In this document: positions 1 to 64,000 of the stretch, one piece after another
Layout of the letters: each line of letters opens with the position of its first letter
Numbering within the stretch: position 1 is the stretch's first letter
Assembly: GCF_026210795.1 (NCBI RefSeq)
Contig: NC_089449.1
Location: 3,100,001-3,164,000 of the forward strand
DNA from: Rhizophagus irregularis
Lineage: Eukaryota; Glomeromycota; Glomeromycetes; Glomerales; Glomeraceae
Direction of reading: 5' to 3'
DNA: 64,000 nt
Program-made: the position numbers and the translations under genes
The notes under the pieces: generated by a model
Told to the model about the DNA's origin: nothing
What the model saw: the letters and a program-made list of their open reading frames with translations, nothing else
The model's database searches: none

Positions 1-1673
1 TTAGTGCACTATAAACTTCTGTCCCTCCATAATTTGAAGTCATCTTTTGAGCAAGATTAATAGCTTCAGATAAAGATTCTTCGGAATAAAGTTGACTTTT
101 AGGGAAAAGAGAATCATGATGACTTCCAAATGAAACTACATTAAAGTAACAATCTTCAGGAATTGAACGTAATAATAATTCAAGTGCTTGCGCAGCCTTC
201 TTCATAGGCTCAACAGACATTGAACCCGATCTATCCCATATCAACAAAAATAAATATATATATTATATTATCGATGTTAATTAAATTTAGTAAAATTATC
301 ACGCTTAATTTAAATTATATCATACCTATCAACGACAAAAATTAGTTCAGTAATAGTTGTATTCAATGAAAATTTCGGAACCAAAGTTAACATAACACAG
401 TTAGTTTGTGTTTCAGGATTGTATTCAAGAAAAGCACTAAAAGATACAAGAAAATCAAATAATTATATTAATTATATTTAAGAATGAATTAATAACAAAT
501 AGATAATATAAATATTTGTATTTACCGTGGTTGATCAAGATCTTTACTTTTAACTACAAGAATAAAATCTTTTTCTAAATAAGTGATTTGATCAGCTAAA
601 GTGATCTTTGAAATTTTAGGATTTTCGTCAATATTCATTTCAGTAGAAATTTTATGTGAAGGTGATTCAATACTTTGAATAATTGAAGTCATTCTACAAG
701 TAACAGTGAGGTCTAAATAAAAATTAGCTTCTTTAGAATATAACACGGCATCAGGCTCAAGAATTTTCCCGTCATTTGATGATGATGTTGAAGTCGAAGT
801 TGAAGAGCCGTATCTTGGCACGATATGAGTTGGAAGAACAAATCGGATTTTCTCTGTTTCAGAATCGTGTTTAAGTTCAGAAACATACGTAATCTTTACG
901 ACTATAGTTTGTCCGGATGTAATATTTCCAATAGAACATTGAAATACATCTGCGGATTCAGATTCTAACAAATATGCGCCATGTCCTTTCTAATCAATTT
1001 AAGAAAAATAATTTAAATGTAAATATATGAATAAATAATAATTTATATTAAAAATTAGTTTTTAAAGGTATTTTTTACCTCAATTGCTTCAGTATATTCT
1101 TGTGCGGCTTTTTTTGCTTCTTTTACGACGCCTTTTACTTTTCTTTGTCCATCAATATCTGCTTCAAATCCGCAGACTGCTGCGGCTTCATGAATGGGAA
1201 ACTTATATCGAGCTTCAATAGGATCTTTTTCAACATTTTTATAAGTTTGGCTGATTGTAACTTTATAAAAGGAAAAAAAAGAAAATAATTATAATATTTA
1301 AATATTTATGTAAATATATATAGGTTACAATTATTTTATAATTTTGACCAAATTTTAACAAACCTTCAGTTATCATATCAACAACTATAAGTGAAATTTA
1401 GAATTTGGAAATTTAATTGATTACATAATAATAATCATAGTACAAACGCCAGATTATCAGTTTTTAAACTTACTATTAGCTTCAATGACAACATTTTGTA
1501 AAGGAATCGGAGTTTCTTTATTCTCAATTACACAACAAAGGCCGTAAATTTGCATCTTGAAATTATTCAATTAATAAATAAATTGAGTATAATAATTAAG
1601 AGAATGAAGAGAGTAGTGTGGGGAATATTTAAAAATTATTTACCGGAAATAAAACTCCTATTGAAACGGGCAG
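1..1673 (-). CDS. VIT and von Willebrand A domain protein, 3'-truncated by window edge
   Basis: Seven exons can be read on the minus strand: 1673-1644, 1555-1474, 1384-1364, 1260-1079, 989-526, 436-326 and 230 to the edge. All introns are GT-AG, 88 to 103 nt, and the frame is kept throughout. The product has an N-terminal VIT domain (LPVSIGVLFP, then QTYKN, then YKFPIHEAAAVCGFEA, then PRYGSS) followed by a VWA domain with the metal-ion-dependent adhesion motif DRSGSM split across the last intron. Proteins of this type (vault/inter-alpha-trypsin family) are usually adhesion or scaffold proteins; no catalytic role is expected. The exon at 1384-1364 is only 21 nt. The first exon is uncertain: the reading frame closes just upstream of 1673, so a further 5' exon or start is missing. 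The C-terminal part lies outside the window. Confidence 0.85.
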
Positions 1674-1990
1674 CTGATCATAAATTAGTTAATTTGTCAT
1701 CAAATATGCAATCGAATCGGACGTAAAACGGATTTGCCGATTTGCTGCCTTGGCGATCTTCTACATATTCTACATAATAAATTAAGATGTTTATCACGAA
1801 TTACGTAAATGACACTTCACTTTAACCTGATATATAAAATTATATCCCCCGGTTATGCGGTTAATAGAGATTTAGCGTAAAGGCGCAGAAAAATAATTTT
1901 ATGAAGCATATACAGTATCTGATGTTGGCAATATAATCGCAGTAGTATTACTAGCAAGCCTTTTAACTGAATTAATACATGCAAAAAAAT
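1674..1990. other. Intergenic stretch between VIT/VWA gene and Harbinger element
   Basis: No supported gene. It may hold the promoter or a missing first exon of the VIT/VWA gene. The short open frame at 1853-2053 on the minus strand crosses the Harbinger terminal repeat and has no recognisable content. Confidence 0.4.
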
Positions 1991-2398
1991 AGCCCTGTTC
2001 ATTTCTGTTCCGTTCCGATCTGATCCGATTTTCACAAAATTTTTTTTGGCCAATCAAAAAACAGCGTAAATTGAGCAGGAAAATCCGCGTTATGATCTAT
2101 TCCATTCTGTTCCGATTTTTTTCTTTTTATTAATTATGTCTAAAAAGGATATTGAATATGCTTTAATGTTATTAACAATACAGGATTTAAATGACTCTTT
2201 TGACTCTTTTAATGATGATGAATTAGATAATAATAATGATTTAATAAAAGAAATACTTCTTGCTTTATCCTCTTTACGTTATCTTGTTCCCCGAAACCAT
2301 ATTCCTAAGTCTCAACATTGGTATCATGAAATCTTACCATTATATGATGATATACGGTTTAAAAAAGTTTTACGAATGGAAAGACAACAGTTTAAGTC

Positions 2399-2866
2399 TA
2401 GTGCTCCGAAACGAGTCGAGTTGACTCGCGAGTTGGTCGAGTCGAGTTGAGTCGAGTCGAGTTGAAAATTACAATCAAATCGATTCGATTCGAGTCGAGT
2501 TAATGATTTAATAAAATCGAGTCGAGTCGAGTTAAGCCGAATTAAACATAATTCCGGCCAAATTTATGGAATTTCCTTTTTTGGAAATTATGTTACACAA
2601 AATCCGAGACGAAAATTTTTTGAAAATTACAAAAATGGAATTTTGTGGAACGGCTATCGCCAAAAAAGGAAATGATCGGCATAGCCGAATTAAAATCACG
2701 TGATTTAATTCGACTCGACTCGATTCGGTTTGACGGGCCAACTCGACTCGAATCGAGTCGAGTTTATATTTTTATAATTTTGACTCGACTCGACTCGACT
2801 CGATTTAACTCGAGTCAAATCGAGTTTACATATAACTCGACTCGACTCAACTTGTTCGGAGCTCTA
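2399..2866. mobile_element. SSR-rich non-autonomous insertion (hAT-like ends)
   Basis: The ends are short inverted repeats, TAGTGCTCCGAA on the left and TAGAGCTCCGAA on the complementary right end. AGTTTAA lies at 2389-2395 and again at 2867-2873, consistent with a target duplication, with three extra bases on the left side. The body is mostly repeated GAGTC/GACTC pentamers in inverted halves around a core containing TTCCGGCCAAATTTAT and CACGTGA. It carries no gene. The hAT-like label rests only on the TAGNG ends and on a duplication of about 7 to 8 bp. Confidence 0.55.
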
Positions 2867-3274
2867 AGTTTAACAAGCTAGTACAAGTTTTACAGAACGA
2901 TACAGTTTTTCAAAACAAAGGAAATAAGCCACAGGCACCAGTTGAATTTCAATTAGTAATATTTCTTAGGCGTTTAGGTTCTAAAGATGATATTTTAAGT
3001 ATTTGTTCTCGATTTGGAATATGTGAAGGTACTGTAATTCTTTATATTAACCGTGTAATAAAGGCCATTAGAAATAAAAAATTGGAGTTTGTTCAATGGC
3101 CTAAAAATAATAATAATCGTGCTATTGTTCATGCAGGATTTCAAGCTATTGGGGGGTTTCAGAATATTATTGGAGTAATAGATGGGACTCATTTTATTTT
3201 AAATGAAGCACCTGCACAAGATCCAACAGCATTTTTTACAAGAAAAAAAAGATATGCGATTCATTGTCAAGGAA

Positions 3275-3539
3275 CCCTATAAAAAAAGAATGTCCGGAAA
3301 TTGTAGCTGAAAACGTCCGGAAAATATTTATTTGTCTGGAATATGTCTGGAATATTGCAATATTCTGGACGTTGGAAAATTTCCATTTTCCGGAAAATGT
3401 CCAGAAAATGTCTAGGAGGGTTCAGACCCAGCGTCCAGAAAGTGTCCGGAATATTGCAATTTTCTGGACATTTTCTGGACACACGGACATTTTCCGGATG
3501 TTTTTAGCTACAATTTCCGGACATTTTTTTTTTACAGGG
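3275..3539. mobile_element. 265-bp palindromic MITE, copy 1
   Basis: Starts CCCTATAAAAAAAG and ends TTTTTTTTTACAGGG, with long complementary arms carrying repeated TGTCCGGA motifs (GTCCGGAAATTGTAGCT and its complement). GAA flanks both sides (3272-3274 and 3540-3542), a 3-bp target duplication. A second copy of the same length lies at 58394-58658. The short ORFs within are products of the palindrome. Confidence 0.85.
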
Positions 3540-4165
3540 GAATTGTTGATTTTAAAGGAATTTTTATTAATTATATAATAGGATAGCCGGGATCAGTGCA
3601 TGATGCACAAGTCTATGCTAATTCTGATTTTTTTCTTAATAAAGCAAAATATATTGAAGGAGATGATTATGTGTTAGGTGATTCAGCATATCCGATCTCT
3701 TCCTTTTTAATTACTCCTTTTAAAAATCCATTTAATTATCGACAACGTCAATTTAACTTTATTCATTCAAAACATAGAGTTGTTGTAGAACATGCCTTTG
3801 GTAGATTAAAGGCTAGATTCAAAGCATTAAAAGAATTATCTGTAAAAGATATAAAGACAGCAATTAAATTAGCAGATTGTGCTATATTATTGCATAACTT
3901 TCTTGAAATTTGTGGGGAAATTTGGGAGATTAATGATCAAAATAATGATGACGATGATAATTATAATGATCAATATGATTGGGAAGATGAAAGTGATGAA
4001 ATTTTAAAATTAGAAGGCGAACTTAAAAGAGAAAGAATGTTAAATTAATATGTAGCATAACAAGTAATTAATAAACAAATTTTACAAAAAAATATTTTAT
4101 ATTTATATTATATTTAACAAATATATGTAATTATATAAGGTAAACTTCAAATCTATAAAAAATTT

Positions 4166-5280
4166 TCATTCATTATTTTTGCGAAATTTCAACATTTCCA
4201 ACTCTAATTTAACCTTCTCATTTTCAGCACGCAATCTTTCTATCTCCAATTTACTCTTTTTCAACTCGTATTGCTGAATTAATTTCTTTTCCTCCAATTC
4301 GAATTTCTTTTGGCTTTCACGCTCCTCTAAGTCTAGTTTTTTTTCATAAAACCTATCCCTTGATTCTCCTATTGCTGCAATTACCCCAGATATACCTTCA
4401 ATTCCTGTTGATTTTCTTTTCTTTTTTCGTGTTTCATCGGCTTTATAATTTTCTTTATTATCTGAATTTTCGCCATCAGAAATAGGAGGAGAATTTGAAG
4501 TTGAATCTGTAACATAATCCGGGTTGATAGCTTTACTCTGTGACAAAATTTCTTCCATTTGTGAGAACCAAATCCATTCTACACTACCTTCACCAGTAGA
4601 ATTAGCTTTTTTCTTTTTTTGCAAATATGTTTCATGCAATTTTCCAACCTTATTTCTAATTTGATCAAGAGTACGACCTGGTAACACGTTTTCACTTATA
4701 ATTTTTTGATAAACCTTCACCTTTCCCCATTTCCATTCTTCCAAATTTTCTTTCCAAAACTCAAGCAATATTTTAATTTCGCTATCTGTCCACTTGGCAT
4801 CATCATTTGATTTAACTTCTTTTTTCAAGACCTGCTTTTTACGTTTAGTACCTTTAATTGGTGGCTAAAGTAAGTAAAAAAGTAAGTCTTAATTTATAGA
4901 AATCTAATTAAGTGTATTAAACTGAAATTTTTACCATAGAAACTTCAATTTTTTGTGGTTCTTCTTGGGTAGTTTCCACGTCTAGCTATTTGTAAATAGA
5001 ATATATTAAAATAAAGTAAATAAAATTAATACTAGACAAAAACATAAATACAAACATCTTTAGTAGATTCAGTAAGGTCATCAGAAAGGTCAATAATTGT
5101 TTGAGTTATTTCTTTATGAGTTAAAGTTGATTCAGATGCAATCATCTTAATGGGCAAATTACTTTGTTTTAATGTGGTCGATTCTGGACGTATAGTAACA
5201 TGGAGTTTTACATTTGTATTAACGTCCTTATTGCTTGCTGACAAAACTTTTTTCTTGTTTTTAGAAGTTATTGAAGTCAT
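4166..5280 (-). CDS. Myb/SANT-like DNA-binding protein of the Harbinger element
   Basis: Three exons on the minus strand, 5280-5056, 4985-4935 and 4864-4166, joined by introns of 70 nt each, give about 325 residues with ATG at 5280 and both junctions in phase 0. The N-terminus is Ser/Thr/Lys-rich. The middle has a Myb/SANT-like helix-turn-helix (WTDSEIKILLEFWKE, then GRTLDQIRNKVGKL, then WIWFSQMEEIL). The C-terminal 90 residues are a charged coiled coil (ERESQKKFELEEKK). In PIF/Harbinger elements such a protein helps carry the transposase to the nucleus and bind the transposon ends. No stop interrupts this gene, so it may still encode a protein although the transposase does not. Confidence 0.75.
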
Positions 5281-5456
5281 TGTTAGTAAATTTAAACGCG
5301 AGACTGTAAAAAACGCGTATTCAGAACATTCGGATCATCAATTTTTTTGATCTGTTAATCCGGTTATTGATCCGATTTTTAAATGAATTTGATTAGCTAA
5401 AAAATTTTGTGAAAATCGGATCAGATCGAAATGGAACAGAAATGGACAGGGCTAAT

Positions 5457-5853
5457 GTAATCTGTCACGTGTACAATGTAACCTTTTTACAAACGTACAA
5501 TTTTTACTTTTTTTTAGCTATTCCTTTTCCATGAGTTTTTTTTGCATATATAATAATGTTTTCATGAACCACAGACTCAGGATCATAAGCTAAAATAATT
5601 CTAATACCATGCGATACATATTAGGCCACACAAATTCGATTTTTCGGTTCATGTAACATTGAAATTTAAATCGACTTGGGAACCTGGAATTTATATTTAT
5701 TAATAAAAAGTTTTATATGTAAGACCGTGAAATCTGATTGGTCAATTTTAAAGGATATCTAATTACCTATACTATATATGTACGACAAATCAGAAATTTT
5801 AAAAGATTTAAGGTTTACTTGTTGAAAAAATTGCAAAAATGGAAGACTTGTAC
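5457..5853. other. Spacer between Harbinger and Polinton-like elements
   Basis: No firm gene. On the minus strand a short open frame ends at 5504 and reads SHGIRIILAYDPESVVHEN and onward; it could be a remnant exon, but I do not recognise it. A weak open frame on the plus strand appears to continue across the Polinton-like insertion into 29747-29840 (KWKTC then TDRLILHLSSDWW), so the target may have been a decayed coding sequence. Confidence 0.3.
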
Positions 5854-6761
5854 AGTAGGGCAAACTTGGGGGTTCTGGGACAGCAGCTATCACATAGGTC
5901 TAACCATAATTTAGTGTACCCCCAGACCACCTAGCCTTGATTTCTGATATGATAACACTATACCTGTTTTTCTATCCCCAGACCACCTAACCTTGATTCC
6001 CGATATGTTATTACTTGATAGCTAAAAAAGAACCCCCAAGCATTGTAGATAAGATTAAAATCATATATTCCTAGGCATTATTACCACGCATGGATCCATT
6101 CCAGGGTATCATAATTTTATGCTATATCAGATTGCCTTTATAAGTGCCAAAGGTATGAAGGACACGAAGTGTCTGTAATACCGATGGCACGATTCAGCAA
6201 TCCATTGTGGCATACTATTTTTATGATACTCTAAAATGGATTCATTTGATGATTTAAGCCATTCATGCTCTAACCAAAAATTTTTAGCAGGAAGGCAACT
6301 AGACATATTGTAAAGCTTTTCCTGCTATACGAAAAAATCTGGGACAGTGAAGTCTAACCAAAAATCTAACCCAGGTCTAACCAAAAATGTATAGCAGGAA
6401 GGCAACTAGATATGTTTTAAAGCTTTTCCTCCTATACGAAAAAATCTGGGACAGCGAAGTCTAACCAAAAATCCAACCCAGGTCTAACCAAAAAATGTAT
6501 AGCAGGAAGGCAACTAGATATATTGTAAAGCTTTCCCTGCAATACGAAAAAATCTGGGACAACAGGTCTAACCAAAAGTCTAACCAAAAATCCGTCCGAG
6601 GTCTAACCAAAAAATATACAGCAGGAAGACAACTAGACATATTGTAAAGCTTCTCCTGCAATACGAAAAAATCTGGGACAATAAAGTCTAACCAAAATTT
6701 AACCCTAATCATAAATTGCTCTGATTCTTTGACGAAGCCTATTTTCATACCGATTTTGATA
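5854..6761. repeat. Left terminal inverted repeat of outer element
   Basis: About 908 bp that match the 912-bp repeat seen at three other ends (16998-17285 plus 29118-29741, 17286-18197, 28201-29112). It contains four subterminal units of 105 to 118 bp, each with TCTAACCAAAAA, GCAGGAAGGCAACTAGA and ATACGAAAAAATCTGGGACA. The minus-strand ORF at 6461-6748 lies wholly in these units and is not considered a gene. Confidence 0.85.
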
Positions 6762-6948
6762 CAGCTTTCTATCTATATGGACTGAACTGGGTTCAGACTC
6801 AAATCAAACTGGGTTCAAACTTGGATCGAACTGGGTTCAGACTCAAATCAAACTGGGTTCAAACTTGGATCGAACTGGGTTCAGACTCAGATTGAACTGG
6901 ATTCAAACTTGGATCGAACTGGATTCAGACTCAGATAAAACTGAGATT
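6762..6948. repeat. Minisatellite inserted at inner edge of left terminal repeat
   Basis: Roughly 22-bp units alternating GAACTGGGTTCAGACTCAAA and AACTGGGTTCAAACTTGGAT, about seven in all. It is found only in the outer element. The TIR inner edge (ATTGCTCTGATTCTTTG through CCGATTTTGATA) is present on both sides of it, at 6714-6761 and 6949-6996, so the array sits between a duplicated boundary. Confidence 0.8.
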
Positions 6949-7172
6949 GCTCTGATTCTTTGTCGAAGCCTATTTTCATACCGATTTTGATAATAACTTC
7001 CAATATGAGATTGACATCGACCACTAGATGAACCTGTAGGTTTACCACATACAGCACAAGGAAAGCGTGATTTTGTCTTCCAATGAATGCGACAACCTTC
7101 TGGCCTCACACAAGGACGACCACAAGGCTTTCCTGTGTTATGTAAATATTCACAAGTATATTCTCCAATCAT
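6903..7172 (-). CDS. Small Cys/His-rich protein, outer copy (C-terminus extended)
   Basis: About 89 residues from ATG at 7172 (MIGEYTCEYLHNTG). Conserved Cys/His pattern: CEY, CGRPC, GCRIHW, CAVCGK, GRCQSHI, then a basic YYQNRYENRLRQR tail. The spacing suggests a small zinc-binding fold; the function is unknown. The longer frame to 7307 has no supported start. The inner copy ends RAIYD, but here the minisatellite at 6762-6948 replaces the stop and adds about 13 Ser/Glu-rich residues. A diverged relative lies at 59693-59926, so this is a real gene family and not a chance ORF. Confidence 0.7.
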   Translation of the reverse strand: MIGEYTCEYLHNTGKPCGRPCVRPEGCRIHWKTKSRFPCAVCGKPTGSSSGRCQSHIGSYYQNRYENRLRQRIRAISVLSESESSSIQV

Positions 7173-7224
7173 TTTTATTAAGTATAAATAAGTTAAATTA
7201 AAAAAAACTTTACATGATATAAAA

Positions 7225-7602
7225 ATGATGTCTACCCAAGCTATACCAGCTAAGCCAACATACCGTGAAATTGAATCAGTTCTAATTGCTGTAATTAAAG
7301 CAGGCATCCTTTACAAGAAACCAAAGGATGGTAAATTCATGTTATGTTACAAACAAAGGATAATCAAATTGCGTCAAGCAGAAGAACCAGAAAATTTTGT
7401 TCTTGAAACAGCACAATCTATTCTACCTAATGAGACAAAGTATCAGCAAATCTTGGAAAATTATAAGACCTGGTATAGCAGAGAGCCAAAACTTTTGTCT
7501 GCTATTAATAAGCTATACAGGTTATACTATGAATTGGCAAAAGACTACTTCCTCACAGACTCCCAAGCAGATGATGAGGTAGAAGACTATCTTAATTCAT
7601 AA
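7225..7602 (+). CDS. Conserved 125-residue protein of Polinton-like element, outer copy
   Basis: Open from ATG at 7225 (a second ATG follows at once) to 7602, 125 residues, mixed charged and hydrophobic with YRLYYELAKDYF near the end and an acidic terminus. It is divergent from the Cys-rich gene with only 52 bp between starts, which must hold both promoters, and is convergent with the integrase gene, overlapping its 3' end by 11 bp. I do not recognise the family. The inner copy carries a CAA to TAA stop, so only this copy is intact. Confidence 0.65.
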   Translation: MMSTQAIPAKPTYREIESVLIAVIKAGILYKKPKDGKFMLCYKQRIIKLRQAEEPENFVLETAQSILPNETKYQQILENYKTWYSREPKLLSAINKLYRLYYELAKDYFLTDSQADDEVEDYLNS

Positions 7603-8700
7603 GTACCCATTGTGGTGGAAGTTCTGTATCATCTGGTATAACCAAAAGTTCTTCCCTCACAAAGGATCTCTCTGATTCTTTACCATCATCATCAATAAGC
7701 CAGTACAAAACTGGTTGATTTTTCTGTGTTAAAGACATATGGATATGATAAATCTTAGGTGACCAATTCATATCTCCTGCTCGACGTCTTCCACCTTCCA
7801 GATCATTTGGTTCAAGTAAGTACTTTACACTTATATCAGGTGGTAGTTTCTCCTCTTCATACCCAACAGGTCCATCACGAGGATAAGAAGATCTGGAAGA
7901 TACTCGTGATTTTTTTATAGCTACAGCAGGAGATATACCAAGTTGTTGGGTCACTGAGTTATTTATACTTTCTACAGCAATAGGTAAGTTTTTTACCCAG
8001 ACTCGAGATCTCATTTTACCTAAAGTTAGTAAGTCAGATGCATCTTGAGAGGGAAATAGTTTCTCAACCAAGGTACGGTTATATCGCTCCACAATGCCAA
8101 CAGTACGCTTAGACTTGGCCTTCTGAATCTTTACACCATGGGAAGTCAACAGCTTTTCACACTCACCTTTAAACTCTGAACCCTATCTGTAATCAATAAT
8201 TTTGGCCAAGTGAGCGGACATGTTGTATCATCATATACCTTTTTAAAAGCCCGAGCAATAGTATGAGAAGTTAGGATTCCCTGTCGATCTTTAACACTGG
8301 TTGAACCTATAGGGACACTTTCTTTATACCTCGATGCTATATCAACTATATTGAGACAGAAAAGATAAGTCACATGTCCAACCTTGTCATATGGCATATA
8401 CAAAATGTCAGCTTGATGAACTTCATTGGGAACTTGTATAGAACTAAAACTTACACGAGGGATAAATCGGGGACGAGGTTTGTGGACTTGATGTACTGCC
8501 TGTCTTTCAAGCCAATCCTGCACTTCATCTAAGGTGAAATCATATCCAGCATTTTGTGATGTCTCATACAATTTTTTGGCAGTCCTCTGATATCCAGATG
8601 GTTGATAAAATATTCTGCATAAAGTCAAAGTCACCTCTACATTTCGTGCTTCATCAGAATCTATTTTAATAATAGGTATCAATGGGAGTTGAACAGGCAT
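7592..8700 (-). pseudogene. Polinton-type integrase, outer copy, frameshifted
   Basis: Same protein as the intact inner gene at 26499-27608, starting at ATG 8700 (MPVQLPLIPI). One G is missing in the run that follows the second catalytic aspartate (ITDRG region near 8185): three G here against four in the inner copy. The frame then changes and stops at 8146, while the C-terminal half (from MTSHGVK) stays open as 8149-7592. The product would lack the third catalytic residue, so this integrase should be inactive unless the missing base is a sequencing error in a homopolymer. Confidence 0.85.
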
Positions 8701-10766
8701 ATCTTGATCTGCTAAATAGCAACTTTGCTTTACGTAAAGAGCTGATATTAGAGGAAACAAATAATATTTCCAATAAGGAGAAAATCCGTAAACTCACAAA
8801 GGAGATAGAGGCATGTGAATGATATATCTTCTATCTTGAAAAAAATCTTGTTTCACGTGAGGATGAGATCGATCAGTTAAAGGCAGAGTGTCAGTCCACT
8901 TTAGTTGAACTTGGAAAGTATCGAGATCACTTAGAGTTAAAGGAAGAGGCACTTGTTGCCCAGGATGAACGTATCATTCAACTTGAAGACACAGTAGATA
9001 AACTCAAAAAACGCATTCAAGAATTATCTTTATGTAAAGGAAAGATAGAAATGGATAAAGATAATGAATTATTCAATCCTATTCTAAGAATACTAGACCG
9101 CCGACGGGCAGTTGCAGATTGTGTGTCTGAGATTAGACTATTTTTTGATCGGAATAGGATTCCAATTCCACAAGACATAGATGATGTCTTTAATGCTACC
9201 ACTCAAAGTCTTGATGAAATTATTCGTCAAGCTGCTCTAATGCAAGAAATTGGTGTAGACCAACTAAATCAGATAGAAGGATTGCAGACATTACTTGGAG
9301 AATCTTTAGATCGTACAAATGCTCTTAATCAAGACTTAATAAGAGTACGTGATGATTTTACATATGAGACAAATGCTTGTAGACACTGGAAAACTGTTGC
9401 ACAACAGAATCAAGCACGTATTGCAGGAATACAAATAGCCAATCTAGGTATACGTTTTCTGAATAGACGTAAAGATGCACAACTGGCAAACCAGCAGAAT
9501 CAGCTGGTAAATCAACAGAATCAGATAGCAAACCAACAGAATCAGATAGCTGAGCATAGAAGGAATGCACACAGGCTGATGTTACGCCATAATGCTGATA
9601 CAGAACGTTGGAGAAGAAGGCATGCAGGTTGTATACGTCAGGCACAAAACTGGCAAAGACAATATAGGATTTCACAGACCCAGGTACAAGTACAGGCCCA
9701 AAATATTTTAAATTTACAACAACAAATATTAGCGTTACAAAACAATCCTCCAAACATGGCTACAATACAAGATGTCATGCATACTATATCACCAGGTCTT
9801 GCACAGTTACCATTTTATGATGGACAAGAGCCGCCAGACTCTTATTATCAAAAGCTTAGAGCTGTCAATGAGATGGCTCGTCCATTAGCTTTTGCTGGTT
9901 TTAATGCTGCTATGAGGTGCAATGTCATGAAAAATAAAATGTCTGGTAGATTTATTCCTGTTCCAGTAAATAATCCATATAATGGCAATGCTGCTATTAA
10001 TACAGAACCAGAGTTTCTAAACTGGCTGCAAGGAAAATATAGAGATGTGATGGTTGGAACAAATCAAGGTGCTATAATAGCACTCATGAATGAATCATTT
10101 TCTCCTATAGATACACCAGATACATATGCAAAAAGAATTCGATCATTAGCACAAGGACAAGTATATGCTGAAATTTTACCTTATCTATATAATCATTTGC
10201 CTGATGCTTTAGAAATGAGAATTAGAATTGCTGCTCCTGCTGATCTTGATGCTTTCTTTAATGAGTTGCGTAATAAATGGTATGAAAGTGGAGGGCGAAA
10301 AAATCCAACCACTATAGTAGAACAACCACAGAATAGAACTGCATTAGAAAAGCTTGCAGATATAGCAATACGTCTTGGCTATACTGGTGACATAACAAAT
10401 CCTGTAGCAATACATACTTTCATTGAGAGTGATCTTACCAGAAAGTTAGGTGGACAAACACAACATCTAAGAAGAGATCACTTCGGAACCGGTCAGGTTA
10501 AAAAGGTGACAAAGACAACCAAATCTTCTCCTAAACGTCATTGCTCAAACTGTGGTAGAACAGGTCATTCCAAAAACAAGTGCCCACGGAGTAGACGTGC
10601 TAAGAAAGTTAACAATACTCACATAGTTGACTATGAAGAATCTGAAAGTGATGAGGAAACTGATGAAGAAACTGAGGAAGAGTTAACTGAAGAAGAGGAG
10701 GAGGAGGATGAACCTCAGAATTGCTTTAGTGTAAAAAAAAAACTCGTCAACGTGGAGTTTCGGTAA
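8682..10766 (+). pseudogene. Gag-like nucleocapsid protein, outer copy, with premature TGA
   Basis: Homologue of the 694-residue inner gag at 24433-26517. ATG at 8682 (MGVEQAYLDLL), but an in-frame TGA at 8820-8822 replaces the CGA of the inner copy. Translation could restart at ATG 9051 (MDKDNELF), which would leave a 571-residue product that lacks the N-terminal coiled coil. The rest is intact: Gln-rich repeats (NQQNQ), the central Gag-like region, a CX2CX4HX4C zinc knuckle (CSNCGRTGHSKNKC) and an acidic Glu-rich tail. The frame ends just after a run of ten A (10733-10742), where a -1 shift opens the protease frame. Confidence 0.8.
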
Positions 10767-11680
10767 AAACCAAAGGGAAAAAATCCCGTACTTCCAAATC
10801 TAAAAGAGAACCTATTCTCAAGAAAACTGATGAAGTCTTTCATGCAGCACTGAAGTCTATAATTGCTTCACTAGCAGCACAATGTCCTAAAGAAATCCTC
10901 CTACAGATTAATGCTTATACCAATCAAGCATATGAGAATCTGAAAGACCCGCTTTTAAACCATTTTGTTAGTGACTATCCAGTTAGTGAAAGAAAGAAAC
11001 TCTGGGATGTTCTTTCAGCAAATATGCAAAACATTTTATCTCCTATAGCTCATGCTGTAAATACAGCAACTCCACTATTACCAACTCCTCCTGCAGATGT
11101 ACCATCTGAAGTAGAACAGAAAGAAGACAAAACACTGAACCATGCAATACGTGCCTATCAGCAGAAAAACCTATACTGGCCAAGACCCTTAGAAATCAAC
11201 TTTCTCCAGTTAGATGATCCCAATGATGTAGCGACCATTTCCTGTAAAATCAAAAATGTATGCATACCCTATGCTATAATCGATACAGGGTCTGACTCTT
11301 CAGTGATCTCTGAGAATGTAGCTAAGCATCTAGGTCTCAAAATAGATCGAAAGAATATACATGCACTTAATGGTGTAGCTGGATCAACCAAAACTCTTGG
11401 CACTATCAATGAAATTCCCATAACTATCGGTGAAGGTACAAATACAGTCACTATATCAGACGAATTCTCTGTTATACCTACCGAGAAGGATCGAAATGGT
11501 AAGGACAAATCATTGCTAATACTTGGTACACAGTGGCAGTATCGTGCAGGTTGGGAACCTGTAGTAAAGGGTGAGTTCAAAGCAAATGTAAATGGACAGG
11601 TTGTCTCAATTCCTCTCTCTGTACATAAGGCACAACGTAATGTTTTTGCAGTAGATAGCCAACCTATAAAAAAAAACTAG
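10742..11680 (+). CDS. Retropepsin-like aspartic protease in -1 frame after gag, outer copy
   Basis: The -1 frame relative to gag is open from the A10 run to 11680, about 312 codons. It begins with a Lys-rich linker, then a helical segment (SIIASLAAQCPKEILLQ), a Pro-rich hinge near TPPADVPSEV, and a single-chain retropepsin unit with the catalytic DTGSDSSVIS and the flap-side LILGTQW. Retropepsins act as dimers and cut Gag polyproteins. No good start codon precedes the domain in the -1 frame except ATG at 11024, so expression as a Gag-Pro fusion by -1 frameshifting is the simplest reading. The frame ends AAA AAC TAG, a classic slippery heptamer followed at once by the stop. Confidence 0.75.
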   Translation, partial: TRQRGVSVKTKGKKSRTSKSKREPILKKTDEVFHAALKSIIASLAAQCPKEILLQINAYTNQAYENLKDPLLNHFVSDYPVSERKKLWDVLSANMQNILSPIAHAVNTATPLLPTPPADVPSEVEQKEDKTLNHAIRAYQQKNLYWPRPLEINFLQLDDPNDVATISCKIKNVCIPYAIIDTGSDSSVISENVAKHLGLKIDRKNIHALNGVAGSTKTLGTINEIPITIGEGTNTVTISDEFSVIPTEKDRNGKDKSLLILGTQWQYRAGWEPVVKGEFKANVNGQVVSIPLSVHKAQRNVFAVDSQPIKKN

Positions 11681-11928
11681 CTGATCGTACCTGTCAGCAT
11701 TGTGGGAAGGAATTCCCATATCCTTCTAATCTTAGACAACATTTTTTACGAAAAAATCCATGTGCAGTAAAAAAGTCCCATGCAAAGCCCATGCAAAGCC
11801 CATGTGCAGTTAAAATTTTTCATGCAAAGTCCATGCAAAGTCTATGCACAGTAAAAAAATCCCATGCGCAGTCCACACAAAATTTGAGTGAAGCAACAGT
11901 ACCCATTCGTCTATTTCTTGATGAATAA
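11677..11928 (+). CDS. C2HC zinc-finger tail in third frame after protease, outer copy
   Basis: 84 codons with no start, open immediately after the slippery A AAA AAC. It encodes ADRTCQHCGKEFPYPSNLRQ then H and C ligands, a C2HC finger nearly the same in layout as the N-terminal finger of the PolB protein, followed by degenerate 13-residue repeats (HAKPMQSPCAVK). Its length is the same in the inner copy (23266-23517). A second -1 shift would append it to Gag-Pro. In the inner copy the shift needed differs (+1 or -2), so the recoding claim is weaker here than for gag-pro. Confidence 0.55.
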   Translation, partial: LADRTCQHCGKEFPYPSNLRQHFLRKNPCAVKKSHAKPMQSPCAVKIFHAKSMQSLCTVKKSHAQSTQNLSEATVPIRLFLDE

Positions 11929-11934
11929 TGGGAA

Positions 11935-12371
11935 CTACGACATGGAAGCAAGTTTTTTTTCTATTTCTCGTACTTGCTTCTTCATGGTATCAATTTCATG
12001 TCGTATCTGATGATTTGTCTTGATCAATTTCTCATGTTCTTTAGTAAGGTTCTGCATGAATCGGCCAAAAGTAACCTTATTATATTCAAGCAAGTGCTTC
12101 TGAAGTATGGAAACCTCTTCACTAATCATGTCTTGTGTCATTCTGTTTCTTGGCATATATGTCTGTTTAACAGTTAGTCTCTGACGTGCTAATTTTTTCT
12201 GGTATCTTTCTACTTCATGTTTCAAAATAACTCTACCATGGAATTTACTCCACTGGTATCAGACACAGATAGTGGACTGCGCTTCCTTGTTGTGAGACGA
12301 ATCCATGCCTCATGTATTACAGAAGCTGGTAATATAACTAGTAGCTCAGTGTATACCTGGTTGAAAGACAT
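11935..12371 (-). pseudogene. Coiled-coil protein, outer copy, frameshifted
   Basis: Corresponds to the intact 145-residue inner gene at 22822-23259, with ATG at 12371. One T is missing in a T run near 12226 (four against five in the inner copy), which separates the first 49 residues from the coiled-coil part (open from 12225 to 11935). It is convergent with the gag-pro-finger unit; only 6 bp separate the two stops. Confidence 0.75.
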
Positions 12372-12464
12372 TAGTTCTTATTACGAAAAAAAAAATTTGG
12401 AATTCCAAAGAATTCTGAAGAATTCCATAGAATATCTTATCATATGACACCTCCCAGAAATCTG

Positions 12465-12734
12465 TTAGATGTCATGTGCTAATGATTGTCTTTCTCTTAG
12501 TATTGAATAATAAAATGCCTCTACTAAGTCATAAAAGGCATTTGGAATGTTTGGTACAGGGCATTTCATAAATGCATCAATACTAGTCTTAGAACTTATG
12601 ACCATTTTAGCTAATGCCTTTATACTTTTTATTGCATCCTCTACATCTTTAAAGAGACCTCTCTGAATTGTGATATGTATAAGGTCATCGATATATTCTT
12701 TACTATGTATATCATAGATTGGATCGTCTTCCAT
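12465..12734 (-). CDS. Conserved 89-residue acidic protein, outer copy
   Basis: ATG at 12734 (MEDDPIYDIH), 89 residues, acidic N-terminus and a predicted helical body (DAIKSIKALAKMVIS). Nearly identical to the inner 22459-22728 and intact in both copies, which is evidence that it is a real gene. It lies downstream of PolB on the same strand with a short gap, as if co-expressed. No family recognised. Confidence 0.65.
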   Translation of the reverse strand: MEDDPIYDIHSKEYIDDLIHITIQRGLFKDVEDAIKSIKALAKMVISSKTSIDAFMKCPVPNIPNAFYDLVEAFYYSILRERQSLAHDI

Positions 12735-12807
12735 TTTAACTACTGAGAAAAAAATATAATTTATTATTAATATATGCCTAAGTATCACTAAACTATTCTA
12801 TATCATT

Positions 12808-15800
12808 CTAATATTTCTCTGGTAATCTGGTTTCTATAGCTATTTTTTCTGCTGCCTCATGACTTGTGCAACGCTCAAGAAGTTTCTTATATACTTGAAT
12901 ACGCCAGTGTCCGAATGGTAAGGAGGATATACCATCTGACCAAATCCAGCGTTTTGTATCGATTGGGGATAATGCCTTCTTCTCTGACTCGATTAGTGAT
13001 ATTACATGATTTTTTGTACGCATTCCCACATTCTTGGCATAGAAGATATTATTTTCAAACAGACAGTCCCGATATACTTGAGTCATAGGATCGAAGATTT
13101 CATCTTTTTCTACTGTATCATCTAATAAAGTTCCACCTAAAGATGGGAAATATGTGTCCTTAGCCATATCACTCATACCCTTCTTGCTTACTCCTTTATG
13201 TTTGGACTTTGTAGACTTGTCTGCCAAGACATAGTGGTAGGATTTTGCACGGATGTGGTAAGATTCAGTAATTACATTTCCAGGAGTCTCATCCTTGAAA
13301 AGCCCGATAGTCTTGGTATCATTAAGGTCAAAGAGATCTGGACGCTCTGCCATATCTTTGTAAATATCTTCTGTCTCGACATGGTAGATAAAGGAGTCAG
13401 TATCCATATATCCAAGTCGTACTTTGTTTCCATACTTCTCTTTGACAAAACCATACCAGAAGCGGTACATTAAGAGTTTACTGAGACCAAGGACAGATGC
13501 ACCAATAATGATAGGTTTATTGAGAATAACACTAGCCTTACCCATATGTGCTCCTACAAGTGTGTTGCCAAGTTGACGAGCATACTTGAAGGAGGGCTTG
13601 CGAACTTTCTTAAGGAATTTCTTCTCATCATTTTCATTGATCATTCTCATAAGCTTGACATCCTGATACTTACGTACATTCTCCATAGTCTTGCCATAGA
13701 CTGAGTTATTCATGAGTTTAAAGAAGTCTTTCTCAAATGAATTCTTGGATTGTTGACGTAAATTTGTATTTTTTGCAATATAAGGAGCTAACCAGTTATC
13801 TTGATCAAATGATAAGACTTGTGTAATCTCATCTACAACCATGCCTAACTTAATGTAATACTGGAGCTCTTGGTAATGTATAACATAATCTTCATGTTTA
13901 CCAAGATGTGGAACTAACTTCTCTGTTTTAGGGAATCGCCCTCCATCTAAGTTATCAACAAGTTTGGTTATATATGGGCTTAACTTATCCTTTTTTACAG
14001 CTATACTATCAACTGCAGGAGGTAGATCTTGTAGATAATCATGAGTCTTAAGGGGGAAGTGCGCTTTGATATTTAGGAAGTAACCACGGGTAGCATCTGG
14101 TTTTGTATTAAGAATTACATTAAGTATTTGCTTCTGCTTATCTGGATTCTGTTTGAAATATTCTGGAGATGCTTCCCATCTGTAATTACCAATGGGTAAG
14201 TACTGGCTCATAGCCCATCCATACAGATTGTTTGCATCTACATAGGAAATCCAGGTAGTAGGTTTAGAGGGATTAAAAGAGTCACCCATCTTAGGGTTAT
14301 TGGCTTTTAGAAAACGGTGTCCAGCCATAGCTATTCCTCCACGTTTAGCCTTTTCAGTAAAATCATGCATGGTCATGTCAGTGAATAGCTCTATTTTAAC
14401 TCCAGTCATCTTAAGCATGCCATCCCAAGAAAGTGCAGGAGCAGAGACATAATGACTTGGGTCAAGTCCATAATGATGCATCGCTGTCTGTCGAAATTTT
14501 GTCCAGACATCTGCTAGGAGAAGAACATCAGTCTTAAGGTAAAGGTCATGATACTCGCCTAAGTTCTTGCAGCCAAATTCCTTCCAAACTTTTTGTGCAT
14601 GTTTGTAATTATCCTGAGTGATCTTTCCTCCAAGAGTACTATGAAAGTCATGAATAGATGGGAGTTCTGTCTCCTTGAAACGATCATGTGAATCAATATA
14701 TTCATAAGGATAAACCCCCTTACGTGTGATTAAGTCAATATGTTCAGACGAGAAGTTTTTGAAGTGTCGCTTTGTAAGGGGTTTATCTGTCCCTAAATTC
14801 TTTGCAAGGTTTGCAAGACTGGAAGCCATGAACTGCATGCTATCAATGTACTTGAATTGCCCTACCTTCATGGATTTGTAACGTTCAAATGTCTCTGCAA
14901 TAACTTTGATTTGATGCGCTCCAATTGATCGTCCAACAGATTCACAAACTAAATGGGAGTCATAGCCACGGAAGTTATGAAATACCACAGGAATTGGAGT
15001 CTTCCATGCTTCGATTTGAAGCTTAAGATTGCATGCATTATGAGCAGCCCCACGAAACTTACCTGTGATGTGGCAGTGATCCCAAACTTTTTTGTCTTGC
15101 ACGCCCTGATTGAAATTCCCATTACATATCCAACAACTAACTGCTTCAGTGAATTCCTTTTTAGTTTCCTCTGTTATAATACGTTCTACTTTTACTTCTA
15201 AAACATCATTAATCCTTCTTAATTCTTTATCAAGTCTGCTGACAAACTCTTCTGTTGCATTTGGTCCTCGGTATAAGAATGGCCCCCATGTCTCATCAGT
15301 TTCAATCCAGTGGACCATATAGCAGAAGCTGTTAGCCTTTTGCTCCATAATCTTATGCATATTTCCACCATAGTTTTCATTACACTTTCTGTTATCAGCC
15401 TCAAAGTCTGCAATAATTACACATGGAGCATACATTGTTCGGTTAAAATTCTTAAACTCCTCAAAATCATTCTTACCTTTAACTGGTAACTCAACTCTTT
15501 GTGGTGACTCACCTAATCCAAAACACCATTCCTGATGATTAGTTAGAGATTTAGACGATGGAAAGCTTTGGAAGCACCGATTGCAAAGATGCTTCTTTCC
15601 CCTTGTGGGATGTATCTTTGTATATTAAAGCATCAGGATTCTTAATCCAAAGGAAGTGATTCTTCTGACCATACTTTCCTTCATCTGATTTTGTAATATC
15701 TGTAAGGGCCATGAGGTGAATGATATGTTGACGGTTGTAATTCTTACTTGCAATAACAGGTTTTGGAATACCAGTTTTCTCCTCCCATTCCCATACATTA

Positions 15801-16927
15801 ATGGAGATCTCAGGATTGAGGTCCTCAATCTTGCTAAATATGCATGGACAAACAGGAGTGGGCATAGGAATTGCATTGAGATTGACTTGTTCCAAGTATG
15901 GCTTAAATTTTTCTGCCCGAAAGATTCGCTCAAGTTTTTGTGTATGCCCATCTTTATATGCAAAGTAAGCACCTAAAGCCCCTTGCAAACATTTTTCAGA
16001 GAGCAAGCCTGTGTCCGGATCTATGAGATCTTTGTTATCCGGATTGATAGTGCACTTCTTATTTGCAAGTGCCTTAGGTGTAAGAATGTATGAGCCTCCT
16101 TCTGCTCGGCGGTAAGTATACGTCTCAATAGTTAATATATCTATACTAACAATTTTCCAACCAGACCCTCCTTTCATAAATTTGACAATTTTATCTGTGA
16201 TATCCACTGCTGATTTCGTTAAATGATCATCTATATCATTCTTTAAAAGAAGTACACGCATGACTCCTCTATGATAAACTTGCTTATATGTTCCACTATT
16301 ATCTGTATATGTAGCCAATATAGTGATAGCTGATTTGATTTGCCCCTTTTCTTTAAGTTCACTCTCAAGAATTTCTGTTATTTTCTGGCGGGTATCAGCT
16401 ATTACACTTGGAAAATATGGTATATCTCTAACATTTGGTTTAAGATCAGCTTGCCATACTGTCTTATGTTTTAGAGATTTATGTGAACGTGCAGGATCAT
16501 GAACTCTTTTTACAAATTGAATATCACACCATCTTCCTCTATAATCTTCTTGCATATAAGCAAACCATTCATTATCTGTTTGGGGAGCTCTTCTTTTTCG
16601 TGGAGTATATTGATTGTAATCACCAGGTCCTGCTAACCATTTTGCTAGTTCATCAATTGATAAATTAGGAGTTTTCTCTGCAGGAGCTGGGATAACTTCA
16701 GGTATGAGTTCCTGGAGTTGCTCCGGTTGTGGTTGCAATTGTACAATCTCAGGTGTGGGATCCTGGAGTTGCTCCGGTTGTGGTTGCAATTGTACAATCT
16801 CAGGTGTGGGATCCTGAGGGTTAGCTGTAGGCTTGCATAGAAACTTTCTATTTTGATGCCCACGAAGCTTTTGTGGAGTTGCAAAAGTCTTTCCACATCT
16901 ATCACAAGTTCGATTGCTTGTTGCCAT
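12808..16927 (-). pseudogene. Family B DNA polymerase with zinc fingers, outer copy, frameshifted
   Basis: Full-length homologue of the inner polymerase (about 1372 residues), ATG at 16927. One extra base in a four-base C run (plus strand 15599-15602; three in the inner copy) shifts the frame near residue 444 and the first part stops at 15551. The remainder, with exonuclease and polymerase motifs, is open from about 15598 to 12808 and has ATG at 15435 just before the first exonuclease motif. It keeps a glutamine codon at the position where the inner copy has a stop, so the two copies are broken at different sites. An N-terminally shortened polymerase could still be made from ATG 15435. Confidence 0.9.
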
Positions 16928-16997
16928 ACTGGTTGTGTACTAATAACCTAAAAATTTTTTTCTTTAATTAATAAATTCTAAAATGTTTTCCATCTTA

Positions 16998-17285
16998 TTA
17001 CTATCAAAATCGGTATGAAAATAGGCTTCGACAAAGAATCAGAGCAATTTATGATTAGGGTTAAATTTTGGTTAGACTTTATTGTCCCAGATTTTTTCGT
17101 ATTGCAGGAGAAGCTTTACAATATGTCTAGTTGTCTTCCTGCTGTATATTTTTTGGTTAGACCTCGGACGGATTTTTGGTTAGACTTTTGGTTAGACCTG
17201 TTGTCCCAGATTTTTTCGTATTGCAGGGAAAGCTTTACAATATATCTAGTTGCCTTCTTGCTATACATTTTTTGGTTAGACCTGG
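16998..17285. repeat. Right terminal inverted repeat of outer element, inner-side fragment
   Basis: First 288 bp of the right terminal repeat, interrupted by the nested copy. It continues at 29118; 288 plus 624 bp gives 912 bp, the same length as both repeats of the nested copy. The last five bases, CCTGG at 17281-17285, form the left target duplication of the nested insertion. Confidence 0.9.
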
Positions 17286-18197
17286 AGTAGGACAAACTTG
17301 GGGGTTCTGGGACAGCGGCTATCACATAGGTCTAACCATAATTTAGTGTACCCCCAGACCACCTAGCCTTGATTTCTGATATGATAACATTATACCTGTT
17401 TTTCTATCCCCAGACCACATAACCTTGATTCCCGATATGTTATTACTTGATAGCTAAAAAAGAACCCCCAAACGTTGTAGATAAGATTAAAATCATATAT
17501 TCCTAAACATTATTACCACGCATGGATCTATTCCAGGGTATCATAATTTTATGCTATATCAGATTGCCTTTATAAGTGCTAAAGGTATGAAGGACACGAA
17601 GTATCTGTAATACTGATAGCACGATTCAGCAATCCATTGTGGCATACTATTTTTATGATACTCTAAAATGGATTCATTCGATAATTTAAGCCATTCATGC
17701 TCTAACCAAAAATTTTTAACAGGAAGGCAACTAGACATATTGTAAAGCTTTTCCTGCTATACGAAAAAATCTGGGACAGCGAAGTCTAACCAAAAATCTA
17801 ACCCAGGTCTAACCAAAAATGTATAGCAGGAAGGCAACTAGATATGTTTTAAAGCTTTTCCTCCTATACGAAAAAATCTGGGACAGCGAAGTCTAACCAA
17901 AAATCTGACCCAGGTCTAACCAAAAAATGTATAGCAGGAAGGTAACTAGATATATTGTAAAGTTTTCCTTGCAATACGAAAAAATCTGGGACAACAGGTC
18001 TAACCAAAAGTCTAACCAAAAATCTGTCTGAGGTCTAACCAAAAAATATACAGCAGGAAGACAACTAGACATATTGTAAAGCTTCCCCTGCAATACGAAA
18101 AAATCTGGGACAATAAAGTCTAACCAAAATTTAACCCTAATCATAAATTGCTCTGATTCTTTGACGAAGCCTATTTTCATACCGATTTTGATAGTAA
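17286..18197. repeat. Left terminal inverted repeat of inner element (912 bp)
   Basis: Matches 28201-29112 in inverted orientation over its full 912 bp. Four subterminal units are spaced about 107 to 117 bp apart, with GGAAGGCAACTAGA-type cores near 17722, 17828, 17938 and 18055. Such arrays are candidate integrase or terminal-protein binding sites. Confidence 0.9.
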
Positions 18198-18267
18198 TAA
18201 GATGGGAAACATTTTAGAATTTATTAATTGAAGAAAAAAATTTTTAGATTATTAGTACACAACCAGT

Positions 18268-21200
18268 ATGGCAACAAGCAATCGAACTTGTGATAGATGT
18301 GGAAAGACTTTTGCAACTCCACAAAAGCTTCGTGGGCATCAAAATAGAAAGTTTCTATGCAAGTCTACAGCTAACCCTCAGGATCCCACACCTGAGATTG
18401 TACAATTGCAACCACAACCGGAGCAATTCCAGGATCCCACACCTGAGATTGTACAATTGCAACCACAACCGGAGCAACTCCAGGATCCCACACCTGAAGT
18501 TATCCCAGCTCATACAGAGAAAACTCCTAACTTAACAATTGATGAACTAGCAAAATGGTTAGCAGGACCTGGTGATTACAATCAATATACTCCACGAAAA
18601 AGAAGAGTTCCACAAACAGATAATGAATGGTTTGCTTATATGCAAGGAGATTATAGAGGAAGATGGTGTGATATTCAATTTGTAAAAAGAGGTCATGATC
18701 CTGCACGTCCACATAAATCTCTAAAACATAAGACAGTATGGCAAGCTGATCTTAAACCAAATGTTAGAGATATACCATATTTTCCAAGTATAATAGCTGA
18801 TACCCGCCAGAAAATAACAGAAATTCTTGAGAGGGAACTTGAAGAAAAGGGGCAAATCAAATCAGCTATCACTATATTGGCTACATATACAGATAATAGT
18901 GGAACATATAAGCAAGTTTATCATAGAGGAGTCATGCGTGTACTTCTTTTAAAGAATGATATAGATGATCATTTAACAAAATCAGCAGTAGATATCACGG
19001 ATAAAATTGTCAAATTTATGAAAGGAGGGTCTGGTTGGAAAATTGTTAGTATAGATATATTAACTATTGAGACGTATACTTACCGCCGAGCAAAAGGAGG
19101 CTCATACATTCTTACACCTAAGGCACTTGCAAATAAGAAGTGCACTATCAATCCTGATAACAAAGATCTCATAGATCCAGACACAGGCTTGCCTTCTGAA
19201 AAATGTTTGCAAGGGGCTTTAGGTGCTTACTTTGCATATAAAGATGGTCATACACAAAAACTTGAGCGAATCTTTCGGGCAGAAAAATTTAAGCCATACT
19301 TGGAACAAGTCAATCTCAATGCAATTCCCATGCCCACTCCTGTTTGTCCACGCATATTTAGCAAGATTGAGGACCTCAATCCTGAGATCTCCATTAATGT
19401 ATGGGAATGGGAGGAGAAAACTGGTATTCCAAAACCTGTTATTGCAAGTAAGAATTACAACCGTCAACATATCATTCACCTTATGGCCCTTACAGATATT
19501 ACAAAATCAGATGAAGGAAAGTATGGTCAGAAGAATCACTTCCTTTGGATTAAGAATCCTGATGCTTTAATATACAAAGATACATCCCACAAGGGAAAGA
19601 AGCATCTTTGCAATCGGTGCTTCCAAAGCTTTCCATCGTCTAAATCTTTAACTAATCATCAGGAATGGTGTTTTGGATTAGGTGAGTCACCACAAAGAGT
19701 TGAGTTACCAGTTAAAGGTAAGAATGATTTTGAGGAGTTTAAGAATTTTAACCGAACAATGTATGCCCCATGTGTAATTATTGCAGACTTTGAGGCTGAT
19801 AACAGAAAGTGTAATGAAAACTATGGTGGAAATATGCATAAGATTATGGAGTAAAAGGCTAACAGCTTCTGCTATATGGTCCACTGGATTGAAACTGATG
19901 AGACATGGGGGCCATTCTTATACCGAGGACCAAATGCAACAGAAGAGTTTGTCAGCAGACTTGATAAAGAATTAAGAAGGATTAATGATGTTTTAGAAGT
20001 AAAAGTAGAACGTATTGTAACAGAGGAAGCTAAAAAGGAATTCACTAAAGCAGTTAGTTGTTGGATATGTAATGGGAATTTCAATCAGGGCGTGCAAGAC
20101 AAAAAAGTTTGGGATCACTGCCACATCACAGGTAAGTTTCGTGGGGCTGCTCATAATGCATGCAATCTTAAGCTTCAAATCGAAGCATGGAAGACTCCAA
20201 TTCCTGTAGTATTTCATAACTTCCGTGGCTATGACTCCCATTTAGTTTGTGAATCTGTTGGACGATCAATTGGAGCACATCAAATTAAAGTTATTGCAGA
20301 GACATTCGAACGTTACAAATCCATGAAAGTAGGGCAATTCAAGTACATTGATAGCATGCAGTTCATGGCTTCCAGTCTTGCAAACCTTGCAAAGAATTTA
20401 GGGACAGATAAACCCCTTACAAAGCGACACTTCAACAACTTCTCGTCTGAACATATTGACTTAATCACACGTAAGGGGGTTTATCCTTATGAATATATTG
20501 ATTCACATGATCGTTTCAAGGAGACAGAACTCCCATCTATTCATGACTTTCATAGTACTCTTGGAGGAAAGATCACTCAGGATAATTACAAACATGCACA
20601 AAAAGTTTGGAAGGAATTTGGCTGCAAAAACTTGGGCGAGTATCATGACCTTTACCTTAAGACTGATGTTCTTCTCCTAGCAGATGTCTGGACAAAATTT
20701 AGACAGACAGCGATGCATCATTATGGACTTGACCCAAGTCATTATGTCTCTGCTCCTGCACTTTCTTGGGATGGCATGCTTAAGATGACTGGAGTTAAAA
20801 TAGAGCTATTCACTGACATGACCATGCATGATTTTACTGAAAAGGCTAAACGTGGAGGAATAGCTATGGCAGGACACCGTTTCTTAAAAGCCAATAACCC
20901 TAAGATGGGTGACTCCTTTAATCCCTCTAAACCTACTACCTGGATTTCCTATGTAGATGCAAACAATCTGTATGGATGGGCTATGAGCCAGTACTTGCCT
21001 ATTGGTAACTACAGATGGGAAGCATCTCCAGAATATTTCAAACAGAATCTAGATAAGCAGAAGCAGATACTTAATGTAATTCTTAATACAAAACCAGATG
21101 CTGCCCGTGGTTACTTCCTAAATATCAAAGCGCACTTCCCCCTTAAAACTCATGATTATCTACAAGATTTACCTCCTGCAGTTGATAGTATAGCTGTAAA

Positions 21201-22386
21201 AAAGGATAGGTTAAGCCCATATATAACCAAACTTGTTGATAACTTAGATGGAGGGCGATTTCCTGAAACAGAGAAGTTAGTTCCACATCTTAGTAAACAT
21301 GAAGATTATGTTATACATTACCAAGAGCTCCAGTATTACATTAAGTTAGGCATGGTTGTAGATGAGATTACACAAGTCCTATCATTTGATCAAGATAACT
21401 GGTTAGCTCCTTATATTGCAAAAAATACAAATTTACGTCAACAATCCAAGAATTCATTTGAGAAAGACTTCTTTAAACTCATGAATAACTCAGTCTATGG
21501 CAAGACTATGGAGAATGTACGTAAGTATCAGGATGTCAAGCTTATGAGAATGATCAATGAAAATGATGAAAAGAAATTCCTTAAGAAAGTTCGCAAGCCC
21601 TCCTTCAAGTATGCTCGTCAACTTGGCAACACACTTGTAGGAGCACATATGGGTAAGGCTAGTGTTATTCTCAATAAACCTATCATTATCGGTGCATCTA
21701 TCCTTGGTCTCAGTAAACTCTTAATGTACCGCTTCTGGTATGGTTTTGTCAAAGAGAAGTATGGAAACAAAGTACGACTTGGATATATGGATACTGACTC
21801 CTTTATCTACCATGTCGAGACAGAAGATATTTACAAGGATATGGCAGAGCGTCCAGATCTCTTTGACCTTAATGATACCAAGACAATCGGGCTTTTCAAG
21901 GATGAGACTCCTGGAAATGTAATTACTGAATCCTACCACATCCGTGCAAAATCCTACCACTATGTCTTGGCAGACAAGTCTACAAAGTCCAAACATAAAG
22001 GAGTAAGCAAGAAGGGTATGAGTGATATGGCTAAGGACACATATTTCCCATCTTTAGGTGGAACTTTATTAGATGATACAGTAGAAAAAGATGAAATCTT
22101 CGATCCTATGACTCAAGTATATCGGGACTGTCTGTTTGAAAATGGTGTCTTCTATGCCAAGAATGTGGGAATGCGTACAAAAAATCATGTAATATCACTA
22201 ATCGAGTCAGAGAAGAAGGCATTATCCCCAATCGATACAAAACGCTGGATTTGGTCAGATGGTATATCCTCCTTACCATTCGGACACTGGTGTATTCAAG
22301 TATATAAGAAACTTCTTGAGCGTGGTACAAGTCATGAGGCAGCAGAAAAAATAGCTATAGGGACCAGATTACCAGAGAAATATTAG
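18268..22386 (+). pseudogene. Family B DNA polymerase (Polinton type) with zinc fingers, one premature stop
   Basis: 1373 codons in one frame, broken only by TAA at 19852-19854 where the outer copy has CAA. Order of parts: C2HC finger at residues 7-30 (CDRCGKTF), three Gln/Pro repeats (EIVQLQPQPEQ) at 40-75, a helical region, a second finger (HLCNRCFQSF) near 450, exonuclease motif I DFEAD near 507, an HNH-like VWDHCHITGKFRG near 610, exonuclease motif II NFRGYDSH, exonuclease III YLKTDVLLLAD, polymerase motif A VDANNLYGWAM near 896, motif B NNSVYGK, motif C YMDTDS near 1175. This layout is that of Polinton-like protein-primed polymerases, which copy the linear element from a terminal protein. 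The catalytic residues are all present; only the nonsense change disables it. ATG at 18268 lies 70 bp inside the terminal repeat. Confidence 0.92.
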
Positions 22387-22458
22387 AATGATATAGAATA
22401 GTTTAGTGATACTTAGGCATATATTAATAATAAATTATATTTTTTCCCGATAGTTAAA

Positions 22459-22728
22459 ATGGAAGACGATCCAATCTATGATATACATAGTGAAGAATAT
22501 ATCGATGACCTTATACATATCACAATTCAGAGAGGTCTCTTTAAAGATGTAGAGGATGCAATAAAAAGTATAAAGGCATTAGCTAAAATGGTCATAAGTT
22601 CTAAGACTAGTATTGATGCATTTATGAAATGCCCTGTACCAAACATTCCAAATGCCTTTTATGACTTAGTAGAGGCATTTTATTATTCAATACTAAGAGA
22701 AAGACAATCATTAGCACATGACATCTAA
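22459..22728 (+). CDS. Conserved 89-residue acidic protein, inner copy
   Basis: ATG at 22459, 89 residues, differing from the outer copy by one residue in the first part (HSEEY against HSKEY). It follows PolB by 72 bp on the same strand, so it may be expressed with it. No motif recognised; a small regulator or terminal protein is possible but nothing in the sequence shows this. Confidence 0.65.
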   Translation: MEDDPIYDIHSEEYIDDLIHITIQRGLFKDVEDAIKSIKALAKMVISSKTSIDAFMKCPVPNIPNAFYDLVEAFYYSILRERQSLAHDI

Positions 22729-22821
22729 CAGATTTCTGGGAGGTGTCATATGATAAGATATTCTATGGAATTCTTCAGAATTCTTTGGAATTCCAAATTT
22801 TTTTTTTCGTAATAAGAACTA

Positions 22822-23259
22822 ATGTCTTTCAACCAGGTATATACTGAGCTACTAGTTATGTTACCAGCTTCTGTAATACATGAGGCATGGATTCGTCTCA
22901 CAACAAGGAAGCGTAGTCCACTATCTGTGTCTGATGCCAGTGGAGTAAATTCCATGGTAGAGTTATTTTTGAAACATGAAGTAGAAAGATACCAGAAAAA
23001 ATTAGCATGTCAGAGACTAACTGTTAAACAGACATATATGCCAAGAAACAGAATGACACAAGACATGATTAGTGAAGAGGTTTCCATACTTCAGAAGCAC
23101 TTGCTTGAATATAATAAGGTTACTTTTGGCCGATTCATGCAGAACCTTACTAAAGAACATGAGAAATTGATCAAGACAAATCATCAGATACGACATGAAA
23201 TTGATACCATGAAGAAGCAAGTACGAGAAATAGAAAAAAAACTTGCTTCCATGTCGTAG
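22822..23259 (+). CDS. Basic coiled-coil protein of Polinton-like element
   Basis: ATG at 22822, 145 residues. The first 50 residues have a hydrophobic helical stretch (VYTELLVMLPASVIHEAWIR); the rest is a basic coiled coil (KHEVERYQKKLACQR, then HEKLIKTNHQIRHEIDTMKK). Ends 6 bp before the convergent zinc-finger frame. Intact here, frameshifted in the outer copy. No known family recognised; a structural or nucleic-acid-binding role is guesswork. Confidence 0.65.
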   Translation: MSFNQVYTELLVMLPASVIHEAWIRLTTRKRSPLSVSDASGVNSMVELFLKHEVERYQKKLACQRLTVKQTYMPRNRMTQDMISEEVSILQKHLLEYNKVTFGRFMQNLTKEHEKLIKTNHQIRHEIDTMKKQVREIEKKLASMS

Positions 23260-23265
23260 TTCCCA

Positions 23266-23517
23266 TTATTCATCAAGAAATAGACGAATGGGTACTGTTG
23301 CTTTACTCAAATTTTGTGTGGACTGCGCATGGGATTTTTTTACTGTGCATAGACTTTGCATGGACTTTGCATGGGAAATTTTAACTGCACATGGGCTTTG
23401 CATGGGCTTTGCATGGGACTTTTTTACTGCACATGGATTTTTTCGTAAAAAATGTTGTTTAAGATTAGAAGGATATGGGAATTCCTTCCCACAATGCTGA
23501 CAGGTACGATCAGCTAG
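23266..23517 (-). CDS. C2HC zinc-finger tail after protease, inner copy
   Basis: 84 codons, no start codon, conserved with 11677-11928. Encodes the CQHCGKEFPYPSNL finger and HAK-MQS repeats made by a GCAAAGCCCATG-type minisatellite. The protease frame reads TAT, three AAA codons, ACT, AGC, TGA across this junction. A 4-bp GCCA duplication and one more A than in the outer copy change the phase, so reaching this frame would need +1 or -2 here. Either this copy has lost the link or the finger is joined another way. Confidence 0.5.
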   Translation of the reverse strand, partial: LADRTCQHCGKEFPYPSNLKQHFLRKNPCAVKKSHAKPMQSPCAVKISHAKSMQSLCTVKKSHAQSTQNLSKATVPIRLFLDE

Positions 23518-24457
23518 TTTTTTTTTTATAGGCTGGCTGGCTATCTACTGCAAAAACATTACGTTGTGCCTTATGTACAGAGAGAGGAATTGAGACAACC
23601 TGTCCATTTACATTTGCTTTGAACTCACCCTTTACTACAGGTTCCCAACCTGCACGATACTGCCACTGTGTACCAAGTATTAGCAATGATTTGTCCTTAC
23701 CATTTCGATCCTTCTCGGTAGGTATAACAGAGAATTCGTCTGATATAGTGACTGTATTTGTACCTTCACCGATAGTTATGGGAATTTCATTGATAGTGCC
23801 AAGAGTTTTGGTTGATCCAGCTACACCATTAAGTGCATGTATATTCTTTCGATCTATTTTGAGACCTAGATGCTTAGCTACATTCTCAGAGATTACTGAA
23901 GAGTCAGACCCTGTATCGATCATAGCATAGGGTATGCATACATTTTTGATTTTACAGGAAATGGTCGCTACATCATTGGGATCATCTAACTGGAGAAAGT
24001 TGATTTCTAAGGGTCTTGGCCAGTATAGGTTTTTCTGCTGATAGGCACGTATTGCATGGTTCAGTGTTTTGTCTTCTTTCTGTTCTACTTCAGATGGTAC
24101 ATCTGCAGGAGGAGTTGGTAATAGTGGAGTTGCTGTATTTACAGCATGAGCTAGAGGAGATAAAATGTCTTGCATATTTGCTGAAAGAACATCCCAGAGT
24201 TTCTTTCTTTCACTAACTGGATAGTCACTAACAAAATGGTTTAAAAGCGGGTCTTTCAGATTCTCATATGCTTGATTGGTATAAGCATTAATCTGTAGGA
24301 GGATTTCTTTAGGACATTGTACTGCTAGTGAAGCAATTATAGACTTCAGTGCTGCATGAAAGACTTCATCAGTTTTCTTGAGAATAGGTTCTCTTTTAGA
24401 TTTGGAAGTACAGGATTTTTTCCCTTTGTTTTTTACCGAAATTCCACGTTGATAAGT
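23510..24457 (-). CDS. Retropepsin-like aspartic protease in -1 frame after gag, inner copy
   Basis: Open in the -1 frame from the A10 run (plus-strand T run 24457-24466) down to 23510. ATG at 24175 (MQDILSPL) is the first start. Catalytic DTGSDSSVIS and LILGTQW are present. About 315 codons: Lys-rich linker, helical segment, Pro-rich hinge, protease unit. The frame is the same as in the outer copy over the whole linker before ATG 24175, where no selection would act unless it is translated from upstream. This supports a Gag-Pro fusion made by -1 recoding. Confidence 0.8.
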   Translation of the reverse strand, partial: TYQRGISVKNKGKKSCTSKSKREPILKKTDEVFHAALKSIIASLAVQCPKEILLQINAYTNQAYENLKDPLLNHFVSDYPVSERKKLWDVLSANMQDILSPLAHAVNTATPLLPTPPADVPSEVEQKEDKTLNHAIRAYQQKNLYWPRPLEINFLQLDDPNDVATISCKIKNVCIPYAMIDTGSDSSVISENVAKHLGLKIDRKNIHALNGVAGSTKTLGTINEIPITIGEGTNTVTISDEFSVIPTEKDRNGKDKSLLILGTQWQYRAGWEPVVKGEFKANVNGQVVSIPLSVHKAQRNVFAVDSQPAYKKKTS

Positions 24458-26517
24458 TTTTTTTTTACACTAAAGCAATTCTGAGGTTCATCCTCCTCCT
24501 CTTCTTCTTCAGTTAACTCTTCCTCAGTTTCTTCATCAGTTTCCTCATCACTTTCAGATTCTTCATAGTCAACTATGTGAGTATTGTTAACTTTCTTAGT
24601 ACGTCTACTCCGTGAACACTTGTTTTTGGAATGACCTGTTCTACCACAGTTTGAGCAATGACGTTTAGGAGAAGATTTGGTTGTCTTTGTCACCTTTTTA
24701 ACCTGACCAGTTCCGAAGTGATCTTTTCTTAGATGTTGTGTTTGTCCACCTAACTTTCTGGTAAGATCACTCTCAATGAAAGTATGTATTGCTACAGGAT
24801 TTGTTATGTCACCAGTATAGCCAAGACGTACTGCTATATCTGCAAGCTTTTCTAATGCAGTTCTATTCTGTGGTTGTTCTACTATAGTGGTTGGATTTTT
24901 TCGCCCTCCACTTTCATACCATTTATTACGTAACTCATTAAAGAAAGCATCAAGATCAGCAGGAGCAGCAATTCTAACTCTCATTTCTAAAACATCAGGC
25001 AAATGATTATATAGATAAGGTAAAATTTCAGCATATACTTGTCCTTGTGCTAATGATCGAATCCTTTTTGCATATGTATCTGGTGTATCTATAGGAGAAA
25101 ATGATTCATTCATGAGTGCTATTATAGCACCTTGATTTGTTCCAACCATCACATCTCTATATTTTCCTTGCAGCCAGTTTAGAAACTCTGGTTCTGTATT
25201 AATAGCAGCATTGGCATTATATGGATTATTTGCTGGAACAGGAATAAATCTACCAGACATTTTATTTTTCATAACACTACACCTCATAGCAGCATTAAAA
25301 ACAGCAACAGCTAGTGGACGAGCCATTTCATTGACAGCTCTAAGCTTTTGATAATAAGAGTCTGGCGGCTCTTGTCCATCATAAAATGGTAACTGTGCAA
25401 GACCTGGTGATATAGTATGCATGACATCTTGTATTGTAGCCATGTTTGGAGGATTGTTTTGTAACGCTAATATTTGTTGTTGTAAATTTAAAATATTTTG
25501 GGCCTGTGCTTGTACTTGGGTCTGTGAAATCCTATATTGTCTTTGCCAGTTTTGTGCCTGACGTATACAACCTGCATGCCTTCTTCTCCAACGTTCTGTA
25601 TCAGCATTATAGCGTAACATCAGCCTGTGTGCATTCCTTCTATGCTCAGCTATCTGATTCTGTTGGTTTGCTATCTGATTCTGTTGATTTACCAGCTGAT
25701 TCTGCTGGTTTGCCAGTTGTGCATCTTTACGTCTATTCAGAAAACGTATACCTAGATTGGCTATTTGTATTCCTGCAATACGTGCTTGATTCTGTTGTGC
25801 AACAGTTTCCCAGTGTCTACGAGCATTTGTCTCATATGTAAAATCATCACGTACTCTTATTAAGTCTTGATTAAGAGCATTTGTACGATCTAAAGATTCT
25901 CCAAGTAATGTCTGCAATCCTTCTATCTGATTTAGTTGGTCTACACCAATTTCTTGCATTAGAGCAGCTTGACGAATAATTTCATCAAGACTTTGAGTGG
26001 TAGCATTAAAGACATCATCTATGTCTTGTGGAATTGGAATCCTATTCCGATCAAAAAATAGTCGAATCTCAGACACACAATCTGCAACTGCCCGTCGGCG
26101 GTCTAGTATTCTTAGAATAGGATTGAATAATTCATTATCTTCATCCATTTCTATCTTTCCTTTACATAAAGATAATTCTTGAATGCGTTTTTTGAGTTTA
26201 TCTACTGTGTCTTCAAGCTGAATAATACGTTCATCCTGGGCAACAAGTGCCTCTTCCTTTAACTCTAAGTGATCTCGATACTTTCCAAGTTCAACTAAAG
26301 TGGACTGACACTCTGCCTTTAACTGATCGATCTCATCCTCACGTGAAACAAGATTTTTTTCAAGATAGAAGATATATCGTTCACATGCCTCTATCTCCTT
26401 TGTGAGTTTACGGATTTTCTCCTTATTGGAAATATTATTTGTTTCCTCTAATATCAGCTCTTTACGTAAAGCAAAGTTGCTATTTAGCAGATCAAGATAT
26501 GCCTGTTCAACTCCCAT
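24433..26517 (-). CDS. Gag-like nucleocapsid protein, inner copy (intact)
   Basis: 694 residues from ATG 26517. Residues 1-125 form a charged coiled coil (KIRKLTKEIEACERYIFYLEK). A central helical region with Gln-rich repeats (NQQNQ near 270-295) precedes a Gag-like region (LPFYDGQEPPDSYYQKLRAV and on), then a CX2CX4HX4C knuckle (CSNCGRTGHSKNKC near 635) and an acidic Glu tail. Proteins with this layout coat RNA or DNA and assemble shells in retroelements. Here it sits beside integrase and a DNA polymerase, with no reverse transcriptase in the element. ATG 26517 lies 19 bp inside the start of the divergent integrase gene; ATG 26148 is an alternative that would leave about 350 bp for a shared promoter. 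Confidence 0.85.
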   Translation of the reverse strand: MGVEQAYLDLLNSNFALRKELILEETNNISNKEKIRKLTKEIEACERYIFYLEKNLVSREDEIDQLKAECQSTLVELGKYRDHLELKEEALVAQDERIIQLEDTVDKLKKRIQELSLCKGKIEMDEDNELFNPILRILDRRRAVADCVSEIRLFFDRNRIPIPQDIDDVFNATTQSLDEIIRQAALMQEIGVDQLNQIEGLQTLLGESLDRTNALNQDLIRVRDDFTYETNARRHWETVAQQNQARIAGIQIANLGIRFLNRRKDAQLANQQNQLVNQQNQIANQQNQIAEHRRNAHRLMLRYNADTERWRRRHAGCIRQAQNWQRQYRISQTQVQAQAQNILNLQQQILALQNNPPNMATIQDVMHTISPGLAQLPFYDGQEPPDSYYQKLRAVNEMARPLAVAVFNAAMRCSVMKNKMSGRFIPVPANNPYNANAAINTEPEFLNWLQGKYRDVMVGTNQGAIIALMNESFSPIDTPDTYAKRIRSLAQGQVYAEILPYLYNHLPDVLEMRVRIAAPADLDAFFNELRNKWYESGGRKNPTTIVEQPQNRTALEKLADIAVRLGYTGDITNPVAIHTFIESDLTRKLGGQTQHLRKDHFGTGQVKKVTKTTKSSPKRHCSNCGRTGHSKNKCSRSRRTKKVNNTHIVDYEESESDEETDEETEEELTEEEEEEDEPQNCFSVKKKLINVEFR

Positions 26518-27608
26518 TGATTCCTATTATTCCAATAGATTCTGATGAAGCACGAAATGTAGAGGTGACTTCGACTTTATGCAGAATATTTTACCAACCA
26601 TCTGGATATCAGAGGACTGCCAAAAAATTGTATCAGACATCACAAAATGCTGGATATGATTTCACCTTGGATGAAGTGGAGGATTGGCTTGAAAGACAGG
26701 CAGTACATCAAATCCACAAACCTCGTCCCCGATTTATCCCTCGTGTAAGTTTTAGTTCTATACAAGTTCCCAATGAAGTTCATCAAGCTGACATTTTGTA
26801 TATGCCATATGACAAGGTTGGACATGTGACTTATCTTTTCTGTCTCAATATAGTTGATATAGCATCAAGGTATAAAGAAAGTGTCCCTATAGGTTCAACC
26901 AGTGTTAAAGATCGACAGGGAATCCTAACTTCTCATACTATTGCGCGGGCTTTTGAAAAGGTATATGATGATACAACATGTCCGCTCACTTGGCCAAAAT
27001 TATTGATTACAGATAGGGGTTCAGAGTTTAAAGGTGAGTGTGAAAAGCTGATGACTTCCCATGGTGTAAAGATTCAGAAGGCCAAGTCTAAGCGTACTGT
27101 TGGCATTGTGGAGCGATATAACCGTACCTTGGTTGAAAAACTATTTCCCTCTCAAGATGCATCTGACTTACTAACTTTAGGTAAAACAAGATCTCGAGTC
27201 TGGGTAAAAAACTTACCTATTGCTGTAGAAAGTATAAATAACTCAGTGACCCAACAACTTGGTATATCTCCTGCTGTAGCTATAAAAAAATCACGAGTGT
27301 CTTCCAGATCTTCTTATCCTCGTGATGGACCTGTTGGGATTGAAGAAGAGAAACTACCACCTGATATAAGTGTAAGGTACTTACTTGAACCAAATGATCT
27401 GGAAGGTGGAAGACGTCGAGCAGGAGATATGAATTGGTCACCTAAGATTTATCATATCCATATGTCTTTAACACAGAAAAATCAACCAGTTTTGTACTGG
27501 CTTATTGATGATGATGGTAAAGAATCAGAGAGATCCTTTGTGAGGGAAGAACTTTTGGTTATACCAGATGATACAGAACTTCCACCACAATGGGTACTTA
27601 TGAATTAA
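26499..27608 (+). CDS. Polinton-type (retroviral-like) integrase, intact
   Basis: 369 residues from ATG 26499 (MPVQLPLIPI); the longer frame from 26439 starts at TTG. Catalytic core: D98 (HQADILYM), D172 (ITDRGSEFKG) and E205 (GIVERYNRTL), spacing D-x32-E, close to Polinton integrases, in which the usual HPQTNG loop of LTR elements is replaced (here KAKSKRTV). The N-terminal part has the helix pattern GYQRTAKKLYQ through WLERQAVHQIHKP seen before the core in this family; the C-terminus has a beta-rich segment. It joins element ends to target DNA, giving here a 5-bp duplication. Open in this copy, frameshifted in the outer one. Confidence 0.9.
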   Translation: MPVQLPLIPIIPIDSDEARNVEVTSTLCRIFYQPSGYQRTAKKLYQTSQNAGYDFTLDEVEDWLERQAVHQIHKPRPRFIPRVSFSSIQVPNEVHQADILYMPYDKVGHVTYLFCLNIVDIASRYKESVPIGSTSVKDRQGILTSHTIARAFEKVYDDTTCPLTWPKLLITDRGSEFKGECEKLMTSHGVKIQKAKSKRTVGIVERYNRTLVEKLFPSQDASDLLTLGKTRSRVWVKNLPIAVESINNSVTQQLGISPAVAIKKSRVSSRSSYPRDGPVGIEEEKLPPDISVRYLLEPNDLEGGRRRAGDMNWSPKIYHIHMSLTQKNQPVLYWLIDDDGKESERSFVREELLVIPDDTELPPQWVLMN

Positions 27609-27972
27609 GATAGTCTTCTACCTCATCATCTGCTTGGGAGTCTGTAAGGAAGTAGTCTTTTGCCAATTCGTAGTATAACCTGTATAGCTTATTAATAGCA
27701 GACAAAAGTTTTGGTTCTCTGCTATACCAGGTCTTATAATTTTCCAAGATTTGCTGATATTTTGTCTCATTAGGTAGAATAGATTGTGCTGTTTCAAGAA
27801 CAAAATTTTCTGGTTCTTCTGCTTGACGCAATTTGATTATCCTTTATTTGTAACATAACATGAATTTACCATCCTTTGGTTTCTTGTAAAGGATGCCTGC
27901 TTTAATTACTGCAATTAGAGCTGACTCAATTTCACGGTATGTTGGCTTAGCTGGTATAGCTTGGGTAGACAT
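27598..27972 (-). pseudogene. Conserved 125-residue protein, inner copy, with premature stop
   Basis: ATG at 27972. An in-frame TAA near 27844 replaces CAA of the outer copy (YKQR), leaving 77 codons open downstream from ATG 27831. Otherwise nearly identical to 7225-7602. Overlaps the 3' end of the integrase gene by 11 bp in convergent orientation. Confidence 0.65.
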
Positions 27973-28024
27973 TTTTATATCTTGTAAAGTTTTTTTTAAT
28001 TTAACTTATTTATACTTAATAAAA

Positions 28025-28261
28025 ATGATTGGAGAATATACTTGTGAATATTTACATAACACAGGAAAGCCTTGTGGTCGTCCTTGTGTGAGGCCAGAAG
28101 GTTGTCGCATTCATTGGAAGACAAAATCACGCTTTCCTTGTGCTGTATGTGGTAAACCTACAGGTTCATCTAGTGGTCGATGTCAATCTCATATTGGAAG
28201 TTACTATCAAAATCGGTATGAAAATAGGCTTCGACAAAGAATCAGAGCAATTTATGATTAG
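28025..28261 (+). CDS. Small Cys/His-rich protein, inner copy
   Basis: 78 residues from ATG 28025 (MIGEYTCEYL), ending YD at 28261. The TTG-started longer frame from 27893 overlaps the divergent 125-residue gene and is not supported. Eight Cys and several His in CGRPC, GCRIHW, CAVCGK and GRCQSHI suggest a zinc-binding unit. Its last 20 codons lie inside the terminal repeat (28201-29112), so the same sequence is also present, inverted, at the PolB end. Function unknown. Confidence 0.7.
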   Translation: MIGEYTCEYLHNTGKPCGRPCVRPEGCRIHWKTKSRFPCAVCGKPTGSSSGRCQSHIGSYYQNRYENRLRQRIRAIYD

Positions 28262-29112
28262 GGTTAAATTTTGGTTAGACTTTATTGTCCCAGATTTTTT
28301 CGTATTGCAGGGGAAGCTTTACAATATGTCTAGTTGTCTTCCTGCTGTATATTTTTTGGTTAGACCTCAGACAGATTTTTGGTTAGACTTTTGGTTAGAC
28401 CTGTTGTCCCAGATTTTTTCGTATTGCAAGGAAAACTTTACAATATATCTAGTTACCTTCCTGCTATACATTTTTTGGTTAGACCTGGGTCAGATTTTTG
28501 GTTAGACTTCGCTGTCCCAGATTTTTTCGTATAGGAGGAAAAGCTTTAAAACATATCTAGTTGCCTTCCTGCTATACATTTTTGGTTAGACCTGGGTTAG
28601 ATTTTTGGTTAGACTTCGCTGTCCCAGATTTTTTCGTATAGCAGGAAAAGCTTTACAATATGTCTAGTTGCCTTCCTGTTAAAAATTTTTGGTTAGAGCA
28701 TGAATGGCTTAAATTATCGAATGAATCCATTTTAGAGTATCATAAAAATAGTATGCCACAATGGATTGCTGAATCGTGCTATCAGTATTACAGATACTTC
28801 GTGTCCTTCATACCTTTAGCACTTATAAAGGCAATCTGATATAGCATAAAATTATGATACCCTGGAATAGATCCATGCGTGGTAATAATGTTTAGGAATA
28901 TATGATTTTAATCTTATCTACAACGTTTGGGGGTTCTTTTTTAGCTATCAAGTAATAACATATCGGGAATCAAGGTTATGTGGTCTGGGGATAGAAAAAC
29001 AGGTATAATGTTATCATATCAGAAATCAAGGCTAGGTGGTCTGGGGGTACACTAAATTATGGTTAGACCTATGTGATAGCCGCTGTCCCAGAACCCCCAA
29101 GTTTGTCCTACT
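28201..29112. repeat. Right terminal inverted repeat of inner element (912 bp)
   Basis: Complement of 17286-18197, with the same four subterminal units. The last bases GTTTGTCCTACT mirror the left end; CCTGG at 29113-29117 follows. Confidence 0.9.
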
Positions 29113-29117
29113 CCTGG

Positions 29118-29741
29118 GTTGGATTTTTGGTTAGACTTCGCTGTCCCAGATTTTTTCGTATAGGAGGAAAAGCTTTAAAACATATCTAGTTGCCTTCCTG
29201 CTATACATTTTTGGTTAGACCTGGGTTAGATTTTTGGTTAGACTTCACTGTCCCAGATTTTTTCGTATAGCAGGAAAAGCTTTACAATATGTCTAGTTGC
29301 CTTCCTGCTAAAAATTTTTGGTTAGAGCATGAATGGCTTAAATCATCGAATGAATCCATTTTAGAGTATCATAAAAATAGTATGCCACAATGGATTGCTG
29401 AATCGTGCCATCGGTATTACAGACACTTCGTGTCCTTCATACCTTTGGCACTTATAAAGGCAATCTGATATAGCATAAAATTATGATACCCTGGAATGGA
29501 TCCATGCGTGGTAATAATGCCTAGAAATATATGATTTTAATCTTATCTACAATGCTTGGGGGTTCTTTTTTAGCTATCAAGTAATAACATATCGGGAATC
29601 AAGGTTAGGTGGTCTGGGGATAGAAAAACAGGTATAGTGTTATCATATCAGAAATCAAGGCTAGGTGGTCTGGGGGTACACTAAATTATGGTTAGACCTA
29701 TGTGATAGCTGCTGTCCCAGAACCCCCAAGTTTGCCCTACT
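29118..29741. repeat. Right terminal inverted repeat of outer element, outer-side fragment
   Basis: Remaining 624 bp of the repeat split at 17285. Continues CCTGGGTTGGATTTTTGG exactly where the left fragment stopped and ends GTTTGCCCTACT before TGTAC. Confidence 0.9.
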
Positions 29742-29746
29742 TGTAC

Positions 29747-30042
29747 AGATAGATTGATTTTACATTTATCATCTGATTGGTGGGAAGCAAAATTTGAAGT
29801 GAAATCTTGGGCATCAAAACATTAGTCGTTGAAAAAGTTTCAGCACAATGCATCGCTTGAAGAAACTTGATATGCTAGTAAAAAGAAAGGAAGAAAATTT
29901 GTAAAAAAAAAAAGTCAAAATTAATTGGTATTAAAAAAGACGGCAACCCCTGATTATGTAATAAATTTGGCTACACAAACATGATCATCGCGTCATGATG
30001 TCATCTGATAAATGTTTACAGTACAGTATTTGTTTATTAGAT
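29747..30042. other. Right flank of Polinton-like insertion, no gene
   Basis: A short open stretch (TDRLILHLSSDWWEAKFEVK, then TAG) continues the weak frame seen left of the insertion and then decays. I do not recognise it. The rest is AT-rich. Confidence 0.35.
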
Positions 30043-30830
30043 AATGATAATTTTTTTTTCCTTTTTTTTATTGCAATACTATTTGACTTAAAAATGACTT
30101 TTTTTCGGGGCAATTTTTTTTGTTTTTTTTTCATTATTTTATTGTATTTAATGACTCTTCACTTTATTACTAACGTTAACTTTATTTATTTTCTTTAGAT
30201 AATGAGATGGCTTCTTTTATTGAGATGTCTTTCTTGTTGTATTACTTTTTCACTTTATTTGAAATAATACTAACCAGTCTTTTCTTCATTCCTTTTTTTA
30301 TGGGTGGTGTTCTTGATTGTTTTTTTCTTTGCTTTTTTTCGTTTCTCTATCATTTTTTTCACTTCTTTTTTGCTCTTTATTTTTTTATTTCCTTTTCCTT
30401 TTTACTTCTTTTTTATCCTCCTTCATCCTTTTATTTCTTTTATTTTTCATTATTATTTTCACTTTCTTTTCTTCTCCTATCCTTCTTTTTACTTTCTTCT
30501 CACTTCCTTTTCATCTCCTATCACTCTTTTACTTTCTTCTCACTTTATTTTTGTTTACTATTATCTTTCTCATTTCCTTTTCATCTCTTATCATCCTTTT
30601 ACTTCCTTTTCACTTCCTTTTCATTCACTACATCTTTCTCACTTTCTTTTCATCTTCTATCACCCTTTTCACTTCTTTTTCATTTCTATTTCATCTTTAT
30701 CATCTTTTTACACTTTCTTTGTCCTTATTATCCTTTTTACACTTTTTTGATTCCTTTTTTCATCCCACGCATTTCTTTTTATTTCCTTTTTTTCTTTCAT
30801 CATTATTAACATTATAACTTCTTATTTCCT
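30043..30830 (+). repeat. Polypyrimidine tract of about 0.8 kb
   Basis: The plus strand is almost only C and T, built from drifting units such as TTTTCACTTCCTTTTCAT and CTCCTATCATCC. Three long overlapping frames run through it and encode only Phe, Leu, Ser and Ile; they result from the lack of A and G and are not genes. Long homopurine-homopyrimidine DNA can form triplex (H-DNA); that is known physics, not shown here. Confidence 0.85.
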
Positions 30831-32257
30831 TTTTTTGCTTTTTTATTGGCATTTTTTCATTTTATAATTGTAATTTTTCTTTTTTTATCACTATTTATTT
30901 TCTTACCATTATTGTTAGATTTTTCAAAATAATTCATTAATTTTTATTTCTCTAATCAATAAAACATAATCAATAAAACAATTTATAAAGCATAAAATAA
31001 TTTTTAAATCCACTAAATTTATAATTTTATAGTTTTAATATTGTATTAACAAATAAAATTTTACTGTAAATAAAATATTCTTTGTGAAATAAAAAAAAAC
31101 AATCGATCAAAAATGAAAAATCAGCCAATTAAAATTTTATTAAGTCACGTGATAGGGTTGTCATGGTGACAGGGCTGACAGGTCGCCAAATAATGTTACT
31201 CTTTTTTATAAATGGTTACAAAATAAATTGCTTAGTAATGTAAAAAATCTTAATGTCATAATAAGAGTTTGTTTAGCAGGATTGAAAATAGTTTGCTTAT
31301 TGATTTTAGTAAATTTTGAAATTTTCATTTGACCTATATATATATTGTTTGGGTCTTTTTACAGTACTAATTCAAAAATAGTGATAATTGGTTTTACTAA
31401 TATTATACATTATTTTTTTTAAAATCTTATTGGAATTTAGTTGTTTTGATTATTATTGTTTAGAATAATAAAAAATTTTAATTTTTCAAAAAATTAAATT
31501 AATAATCAATTATCATTAAAAATGAAGATAAGTCCAGTATCTATTGATTCAATTCAGTACTTATATATAGATTTCCAATTGATTTAAGAAGAAAAAATTT
31601 AATTGCTTTCTTTTATAAAAAAAAAATATTAGCATTAGTAATCAAAAATCAGGAATTCACAGCCTCTAGCATTATTTCTTATCCCACAATTTTTAACAAA
31701 AAAAAATATAAATATAAGTACCAGTTGACCGTATGGATGGATGTCCCCCAGCATTACCCACAAATTTTTACCTATATATATAAAACTTAATTTTAGCCTA
31801 AATTGGCAAGCATTTATTTATTAAAATTTGAAAATATTTTTATAATTAGACAATTCATGATTTTACCAATCAGTGGAGCAACATTTTGCTGATCACTAAT
31901 TAAATTTGGAAAATTGCAGAAATTAGCCATTAGAAACAAGATTTATACTTGTAAAAAAAGGTGGCTGAAATTCACATGTAATACCGTAACTACACACCTT
32001 AGGCCAGTCCAAGCCAATTATCTGTTTATCATAACTCCCCCCCTTATTTTATAAAATTTAGTCGAATAATATGCATTATGTACAGCCAATAAAATCACAG
32101 TATTTTAGTCATATGATATGATATTTCACTTTTAACACCTGATGACAACGATGAAAATCTATCCATAAAAGCAAAATGATTCGCGTTTTTTAATCACATT
32201 TTTACGCGTTTAGGGGGTGCTTTTAAATGGTAATATCTATTAACTTCTTTAACCAAC
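30831..32257. other. AT-rich stretch without recognised gene
   Basis: No coding exon, RNA gene or clear repeat found. A CACGTGA site is at 31144-31150. The part next to 32258 may hold the lost 5' exons of the following pseudogene. Confidence 0.4.
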
Positions 32258-33851
32258 ATGCTTTATCTCTTGGTTCAAGTTAATGAAAGTATTAAACGTA
32301 TAGTTCCCGAACATGTAGTGAGCATAGAATTTACAAATAATCAGTTTAGTGATCTTTTTGGTGCAGTTACATTAGGAGAATATGGTGATAGAGAAGTAGA
32401 AGTTTTTATTAGACGTGAAAAGTCTGAAATCTGGAAAAAGGTTGACAATGGGTTAAAAGGAAATTTAGAAATGTTAGAAGTTTTGAAATATTCTCAAGTT
32501 AAATTTTGTCTTATTGAAAAAACACATTTAGATACACCACAAATCACAAATACTTTAAATGCTTTTGATATTTTAATGAACAATTCATATCAAACTTTAC
32601 TTCCTCAACATTGTACTGAATATAATGATTGTAATAAACTTTATAATGAAATTATTGATCTATTTCGTAATCAAAATGTTGGCTGGACAGGTGGTGTACA
32701 TGATACAATTGGTAAAGCATTTGTGAATCGTATTATGAATGCAATTTGGTATATTGATCCACATCTTTCTACTTTGCATGCACGTTCATGTAACTTGCCG
32801 GTCTTTTTTACACAACTAAAAACCTATCAGGATGGGGAGACGTATAATAAATTTTACCATACCAGTCATCATAAAAAAAACCCATTATCACGGCAAAAAT
32901 TGGTTTACCTTTCAAGTTCTCTTGAATTATTTGTCAGTCAACCATGGGCGAATAATGATGTGTGGAATCAAGTAATTCCTGCAACTTTATCTTTAATTGA
33001 AATCTTAAAAAAATATGCAGGATATCTGACTATAATTACTACCAATATGAATATTCTTCATCATAGTGATGGAAGTGCTCACAATCCTGAAAATGATTGT
33101 ACTATGTATCAAATTATTGCTTGTAAAAATGAGAATCTTAATGATATTTACAGTCAGCTGAATGATGTTTTACTTGAAAAACAGATGTATGAATATATTG
33201 ATATTAAGCAATATCTTCCAATTGATATTATGAAACGATATCGGTTCATAAAAGAATTGCAGCTCACATTTCCAATAGGTGTATATAGGTTAGTATTAGT
33301 ATTTGATATAAAAAATAATTTTTATAAAATATATAAACAATAATGTAATTTTATTTATTTTATTTTTTTAGATATCATCAAGGCAATTATTTAGGAACCA
33401 TTAATTATGTGTGGAGGGTTCCAGAAAATGAAGATGAATTAAATGAAACTTTGAAAGCACGCATGTTGGCCAGGATTCATAAAGAATTGCCTCAGTATTT
33501 TACATGACAAATGCAAAAGAATGTATTAAATAAGGTAATAATAATTCAATCAATATTTAAATAAAGGTATTAAGCATTAATTACTATAATTTGCTTTAGT
33601 ATTCTTATATTCGGAAAGTCATACCAGCTGTATTGCGAATGCTTCATTTTGATCTTACTGGAAATGCTGCTGTAACATCAGATGTTATTAGTCGTGATAT
33701 AGAAGAAAGATTACGATTAATATTGACTTTAGCAGATCCAAATATTATATTTGATTTGCGGACAAATAATGGATTCAAAGGGATGAAGTTTAATGAATTC
33801 TGGAATGAAACAGATGCTTATTTCAATGAGCAGGTAAATATTTTACGTTAA
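32258..33851 (+). pseudogene. DDE-like multi-exon gene, 5' half
   Basis: Recognised as one part of a large uncharacterised protein family that I recall also from cnidarians and sponges. Exon 1 is open from ATG 32258 to about 33280 (PIG). Exon 2 near 33372-33534 reads YHQGNYLGTINYVWRVPENE, then TGA near PQYFT where the family probably has Arg. Exon 3 near 33600-33832 reads VLRMLHFDLTGNAAV and NNGFKGMKFNEFWNE. Exon 4 starts after an AG at 33985 with GATGAACGACGG and is cut by the retrotransposon at 34001. The gene continues at 45311. Confidence 0.75.
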
Positions 33852-34000
33852 AAAAAATATGTTTCAAACACATGAATGGCAAAATTGTGTAATGTATCAG
33901 GTATCACCAAATATACTGACACAAACACAAAAAAAAATCTATTTTGACCATTATTCATTTCATTTAACAATAGAATTTACTTGCAGTAGATGAACGACGG

Positions 34001-35101
34001 TGTAAACGGTCGAATATCAAGCATGAAAAGATGATAAAATTCAACTACCAAACGTAATTGCCAAATGTTAAGAACGAACAAATTAATCGTGGATTGGCGT
34101 AGATGGATAAATAATTAGCCGAAAAGGATAAACATTTAGGAAGAGTAATGATCTACATGATGTAATATTTATTGAATGATTGACAAGGAACCAATAGGAT
34201 AAATAGAGTCGATCAATTGCGGCTTAGCAATCTTTAACAATAAGAACGATAAGAAAGAATAATTATAAGCCACAAAAGATAGATTATAAGCAAAACACAT
34301 AAAGCGAATTAAAAGAACATATAAAATAATGTCAGAAAGATTAAAGAACACAAAATAATGTAAAAGATAATATAAAAAGATAGTATAAAGATGGAACGTA
34401 AAAGATAATATATTAAAAAGAACATATATAAAAAGATAGCATATTAAAAGATAGCATATTAAAAAGATAGCGTATTTAAAATATAGATAGTATATTAGAA
34501 AGATAGTTCAAAGATAATATGTAAAAAGAACATAAAAGATAGTATATAGATAGAATAGAAAGTAGCATAAAATTTGTATAAAAAGAGAACGGAATTCAAA
34601 ATAATTCCACAGTTCTCATCCACAGAACTCAATAAAAATATAAGTTTTATTTTTTAATTATTTGTTAGTAAAGTTTAACGTTAATTAAAGGTAATAGGTT
34701 CGCCCTAAACTTTAATTAATGTTTGCTTAATTAATTTTAATTGAATAAATGGAAATTTTAAGATGAATTAAATATACACTTTTGGAAAGTAATAATTCGT
34801 AGCGAGAGCTATCGAAGTTTGAAATTAAAGGTAAAAGTGGATATAATTTGGGGAAAATTTAGAGAAGTTAATTTTATTTTATATCGTTCGACGTTTTATA
34901 TTACTAACGCTATTTATGTCGTGAATCAAGAATGTTGTTGTATGTTGTTCGTTGATTATGTCGTTTGATAATTAAGTTGTTGATTATTTGTTTGTTCGTT
35001 TAATTGTTTGTTCGTTCGTTCATTCGTTCGTTCGACCATGGGAATGCCCGTTCGATGTGGCAACTCTGTAAATTGATGACAGAGGGAATTGGGGGATCTC
35101 A
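34001..35101 (+). repeat. 5' long terminal repeat
   Basis: 1101 bp. Contains A-rich direct repeats of AAAAGATAGCATATTA type at about 34370-34500 and a GTTCGTTCGTTCATTCG microsatellite near 35010. The short minus-strand ORF at 34169-34351 is repeated in the other LTR and is not considered a gene. Confidence 0.95.
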
Positions 35102-36644
35102 TATGGTGCATGCTCGCAAGAAAGGAAATGATCATCATCACATGATTATTATTATAATGAATATGAAAATTTAATTTCGTTAGTAAGTCACTGATAGGTA
35201 TTATTAATCAATATTTTATTTTAGAATTTATTTTTAGATTTCAGGTTTTGACGAGTTCAAAAGGAACCAATAAATCAATAAGGATTTAATTGAGTTAAAA
35301 ACTTGGAAAGGTGAAAGATTGGAGTTTGTTGTTGTGTAAGTAATCATTTAATCGATAGAAAGCACAAGAATATTTCTTTCGGGAATAAAGTACCTGAGAA
35401 ATTTCATAAGGAGATGTGGAAGCGAAAGATGAATTTTGGAATAAAGATTAATAATGGGAGAACACCAATGTATTATCTGGGGTTCATCTGTGTGGTATGG
35501 GTTACCTCTGAGTTTGAATTTTGGATAAATGCTCGAAATTGGAAAATTTTTATTCTTCGACATTAAGGATTATAACGTATGGGTTACGTCAAATCTGGAT
35601 ACCCAGCTCAATAATGCGCAAATTGCTTTGGGGACGGGGAATGAAAATTGTAAAGACACCTACTATCAAGAAACATTGAAAGAATAAAATGGGACAAACC
35701 TGTAAACTATCATGCTTTTACCCAATGGGAAAAAGATAGAGATAAGCCCAGTATAGGTCCACCAATTTGAGGAAAGATAAGTTGGTTTAGATGAGTTTTA
35801 TGGATAGCTGATGACTTTTGAAACTGGATTTTGGAAGGTTAGATTCATCCGTTAAGAGACGAGTCGGCCAACGAAGGAAGAAAAAACGGATACGTTGTAT
35901 TGTTACAGGTCCTAGGCTACATTTCAGATGAAGGTTCCTGGTGTAGTGTCCTAGTTCACGCTCTCATTACAATGTTCCGTTAAAAGAAGATAAAATAGAA
36001 GGATATTTATTTAAAAGAAGAACATTTATTTGAAAAGGAATATTTATTTGAAAAAGAACATTTATTTGAAAAGAAGGACATTTATTTGAAAAGAACGACA
36101 TTTTGTGTATCATAGATTAATTTATGTAATATAGAATATATAGTAAGAAGGATTTATGTGGACAATAAGAAAGATTGAAGATTCGCAAACTTTAAAAGTT
36201 ATGAAAATTTTGGAGTTTGTGATATGTGATATGTGAAATTATGAATCTTGGCGATAAAAGATAAATTTTAGAATGTGATATGTGAAATTATGAATCACGG
36301 TGATAGGGGATAAATTTTAGAATGTGATATGTGAGATTATGGATCTTGGTGACAAAAGATAAACTTTGTGGCGCAGTAAAAACCTCCGCAGTCTGAGGAG
36401 ATCGTGGACTTAGAATAATTTTTGAAATTTTGAGGCGCAGTAAAAATTAATAGTAAAATATGGCGTAGCGAATACATAAAACTGAAGGATGGAATCTAAA
36501 GATTGAAAGAAGCAACCTATTTAAAGATAAAAGAATGTTTAAAAGATTGAAAATAGAAATGTTAAGGGTGAAATATATATATAGAGGGAGGAGTCCGATT
36601 GAGATTCTGGATGGATATTCATGGCAATTTAACTAAGGCATACA
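35102..36644 (+). other. Retrotransposon leader with primer-binding site
   Basis: Two bases after the LTR lies TGGTGCATGCTCGCAAG (from 35104), a plausible tRNA primer-binding site because it starts TGG, complementary to the CCA tail; the tRNA was not identified. The 1.5-kb leader has no long ORF. It holds tandem GAAAAGAACATTTATTT units (about 36010-36100) and three copies of a 60-bp unit with GAATGTGATATGTGA (about 36220-36360). It could contain packaging or internal-initiation signals, but nothing proves this. Confidence 0.65.
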
Positions 36645-39600
36645 ATGGAATGGTATCATCAATGGGAAAGTGAATATAGAACACATAAAGAGGAACACGA
36701 AGTAGGAACGGAAGAATTGGACGAATGTTTAAATTGTGAATTATGTTATCCAATAGTAAATGAACCATTAGTATTCAAGAAATTTTGGGACGCATTATTT
36801 AAATTCGAAGATGCAATAATAATATATAATGATGTGATGATTAAGGGAGTATTAGATTTATTAAGTATGAATAATTCGGAAAGAGAAGATACAATACATA
36901 AAGGAAAATGTAGGGATATAATGGATAGAATAACAGAATCAATAAGATATAGAATACAGCCGAAAATAAAAGAGAAAGGATTACGAACAATTATATTAGT
37001 AATCGTAAGAGATTGTATTGAAAGAAATCTAGAGAACGAAGTATTTGATAGATTAATTGGAAATCCCGAATTAATAGAACACAAATATATTTTAGAAGAT
37101 TGGGATGTTGAAAGAAGATTTGAAAAATTTTGGCAATGGTATAGGGTTGCATTAGGAGAAATTAGGGCTGTAAGAGCAGAAGTAGAAGCAATAGGAAAGT
37201 TCAAGGAATTATTGTATGAAGAAGAAAAGATAGCAGAAAGTGAAGAAAAAGTGAAAGAATTAATACGAGGAATAAAACATGAGAATGTAGAAATAGATAA
37301 TGTTCATGAACATCATAAGAATATGGTACAGAAGATAATAAGAATATTTATAGATACTAGGGGTTTTACAAAAGAACCAGAAGATTCAGAAAGTGAAGAT
37401 AGTCCAGCAAGTTATGAATTGGAAAATAGTTCTGAGGAAGAATTAGAAATAATAATAGGAGATAAATCATGGAAATTTAGTGAATTAAGAAGAAGGTCAA
37501 ATGCTATGGATGAAGATCAACTGAGGTACATTTGGAAGATAGGAATAAAGTTGATGATAGAAATGGATATATTGGTAACAAGAATATTTATGGATAAAAT
37601 TCAAGAGATAGAGGAAATGGATGAGAGGGAAAAAGAACGGAGGATAAAAGAATGGTTAGAAAAAGAAACAATAATATGTGAAAAATGTGGTAATAGAAGG
37701 TTCGAAATGGAAGAGGCGGATAGCGAATGCGGGGAATGTATTAAAGAAGCGCAGAAAAACGAACAAGATGAACTAATAGAACTAAGAAACAACTTAGAAA
37801 AATTAGGATACGAAATAGATGTATCGGAAATTCGAAGAATGAAGAAGTTCGGAGTTAATAATCGAATAATGGTAACAGAAGAATTCATAGAAAGGTATAT
37901 GGGAATAATAGAATTAGAAGATAGAGAGTTAAGAAAAGAGGTGCACAAATGGTTAAATGAGAACACAACCTGGTGCGAAAGATGCGAAATAAGATGGATG
38001 AACGATATGTTTAGATTAGGAAAAACCATATGCAAAGATTGTGAGGAAGAAGATGTCGATGAAATTAATGATCGGGTAAAAAGATTACAGAAGATTTTTG
38101 AAGATATTGGAACAATAATAACTGAAGAAGAATTGTTAAGATTAACTAGTATGGGATATACAGATGGAGAAATTTTAGATAAAGAATTCATTGAAATCTT
38201 TCAAGAAAATAAAAATGAGTCAGAAAAAGAATTAAAGAAAAAGTTAGATAAGCTGTTGAAAGAACAAGCAGGAATAATAGATAGTGAAGAAAGTGGTGAA
38301 AAGAGTGATAATGAAGAATCAGAAGAAGATAATACAGATGATTCAGAAAAGACTGGAGAAATATTAAGTCCGGATGAAATATGGGATGAAAATATTGAAA
38401 ATTTTAATGAAGAAGAATTTGAAGATGAAATTGAAAATGTTATAAATAGAGGAGATATCGACTTAAGTCAAAACTCAGATACGAATAGTTCATTAAATAT
38501 TAAAAATTCTGACAACGAAAGTGAATTATCTGATTACAATTTACGAGATTTATTTCAAGAGAATATATTAAATATGGCAACTGAGAACCAAATAAAAAGA
38601 TTGATAGAGAATGCTTTAGGTTATCCAGCTAATACTTTGAACGCAGCAGTAGGAGCAGGAGGAAGTTTGATAGAAAGGATTGAAAATGCAGGGAATGAAG
38701 CAGGAGGAACAATTAGTATACCACTCTTTTATGGAAGAGAAGATGAAGATGTTAGTGATTGGGTTAGACAATTTGAGGTAGTATTTACAGCGGTCGGAAA
38801 AACAGCAGGAGCTAATGGTATAAGACAAGCGGCATACGCAGCAGCACATTTAAGAGGAGCAGCAGCACAATGGTACAATGAAATGAAAGAATTAAATGCA
38901 GGTCACTTAGTGAATTGGGTAGATGCAGATAATGATAATGATTTAAAACATAGAATAAAAAGGAGATTTACTAGAGAGGATGTTAGAAGAAAGAAAATGC
39001 TAGAATTAAGAAAAACTCGACAAGAAGTGAATGAAAGTGTTGAGGAATATACAAGAAGATTTAGACAAATATTAAGAATAGCAACTAGAGGACATGCCTT
39101 AGCAGATGAATATCAAGTAGATTTTTATATTGAAGGACTGGAACCAACAATAGGGTATCAAGTTAGAAGACAAAACCCAGCGAACTTAAATGGGGCAATA
39201 GAAATAGCAGTAAGAGAAGAAGGTGCAAAGGACGAATTTATTAGGAGAGCATTAGGACAACCAATTAGTACGAGGATAGATATCGGAAAAGATAATAATA
39301 GACAAGATATGTTCGCGAAACCATTGAACGAAAATTATGAGGACGAATTAGTTAAAGCGTTTGAAGAAAAGGCAAGAATTAGTAAATTAGAAGGACTAGT
39401 AGCGAATATGGAGAGAAGATTAAATAACGATAATAGGAATAGGTATCGACCAAATATGGGAAGGAGATTAAATGATGGTAATAGGAATAGTTATCAATCA
39501 AATCAAAAAAGGGTACCGACATGCTATACATGTGGTAGAGTCGGTCATTATTCAGGAGAGTGTCCAGAGAAAAGAAGGAATGCGAGAATAAATATGATGG

Positions 39601-40217
39601 ACGAATATGATGATCAAGAAGAATATGATTATGACGGATATGAATATGAGGAACCACGATACGGTGAAATGTATTATACACAAGGTTATTACGATGATTA
39701 TGAAGATGGAGAATTAAATTATTATAATAATGAATTATACGCAAAAGATAACGCAGTAAAAGGAAGAAGACAAACGAGAAGGACGAATCCAATAGTGGGA
39801 TATAAAAATAATAATGAAGAAGGAAATTTACAAGAAGAATTAAGAGAAGCAGGAAATAGAATGGATGATAGGGAAATACCAAGTGGTACAACGACACCAA
39901 GATATATACCAGAACGAACTGAACAGAATCAGGATAGACCGATAGGACCAAAAGGGATGAAATGGAGTAATAAAAGACAAGTTTATTACGACCCAACAGA
40001 AGGATTAAGAAAATGGAGAGAAGCAGGAGGACCAACAAAACCCAGAGAATATGGACCAAGATTAACTGATGGAATACCACCTTATGATATTGTGGGAGAT
40101 GTAAAAAATTGTAGAGCGAATATAACGATTGGACAATTAACAAATGAGAATCCTAAGTATCATAAACAATTGAGAGAAGGAACATATAGACCAAGAAGTA
40201 TAAACGAGAAAAATTGA
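36645..40217 (+). CDS. gag: Gag polyprotein with long zinc-ribbon N-terminal extension
   Basis: 1190 residues from ATG 36645. The Gag-like part starts near residue 644 (ATG 38574, MATENQIKRL): capsid-type region SIPLFYGREDEDVSDWVRQF through EEYTRRFRQI, then a CX2CX4HX4C knuckle CYTCGRVGHYSGEC near 959-972 and an acidic, Tyr-rich tail. The first 640 residues are unusual: CLNCELC near residue 28, then two related modules about 105 residues apart, each with KWL/EWL, two CX2C pairs (CEKC and CGEC; CERC and CKDC) and a helical follow-up, then a Glu/Asp-rich linker. I do not recognise this extension. Gag ends in TGA followed by CTA, a known readthrough context, and the protease lies in the same frame. 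Ordinary Ty3 Gag proteins are some 300-400 residues long. Confidence 0.9.
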   Translation: MEWYHQWESEYRTHKEEHEVGTEELDECLNCELCYPIVNEPLVFKKFWDALFKFEDAIIIYNDVMIKGVLDLLSMNNSEREDTIHKGKCRDIMDRITESIRYRIQPKIKEKGLRTIILVIVRDCIERNLENEVFDRLIGNPELIEHKYILEDWDVERRFEKFWQWYRVALGEIRAVRAEVEAIGKFKELLYEEEKIAESEEKVKELIRGIKHENVEIDNVHEHHKNMVQKIIRIFIDTRGFTKEPEDSESEDSPASYELENSSEEELEIIIGDKSWKFSELRRRSNAMDEDQLRYIWKIGIKLMIEMDILVTRIFMDKIQEIEEMDEREKERRIKEWLEKETIICEKCGNRRFEMEEADSECGECIKEAQKNEQDELIELRNNLEKLGYEIDVSEIRRMKKFGVNNRIMVTEEFIERYMGIIELEDRELRKEVHKWLNENTTWCERCEIRWMNDMFRLGKTICKDCEEEDVDEINDRVKRLQKIFEDIGTIITEEELLRLTSMGYTDGEILDKEFIEIFQENKNESEKELKKKLDKLLKEQAGIIDSEESGEKSDNEESEEDNTDDSEKTGEILSPDEIWDENIENFNEEEFEDEIENVINRGDIDLSQNSDTNSSLNIKNSDNESELSDYNLRDLFQENILNMATENQIKRLIENALGYPANTLNAAVGAGGSLIERIENAGNEAGGTISIPLFYGREDEDVSDWVRQFEVVFTAVGKTAGANGIRQAAYAAAHLRGAAAQWYNEMKELNAGHLVNWVDADNDNDLKHRIKRRFTREDVRRKKMLELRKTRQEVNESVEEYTRRFRQILRIATRGHALADEYQVDFYIEGLEPTIGYQVRRQNPANLNGAIEIAVREEGAKDEFIRRALGQPISTRIDIGKDNNRQDMFAKPLNENYEDELVKAFEEKARISKLEGLVANMERRLNNDNRNRYRPNMGRRLNDGNRNSYQSNQKRVPTCYTCGRVGHYSGECPEKRRNARINMMDEYDDQEEYDYDGYEYEEPRYGEMYYTQGYYDDYEDGELNYYNNELYAKDNAVKGRRQTRRTNPIVGYKNNNEEGNLQEELREAGNRMDDREIPSGTTTPRYIPERTEQNQDRPIGPKGMKWSNKRQVYYDPTEGLRKWREAGGPTKPREYGPRLTDGIPPYDIVGDVKNCRANITIGQLTNENPKYHKQLREGTYRPRSINEKN

Positions 40218-40220
40218 CTA
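40215..40220 (+). promoter_or_regulatory. Probable stop-codon readthrough site (UGA CUA)
   Basis: Gag stop TGA is followed by CTAC; the next stop in the same frame is 513 nt downstream, after the protease. UGA-CUA is an established readthrough-prone context in alphaviruses and some cellular genes. Readthrough here is inferred. Confidence 0.6.
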
Positions 40221-40730
40221 CACTCGGTGGGAACTATGAAAAATGAGGAAAAAAGAACTACAGCAATGAGAACAGAATTAGAAGTTGAAGATCAATTGGT
40301 AAATGTAATAATAGATACTGGAGCAGCAGTAAGCGTGATAACAGATAAATTAAGAAGAAGATTGAATATACCTATGTTTGGAAAAAGTAAATTTAGATGT
40401 ACAATAGCAAATGGACAAAAGATAGCAGCGTTAGGAAAGGCAAATATAACTTTAAGATACAAAGATGAATTAGAAATACTGAAAGAAGTTGAAGTAATCG
40501 ATTCGGAAGAAGAGGATCTAATTTTGGGAAATGACATATGGAAGTTGTATAATGCAAAAATAAACTTTGAAGATCATACCTTAAGAATAGAAGAACAGGG
40601 AGAAATAATAACGATTCCAGTAGGATATGAAAGGGAAGTAGCATATGAAAGTGAAGAGAGCGAGGACGATGAAGAATACGAAAGCAATGATGAAGGAGAG
40701 GTATTCAGAATGCACCAGAATTTTAAATAG
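40218..40730 (+). CDS. Retropepsin of LTR retrotransposon, in frame with gag
   Basis: Continues the gag frame after the TGA at 40215-40217. About 170 codons, first ATG 40236 (MKNEEKRTTAM). Catalytic VIIDTGAAVSVI and the LILGNDIW motif mark a retropepsin, which cuts the Gag and Pol polyproteins. It could be made by readthrough of TGA-CTA or by a separate start. It ends TTT AAA TAG; the heptamer T TTT AAA at 40721-40727 is a valid -1 slippery site leading into pol. Confidence 0.85.
   Translation, partial: LHSVGTMKNEEKRTTAMRTELEVEDQLVNVIIDTGAAVSVITDKLRRRLNIPMFGKSKFRCTIANGQKIAALGKANITLRYKDELEILKEVEVIDSEEEDLILGNDIWKLYNAKINFEDHTLRIEEQGEIITIPVGYEREVAYESEESEDDEEYESNDEGEVFRMHQNFK
40721..40727 (+). 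promoter_or_regulatory. Probable -1 ribosomal frameshift site (U UUU AAA)
   Basis: The heptamer is in the correct X XXY YYZ phase in the protease frame, directly before TAG 40728-40730. After a -1 slip the next codon is ATA at 40727, and the pol frame is open from exactly there (the previous stop in that frame is TAA at 40724-40726). Confidence 0.7.
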
Positions 40731-42847
40731 AGAGTCTTGGCTCTGAAGAGAGAGAGACGGAAAAGATGCTCGAACCAAGTGAAAAATTTATGCAAAAACT
40801 AAGTATAGGGAAAGTAGAAGAACCAATTTGGGAAAATATGGTAAAATTACTATTAGAATACCAAGATATTTTGGAATATGACGGAGAAATAGAAGGAAGA
40901 ACAAAAGCAGCGCAACATGAGATAAAAATAAAAGATGGGGTAGAACCAATAAAGCAAAGGAGATACAAAGAAACAGATGAAAAGGCAAAATTTATAAGCG
41001 AAGAAGTGGATAAATTGTTAAAACAAGGAAGGATAAGGAAATCAAAAAGTCCATGGAGTTCACCGGTTACGTTAGCAGGAAAGAAAACGGGAAAATATAG
41101 ATTCTGTATTGATTACAGAAAGTTAAACAAGATAACTATAATGGATAGTTTTCCTTTACCAAGAATGGATGAATTGTTAGACAAATACAGAAAAGCAAAA
41201 TGGTTTTCAAGTATAGATTTAGCGGCAGGATTTAATCAGGTAGAAATGAAAGAAGAAGACAAAGAAAAAACAGCATTTGTATGTTCGAAAGGACTGTTTG
41301 AATATAATGTAATGCCATTCGGTTTAACGAATGCACCAGCAACATTTCAAAGATTAATGGATGAAATATTAGAAGAATACATAAACGATTTTGTGGTAGT
41401 ATATATCGATGATATTATGATATATTCGGAAAATTTAAAAGATCATATGGAACATGTGGAAAAAGTATTAAAGAAGTTACAGGAGAATAATTTGATAATA
41501 AAATTAAAGAAATGTAGATTTTTGGAAAGAAACATAGAATTTTTAGGACATATAGTAGGAAATGATGGATTAAGGCCAGACGATAAGAAGATAGAAAAAA
41601 TAAAAGAAATGAAGGCACCAACAACAGTGAAAGAAGTAAGATCATTTTTGGGACTTTGTTCATATTACAGAAAATTTGTGAAGAATTTTTCAAAGATAGC
41701 AAGACCAATAAGTGATTTGAGAAAGAAGGGAATACCTTTCATTTGGGGAAGAGAACAACAAGAAGCGTTTGAAAAATTGAAAGAAAAGTTAATACAATAT
41801 CCAATATTACGACATCCAGATTGGAAAAAAGAATTTTTATTAATAACAGATGCATCAGGAAAAGGATTAGGTGCAGTATTAAGTCAAAAAGATGAAAAAG
41901 GAAAAGAAGTAGTAATAGCATATGCAAGTAGAAGTTTATTACCAGCAGAAGAAAATTATCCGATAACAGAATTGGAATGTTTAGGAATAGTTTGGGGAAT
42001 TCAACATTTTCATAAATATTTAATCGATAGAAAATTTAAAGTAATAACAGATCACAGTGCATTAAAAGGATTAATGAATGCAAAGATACCAAAAGGAAAA
42101 AGAGCAAGATGGGTGATGGAATTACAGCAATATAATTTTGAAGTAATACATAGGTCGGGAAAAGAAAATACGAACGCCGACGCATTAAGTAGGTTATTAA
42201 AGATAGTAGAGGATCAACCAGAAATAGTAATAATCGACGGAGTAGACGGATTAGGAAAGACAAGTATAGTACAAAATTTAATTGAAGAATGGGAAAAGCA
42301 AGGATTAAAAGTAAGATTCAACACTTATAAGAGAAGAAGAAAAGATAAAGATGAATTTTATGAATCAAAGATGGAGACAGAATGGAAATTCAGAAAAGAA
42401 GTAGTGGAACAAATAAACAGAAGAATGCTAGAATATGACGAAGATACAGATATAATAATTTTAGACAAATCACCATATTGTGAATATTATTATCAAAAGA
42501 CGAAAAGTTTTGACAGAGGATTAATTACTCCACATGGAAATCATGAGATGGAAAAAGAAATATTCAAATTGAAAGAAACAATAGATAAATCAATAGTGAT
42601 ATTTTTAGAAAAAGATGGCGACGTATGTTGGAAAAATTACATTGGAAGAGAAACAAAGAAAACGGAAAAATCGTCATATCCAACATTAAAGAAAGATGAA
42701 TATTTGGACATGGTTAGAATGTTTGAAGAAAATCAGGGCGTGTACAAAGATACTAAAAGATACAGTCGAGTAAAAGTTAAAAATGACAATAGTAGTTGGA
42801 GAAAAGTATTTAAGGAGGTGGAGAAATGGAGAAGAGCGCAGAACTAA
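40727..42847 (+). CDS. pol: Pol: reverse transcriptase, RNase H and thymidylate-kinase-like domain
   Basis: Open from the frameshift site; first ATG 40766, 693 residues from there. Reverse transcriptase: FCIDYRKLNK, SIDLAAGFNQ, FGLTNAPATFQ, VYIDDIMIYS (YIDD near residue 213), LGHIVG. RNase H: ITDASGKGLG, TELECLGIVW, TDHSALKGL, ending NADALSRLL near 480. Then, in place of the integrase expected in Ty3 elements, a domain of about 205 residues: Walker A IIDGVDGLGKTS near 490-500, LDKSPYCEYYYQ near 566-577 in the position of the DR(Y/S) motif, and a Lys/Arg-rich lid region GRETKKTEK. That is the layout and length of thymidylate kinase and related deoxynucleoside kinases. It might supply dTDP for reverse transcription, much as some retroviruses carry dUTPase. 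Ends with TAA. Confidence 0.9.
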   Translation: MESLGSEERETEKMLEPSEKFMQKLSIGKVEEPIWENMVKLLLEYQDILEYDGEIEGRTKAAQHEIKIKDGVEPIKQRRYKETDEKAKFISEEVDKLLKQGRIRKSKSPWSSPVTLAGKKTGKYRFCIDYRKLNKITIMDSFPLPRMDELLDKYRKAKWFSSIDLAAGFNQVEMKEEDKEKTAFVCSKGLFEYNVMPFGLTNAPATFQRLMDEILEEYINDFVVVYIDDIMIYSENLKDHMEHVEKVLKKLQENNLIIKLKKCRFLERNIEFLGHIVGNDGLRPDDKKIEKIKEMKAPTTVKEVRSFLGLCSYYRKFVKNFSKIARPISDLRKKGIPFIWGREQQEAFEKLKEKLIQYPILRHPDWKKEFLLITDASGKGLGAVLSQKDEKGKEVVIAYASRSLLPAEENYPITELECLGIVWGIQHFHKYLIDRKFKVITDHSALKGLMNAKIPKGKRARWVMELQQYNFEVIHRSGKENTNADALSRLLKIVEDQPEIVIIDGVDGLGKTSIVQNLIEEWEKQGLKVRFNTYKRRRKDKDEFYESKMETEWKFRKEVVEQINRRMLEYDEDTDIIILDKSPYCEYYYQKTKSFDRGLITPHGNHEMEKEIFKLKETIDKSIVIFLEKDGDVCWKNYIGRETKKTEKSSYPTLKKDEYLDMVRMFEENQGVYKDTKRYSRVKVKNDNSSWRKVFKEVEKWRRAQN

Positions 42848-42907
42848 AAATACAGAACACATAACGAAAATAACAAATTTAGAAGCGAAATCAATTAAAG
42901 AGGTATT

Positions 42908-44134
42908 ATGGAAGAAAATAATTACAAGAGAATAATTGACAATATCGAAAAGGAGAATAAATATGAATTGAAAGAAGGAATTCTATATAGAGTAAAAGGA
43001 CAAAACAAATTTAGAGTAATCAGGGATTATGAATACGAAGGATTGATGTACATGATGCATGATAACGAATTATCAGGACATTTTGGAGTAGAAGCGACAT
43101 TAGATAGAATAAAAGAAAATTATTGGTGGAAAAATATGAAAGAAGATGTAGAAGAATATGTAAAAACGTGTTGGAATTGTCAAATGAGAGGAAAACCAAG
43201 AGGAAAGAACGAATTAATGCCGATAAAGATAAATGAACCATTCGAGATGATTGGAATAGATATAGTTGGACCATTAAAAGAGACAGAAAAGGGAAATAAG
43301 TATATTGTAGTAGCAATGGATTATTTTACAAAATGGCCCGAGGCCGCACCACTAAAAGAAGCTACGGCGAAAGAGGTAGTAGAATTTATTTGGAAGGATA
43401 TAATTTGTAGACATGGGTGTCCAAAGAAAATAATTAGTGATAGAGGGACTCACTTTAACAATAGAATGATGGAAGAATTGGTAGAAAGGTGCGGAATAAA
43501 TCATAGATTAAGTACACCATATAGGCCACAAACAAATGGTTTGGTCGAAAGATTCAATAAAACTTTATGCGAAGGATTAGCCAAATTAGGAGAAGAAAAC
43601 TGGGATAAACATATACCATCCGTATTATTTGCATACAGAACAAAGAAGCAATCGTCAACAAGAATTAAACCTTTTTATGCAACGTACGGAAGGAGAGCGA
43701 AATTACCATTAGACAAAGATGAAAACAAGATAACATTAGCTGATAGAGTAAAAATACTAATTGAAGAGCTACCGGTAATAAGAAGGAAAATAAAAGAAAA
43801 TGTGAAAGAAGCTCAAGAGAAACAAAAACAACAACACGACAAAAGGGGAATTAGAAAACCTAAATTTGAAATAGGAGAAAAAGTATTATTATATGAAGCA
43901 TGGAGAGAGAAACAATGGTCGGGAAAATTGCAGAACAAATGGAAAGGACCATATTTAATTCACGAAGAATTTGGAAATGGAGCGTATAAACTCAAAGAAT
44001 TAGACGGAAGAATACTAAAAACACCACAAAATGGAGAATGGCTAAAGAAATTTTATGATCGAGGGAGATTTACACCAAAAATAGTAATTAAAGGAAAAGA
44101 GGTATTCGATAAGACCCGAGTTCGATTCGAGTAA
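42908..44134 (+). CDS. Ty3/gypsy integrase encoded as a separate ORF
   Basis: 408 residues from ATG 42908. N-terminal zinc site (MMHDNELSGHFG and CWNCQMRG), catalytic core D (GIDIVGPL), D (ISDRGTHFNN), E (GLVERFNKTL), and a C-terminal part with FEIGEKVLLYEAW and WKGPYLIHEEFGNGAYKLKEL. It is in the same frame as pol but separated by 60 nt that include two TAA codons (42845-42847 and a second near 42896). A direct Pol-integrase fusion would need two readthrough events, so reinitiation, internal initiation or a spliced RNA is more likely. Confidence 0.9.
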   Translation: MEENNYKRIIDNIEKENKYELKEGILYRVKGQNKFRVIRDYEYEGLMYMMHDNELSGHFGVEATLDRIKENYWWKNMKEDVEEYVKTCWNCQMRGKPRGKNELMPIKINEPFEMIGIDIVGPLKETEKGNKYIVVAMDYFTKWPEAAPLKEATAKEVVEFIWKDIICRHGCPKKIISDRGTHFNNRMMEELVERCGINHRLSTPYRPQTNGLVERFNKTLCEGLAKLGEENWDKHIPSVLFAYRTKKQSSTRIKPFYATYGRRAKLPLDKDENKITLADRVKILIEELPVIRRKIKENVKEAQEKQKQQHDKRGIRKPKFEIGEKVLLYEAWREKQWSGKLQNKWKGPYLIHEEFGNGAYKLKELDGRILKTPQNGEWLKKFYDRGRFTPKIVIKGKEVFDKTRVRFE

Positions 44135-44192
44135 AATATTATGGATAAGACACGAGTTCGATTCTATCAAAGTTATTTGTGAGGTCACAAAT

Positions 44193-44209
44193 AGCGAAGA
44201 GGGGGATAA
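44193..44209 (+). other. Polypurine tract of LTR retrotransposon
   Basis: GCGAAGAGGGGGATAA lies directly before the 3' LTR TG at 44210, the expected place for the plus-strand primer. Confidence 0.75.
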
Positions 44210-45310
44210 TGTAAACGGTCGAATATCAAGCATGAAAAGATGATAAAATTCAACTACCAAACGTAATTGCCAAATGTTAAGAACGAACAAATTAATCGTG
44301 GATTGGCGTAGATGGATAAATAATTAGCCGAAAAGGATAAACATTTAGGAAGAGTAATGATCTACATGATGTAATATTTATTGAATGATTGACAAGGAAC
44401 CAATAGGATAAATAGAGTCGATCAATTGCGGCTTAGCAATCTTTAACAATAAGAACGATAAGAAAGAATAATTATAAGCCACAAAAGATAGATTATAAGC
44501 AAAACACATAAAGCGAATTAAAAGAACATATAAAATAATGTCAGAAAGATTAAAGAACACAAAATAATGTAAAAGATAATATAAAAAGATAGTATAAAGA
44601 TGGAACGTAAAAGATAATATATTAAAAAGAACATATATAAAAAGATAGCATATTAAAAGATAGCATATTAAAAAGATAGCGTATTTAAAATATAGATAGT
44701 ATATTAGAAAGATAGTTCAAAGATAATATGTAAAAAGAACATAAAAGATAGTATATAGATAGAATAGAAAGTAGCATAAAATTTGTATAAAAAGAGAACG
44801 GAATTCAAAATAATTCCACAGTTCTCATCCACAGAACTCAATAAAAATATAAGTTTTATTTTTTAATTATTTGTTAGTAAAGTTTAACGTTAATTAAAGG
44901 TAATAGGTTCGCCCTAAACTTTAATTAATGTTTGCTTAATTAATTTTAATTGAATAAATGGAAATTTTAAGATGAATTAAATATACACTTTTGGAAAGTA
45001 ATAATTCGTAGCGAGAGCTATCGAAGTTTGAAATTAAAGGTAAAAGTGGATATAATTTGGGGAAAATTTAGAGAAGTTAATTTTATTTTATATCGTTCGA
45101 CGTTTTATATTACTAACGCTATTTATGTCGTGAACCAAGAATGTTGTTGTATGTTGTTCGTTGATTATGTCGTTTGATAATTAAGTTGTTGATTATTTGT
45201 TTGTTCGTTTAATTGTTCGTTCGTTCGTTCATTCGTTCGTTCGACCATGGGAATGCCCGTTCGATGTGGCAACTCTGTAAATTGATGACAGAGGGAATTG
45301 GGGGATCTCA
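44210..45310 (+). repeat. 3' long terminal repeat
   Basis: 1101 bp, same length as the 5' LTR. Two differences noticed by eye: GTGAACCAAG against GTGAATCAAG, and GTTCGTTCG against GTTTGTTCG. Both are C/T changes. Confidence 0.95.
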
Positions 45311-47371
45311 ACGGCATAGACAATTTTATATATGCCATTGGCCTTATCTGTCCGTGACCTTCGTGAAATTGTAACAGAAAGGCTGAAAATTATTTACAGT
45401 GATCCACTTCCTTTTACTATTCATATTCCATCAGATGAGTGGATCTGACTTCAATTTTGTCCTACAAATGCTACAACAACAAGATCAATGCATTATACTG
45501 GCCAATTTAATGTTAAATTTAAGGTACAAAGCCGGTTACTTTGAAAGAGTAGTGATGATGCACATTATTGTGCAGCACTTTTTCGATACCTTAGAGAATT
45601 TTGCATCCATTATAAACAATGGACTTGCTTAATTTCTGCTGATGACAAACATAAAGTTCCTATTGGAGAAGATGTTGCTGTTTCTACAGGCGTACGAAAT
45701 AGACATTCTATGGTTGCTCAAAATAGCACTTTGGCTGCTGCTGATCATGATTTTACTAAACTTTCTATAACACCTTCAGTTACATTTTTTATATCAATTC
45801 CTAATGAAATTTCAGGATCATTTTATGATGGCCAAGTATTTGTATCTTACAAAAATGCAACTTTTGAACCAAGTAATGTGATCAGACACTCAACTGAATT
45901 TTTAAATGCACTCAATATTCAATATGCACACCAAATGACGCCTCCAATATTATGTCTTTATACTGATGGAGGGCCAGACCACCGATGTAATTATGGATCA
46001 GTACAGATTTCATTAATCTGTCTTTTTCTTAGTGGAAATTTTGATTTACTTATTGCAGTTCGTACAGCTCCTAATCATAGCTGGACGAACCCAGCAGAAC
46101 GGATTATGAGCATTTTGAATTTAGGTCTTCAAGGTGTTGCACTTAAGCGGGATTAAATGAGTCCTGAATCTGAAGTTCTATTTGATACAGCAAATACTTT
46201 AGATGATATACGAACTAAAGCTCAAGAATCTAATAAATTAGAATCTGAGTTAAAAGAAAGTATTGCAAGTGTTCAGAATATATTAAATAATCGAACAGAA
46301 TGACTCTCATTAAAGGAAAAGAAATTTAAATGCAATGATTCAGCAAATGTGGAAGCTATTACTGAATTATTTGAGGTAAAATTTTATCATTTATTTATTT
46401 TTTATATTTTTTTATTAATTTAATATCCATACAATTTCTTATTTTTCAAACAGTCTATTCATACTTTAGATCCAACTTTAACAGTTGACGAAACTACACA
46501 AGTACAAATACGTCATCACACTGCTTTAATTGAATTTATAGATACTCACTGCCGTATTCGTGCATATAGCTTTCAGGTAATATTATGGCATTTATACTAT
46601 AATAAATAATTGATTTCTTACATCATTTTAATGTTTTTTTTTTAAAGGTAAAAAAATGCAACAATATTACCTGTTCATATTGTAAACCAATTCGCCTTCC
46701 ACTACACGAATTTAATAATTTGAACTTTCTTCCAGATCCTATTCCTTCACGAGGTAAATTATCTTTTTTGTATTTTTTTCAATATTTTAAATTAACTAAA
46801 CTTTATTAATTTTTAACCAGACAATACAGATCACTACATGCCTTTTGAACGTGTTTATGGAACTGAAACTACTGAAGAGTATAGACCAACATATATGCAA
46901 ATACAAGCGAATGCAGAACCCATTTCAAAGTCTATCCTAATTGGAGGTAAAATTCGTTTTTACATTAATTGTGAGGATTGTAGAAAACGCCGTTGTGTTT
47001 ATAGTGATAAATCCTTGAATAATGAGGAACAAGAAGATTATCAACAAGCATTAGAGTCATATTCATACTCTTGTGGTGCACCAATTTTTCCTGATGATCA
47101 TTATTTAAGTGAAGTGGTATTTGTATGTACACGAATCAGTTGTGACTCACCAATTGAAATACTGTATTATTCAAGTCGAAAATCAGGAAACTATCCAATT
47201 TGTTATTATTGTGGGGAAAGTGAGAGCTTAGTAGCTCCTTCTCAATCTTTAAAAGAACGTTTTAAACAAATTTATCCATTGTGTGAAGGATGTCAGGGAA
47301 ATGAGAAGGAATTTTATACTAAGGGAAAGATTAAAACTAATGGTTGTGCTTCAAAACGTCGTAAAACATAG
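45311..47371 (+). pseudogene. DDE-like multi-exon gene, 3' half
   Basis: Continues the gene cut at 34001. Recognisable blocks: YMPLALSVRDLRE, IPSDEWI then TGA, QSRLL then TGA, DDAHYCAALFRYLREF, SADDKHKVPIGED, LCLYTDGGPDHRCNYGSVQI, RTAPNHSWTNPAERIMSILN. A further TAA follows ALKRD, and a TGA follows NNRTE. Two introns near 46376-46453 and 46576-46647 and a third near 46755-46819 lead to the last exon (to 47371) with paired Cys (CEDCRKRRC, CYYCGES, CEGCQG). Asp in DDKHK, Asp in TDGGPDH and Glu in NPAERIMS could be a DDE triad, which would make the family transposase-like; this is inference. At least three stops fit CGA to TGA. Confidence 0.75.
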
Positions 47372-47679
47372 TTTCATTAGTTTTTTATTTGTAATACAAA
47401 GCTCGTATGCTGCATTTTAATGTAATAAAAAAATAAATGATGTCGTCATATCAGACATAGTGTCTTAATTTGTGTAGGCCGAATTACTATAATTCTGGCC
47501 AAAATTATGATCACGTGCTTTTTGTTTAAATTATTTTTAGCCCTCCCCCCCCTCTTATCGATTTAATTTATGTTATGATAAACAGATAATTAACTTGGTC
47601 TGGCCTTAATTGGAGTGCTTTTTTTATAACTATTTTATTTCAAAAAATCAATCATATATTATAATTAAAATTGCTACGA

Positions 47680-47959
47680 ATCACCGGCGGTGATCATCAC
47701 CGGTGTCACGTGATTTTTAAAATTTTGGCCGGAATTAGGTGATCTACATAAAAATTTCCTTTTTTGGAATCTTGTGTAACGCATTTCCTCATTTTTGATG
47801 AGAAACAAAATTGCCTTTTTGGATTATGTAACGTTACTCAAACTCCATAAAAGGAAATTTATATGTCAATTCCTTAATTCCGGCCAAATTTATAAAATCA
47901 CGTGACACCGGTGAACATGTGAACGAATAACAAAAAAACCGGTGATCACCGCCGGTGAT
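47680..47959. mobile_element. Palindromic MITE with CACCGGCGGTGATC ends
   Basis: About 280 bp. ATCACCGGCGGTGATC at the left and its complement at the right, then CACCGGTGTCACGTGATTTT and GGCCGGAATTA matched in the other arm. Core has AAATTTCCTTTTTTGGAAT, which also occurs in the insertion at 2399-2866, so the two families are related or share a source. Confidence 0.7.
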
Positions 47960-48312
47960 AAATAGCAAACTCCCATTATAATTTATGAAAAATAAAAAAA
48001 AATTATATTGTCAAAGTTAACCAATTTAATCTTTAGTTTAATGTCCTCCCCCCCCCTCTATTTTTGAAAAATTCAAGGGTGATTTAAACATATATGTTTG
48101 ATATGTTTAAATATGCTTAAAACACCCCCTCCTTTACTAAAATTTAATAGTACCTAGAATTTCCGATTTTACCGAAAATTTCCGAAATTTTTAATATGTT
48201 TAATTTCATGTTTGTTTAAATTACCCTCAAAATTTTTGGCCGGAAAGGACGTTAAACTAATTATTAATTTGGAACGGCCTAACCTTAAACCAAAATTTTC
48301 AACAATCAGATA

Positions 48313-48479
48313 AGGGCAGTGACAGATATTACCTAATATTCTAGGGGGAGGGGGTAATTGAAAATCTTAGGTTACATATATACTATATAAGGAAATTACA
48401 TATATAATATATCTTACCTGGGGGAGGGGGGGTAAGCTCTTATAATAAACTGATATTAGGTAATATCTGTCATTGCCCT
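48313..48479. repeat. Short inverted-repeat element
   Basis: 27-bp arms, AGGGCAGTGACAGATATTAC at the left and the complement with one mismatch at the right, around two G-rich runs. Probably a MITE. No clear target duplication. Confidence 0.6.
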
Positions 48480-48882
48480 AACTGTTTAAAGGATTTTTTT
48501 GATAAATTTAATATGCAGTAAATTTAAATTTATGTAAGATTTTCAACCAAAGTAATTATTATAGCGGAGTGACAAATGATCAACAAAATTGTGATAAAGT
48601 AAAAATGAATGATAATCATTTCATTGGTGCTTAATAATTACCTAAGATGAAATGATTAATCAGTTACTGCGATTTTGTAATAATTGATCTACATTCCAGT
48701 TTGTTTGTCATATATGCAATGATGCAATGCTTGTACTTGTGATCAATGCTTTTGCACATAATGTATTTTGCATAAATATTATTACCATATTTATTCATAC
48801 TAATAAAGGCGCTCAATAATAAAAAAAAAAAAGAAAAGATATTTATTTATCCTTTTCAATTAGGGAGAGTTTTGAAATAGCA

Positions 48883-51800
48883 ATGGGCCAATGTATTGGT
48901 AAAGGTATAGCATATAACACGAATAATAATATTAATTAGAATTATTCAAAATTATTAAAACAAATTTGCAATATAATAAAACTAGTTTTGTGTGATATCA
49001 AAAAACCTAAAGGTAAATATAATATACAAAACAAATTGAAATATTAAGATTTTTATTTATTAAAAAATTATTATAAATAATCAAATATAATTAAACCAAA
49101 TTTGCAATATAACAAAACTAGTTTCCAGTAATATAGAAGAATTTGAAGAATGTGGTACTGGAGAATTTGAGGGAAGTGGCACTGAAGAATTTGAAAGAAG
49201 TAATATTGAGGAATTTGAAGGAAGTGACACCAAGGAATCTAAAGGTATATCAAATAAGTTGAAGTATTAAGTTTTTATTTATAAACAACTCAAATACTAC
49301 AAATATAATTTAAACTAACTATATTATATAAAAATTATTAAATATTTAGCTCGTAAGTTAATATAATGAATTACTCATTATTTTTATTGTATTCCATATA
49401 ACTAAATAATTTATTCAATAATTAATAATCTGTAGTTGGTAAGTTATCAGTTATTTAAATCTTTAGTCTTTACTTTATTTATTCTACATAACATTCAAAT
49501 AACTAAATTCTTTGTTTATATAACTATTTAATAATTAATTATATTACAGATGGTAAGTTACAATATATATATTATATTTATTTGTTTAATATTTTATGTA
49601 ATATTGTACTTAATTCAACTAATTAGATTCTTAATTCAAATAACTAGATTGTAAGTAATATATATAATTTACAGTAACTACTTTTATATTATCTTTATAT
49701 TTAACTAATTAATAATTAATAATACTACAGGGTGTAAGTTATATGATATCTATATTTGTATTATTTATATAATTTAAACTATCTAATTTCTTCATTTAAA
49801 AAATTATTTTGTAATTTATTTTAGTTGGTAAGTTATAAATTATTTATTTAATTCTATTATTACTTATTGTTATAATATTTACATATAATTTAAACTATCT
49901 AATTTCTTTATTTAAATAGATTGTAAGTTATAAGTTATTTATTTAATTCTATTATTACTTATTGTTATAATATTTACATATAATTTAAACTATCTAATTT
50001 CTTTATTTAAAAAATTATTAAATAATATAGGGAGTAAGTTATTTATTTAATTCTATTATTACTTATTGTTATAATATTTACATATAATTTAAACTATCTA
50101 ATTTCTTTATTTAAAAAATTATTTCGTAGATGGTAAGTTATTTATTTAATTCTATTATTACTTATTGTTATAATATTTACATATAATTTAAACTATCTAA
50201 TTTCTTTATTTAAAAAATTATTTCGTAGATCGTAAGTTATTTATTTAATTCTATTATTACTTATTGTTATAATATTTACATATAATTTAAACTATCTAAT
50301 TTCTTTATTTAAATAGGTTGTAAGTTATAAGTTATTTATTTAATTCTATTATTACTTATTGTTATAATATTTACATATAATTTAAACTATCTAATTTCTT
50401 TATTTAAAAAATTATTAAATAATATAGGGAGTAAGTTATTTATTTAATTCTATTATTACTTATTGTTATAATATTTACATATAATTTAAACTATCTAATT
50501 TCTTTATTTAAAAAATTATTAAATAATATAGGGAGTAAGTTATTTATTTAATTCTATTATTACTTATTGTTATAATATTTACATATAATTTAAACTATCT
50601 AATTTCTTTATTTAAAAAATTATTAAATAATATAGGGAGTAAGTTATTTATTTAATTCTATTATTACTTATTGTTATAATATTTACATATAATTTAAACT
50701 ATCTAATTTCTTTATTTAAAAAATTATTAAATAATATAGGGAGTAAGTTATTTATTTAATTCTATTATTACTTATTGTTATAATATTTACATATAATTTA
50801 AACTATCTAATTTCTTTATTTATTTAATAGATTGTAAGTCATAAGTTATTTATTTAATTCTATTATTACTTATTGTTATAATATTTACATATAATTTAAA
50901 CTATCTAATTTCTTTATTTAAATAGATTGTAAGTTATAAGTTATTTATTTAATTCTATTATTACTTATTGTTATAATATTTACATATAATTTAAACTATC
51001 TAATTTCTTTATTTATTTAATAGATTGTAAGTCATAAGTTATTTATTTAATTCTATTATTACTTATTGTTATAATATTTACATATAATTTAAACCATCTA
51101 ATTTCTTTATTTAAAAATTATTTCGTAGATGGTAAGTTATTTATTTAATTCTATTATTACTTATTGTTATAATATTTACATATAATTTAAACTATCTAAT
51201 TTCTTTATTTAAAAATTATTTCGTAGATGGTAAGTTATTTATTTAATTCTATTATTACTTATTGTTATAATATTTACATATAATTTAAACTATCTAATTT
51301 CTTTATTTAAATAGATTGTAAGTTATAAGTTATTTATTTAATTCTATTATTACTTATTGTTATAATATTTACATATAATTTAAATTAACTAATTTCTTTG
51401 TTATAAAATTATTTACAATCTAGCTTGTAAGTATCTCTATCATTATATATTTTATATAATATTTATTTGTTAACTGAATTCTTTCATCTGAAAAATATCT
51501 GTTACTTTAGTTGGTAAGTTGTAAATTATAGGTTATTATATGTATTTATCCAAAAATTAAGACTTATATTATATTACATTAAATTCCTATTTAAATTTTA
51601 GAGTAAGTAATAATTTGTTTTCTGTAAATTATTATACAATCTATAATATCTATAATATAATTTTTTTAATTATTTAAATTTATAGATTTGGGAAAAGTGG
51701 AAATACAATTATAGATGATTTTATTCTTAAAAAAAAATTAAGATGGATTCCTTATAACAAATTTAAAAATGTTGAATATCTTAATGAAGGAGGATTTGGT

Positions 51801-52893
51801 ACTATATATAAAGCTACTTGGTTAAATAATGATAATGTTAAAAAAGTAATTCTTAAATGTCACAAGAATTTAAATGAAAATTTAAATGAATTTTTAAAAG
51901 AAGTATGATAGTATATTATTTTCTATTTTTAATTTAAATTAAAATTTATTTATATTAATAAATTATTATTATTTTTTATAGTGGGAATATCATACAAGTG
52001 TTTTAGATTCATACGAAATTATATTTATGTATGGATTTACAGCAGATCCAAATATTTCAAAATATATGGTAGTAATGGATTATGCAAATAAAGGTAATTT
52101 AAGAGAAAATTTAACAAGAATAGTCAAAAAGAAATGGAATCAAAAATTACTTATGTTGTGCGAAATTATTTCTGGACTTAGTGAGATACATGGAAAAAAT
52201 CTTATTCATTGTGATTTTCATGATGGTAATATTTTAAATCATAATGAGGGTAAAATTTATATTAGTGATTTAGGATTATGTCAACCTGTAAAATCGTTTT
52301 TGTATGGGGATGATATTTGTGGTGTAATGCCATTTATGGCTCCTGAAGTTTTAAGAGGCAAATCTTATACGCCAGCTAGTGATATATATAGTTTTTCTAT
52401 GATTATGTGGGAACTTACATCCGGGGTACCACCATTTAATAATAGAGCACATGATATTCAACTTTGTTTGAGTATTTGTAAAGGTGAACGTCCTGAAATT
52501 ATTGAAAATACTCCACAATGTTATGTAGATTTAATGAAAGAATGTTGGAATGAAGATTCATCAAAAAGACCATCTTCTGGAGAAGTATTACAAATTATTG
52601 ATAAATGGATTTTCCATCCTGATAATGATGAAATTAATGAAGAATTAAAAAGCAATATTATGGAATTTATAAATGCACCAATTGGGCGGTATAACAATCT
52701 TGTTACTACATCACATCCACAAGCATGTTATACAAGTCGCTTATTTGGTTTTACTAGCAAAAAATTGAATGAAATTCTTGAAAATGAAGATTCACAAGCT
52801 AGTGTAAAAACAAATGAAATGCTAGTAAGTGAAGATTTGGATGGTTATATAATTAAGGATTTAGGGACATTGGGTATGTACTATGATATATAA
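48883..52893 (+). CDS. TKL-type protein kinase gene with microexon array (29-exon model)
   Basis: Exons: 48883-48898, 48986-49012, 49122-49244, then 23 exons of 3 nt and one of 1 nt (49350-51602), then 51686-51902 and 51982-52893. They total 1365 nt, 455 codons with no internal stop. The start MGQC is followed by an acidic exon of 8-residue repeats (EEFEGSGT type). The array adds 24 residues rich in Asp, Trp, Arg and Tyr. The kinase domain has LNEGGFGTIYKA, the ATP-binding Lys in VILKCHK, the catalytic loop LIHCDFHDGNIL, ISDLGL for DFG and MAPEVLRG. Expanded kinase families of this type are known from Rhizophagus. If the array is skipped, exon 3 joined to 51686 runs into TAG within ten codons, so the array or an equivalent 3n+1 nt is needed. 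A shorter protein from a later ATG is the alternative. Confidence 0.8.
49245..51685 (+). repeat. Tandem array of intron-like units with 3-nt exons
   Basis: 24 units, 83 to 114 bp each. Each starts GTAAGT, has CTATCTAATTTC (branch-point-like CTAAT) and ends in AG, three bases, GTAAGT. The three-base exons start at 49350 CTC, 49436 TTG, 49550 ATG, 49648 ATT, 49731 GGT, 49825 TTG, 49920 ATT, 50031 GGA, 50130 ATG, 50229 ATC, 50317 GTT, 50428, 50532, 50636 and 50740 GGA (exact 104-bp period), 50831, 50926 and 51024 ATT, 51129 and 51227 ATG, 51315 ATT, 51424 CTT, 51511 TTG, plus single A at 51602. Units at the edges are diverged and central units nearly identical, as expected for growth from the middle. 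Confidence 0.85.
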
Positions 52894-54840
52894 AAGAATT
52901 AATCTTGCAAATTATTTATGTGAAATTAATTTTATTTAATATTTAATTATTTAGATATTAAAATAGATGAAAATTAACCAATCATTGTTTGTTTTTAAAA
53001 AATTTATAGTTTTTATTAAGTGATATTTGATATTTCAACATTCAAAAGAAATTGGTTTTTATTTTATTCTTGTTAAATTTATTTAAACACTAAGGATAGA
53101 GTAGTAAAATTTTTTACAAGTTTCTTAGTTTTGTAATTTAAATAATTCTTTTTTTTTAGCTTATATATTTATATTCACTTTTTTTATTATACATTATTTA
53201 AAACACTAAGATTAGAGTAGTAAATATTTTACAAGTTTCTTAGTTTGTAATTTAAATAAATCTTTTTTTATAACTTAACCAATTATGAAATATAAATTAT
53301 CAAAATAATAATATAAAACTATTTCCAATGATAATGTAAAATTTTTTATACTTATTTTAATAGCTAATTGTATTTAATCTATATTTGTTGACTTTTATAT
53401 ATAATGCAACAGTTATTTTTTTCTTGATAAACTAAAGTACTACTAAAGTCTTAACTTTATCCTATTTTGATGTACAAGTACAAATGTACATGCTAAAATG
53501 AATATTTATATTAATTTATTGCTTAATGTAATCAAATTAAAAAAATTTCAAATGTACAATAAATTATTATAAGTAAACAATTCACTTGTTTCTATTTACG
53601 ATAAAAGAATCATCTTATAAGTGGATTAGGATTTCAAAAAGATTGTCGGTGCATGTAAAATTACCCGATTTGCCATTTCACTGAAAATTTATTAGCTGCG
53701 CCTCACTCCTTACTGCCCTTAATTTCAAGTTATTTCAAGTGCGTTAAAAGAAGTTCAACAAACTGATTACGAAATGCATTGATAATGCAAGATTATATAG
53801 CACCAATCAACTTATTCTTTTGTAATCTATTTTCCATTTAATTTTTTTTAATAGAATGTTTAGAATCTAGAAACAAAAAAATTTATATATTCATTGCTTT
53901 CTTTATATTAATACTATAAAATGGATCACAAGCAGGCAAAATTTCATGTCGGCAAAAAAAAAGATTTCGGAAAAATGTTATGTTGGTGAAATGGCAAGTA
54001 GGCAAAATGACGTCGGTATATTTTATATTAGTGAAACAAGTGTCGGTAAAATGGGCGAATATGGAAATAAAGTGCATTTATTATATCAATCTCAATAATT
54101 AAAATTTTCAAGTAAATAATATGGAATAGTATGATAGTAATGCTTTTATAAAATTATAAATTGGTGAGTTTTATAATGTAAATACGTTTATTAATTATTA
54201 TCTGAAGATAATTCTGTTCCAATTCATTTGCATAATTTCGTCAGCTCTAAACTAATAAAATAATATAAAATTTTGGAAATAATGATTTGTAATTAAATAA
54301 TACATACAGTAACTGGTAATATAAATAAGTTGTAGGCAAACTTTGAGCTTTGATAATTAAACCTGGTCATGTACGTAACCAATTAATTAACGATTTTTTC
54401 ATTTGGAAAATATAATTCTTGTGCATTAGTGCTGAATTCTTTAATATCATTAATATAGGAATTGGTAACTGTGAAGTTTGACGATCTTGGTTGACTAGTT
54501 TGATAGTTCATATTGGATTTATTGGGTATTTCTAAAAAAAAACAAATTATTATCCAAACATCTGTATGCTTTCCTATAAGTTGAGTCCGATTTGTATTTA
54601 AAAAGTTAGATCATATTAATTCATGTGATTTATAATAGAGTTTCGTATGGTTCAATAAAAATTTAATAAATTCCATAAACTAATGCCGTTGATAATTTAC
54701 AACTTTTTACATATTAAAACATACTTGAATGTATAAACTTGCAATATGTAATTTATATTTAATACATGTATAATGTAATTTAATAGTTATTATTTTATTA
54801 TATATTTGTAATATAGTGTTTTACATATTAAATAATAATT
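52894..54840. other. AT-rich intergenic region, no gene
   Basis: Two similar blocks near 53080-53160 and 53200-53280 (AACACTAAGGATAGAGTAG, ACAAGTTTCTTAGTTT) form a diverged direct repeat. At 53930-54060 short GTCGGCAAAAT-like motifs recur. Nothing codes convincingly. Confidence 0.45.
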
Positions 54841-55398
54841 CTAATTTAATAAATATTGACTTAAATGTTGCGTTAAATAATATTTAAGATTTTCTTTTTG
54901 ATTAGGAGTAAAAGATAAATTTTGAACAAAATTTTGATCAATTTCAATTCCATAAATAAATTTATTCAAAGTTAAAGAAGAGACAATTTCACAAGATACC
55001 TGATAAATTCGATTATTGAATAATTGTTGATAATGGAAAATATACTCATTTTTGTCATCATTTGTATTACCGTTAAATTCATTTAATAATTGGATAACTG
55101 TATCAATTGAAATTTCTTTACAATTAATATGATAATTGCAAGGATCATTTGGTGGTTGATAAAAAAATGTAGAAGGATGGAGCTTTTGTTGATCGATGAT
55201 AAAATTATTTTGCATGATAGGTGAAATAGAAGAATTAAATGTTGTATTAACTTGCGTGGTATATTGTTGATTATTATTATTATTATGTTGCGCAGAAGAA
55301 ATATCCATGTGTGAAGAAGTTCCCATAATATTTTGATTAAAATTAAGTTGTTGATTTTCAGAATTAGAAAATTGATAATTTGGATAATTTGGGTTCAT
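54841..55398 (-). CDS. Asn/Gln-rich protein of unknown function
   Basis: 185 residues from ATG 55398, single exon. The N-terminal half is Asn/Gln/Ser-rich (QHNNNNNQQYTTQ) and likely disordered. The C-terminal half is more balanced (CKEISIDTVIQLLNEFNG, then IYQVSCEIVSSLTLNKFIYG) and could fold. A T-rich stretch lies just upstream of the start. The composition differs from the surrounding non-coding DNA, which supports a real gene, but I recognise no family. Prion-like or transcription-related roles are common for such proteins but are not shown. Confidence 0.6.
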   Translation of the reverse strand: MNPNYPNYQFSNSENQQLNFNQNIMGTSSHMDISSAQHNNNNNQQYTTQVNTTFNSSISPIMQNNFIIDQQKLHPSTFFYQPPNDPCNYHINCKEISIDTVIQLLNEFNGNTNDDKNEYIFHYQQLFNNRIYQVSCEIVSSLTLNKFIYGIEIDQNFVQNLSFTPNQKENLKYYLTQHLSQYLLN

Positions 55399-57340
55399 AT
55401 TGATATGAAGTTTTTTTTTGAAAAAAAAAAAAAAAATGAAACGGGAATTCTAACTTGGGTAGTTGGGTTCTTTATATATTATTAAAAAGAAAAAAGATAA
55501 CAGGCGTAAAAGTTTATTTAACCTGATTTGGTTGATAAAATTCACTTTGACTAGTTTTCTTTTTATGATTCATTGTTCATTGTTCTTTATTAAAGTTTAG
55601 ATTTTAATGATAACTTTTAATGAGCTTAATCAGATAAGAAATTAAAAAATTTCATTTATGTTAAGATATTTGCAGATTGTGTTACTTAATTTGAAAGACT
55701 GTTTAGTAAATAGTCGATCCATCTTCTATAAACATTGAATAAACGGAATTTTAATTTATTATGATTAAGGAAAGGATTTGGAGTATAATTCTTATTATCG
55801 ATTTTTTTTACGTTTTTTTTATTTTGGGATGTTTATTTACTTTTTGAAAGGTTTTTAATATCTCGAGTTACACTGAAATTTGCGGAATAAAATTTATTTT
55901 TTATCCGTTTTATCAATATATATATTCATATATTTGTGATAATATATACACGGTCATTTTGATATTTTTTTTTTAATATAAGAATTATAAAGGAAGTTCA
56001 AAAATCCAAAAAATTATTTTATAAATTAATCACATTATAAGTAAATTATAAATACCAATATTTGATATAATATATATAATTGCATATAACTTGGGCCAGA
56101 ATTATAAAATTTGGCCAGAATTATAAAACAAAATTAACATGAGTATTGACGATCATGAAATTTTGCTCATAAAATTTCTTTCTTTAATTATAGTATCGTT
56201 CATTACATATTATTGTAATATGGATTAATGCGAAACACGACCCGAATCATGTGATTTTATCTGGCAGGAAAAGTGATAGCAGACGCTGAGATATGGCAAA
56301 ATTATTATATCATAATATATCAATACTTTTATTTAACGAAATAATTCAAGCAACTATGTAATACATGAAAAATTATGAATTTATCAATGTTACAATTGTT
56401 ATATGAATAAAAAATAATTATTCATCCATTATGGATAAACAAATTAAGGTAAAAGAAAAGTGAAATACTTTTTTAAACAAAAGTGAAAACATGATATATT
56501 TGAAGTTGGTTTGATAAAATGAATGCAACTAGTACTATAATTAAGAATTACAATTGATAATTAATAAATTAAAAACTACTAATAAATTAAACTACTAATG
56601 AAACAGATTATTTTCAAGAAATTCAAAGACTGGAAATACGAAAAAAGGGATATAAATCTCATGAAAGAAAGACTAACATCGGGGAGGAACATTGATGAGG
56701 TTCTTAAGGACAATCCCCAAATGGGCTACCAGGAGTACAGCGTTTCTCGACGACTTTAGGGCAATCCCCAAATTGGCTACCAGGAGTACAGCGCTTCACG
56801 AGGGGCGATGCATGAACTGCCAGGCTACTGCTGATAACACAAATAAGAACGATAATCCAGAAAGATGATTTCATTGTAAAATATTGTTATTGGTGTAATG
56901 TTATTTAGAAATATTTGAGATATTTGTTATTTGGATATATTTGAGATATTTGTTATTTGGATATTTTTAAGTTAAATCCTGTTCTCTGCCTCTATATATA
57001 ATGAAGGGAAATTTGTGATGCGCTTACGCATCAACCAAATATGGTGATTTTGTCATTCAATAGGATGGAACCATAAGGAATTATTTAAAATAATGTCATG
57101 ATTTCATTCTCCTTTTTTTACAATGATACACAAAGAATTTTTTTTGAAAAAAAAATATCGTTGTATGAATATATTTCCGATATATAAAATGGAATGATTC
57201 ACATATTATCAAAAAAAAGGGAGAGAGAGAAACGTTAAGCGGTTCTTAATTTAAAATGATTGTAATTAAAACAAAGATATTTTTTTTTTTTGTGCGTTTT
57301 TGTGCACGGATTGAATAGGACCTTTTTTAAACAAGACCAC
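55399..57340. other. Non-coding region with a GC-richer duplicated block
   Basis: Mostly AT-rich. At 56709-56800 two tandem copies of a 55-60-bp unit (CAATCCCCAAATTGGCTACC, then AGGAGTACAGCG) stand out by base composition, followed by GGGGCGATGCATGAACTGCC. GATGCGCTTACGCATC at 57018 is a short perfect hairpin. Neither matches a tRNA or rRNA that I recognise. Confidence 0.4.
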
Positions 57341-57448
57341 TTTACAGCTGATTTCATAATGTATGGGACACTTAGTAAATTTTACCGAATATTTCTGAGT
57401 TCTTTAAAATTTGCCATGTGTCCTGACTTTTTTGAAATCAGCTGTAAA
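57341..57448. repeat. Inverted repeat of about 108 bp
   Basis: TTTACAGCTGATTTCA on the left and TGAAATCAGCTGTAAA on the right, with GGGACAC and GTGTCC matched further in. Probably a small MITE. Confidence 0.6.
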
Positions 57449-57485
57449 AACCGATGAATGAAAGAATTCGACGTGTATCAAAATG

Positions 57486-57846
57486 CTGTACAATTACTCC
57501 TTATTTAGCCAATTTTCACCTTGTAATAATAATTTGAATTATCATGCATTTTGACTTGTTGATCATTGCAAAATTCGAAATATAGAAAATTTTCATTGTC
57601 AGAATTGTCGGGTACTCGGGTTACTCAGCTAGTCGGGTTATTAGCGTAGTATAAAGTATGCTATATAATGTAATTATAATTTAATTAAAGTATACCCGTG
57701 AACATATAATAGCCATCATAAATATATATGTTTCACGTGTTATATATCTTTTCTAATAACCCGACCAGCCGACCAGCCGAGTAATCCGAGTACCCGACAA
57801 CCCGCTATATTTCGAATTTTGCTGTAATTGGCTAAATGATCTACAG
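57486..57846. mobile_element. Palindromic MITE of about 360 bp
   Basis: Arms: CTGTA, TTTAGCCAATT, AAAATTCGAAATATAG and GTCGGGTACTCGGGTTACTC on the left; complements on the right in reverse order. The inner part repeats GTCGGG and CCCGAC. No gene within. Confidence 0.7.
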
Positions 57847-58393
57847 AAAATTTTCCAAATACAACGACAAAAAAAAACCTATATAGTGTGTAAATTCGGT
57901 GAAATGATCGTCGGTAAAATGAATAGGTGTTAATTGTAATTATGAATTTGGTAAATCGAAAAACCTATGTTAATAAAATTAAATGGAAAAATTTTCATAT
58001 TAGTTTATTAGCCTGTGAATCAAAATTAGATAAATGAACTACCAAATGCAAAGAAATGCGTTATGAACAGTGATGGACAATGACCAGGTCATATAGAAAT
58101 TTTAAATGATCATAATCATATGTACTTATGACCGATAGTCATAATCATGTCATAGGCGATAAAATTCATGTTGCGAATAGCTTCACGTTGTGTCATCGAG
58201 AATTTGCACTTATAATAGTAATTATCGTAGGATATAAAACAAGTCCTACATTTTTCCCTATTTTATCTTATTTGTCAAATGTTATTTAAGTAATAGTTAT
58301 TTGTTTTTACATATGTTCTCCGTGAAGTTCCCAATGAGCTGCAGTTTTATCAAAAAAAAATTTTTTAAAATCATCCAAAATTGCGATCTACTT

Positions 58394-58658
58394 CCCTGTA
58401 AAAAAAAAATGTCCGGAAATTGTAGCTAAAAACATCCGGAAAATGTCCGTGTGTCCGGAAAACGTCCAGAAAATTGCAATATTCCGGACACTTTCTGGAC
58501 GCTGAGTCTGAACCCTCCTAGACATTTTCTGGACATTTTCCGGAAAATGGAAATTTTCCAACGTCCGGAATATTGCAATATTCCGGACATATTCCAGACA
58601 AATAAACATTTTCCGGACGTTTTCAGCTACAATTTCCGGACATTCTTTTTTTATAGGG
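58394..58658. mobile_element. 265-bp palindromic MITE, copy 2
   Basis: Same family and exactly the same length as 3275-3539. CTT flanks both sides (58391-58393 and 58659-58661). With GAA at the first copy this gives two independent 3-bp target duplications, as expected for a PIF/Harbinger-mobilised MITE. Confidence 0.85.
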
Positions 58659-58661
58659 CTT

Positions 58662-59692
58662 GTACGTTTAAGGAATAACCTAATAATTAATAATATTAAT
58701 TAATAAAAAATAAATAAATTAATATAAATTTACTTGTGAAAAAAAAAACTCTTTTTTACAAATGAATTTATTACGTGTCGAAAAAAAAAAGATTGATTTA
58801 ACATATTTAATCTAATCGATAAGCCCCAGTGACTAATTTTAGAAACCACAATATAATAATGACCTCCTTAGACCGCAGCTACTATCATATAATATCTTTT
58901 TGTGCTCGTTCATTTATTCAGATGACGTAATGTATATAATATTGGTCCTTTATTTCAAAATGATATACATGTTGTAAATATGGAATTATGAAAAAAAAAT
59001 TTTATCTTCCATCCCATGATGTGGAACAAAAGAATATTTTTTCTGGCTTTTTGTTTAATGTTGAGAATTGGGTATCAAAGAATTGAGAAGTTGGCTGTGG
59101 AAATGTTGAAAATTAAAAATATATATAAATGTGGCATGAGTACGTTAGTAGTGAGAAAAAAAAAATTTACTCTTAAACAAAAAACAGAATATGTCCGCGA
59201 AAATCTCCACGATGTGTTACATCCATGATGGGATCCATACAAAATCTCGGGCCAAAATCCCGAATAGTAAGAAATCCTGACAAATGGCCCGTGTTATGCA
59301 GAATTTATTCTATTTCATTGATTTTGATTATTTAAATAAATATAACCGTGCGATTATTTGTTAGTCACGTGAAAATAATGCGAGCGTTGCATTGATTTTT
59401 TTAGTATCATATTTGTTTTTATATTTATATTATAAAATTATAATAAATTTTAAGACAATACATCTGGTGAAACAATTTATTTTCATTCATTATTCTAATG
59501 TTGATTTACACCATTTACCATAATCTTGTGTAAAAAAAAATCATCCTTATTTAAATTTAATATTATGCGCCGATTCACTGATTCCGTGATGCTATTAATA
59601 ATAATTAATACACTCAATTTGCTCGTGTTCTGTGGTGGGTAGTGGGTACTGGAACAAAAAAATACTGGTTAGTTTATATATAACTTCAGTTC
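58662..59692. other. AT-rich spacer
   Basis: A 70-codon frame at 59016-59228 starts inside A/T-rich DNA and has no recognisable content. Nothing else found. Confidence 0.4.
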
Positions 59693-59926
59693 TTGGACCC
59701 CGTTTACTCTGGTGAGATTTGTGGGAGATCTTGTATGCGTGAAGAGGGGTGTTCTATTCATTGGAAATATGCTCAAAAATCAGCTGATGAGCATCATAAA
59801 CCATTTAGTGAATGTGGAAGGCTTACAAGATCAGTTTCTGGTCGTTGTCCAGCTCATATAAAAGGGTTTTACGTCTCCCAGTACTATCACAGGTTGCGTT
59901 CTAGGGCACTAATAAATGAGAAATAG
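59693..59926 (+). pseudogene. Diverged relative of the Polinton Cys/His-rich gene
   Basis: 77 codons with no ATG at the 5' end. CGRSCMREEGCSIHWK, then CGRLTRSVSGRCPAHI and QYYHRLRSR line up with CGRPCVRPEGCRIHWK, CGKPTGSSSGRCQSHI and RYENRLRQR of the Polinton-like copies. The N-terminal CEYL part is lost and one Cys of the CAVC pair has changed. No other Polinton gene lies next to it, so this is either a remnant of an older element or a separately retained gene. Confidence 0.6.
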
Positions 59927-60151
59927 CCTATCAAAATTTTGGCAGAATTTTGGTACCTATTACCCCTATATATTCGAAAATTCGAAAATTTTGGTACCAT
60001 AGTACCTATTTTTTTGTCCTAACTCATGTAAATAGACTTAGTAACATTATGTTTATGTAAATGATTCTGCTCTAGAATGGTTTCTTTTATAGCAAAAAAT
60101 TACGTTATACGTGAACATGAGCTATAATTACTAAACTTTATTGTTAACATA

Positions 60152-60196
60152 CAAAATTTTGGCGGTACCCACCTTGCGGGTGGGTATCAAAATTTT
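60152..60196. repeat. Hairpin: CAAAATTTT and TACCCACC arms
   Basis: CAAAATTTT and TACCCACC pair with GGGTGGGTA and AAAATTTTG around a TTGC loop. Similar ATTTTGG and GGTACC motifs occur from 59930, suggesting a larger inverted element at 59930-60200. Confidence 0.5.
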
Positions 60197-60265
60197 GATT
60201 TTGCTAGCGTCTATGAATAACCTCTAAAATTAGTATGCATTTTAAGCTTGCAAAGCAAGACTTAC

Positions 60266-60304
60266 AAAGAGCACACTCGGACACTTCGGTCCTCGGTGCT
60301 CTTT
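60266..60304. repeat. GC-rich hairpin
   Basis: AAAGAGCAC pairs with GTGCTCTTT; the interior GGACACTTCGGTCC can pair further. It is a strong 39-nt stem loop. No T run follows it, and its role is unknown. Confidence 0.5.
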
Positions 60305-63300
60305 GCTCATTTCTAAGGCAAGCAACATAACATACATTTTTCGTTATATTAGATGGGATTAAAAAATCGGCTAGAAAGGCTATATGAAATATTTTTATTC
60401 CTTATCCTAGGCTTAATTCCAAGTCAATTTAATACCAGAAATTTTTGATAGCAGAGAATTTAGCCCAGCTCGATTTTAAGCTTGAATTCTATATAGGATT
60501 CATGATATAGTTCCTGGACTTCACAACTTATTTGGTTTTCAATATATATTCCGTAAATTTTGTATACCGGAAAGAGACCACTATTTTTATACCCTATTAG
60601 GAATTTTGTCCTAGAACTCCCAAAGTTGCCTATATAAAGTTAATATCAAGGATGAAAATGAAGAAATCAAATAATTTTAGAAACATGTTTCTTATTTTGA
60701 TAAAATTAAAAAAGTAATATTATTTATTATGAAGTATTACATTTATTACACTGAATTTTTAGTTGTTAACTCTTGTTTAATATTTGTACAACAATATAAC
60801 TAAAGTATATGAGATTATGAAGATTTTACTCGAGTGATTAATTTCAACTCTTTATTAAGGAAAATATAATAACGATCTTGGCCTTTTATAGTATTGCCAC
60901 AAAATCACTACTCTAATGCTTTATGTATTAATCAAACAAATCATCATGAATTACTGAGAACAAAAAGAAAATACGCATTATTTTCAAAGGAAAAGTTTTA
61001 AGCTTATTATTTTAAAAGAAAAAAAAAATTTTTTTTTATTGAAAAGAAGCTCCAAATGTAATGTCGTTAAAGACTAATGAAACAAATGATTTCTTTTAAA
61101 GTTCAATTGTTTTGTGATTTTATTTTTTCGTTATAATAAAAATTAAATTAGACAATCATTTACTGCAATTGACTTGTATTCACAATTTCTTGCGAAAAAG
61201 TTGAAAAATTTGAAAAATTTGAGTAAAAAGTTCTTGTGGCAGATATTTATATGAAATGAGTTCCTTTAACTCAATTTGAATCACAATTGTAAAACGATAA
61301 AAGCCCATAATATAATAACTGAACACCTAATGTTAGGTTAGAACATATCATCCCAGTTTGTGCTTAAGACTCATTTTTACGGAGTTTTTACAGAAATAAC
61401 GGATAAAATTTTTTATAGGGTAGGATCATGGAAACACTATTTACATTATACGGACCATAATTACCGCTTAAGTGGTTGTTACTGAAAATTCTAACAGAAG
61501 ATTAGAACAATGGAAAATTATACTCCCAGATTTTAATAATATTGTTGAAAATCCATTTGAATATGAAATTATGAATGCATCCTCACGCCTTTATTCAGCT
61601 TTGAATAATAATTACATCACCACTACAGCAAAGTGTACTAATTATAAATAACTATATTATGTTTTTCTTAACACTGTATGTAACAAGTTCACAAAATTTA
61701 AAATGGAAGAATATCGAACAATTTCTCGGTTTATATTTATAATTTGACAATCTAATATATTGTAATTTATTAAATTATTACGTAACAAACGTAATTTTGC
61801 CCACTAAAAAATTAAATCGTTTGCGGCATAACGACTTTGTCGCTACACTACAAATTTAGATTTAATTGATTCCACATATAGTTATGCGGTAAAAAAGGAG
61901 TTTGGTTGTCTTTTTGGTTTGGTAAAGTGATTAAAAATGTGAAGAATAATGAGATAAAAATAATTCAAATATATGTACCAAAAGGGCGAAACGTTCCGAA
62001 AAAAATAATAACACGTATTTATGTAAAGTGTAACAAACGTAATTTTGTCCACTAAAAATATTCTAAATCATTTGCAGCATAACGGCTTTGTCGCTACGCT
62101 ACAAATTTAGATTTAGTCGATATAAACGTCTTTTTTCTAAGTTCTTATTAAAATTTTCTAAGCTAAAGAATATTATGTTATTGAACAGGCGTGCTTAATG
62201 TTGGTATGATGCGGCAATCGCGACATGAATAACCGATTCATATCATGACCATTCATTGTTAAGTGTTAACAAAAACTTTTTGATAAAAATTACACACAAG
62301 AGTTTTGTAGAAAAGATTGAAGTTTTTTTTAGTTATTTATAATAATTTATGTCACACCAAGAATTTAATGTATAGAAAAAAATAATTTCTTCATAGAATT
62401 TACCACGTTAAATACCGACGCACGAAAAAAATATTTTTATTATAGAATTCTGGTGATGTGCTCTTGGAAGATTGGAAGCACTATTTGGAAGCACCTTTGG
62501 AAAGATTGGAAGCTTCCAACCATGCACATCACTGCAGGAATCATTTCTACGCTGATCTGATCCAAATAAGTTATTGCGGTTCATACAATACTTATCTATT
62601 CTCACTTTTATACATAGAATAACAGATGGATAGAAAACTCATATTCAAAAATTTGACTCATTGTATTTATCAACATAATACCTATTAAGAAACGTCCGTC
62701 AAAGATAGCACAAATAATCTTCAGAAAAAAAAATCACAAGTGGATTAAGCCTTCATCTGTTACCTAATGATCTATAAAATCTTCTAGCCAGGCAGAAGCT
62801 ACGAGTGGATAAGACTAATCAGCAGATAAGAACGAGATTATAAATCTCCAAGAATCTATTCATAGAAGTATTAGAACTATCACGTAACAAAGAAAATCGA
62901 TCGTCTCAAAAGGTTAAATGTTAGGGATTATTTTTTAGTCTTTTTAACGTGATTTGTTAACTCATCTCTTTTTTTCTTATTTATTTTGCTTAGTTAGAAT
63001 TAAAAATATTAATACACTGTGTATCATGGATGTTCTGCTTCGCGTGAGCCAGCGAGCTTTATTGCGTAATCAATGTTTTTTGTATATGCGATGCTAAATG
63101 TATTTGTTGCCAATAAATAGGTTTCAATTTGACGTAATGTTTACATATGGCGTTTGTAATGGCAAAAAAGGTTAGATTTTTATATCGATATGTGCAGATT
63201 TACAACGAAAATGAATATACAATAACCAAAAAAGATAGATTTTCATAGTTAAAAATCATTATTATAAAAAAAAAATTATAACTTCATTCAACTTATTCTC

Positions 63301-63314
63301 TTCATACAAACGAG
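60305..63314. other. AT-rich region without recognised gene
   Basis: Holds the direct repeats listed separately, a short GGAAGATTGGAAGC tandem near 62464-62515, and otherwise nothing that I can support. The 65-codon and 63-codon minus-strand frames here are shadows or chance. Confidence 0.4.
61782..62122. repeat. Pair of direct repeats about 90 bp long
   Basis: GTAACAAACGTAATTTTG, then GCATAACG-CTTTGTCGCTAC and CTACAAATTTAGATTTA occur at 61782-61870 and again at 62030-62122 with a few substitutions and a small insertion. About 160 bp lie between them. Confidence 0.7.
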
Positions 63315-64000
63315 ATGAGTACTCAAATCCTCACTAAAAAAATTAACCTTGAAAATGATCTTAAAGAACATATATCAATAAAAGATAGTATTTCTCAAAA
63401 TTTTCCCAATAGAATTGTTCATGCCATTTCGGTTGATTACGATGAAACTCCCACAAACAATCAATCCGTGTTGGAACGTACAATGACTTCTCATGGATTA
63501 GCTGCTGCAATTTATCATGCTTATAATAATCATCAACATTTGCTCTTAACACCTGATGATATTTGGTTAACTATAGCACAGGGAGTTAGTCAACATATTA
63601 ATTATAATGCAGAAAAATTTCGGTATCGTTTTGTTAAACATAAAGATAAAGAAGAGATAGCAATTTGTATTGATGGTATTTTATTTAGTAAAAATTCTCG
63701 TCTTGAAGGAGATTGGCCTGAAGCAATAAACAGATTGGTTGTAAAAACTGATGAAGCAGTAGAAAAAATTGATATTAAAACTCTTTTAGAATGTGATTTT
63801 TCTACAACAACAAAAAATTCTCTTACTGCTAGTAGAATAGTTCTTTTGGATATGCTTAAAGAGTATTTTACATATAAAGGTTATTCACGTTGTGGAATTC
63901 CTAAAGTTACTCTTGAAGGTACTTTAGAAGATTGGATAAAATTGCAAGAAAAAGTTATTCAATTACGTCAATTGGACTTAGATATGGATTTTTGGTTAGA
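63315..64000 (+). CDS. DUF4419 protein, 5' part, truncated by window edge
   Basis: Open from ATG 63315 to the right edge, 228 codons without stop. Typical DUF4419 blocks: AAAIYHAYNNHQHLLLTPDD, IWLTIAQGVSQHINYNAEKF, RYRFVKHKDK, LECDFSTTTKNS, YFTYKGYSRCGIPKVTLEGT and LEDWIKLQEKV. The family is widespread in fungi and bacteria and has no established biochemical function. No intron is needed in this part. T-rich and A-rich DNA precedes the start. The C-terminal half lies outside the window. Confidence 0.85.
   Translation, partial: MSTQILTKKINLENDLKEHISIKDSISQNFPNRIVHAISVDYDETPTNNQSVLERTMTSHGLAAAIYHAYNNHQHLLLTPDDIWLTIAQGVSQHINYNAEKFRYRFVKHKDKEEIAICIDGILFSKNSRLEGDWPEAINRLVVKTDEAVEKIDIKTLLECDFSTTTKNSLTASRIVLLDMLKEYFTYKGYSRCGIPKVTLEGTLEDWIKLQEKVIQLRQLDLDMDFWL

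Follow-up and report, generated by a model that had tools for sequence, protein, structure and literature searches.

The micro-exon genes (MEGs) of schistosomes, with exons of 6-36 nt, code for secreted proteins. In recursive splicing a 3' splice site is immediately followed by a 5' splice site (a ratchet point), and the intron is removed stepwise with 0 nt left behind. TAL-effector repeats and the WD40 repeats of fungal HET-D/E are homogenised units in which a few hypervariable residues set the function. Aphid bicycle genes, which encode putative plant gall effectors, have ~17 exons on average and >100 in the megacycle gene, and nearly all of their internal exons start in phase 2 (PMC9168663). 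The plant genes APC11 and VPS55 contain 1-nt microexons that are missing from annotation, the one in VPS55 with a conserved GTRAGT donor (PMC8831610). Among the matches listed in our literature searches, with most subscription papers and bioRxiv outside their scope, neither serial 3-nt exons nor Rhizophagus kinases with micro-exons were described, and the accessible parts of PMC11333574 and PMC12308204 had no bearing on one-codon exon arrays.

The gene that we describe here lies in a stretch of Rhizophagus irregularis DNA of 64 kb (the window, that is, the whole of the DNA analysed) and resembles each of these systems in part. Consecutive tiny exons in one phase, as in micro-exon and bicycle-type genes, were found in it and in its relatives (23 exons of 3 nt in the window gene; 38 loci compared). 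Like the bicycle genes, as presented in the accessible parts of their description, the R. irregularis arrays are part of a family that evolves fast and strings together many micro-exons, nearly all of the same phase; unlike them, the exons are single codons placed before a kinase, the arrays are in phase 1 throughout instead of having internal exons that start in phase 2, and the exons differ among themselves more than the introns do. The single-nucleotide exon of the window gene has been missed by annotation, like those of APC11 and VPS55, but in the accessible parts of that report the plant 1-nt exons are isolated, whereas the one in R. irregularis stands at the end of a run of dozens of 3-nt exons and has a sequence common to a family. 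With MEGs the arrays share chains of tiny in-frame exons and variable proteins, but here the exons have 3 nt and are part of a kinase gene. As at ratchet points, the adjoining 3' and 5' splice sites would force a stepwise removal of introns, but each step in R. irregularis would leave 3 nt of coding sequence, and zero-length exons (AG directly followed by GT) made up just 6 of the 1182 exons parsed. In TAL effectors and HET-D/E the homogenised repeat carrying few hypervariable residues is the protein itself, while in R. irregularis the repeat is the intron and only the variable codon is coding. Among the matches listed, and in the parts of them that were accessible, bicycle genes and plant 1-nt exons are the nearest published structures. 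Filed by their parts, the arrays could be called an extreme variant of micro-exon genes; micro-exons, a 1-nt exon and stepwise splicing are all known, and as far as the literature was searched the chain of one-codon exons with hypervariable codons is new.

The gene model (48883-52893) gives a CDS of 1365 nt, stop included, and a protein of 454 aa, with GT...AG at all junctions and 0 internal stops. Its features are given below; exon 2 and the micro-exons are taken from the gene model, with any further basis in brackets.

48401..48882, + strand: candidate promoter/5'UTR, conserved flank upstream of the ATG (blastn of 48401-48900)
48883..48904, + strand: exon 1, 22 nt, ATGGGCCAATGTATTGGTAAAG, with a phase-1 end (paralogs and P0011); an alternative donor after 48898 gives 16 nt and the same phase
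48986..49012, + strand: exon 2, 27 nt
49122..49244, + strand: exon 3, 123 nt, acidic repeats EEFEGS..., with a phase-1 end (homologous exon in L013, L024, L026 and L028)
49245..51685, + strand: array of 25 introns of ~80-111 nt, 23 exons of 3 nt and one of 1 nt
49350..49352, + strand: micro-exon 1, CTC
49436..49438, + strand: micro-exon 2, TTG
49550..49552, + strand: micro-exon 3, ATG
49648..49650, + strand: micro-exon 4, ATT
49731..49733, + strand: micro-exon 5, GGT, closing the head CTC-TTG-ATG-ATT-GGT (head fully or partly common to many arrays)
49825..49827, + strand: micro-exon 6, TTG
49920..49922, + strand: micro-exon 7, ATT
50031..50033, + strand: micro-exon 8, GGA
50130..50132, + strand: micro-exon 9, ATG
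50229..50231, + strand: micro-exon 10, ATC
50317..50319, + strand: micro-exon 11, GTT
50428..50430, + strand: micro-exon 12, GGA
50532..50534, + strand: micro-exon 13, GGA
50636..50638, + strand: micro-exon 14, GGA
50740..50742, + strand: micro-exon 15, GGA
50831..50833, + strand: micro-exon 16, ATT
50926..50928, + strand: micro-exon 17, ATT
51024..51026, + strand: micro-exon 18, ATT
51129..51131, + strand: micro-exon 19, ATG
51227..51229, + strand: micro-exon 20, ATG
51315..51317, + strand: micro-exon 21, ATT
51424..51426, + strand: micro-exon 22, CTT, tail (CTT at the equivalent place in 21/38 arrays)
51511..51513, + strand: micro-exon 23, TTG, tail (TTG at the equivalent place in 29/33 arrays scored)
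51602..51602, + strand: micro-exon 24, a single nt, A, restoring the kinase frame (terminal exon A in 35/38 arrays)
51686..51902, + strand: exon with FGKSGN... and the start of the kinase domain, entered in phase 2 (gene model, profile match)
51982..52893, + strand: last exon, with the remaining kinase domain, C-terminus and stop (gene model, profile match)

Between 49245 and 51685 there are 24 GTAAGT donors (sites 49353-51603); in 23 of them the donor is separated from the preceding AG by exactly 3 nt and in the last by 1 nt, a recount that agrees with the units reported in an earlier note on this DNA. In the rest of the 64-kb window AG stands at -3 in just 1 of 13 GTAAGT, against 23/24 inside the array, so that a chance origin of the AG-3nt-GTAAGT pattern is ruled out. 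Two further claims of that note were reproduced: the frame of sense codons in phase 1 is open through every junction of the 1365 nt CDS, and splicing exon 3 directly to the kinase exon leads to a stop, while splicing via the 1-nt exon alone stays in frame. Use of the AG at 51713-51714 as the acceptor for exon 3 would also be in frame; we rejected it, as it loses the FGKSGN segment, whose exon-start phase is kept in 37/38 loci. Other statements need adjustment. A CTAAT-like site had been attributed to every unit, which slightly overstates the case: of the 24 introns downstream of a micro-exon, 19 have CTAAT 21-42 nt upstream of the 3' splice site. The end of exon 1 had been set at 48898, which is in frame, but 48904 is more likely, since the paralog protein P0011 and paralogous exons are read with an exon of 22 nt (MGQCIGK); by arithmetic the CDS then becomes 1371 nt (456 aa), equally in frame. 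As for intron gain by tandem duplication, the window does show clear recent duplication of blocks, its array units forming a tandem repeat (period 104, 16 copies, 92% match), but this is only part of the story: arrays are also present in paralogs with a kinase exon just 54-60% identical, units look common to different loci, and codons diverge far faster than introns. Scans of the 64-kb window for tRNA and Rfam families found nothing.

Residues 107-355 of the window protein scored 143.3 bits against PF07714 (cut-off 23.1) and 130 bits against PF00069 (cut-off 31.7), both above the Pfam gathering score, and the gene is a member of a large family of PK_Tyr_Ser-Thr kinases in R. irregularis. By eye, we take the K in VILKC, HCDFHDGN, DLG and APE to be the kinase catalytic motifs, and the N-terminus MGQCIGK, which resembles a myristoylation/palmitoylation signal, is presumably not a signal peptide. 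The predicted order is an N-terminal MGQC, acidic repeats, a hypervariable linker and the kinase; this order would suit a kinase that is tethered to the membrane and carries a segment for recognition or docking, which would be the likeliest use of the variable linker. In the accessible parts of the 2018 R. irregularis genome paper, protein tyrosine kinase (PF07714) is the most frequent motif of the survey, and the annotation was made with TopHat/AUGUSTUS (PMC6123716), which we would expect to miss 3-nt exons. The public model of the window gene, P0010 (289 aa), starts in the last exon and covers 63% of the predicted protein; P0121, that of locus L015, covers 60%. We found 131 public models and inspected the N-termini of 120, in none of which the window's linker was seen. 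Three of them (P0066, P0105 and P0072, whose locus was placed at C15:966732) have short stretches at the linker position that might be phase-1 readings, the best match to the compared arrays being one 4-mer.

The window array is one case of a genome-wide system in R. irregularis. In the genome searched (146.7 Mb, 32 contigs) the array DNA has 492 matching places, and at least 36 array loci, the window included, were counted by hand among the matches listed, each up to ~10 kb 5' of a kinase exon and on the same strand. There are at least 151 kinase-exon matches (best 150 of 3829 candidates scored) and at least 40 copies of the array tail (best 40 of 192 candidates scored). The 38 loci compared were the window, 19 picked by array DNA and 18 picked by kinase similarity alone, the last taken as 4-kb pieces in two sets (10, then 8). 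Twenty loci had been picked by array DNA, but L021 and L022 overlap and are one locus, so L022 (the 5' part of L021) was left out; the small sub-fragments L001-L008 were also left out of the parse. Within their 4 kb, 17 of the 18 loci picked by kinase similarity have 12 to 34 exons of 3 nt. The other one, L046, has a short or decayed array, with 5 exons of 3 nt and mostly weak donors. Array size across the family goes from ~9 to 48 one-codon exons, with one locus probably having more, and the introns measure 61-124 nt (median 96). Extrapolating, if this rate holds for ~150 genes with a median of 30 units, there would be ~4,000 one-codon exons genome-wide. The region 48401-48900 gave blastn matches of 73-90% identity in 18 of the 37 other loci, which are 18 of the 19 that were fetched long (in L016 and L017 the matches cover 75-82 bp only), and gave no match in the 18 divergent 4-kb pieces.

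The exons of the 38 loci were called with a parser that admits 0-12 nt without length preference, but favours GTAAGT. It returned 1182 exons, 1087 of them of 3 nt, 38 of 1 nt and 57 of other lengths, and the distance from AG to donor was constant at 3 nt while the introns ranged over 61-124 nt. Several of the odd lengths are parser choices, such as calls of 10 nt in L021 and L023 that take in a TCG exon together with its donor, and the apparent 1-nt exons of L009, L016 and L023 are AGA, AGC or AGT exons. Real units of 2 or 4 nt do occur in L009, L011, L020 and L026; these genes may be damaged, or may skip the units in question. By the parser, 21 of the 38 arrays contain only multiples of three plus the terminal 1-nt exon, some of the failures being parser choices.

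A phase-1 codon takes its first base from the end of one exon and the other two from the start of its neighbour, ~100 nt further on. Joining and translation of neighbours should lead to avoidance of stops at the junctions between them; otherwise there is no tie between the two. Over all 38 loci we found 1 phase-1 stop in 990 junctions against 27.6 expected, and none of 20000 order-preserving circular shifts was as low; 22 of the 23 informative arrays had no such stop, the single exception being L029. The discovery set had 1 stop in 868 junctions against 21.7 in shuffled order (0/1000 shuffles as low), with 13 stops against 19.8 expected at lag 2 (26/1000 shuffles) and 19, 11, 18 and 19 against 17.8, 16.1, 14.8 and 13.3 at lags 3-6. 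In the eight held-out loci, fetched after the stop test on the discovery set, there were 0 stops in 143 junctions against 4.5 expected (4/2000), and lags 2-5 were at expectation (4 against 3.9 at lag 2). As stops are avoided between neighbours and little at lags 2-6, and the held-out loci agree, array neighbours are very probably joined in order and translated; for constitutive joining with a phase-1 reading the avoidance of stops is strong indirect evidence, and it sustains the serial one-codon exons in phase 1 that the earlier note had proposed. Phase 2 is ruled out by 136 stops in the 990 junctions. The ends of the arrays tell the same frame. In 18/18 loci with an alignable 5' flank the first exon ends in phase 1 (ends read by eye), and in 10 of these 18 the ATT unit is the very next parsed exon. 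The kinase exon is entered in phase 2 in 37/38 loci, one base before a TTT/TAT codon in 36 of the 38 and four bases before, in the same phase, in L044; the entry of L045 does not fit. The frame at both ends is the same in paralogs, in keeping with the claim that the 1-nt exon is needed for the kinase frame. Read in phase 1, the window array would yield the peptide ...ESKALDDWFDWNDR, and L015 has a complete frame of 398 aa, MDQRIEDWWIVDRSFEFGKSGN..., that runs through one exon of 19 nt, nine of 3 nt and the 1-nt exon. On these grounds we consider it highly probable that the serial one-codon exons, all in phase 1, are joined in order into a linker of one residue per unit, with the terminal 1-nt exon leading into phase 2.

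The codons vary much more than their surroundings. In pairs of units from different loci whose flanking introns have no more than 2 mismatches over 80 nt, ungapped (n=413), exon positions 1, 2 and 3 differ in 23.2, 10.9 and 41.4% of cases (bootstrap by locus, 95% CI 15-31, 5-18 and 33-50%) and the flanks in 1.0%, while 22 held-out 3-nt intron windows given the same treatment differ by 3.7% on average and 11.8% at most. The step is sharp, with mismatches of 0-4% up to 6 bases on either side and 12-39% inside the exon (600 pairs); in 41 units from 9 loci that have identical 80-nt flanks, the exon is GGA, CGC, CGT, GGG, CAT, TGT, GGT or CGA. In phase 1 the fast-changing positions 3 and 1 of the exon correspond to positions 1 and 2 of the codon, and in this phase the single-base exon differences are nonsynonymous in 295 cases and synonymous in 7 (both contexts counted), a synonymous share of 2% vs 20% expected at random. 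Exon length changes between similar units were hardly rarer than predicted from the intron indel rate (35 vs 47), so that indel avoidance taken alone is weak. For 512 of the 1087 units the nearest flank is in another locus, for 338 in the same locus and for 237 it is tied, which suggests that units are shared between arrays. Linkers read in phase 1 have many R, D, F, W, N, L and Y residues; their ends are common to many members, with W near the start and xFE directly before FGKSGN, and their middle is hypervariable. The kinase exon is itself weakly constrained (median dN/dS 0.77; 171 pairs, 19 loci, no stops; L046, whose match is a different, 28%-identical kinase piece upstream, was not in this set).

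The tandem repeat formed by the window units could be taken as a minisatellite with splice-like motifs, the kinase transcript starting downstream of the array or skipping all of it, and P0010 does begin only in the last exon, with other public models beginning at MSKFGK or later. This is very unlikely, as the avoidance of phase-1 stops across 100 nt has no explanation without joining and translation; besides, the spacing from AG to donor stays at 3 nt against introns of 61 to 124 nt, and the 5' flank is conserved in 18 of the 19 long loci, all 18 with an ATG exon that ends in phase 1. A second possibility is splicing of the array with a phase-0 reading, in which AGTAA (5 nt, donor GTAATA) would replace the 1-nt exon as the last one and the I/L/G/M linker would be hydrophobic. 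AGTAAGT at the last site is compatible with both readings, and 5 of the 120 public models inspected (P0003, P0015, P0033, P0097 and P0116) have phase-0-like runs, rich in I/L/G/M/V and ending in LSK before FGK or SGK. P0033 is a model of R. diaphanus and makes it likely that this species has such arrays too. We find it scarcely credible all the same: wherever the first exon was located (18 loci) it has a phase-1 end, the last junction of L034 would be a stop, and stops are not avoided in phase 0 while phase-1 stops are. TGA makes up 4 of the 1087 exons, out of 15 with TGN; TGA exons are present in L018 and L028, whose arrays are otherwise intact, and in L043. With exon position 3 synonymous the codons would look conserved, but synonymous sites would be evolving ~10x faster than introns. 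The frame would survive any skip, so each symmetric 3-nt exon might also be optional, one gene giving many linker lengths; the mild depletion of lag-2 stops in the discovery set makes some exon skipping possible. Yet the held-out loci are at expectation at lag 2, and lags 3-6 are not clearly depleted, so that skipped joins are not kept open by selection, and we regard exons that are optional in general as improbable.

Even if the exons are constitutively joined and read in phase 1, as we prefer, their variability might be neutral, caused by a local mutation hot spot or by conversion that homogenises the introns and spares the exons. The common ancestry of introns between loci, seen in the nearest flanks, and the weak constraint on the kinase would agree with this; the excess at the amino-acid-changing codon positions 1 and 2, the low synonymous share and the sharp step from exon to flank point the other way, and we find a neutral origin doubtful, although a mutational cause of the codon variability keeps some small probability. 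From the sequences compared we infer diversifying selection on the encoded residues above a homogenised intron scaffold. Duplication, deletion and exchange of units between arrays would alter the linker by whole residues without frameshift; this turnover would keep the introns alike, and diversifying selection would drive the codons apart. More tentatively, the arrays may be a codon-by-codon diversity system, made of movable cassettes (a homogenised intron plus one hypervariable codon), in which intron recombination would add, remove or swap residues across >100 kinase genes and selection would keep the R/D/F/W/N/Y-rich linkers different, as a recognition or docking code, e.g. for fungal self/non-self or host signals.

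The array introns have GT-AG ends and the donor and branch consensus that would class them as U2-type spliceosomal. The donor is GTAAGT in 973 of the 1087 one-codon exons (the parser favouring it), while the kinase intron, whose donor was recognised in 33 of the 38 loci by a pattern open to GTAAGT as well, has it in 0/33 and has GTATGA in 28/33. CTAAY is present in 896 of 1109 array introns (253 when shuffled), its median distance to the 3' end being 34 nt. An exon of 3 nt would be too small to hold both splice-site complexes, U1 and U2AF, at once, and the introns would have to leave one after another from the 5' side. Each step would add one codon and re-create a 5' splice site whose intron half, GTAAGT, would pair perfectly with U1, and the joined upstream exon together with this perfect match would define each next donor, until the final 1-nt exon shifts the frame from phase 1 to phase 2 for the kinase. 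Such stepwise splicing would be established splicing chemistry applied to the array.

The arrays would represent an extreme eukaryotic gene structure, a protein segment with one codon per exon, dozens of them serially, and would span a whole gene family of a model mycorrhizal symbiont. They would challenge ideas about minimum exon size, since splicing would need to be strictly stepwise and very accurate. They also suggest that a hypervariable segment can go entirely unnoticed in standard annotation and in RNA-seq mapping. Should the diversifying selection be real, this would be an unusual route to protein diversity, in which the introns are conserved and the codons are variable.

The length of the one-codon exon is not constant throughout the paralogous kinase loci of R. 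irregularis. We identified zero-length units, with the AG lying immediately 5' of GTAAGT, at oriented position 7016 of L017 and at 4863 of L020, and these are one-codon exons that have shrunk to ratchet-type sites (a 3' splice site directly against a 5' splice site, leaving no exon) with the frame kept. In L033, L034, and L044, whose arrays are more distant, the parser called a few exons of 6 nt, i.e., of two codons, examples being ATTCTT, GGCGTT, and CATCTT. There are also sub-families of units with the variant donors GCAAGT and GTATGT in the arrays of L032, L041, L042, and L030, amplified inside single arrays and retaining the 3-nt spacing.

The locus with the longest array is represented by two overlapping stretches, the array of L021 being the continuation of that of L022, and is broken by ca. 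3.3 kb devoid of GTAAGT (L021 ca. 903-4233, reverse-complement orientation). This stretch is possibly an insertion; no open frames of at least 100 aa were found in L021 1001-4200. At L046, a distant second kinase piece (2371-3027, oriented) lies shortly 5' of the short array, with 28% identity to the last kinase exon of the window.

Elsewhere in the window there are two duplications:
6946-17285 and 17910-28251, inverted duplication with 10.3-kb arms, 98.2% identity
34001-35101 and 44210-45310, 1.1-kb duplication in direct orientation, 99.8% identity
The inverted arms are separated by a spacer of ca. 0.6 kb, and adjoining pieces of 0.6-0.9 kb recur at 5849-6761 and 28201-29747.

Among the public kinase models, P0003, P0015, P0033, P0097, and P0116 contain runs rich in I, L, G, M, and V, which resemble a phase-0 reading of one-codon exons (each 3-nt exon as its own codon); the short stretches present in P0066, P0072, and P0105 might be phase-1 readings, in which codons span neighbouring exons. 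Two of these models, P0033 and P0066, come from R. diaphanus, and therefore the arrays are probably present in this species as well.
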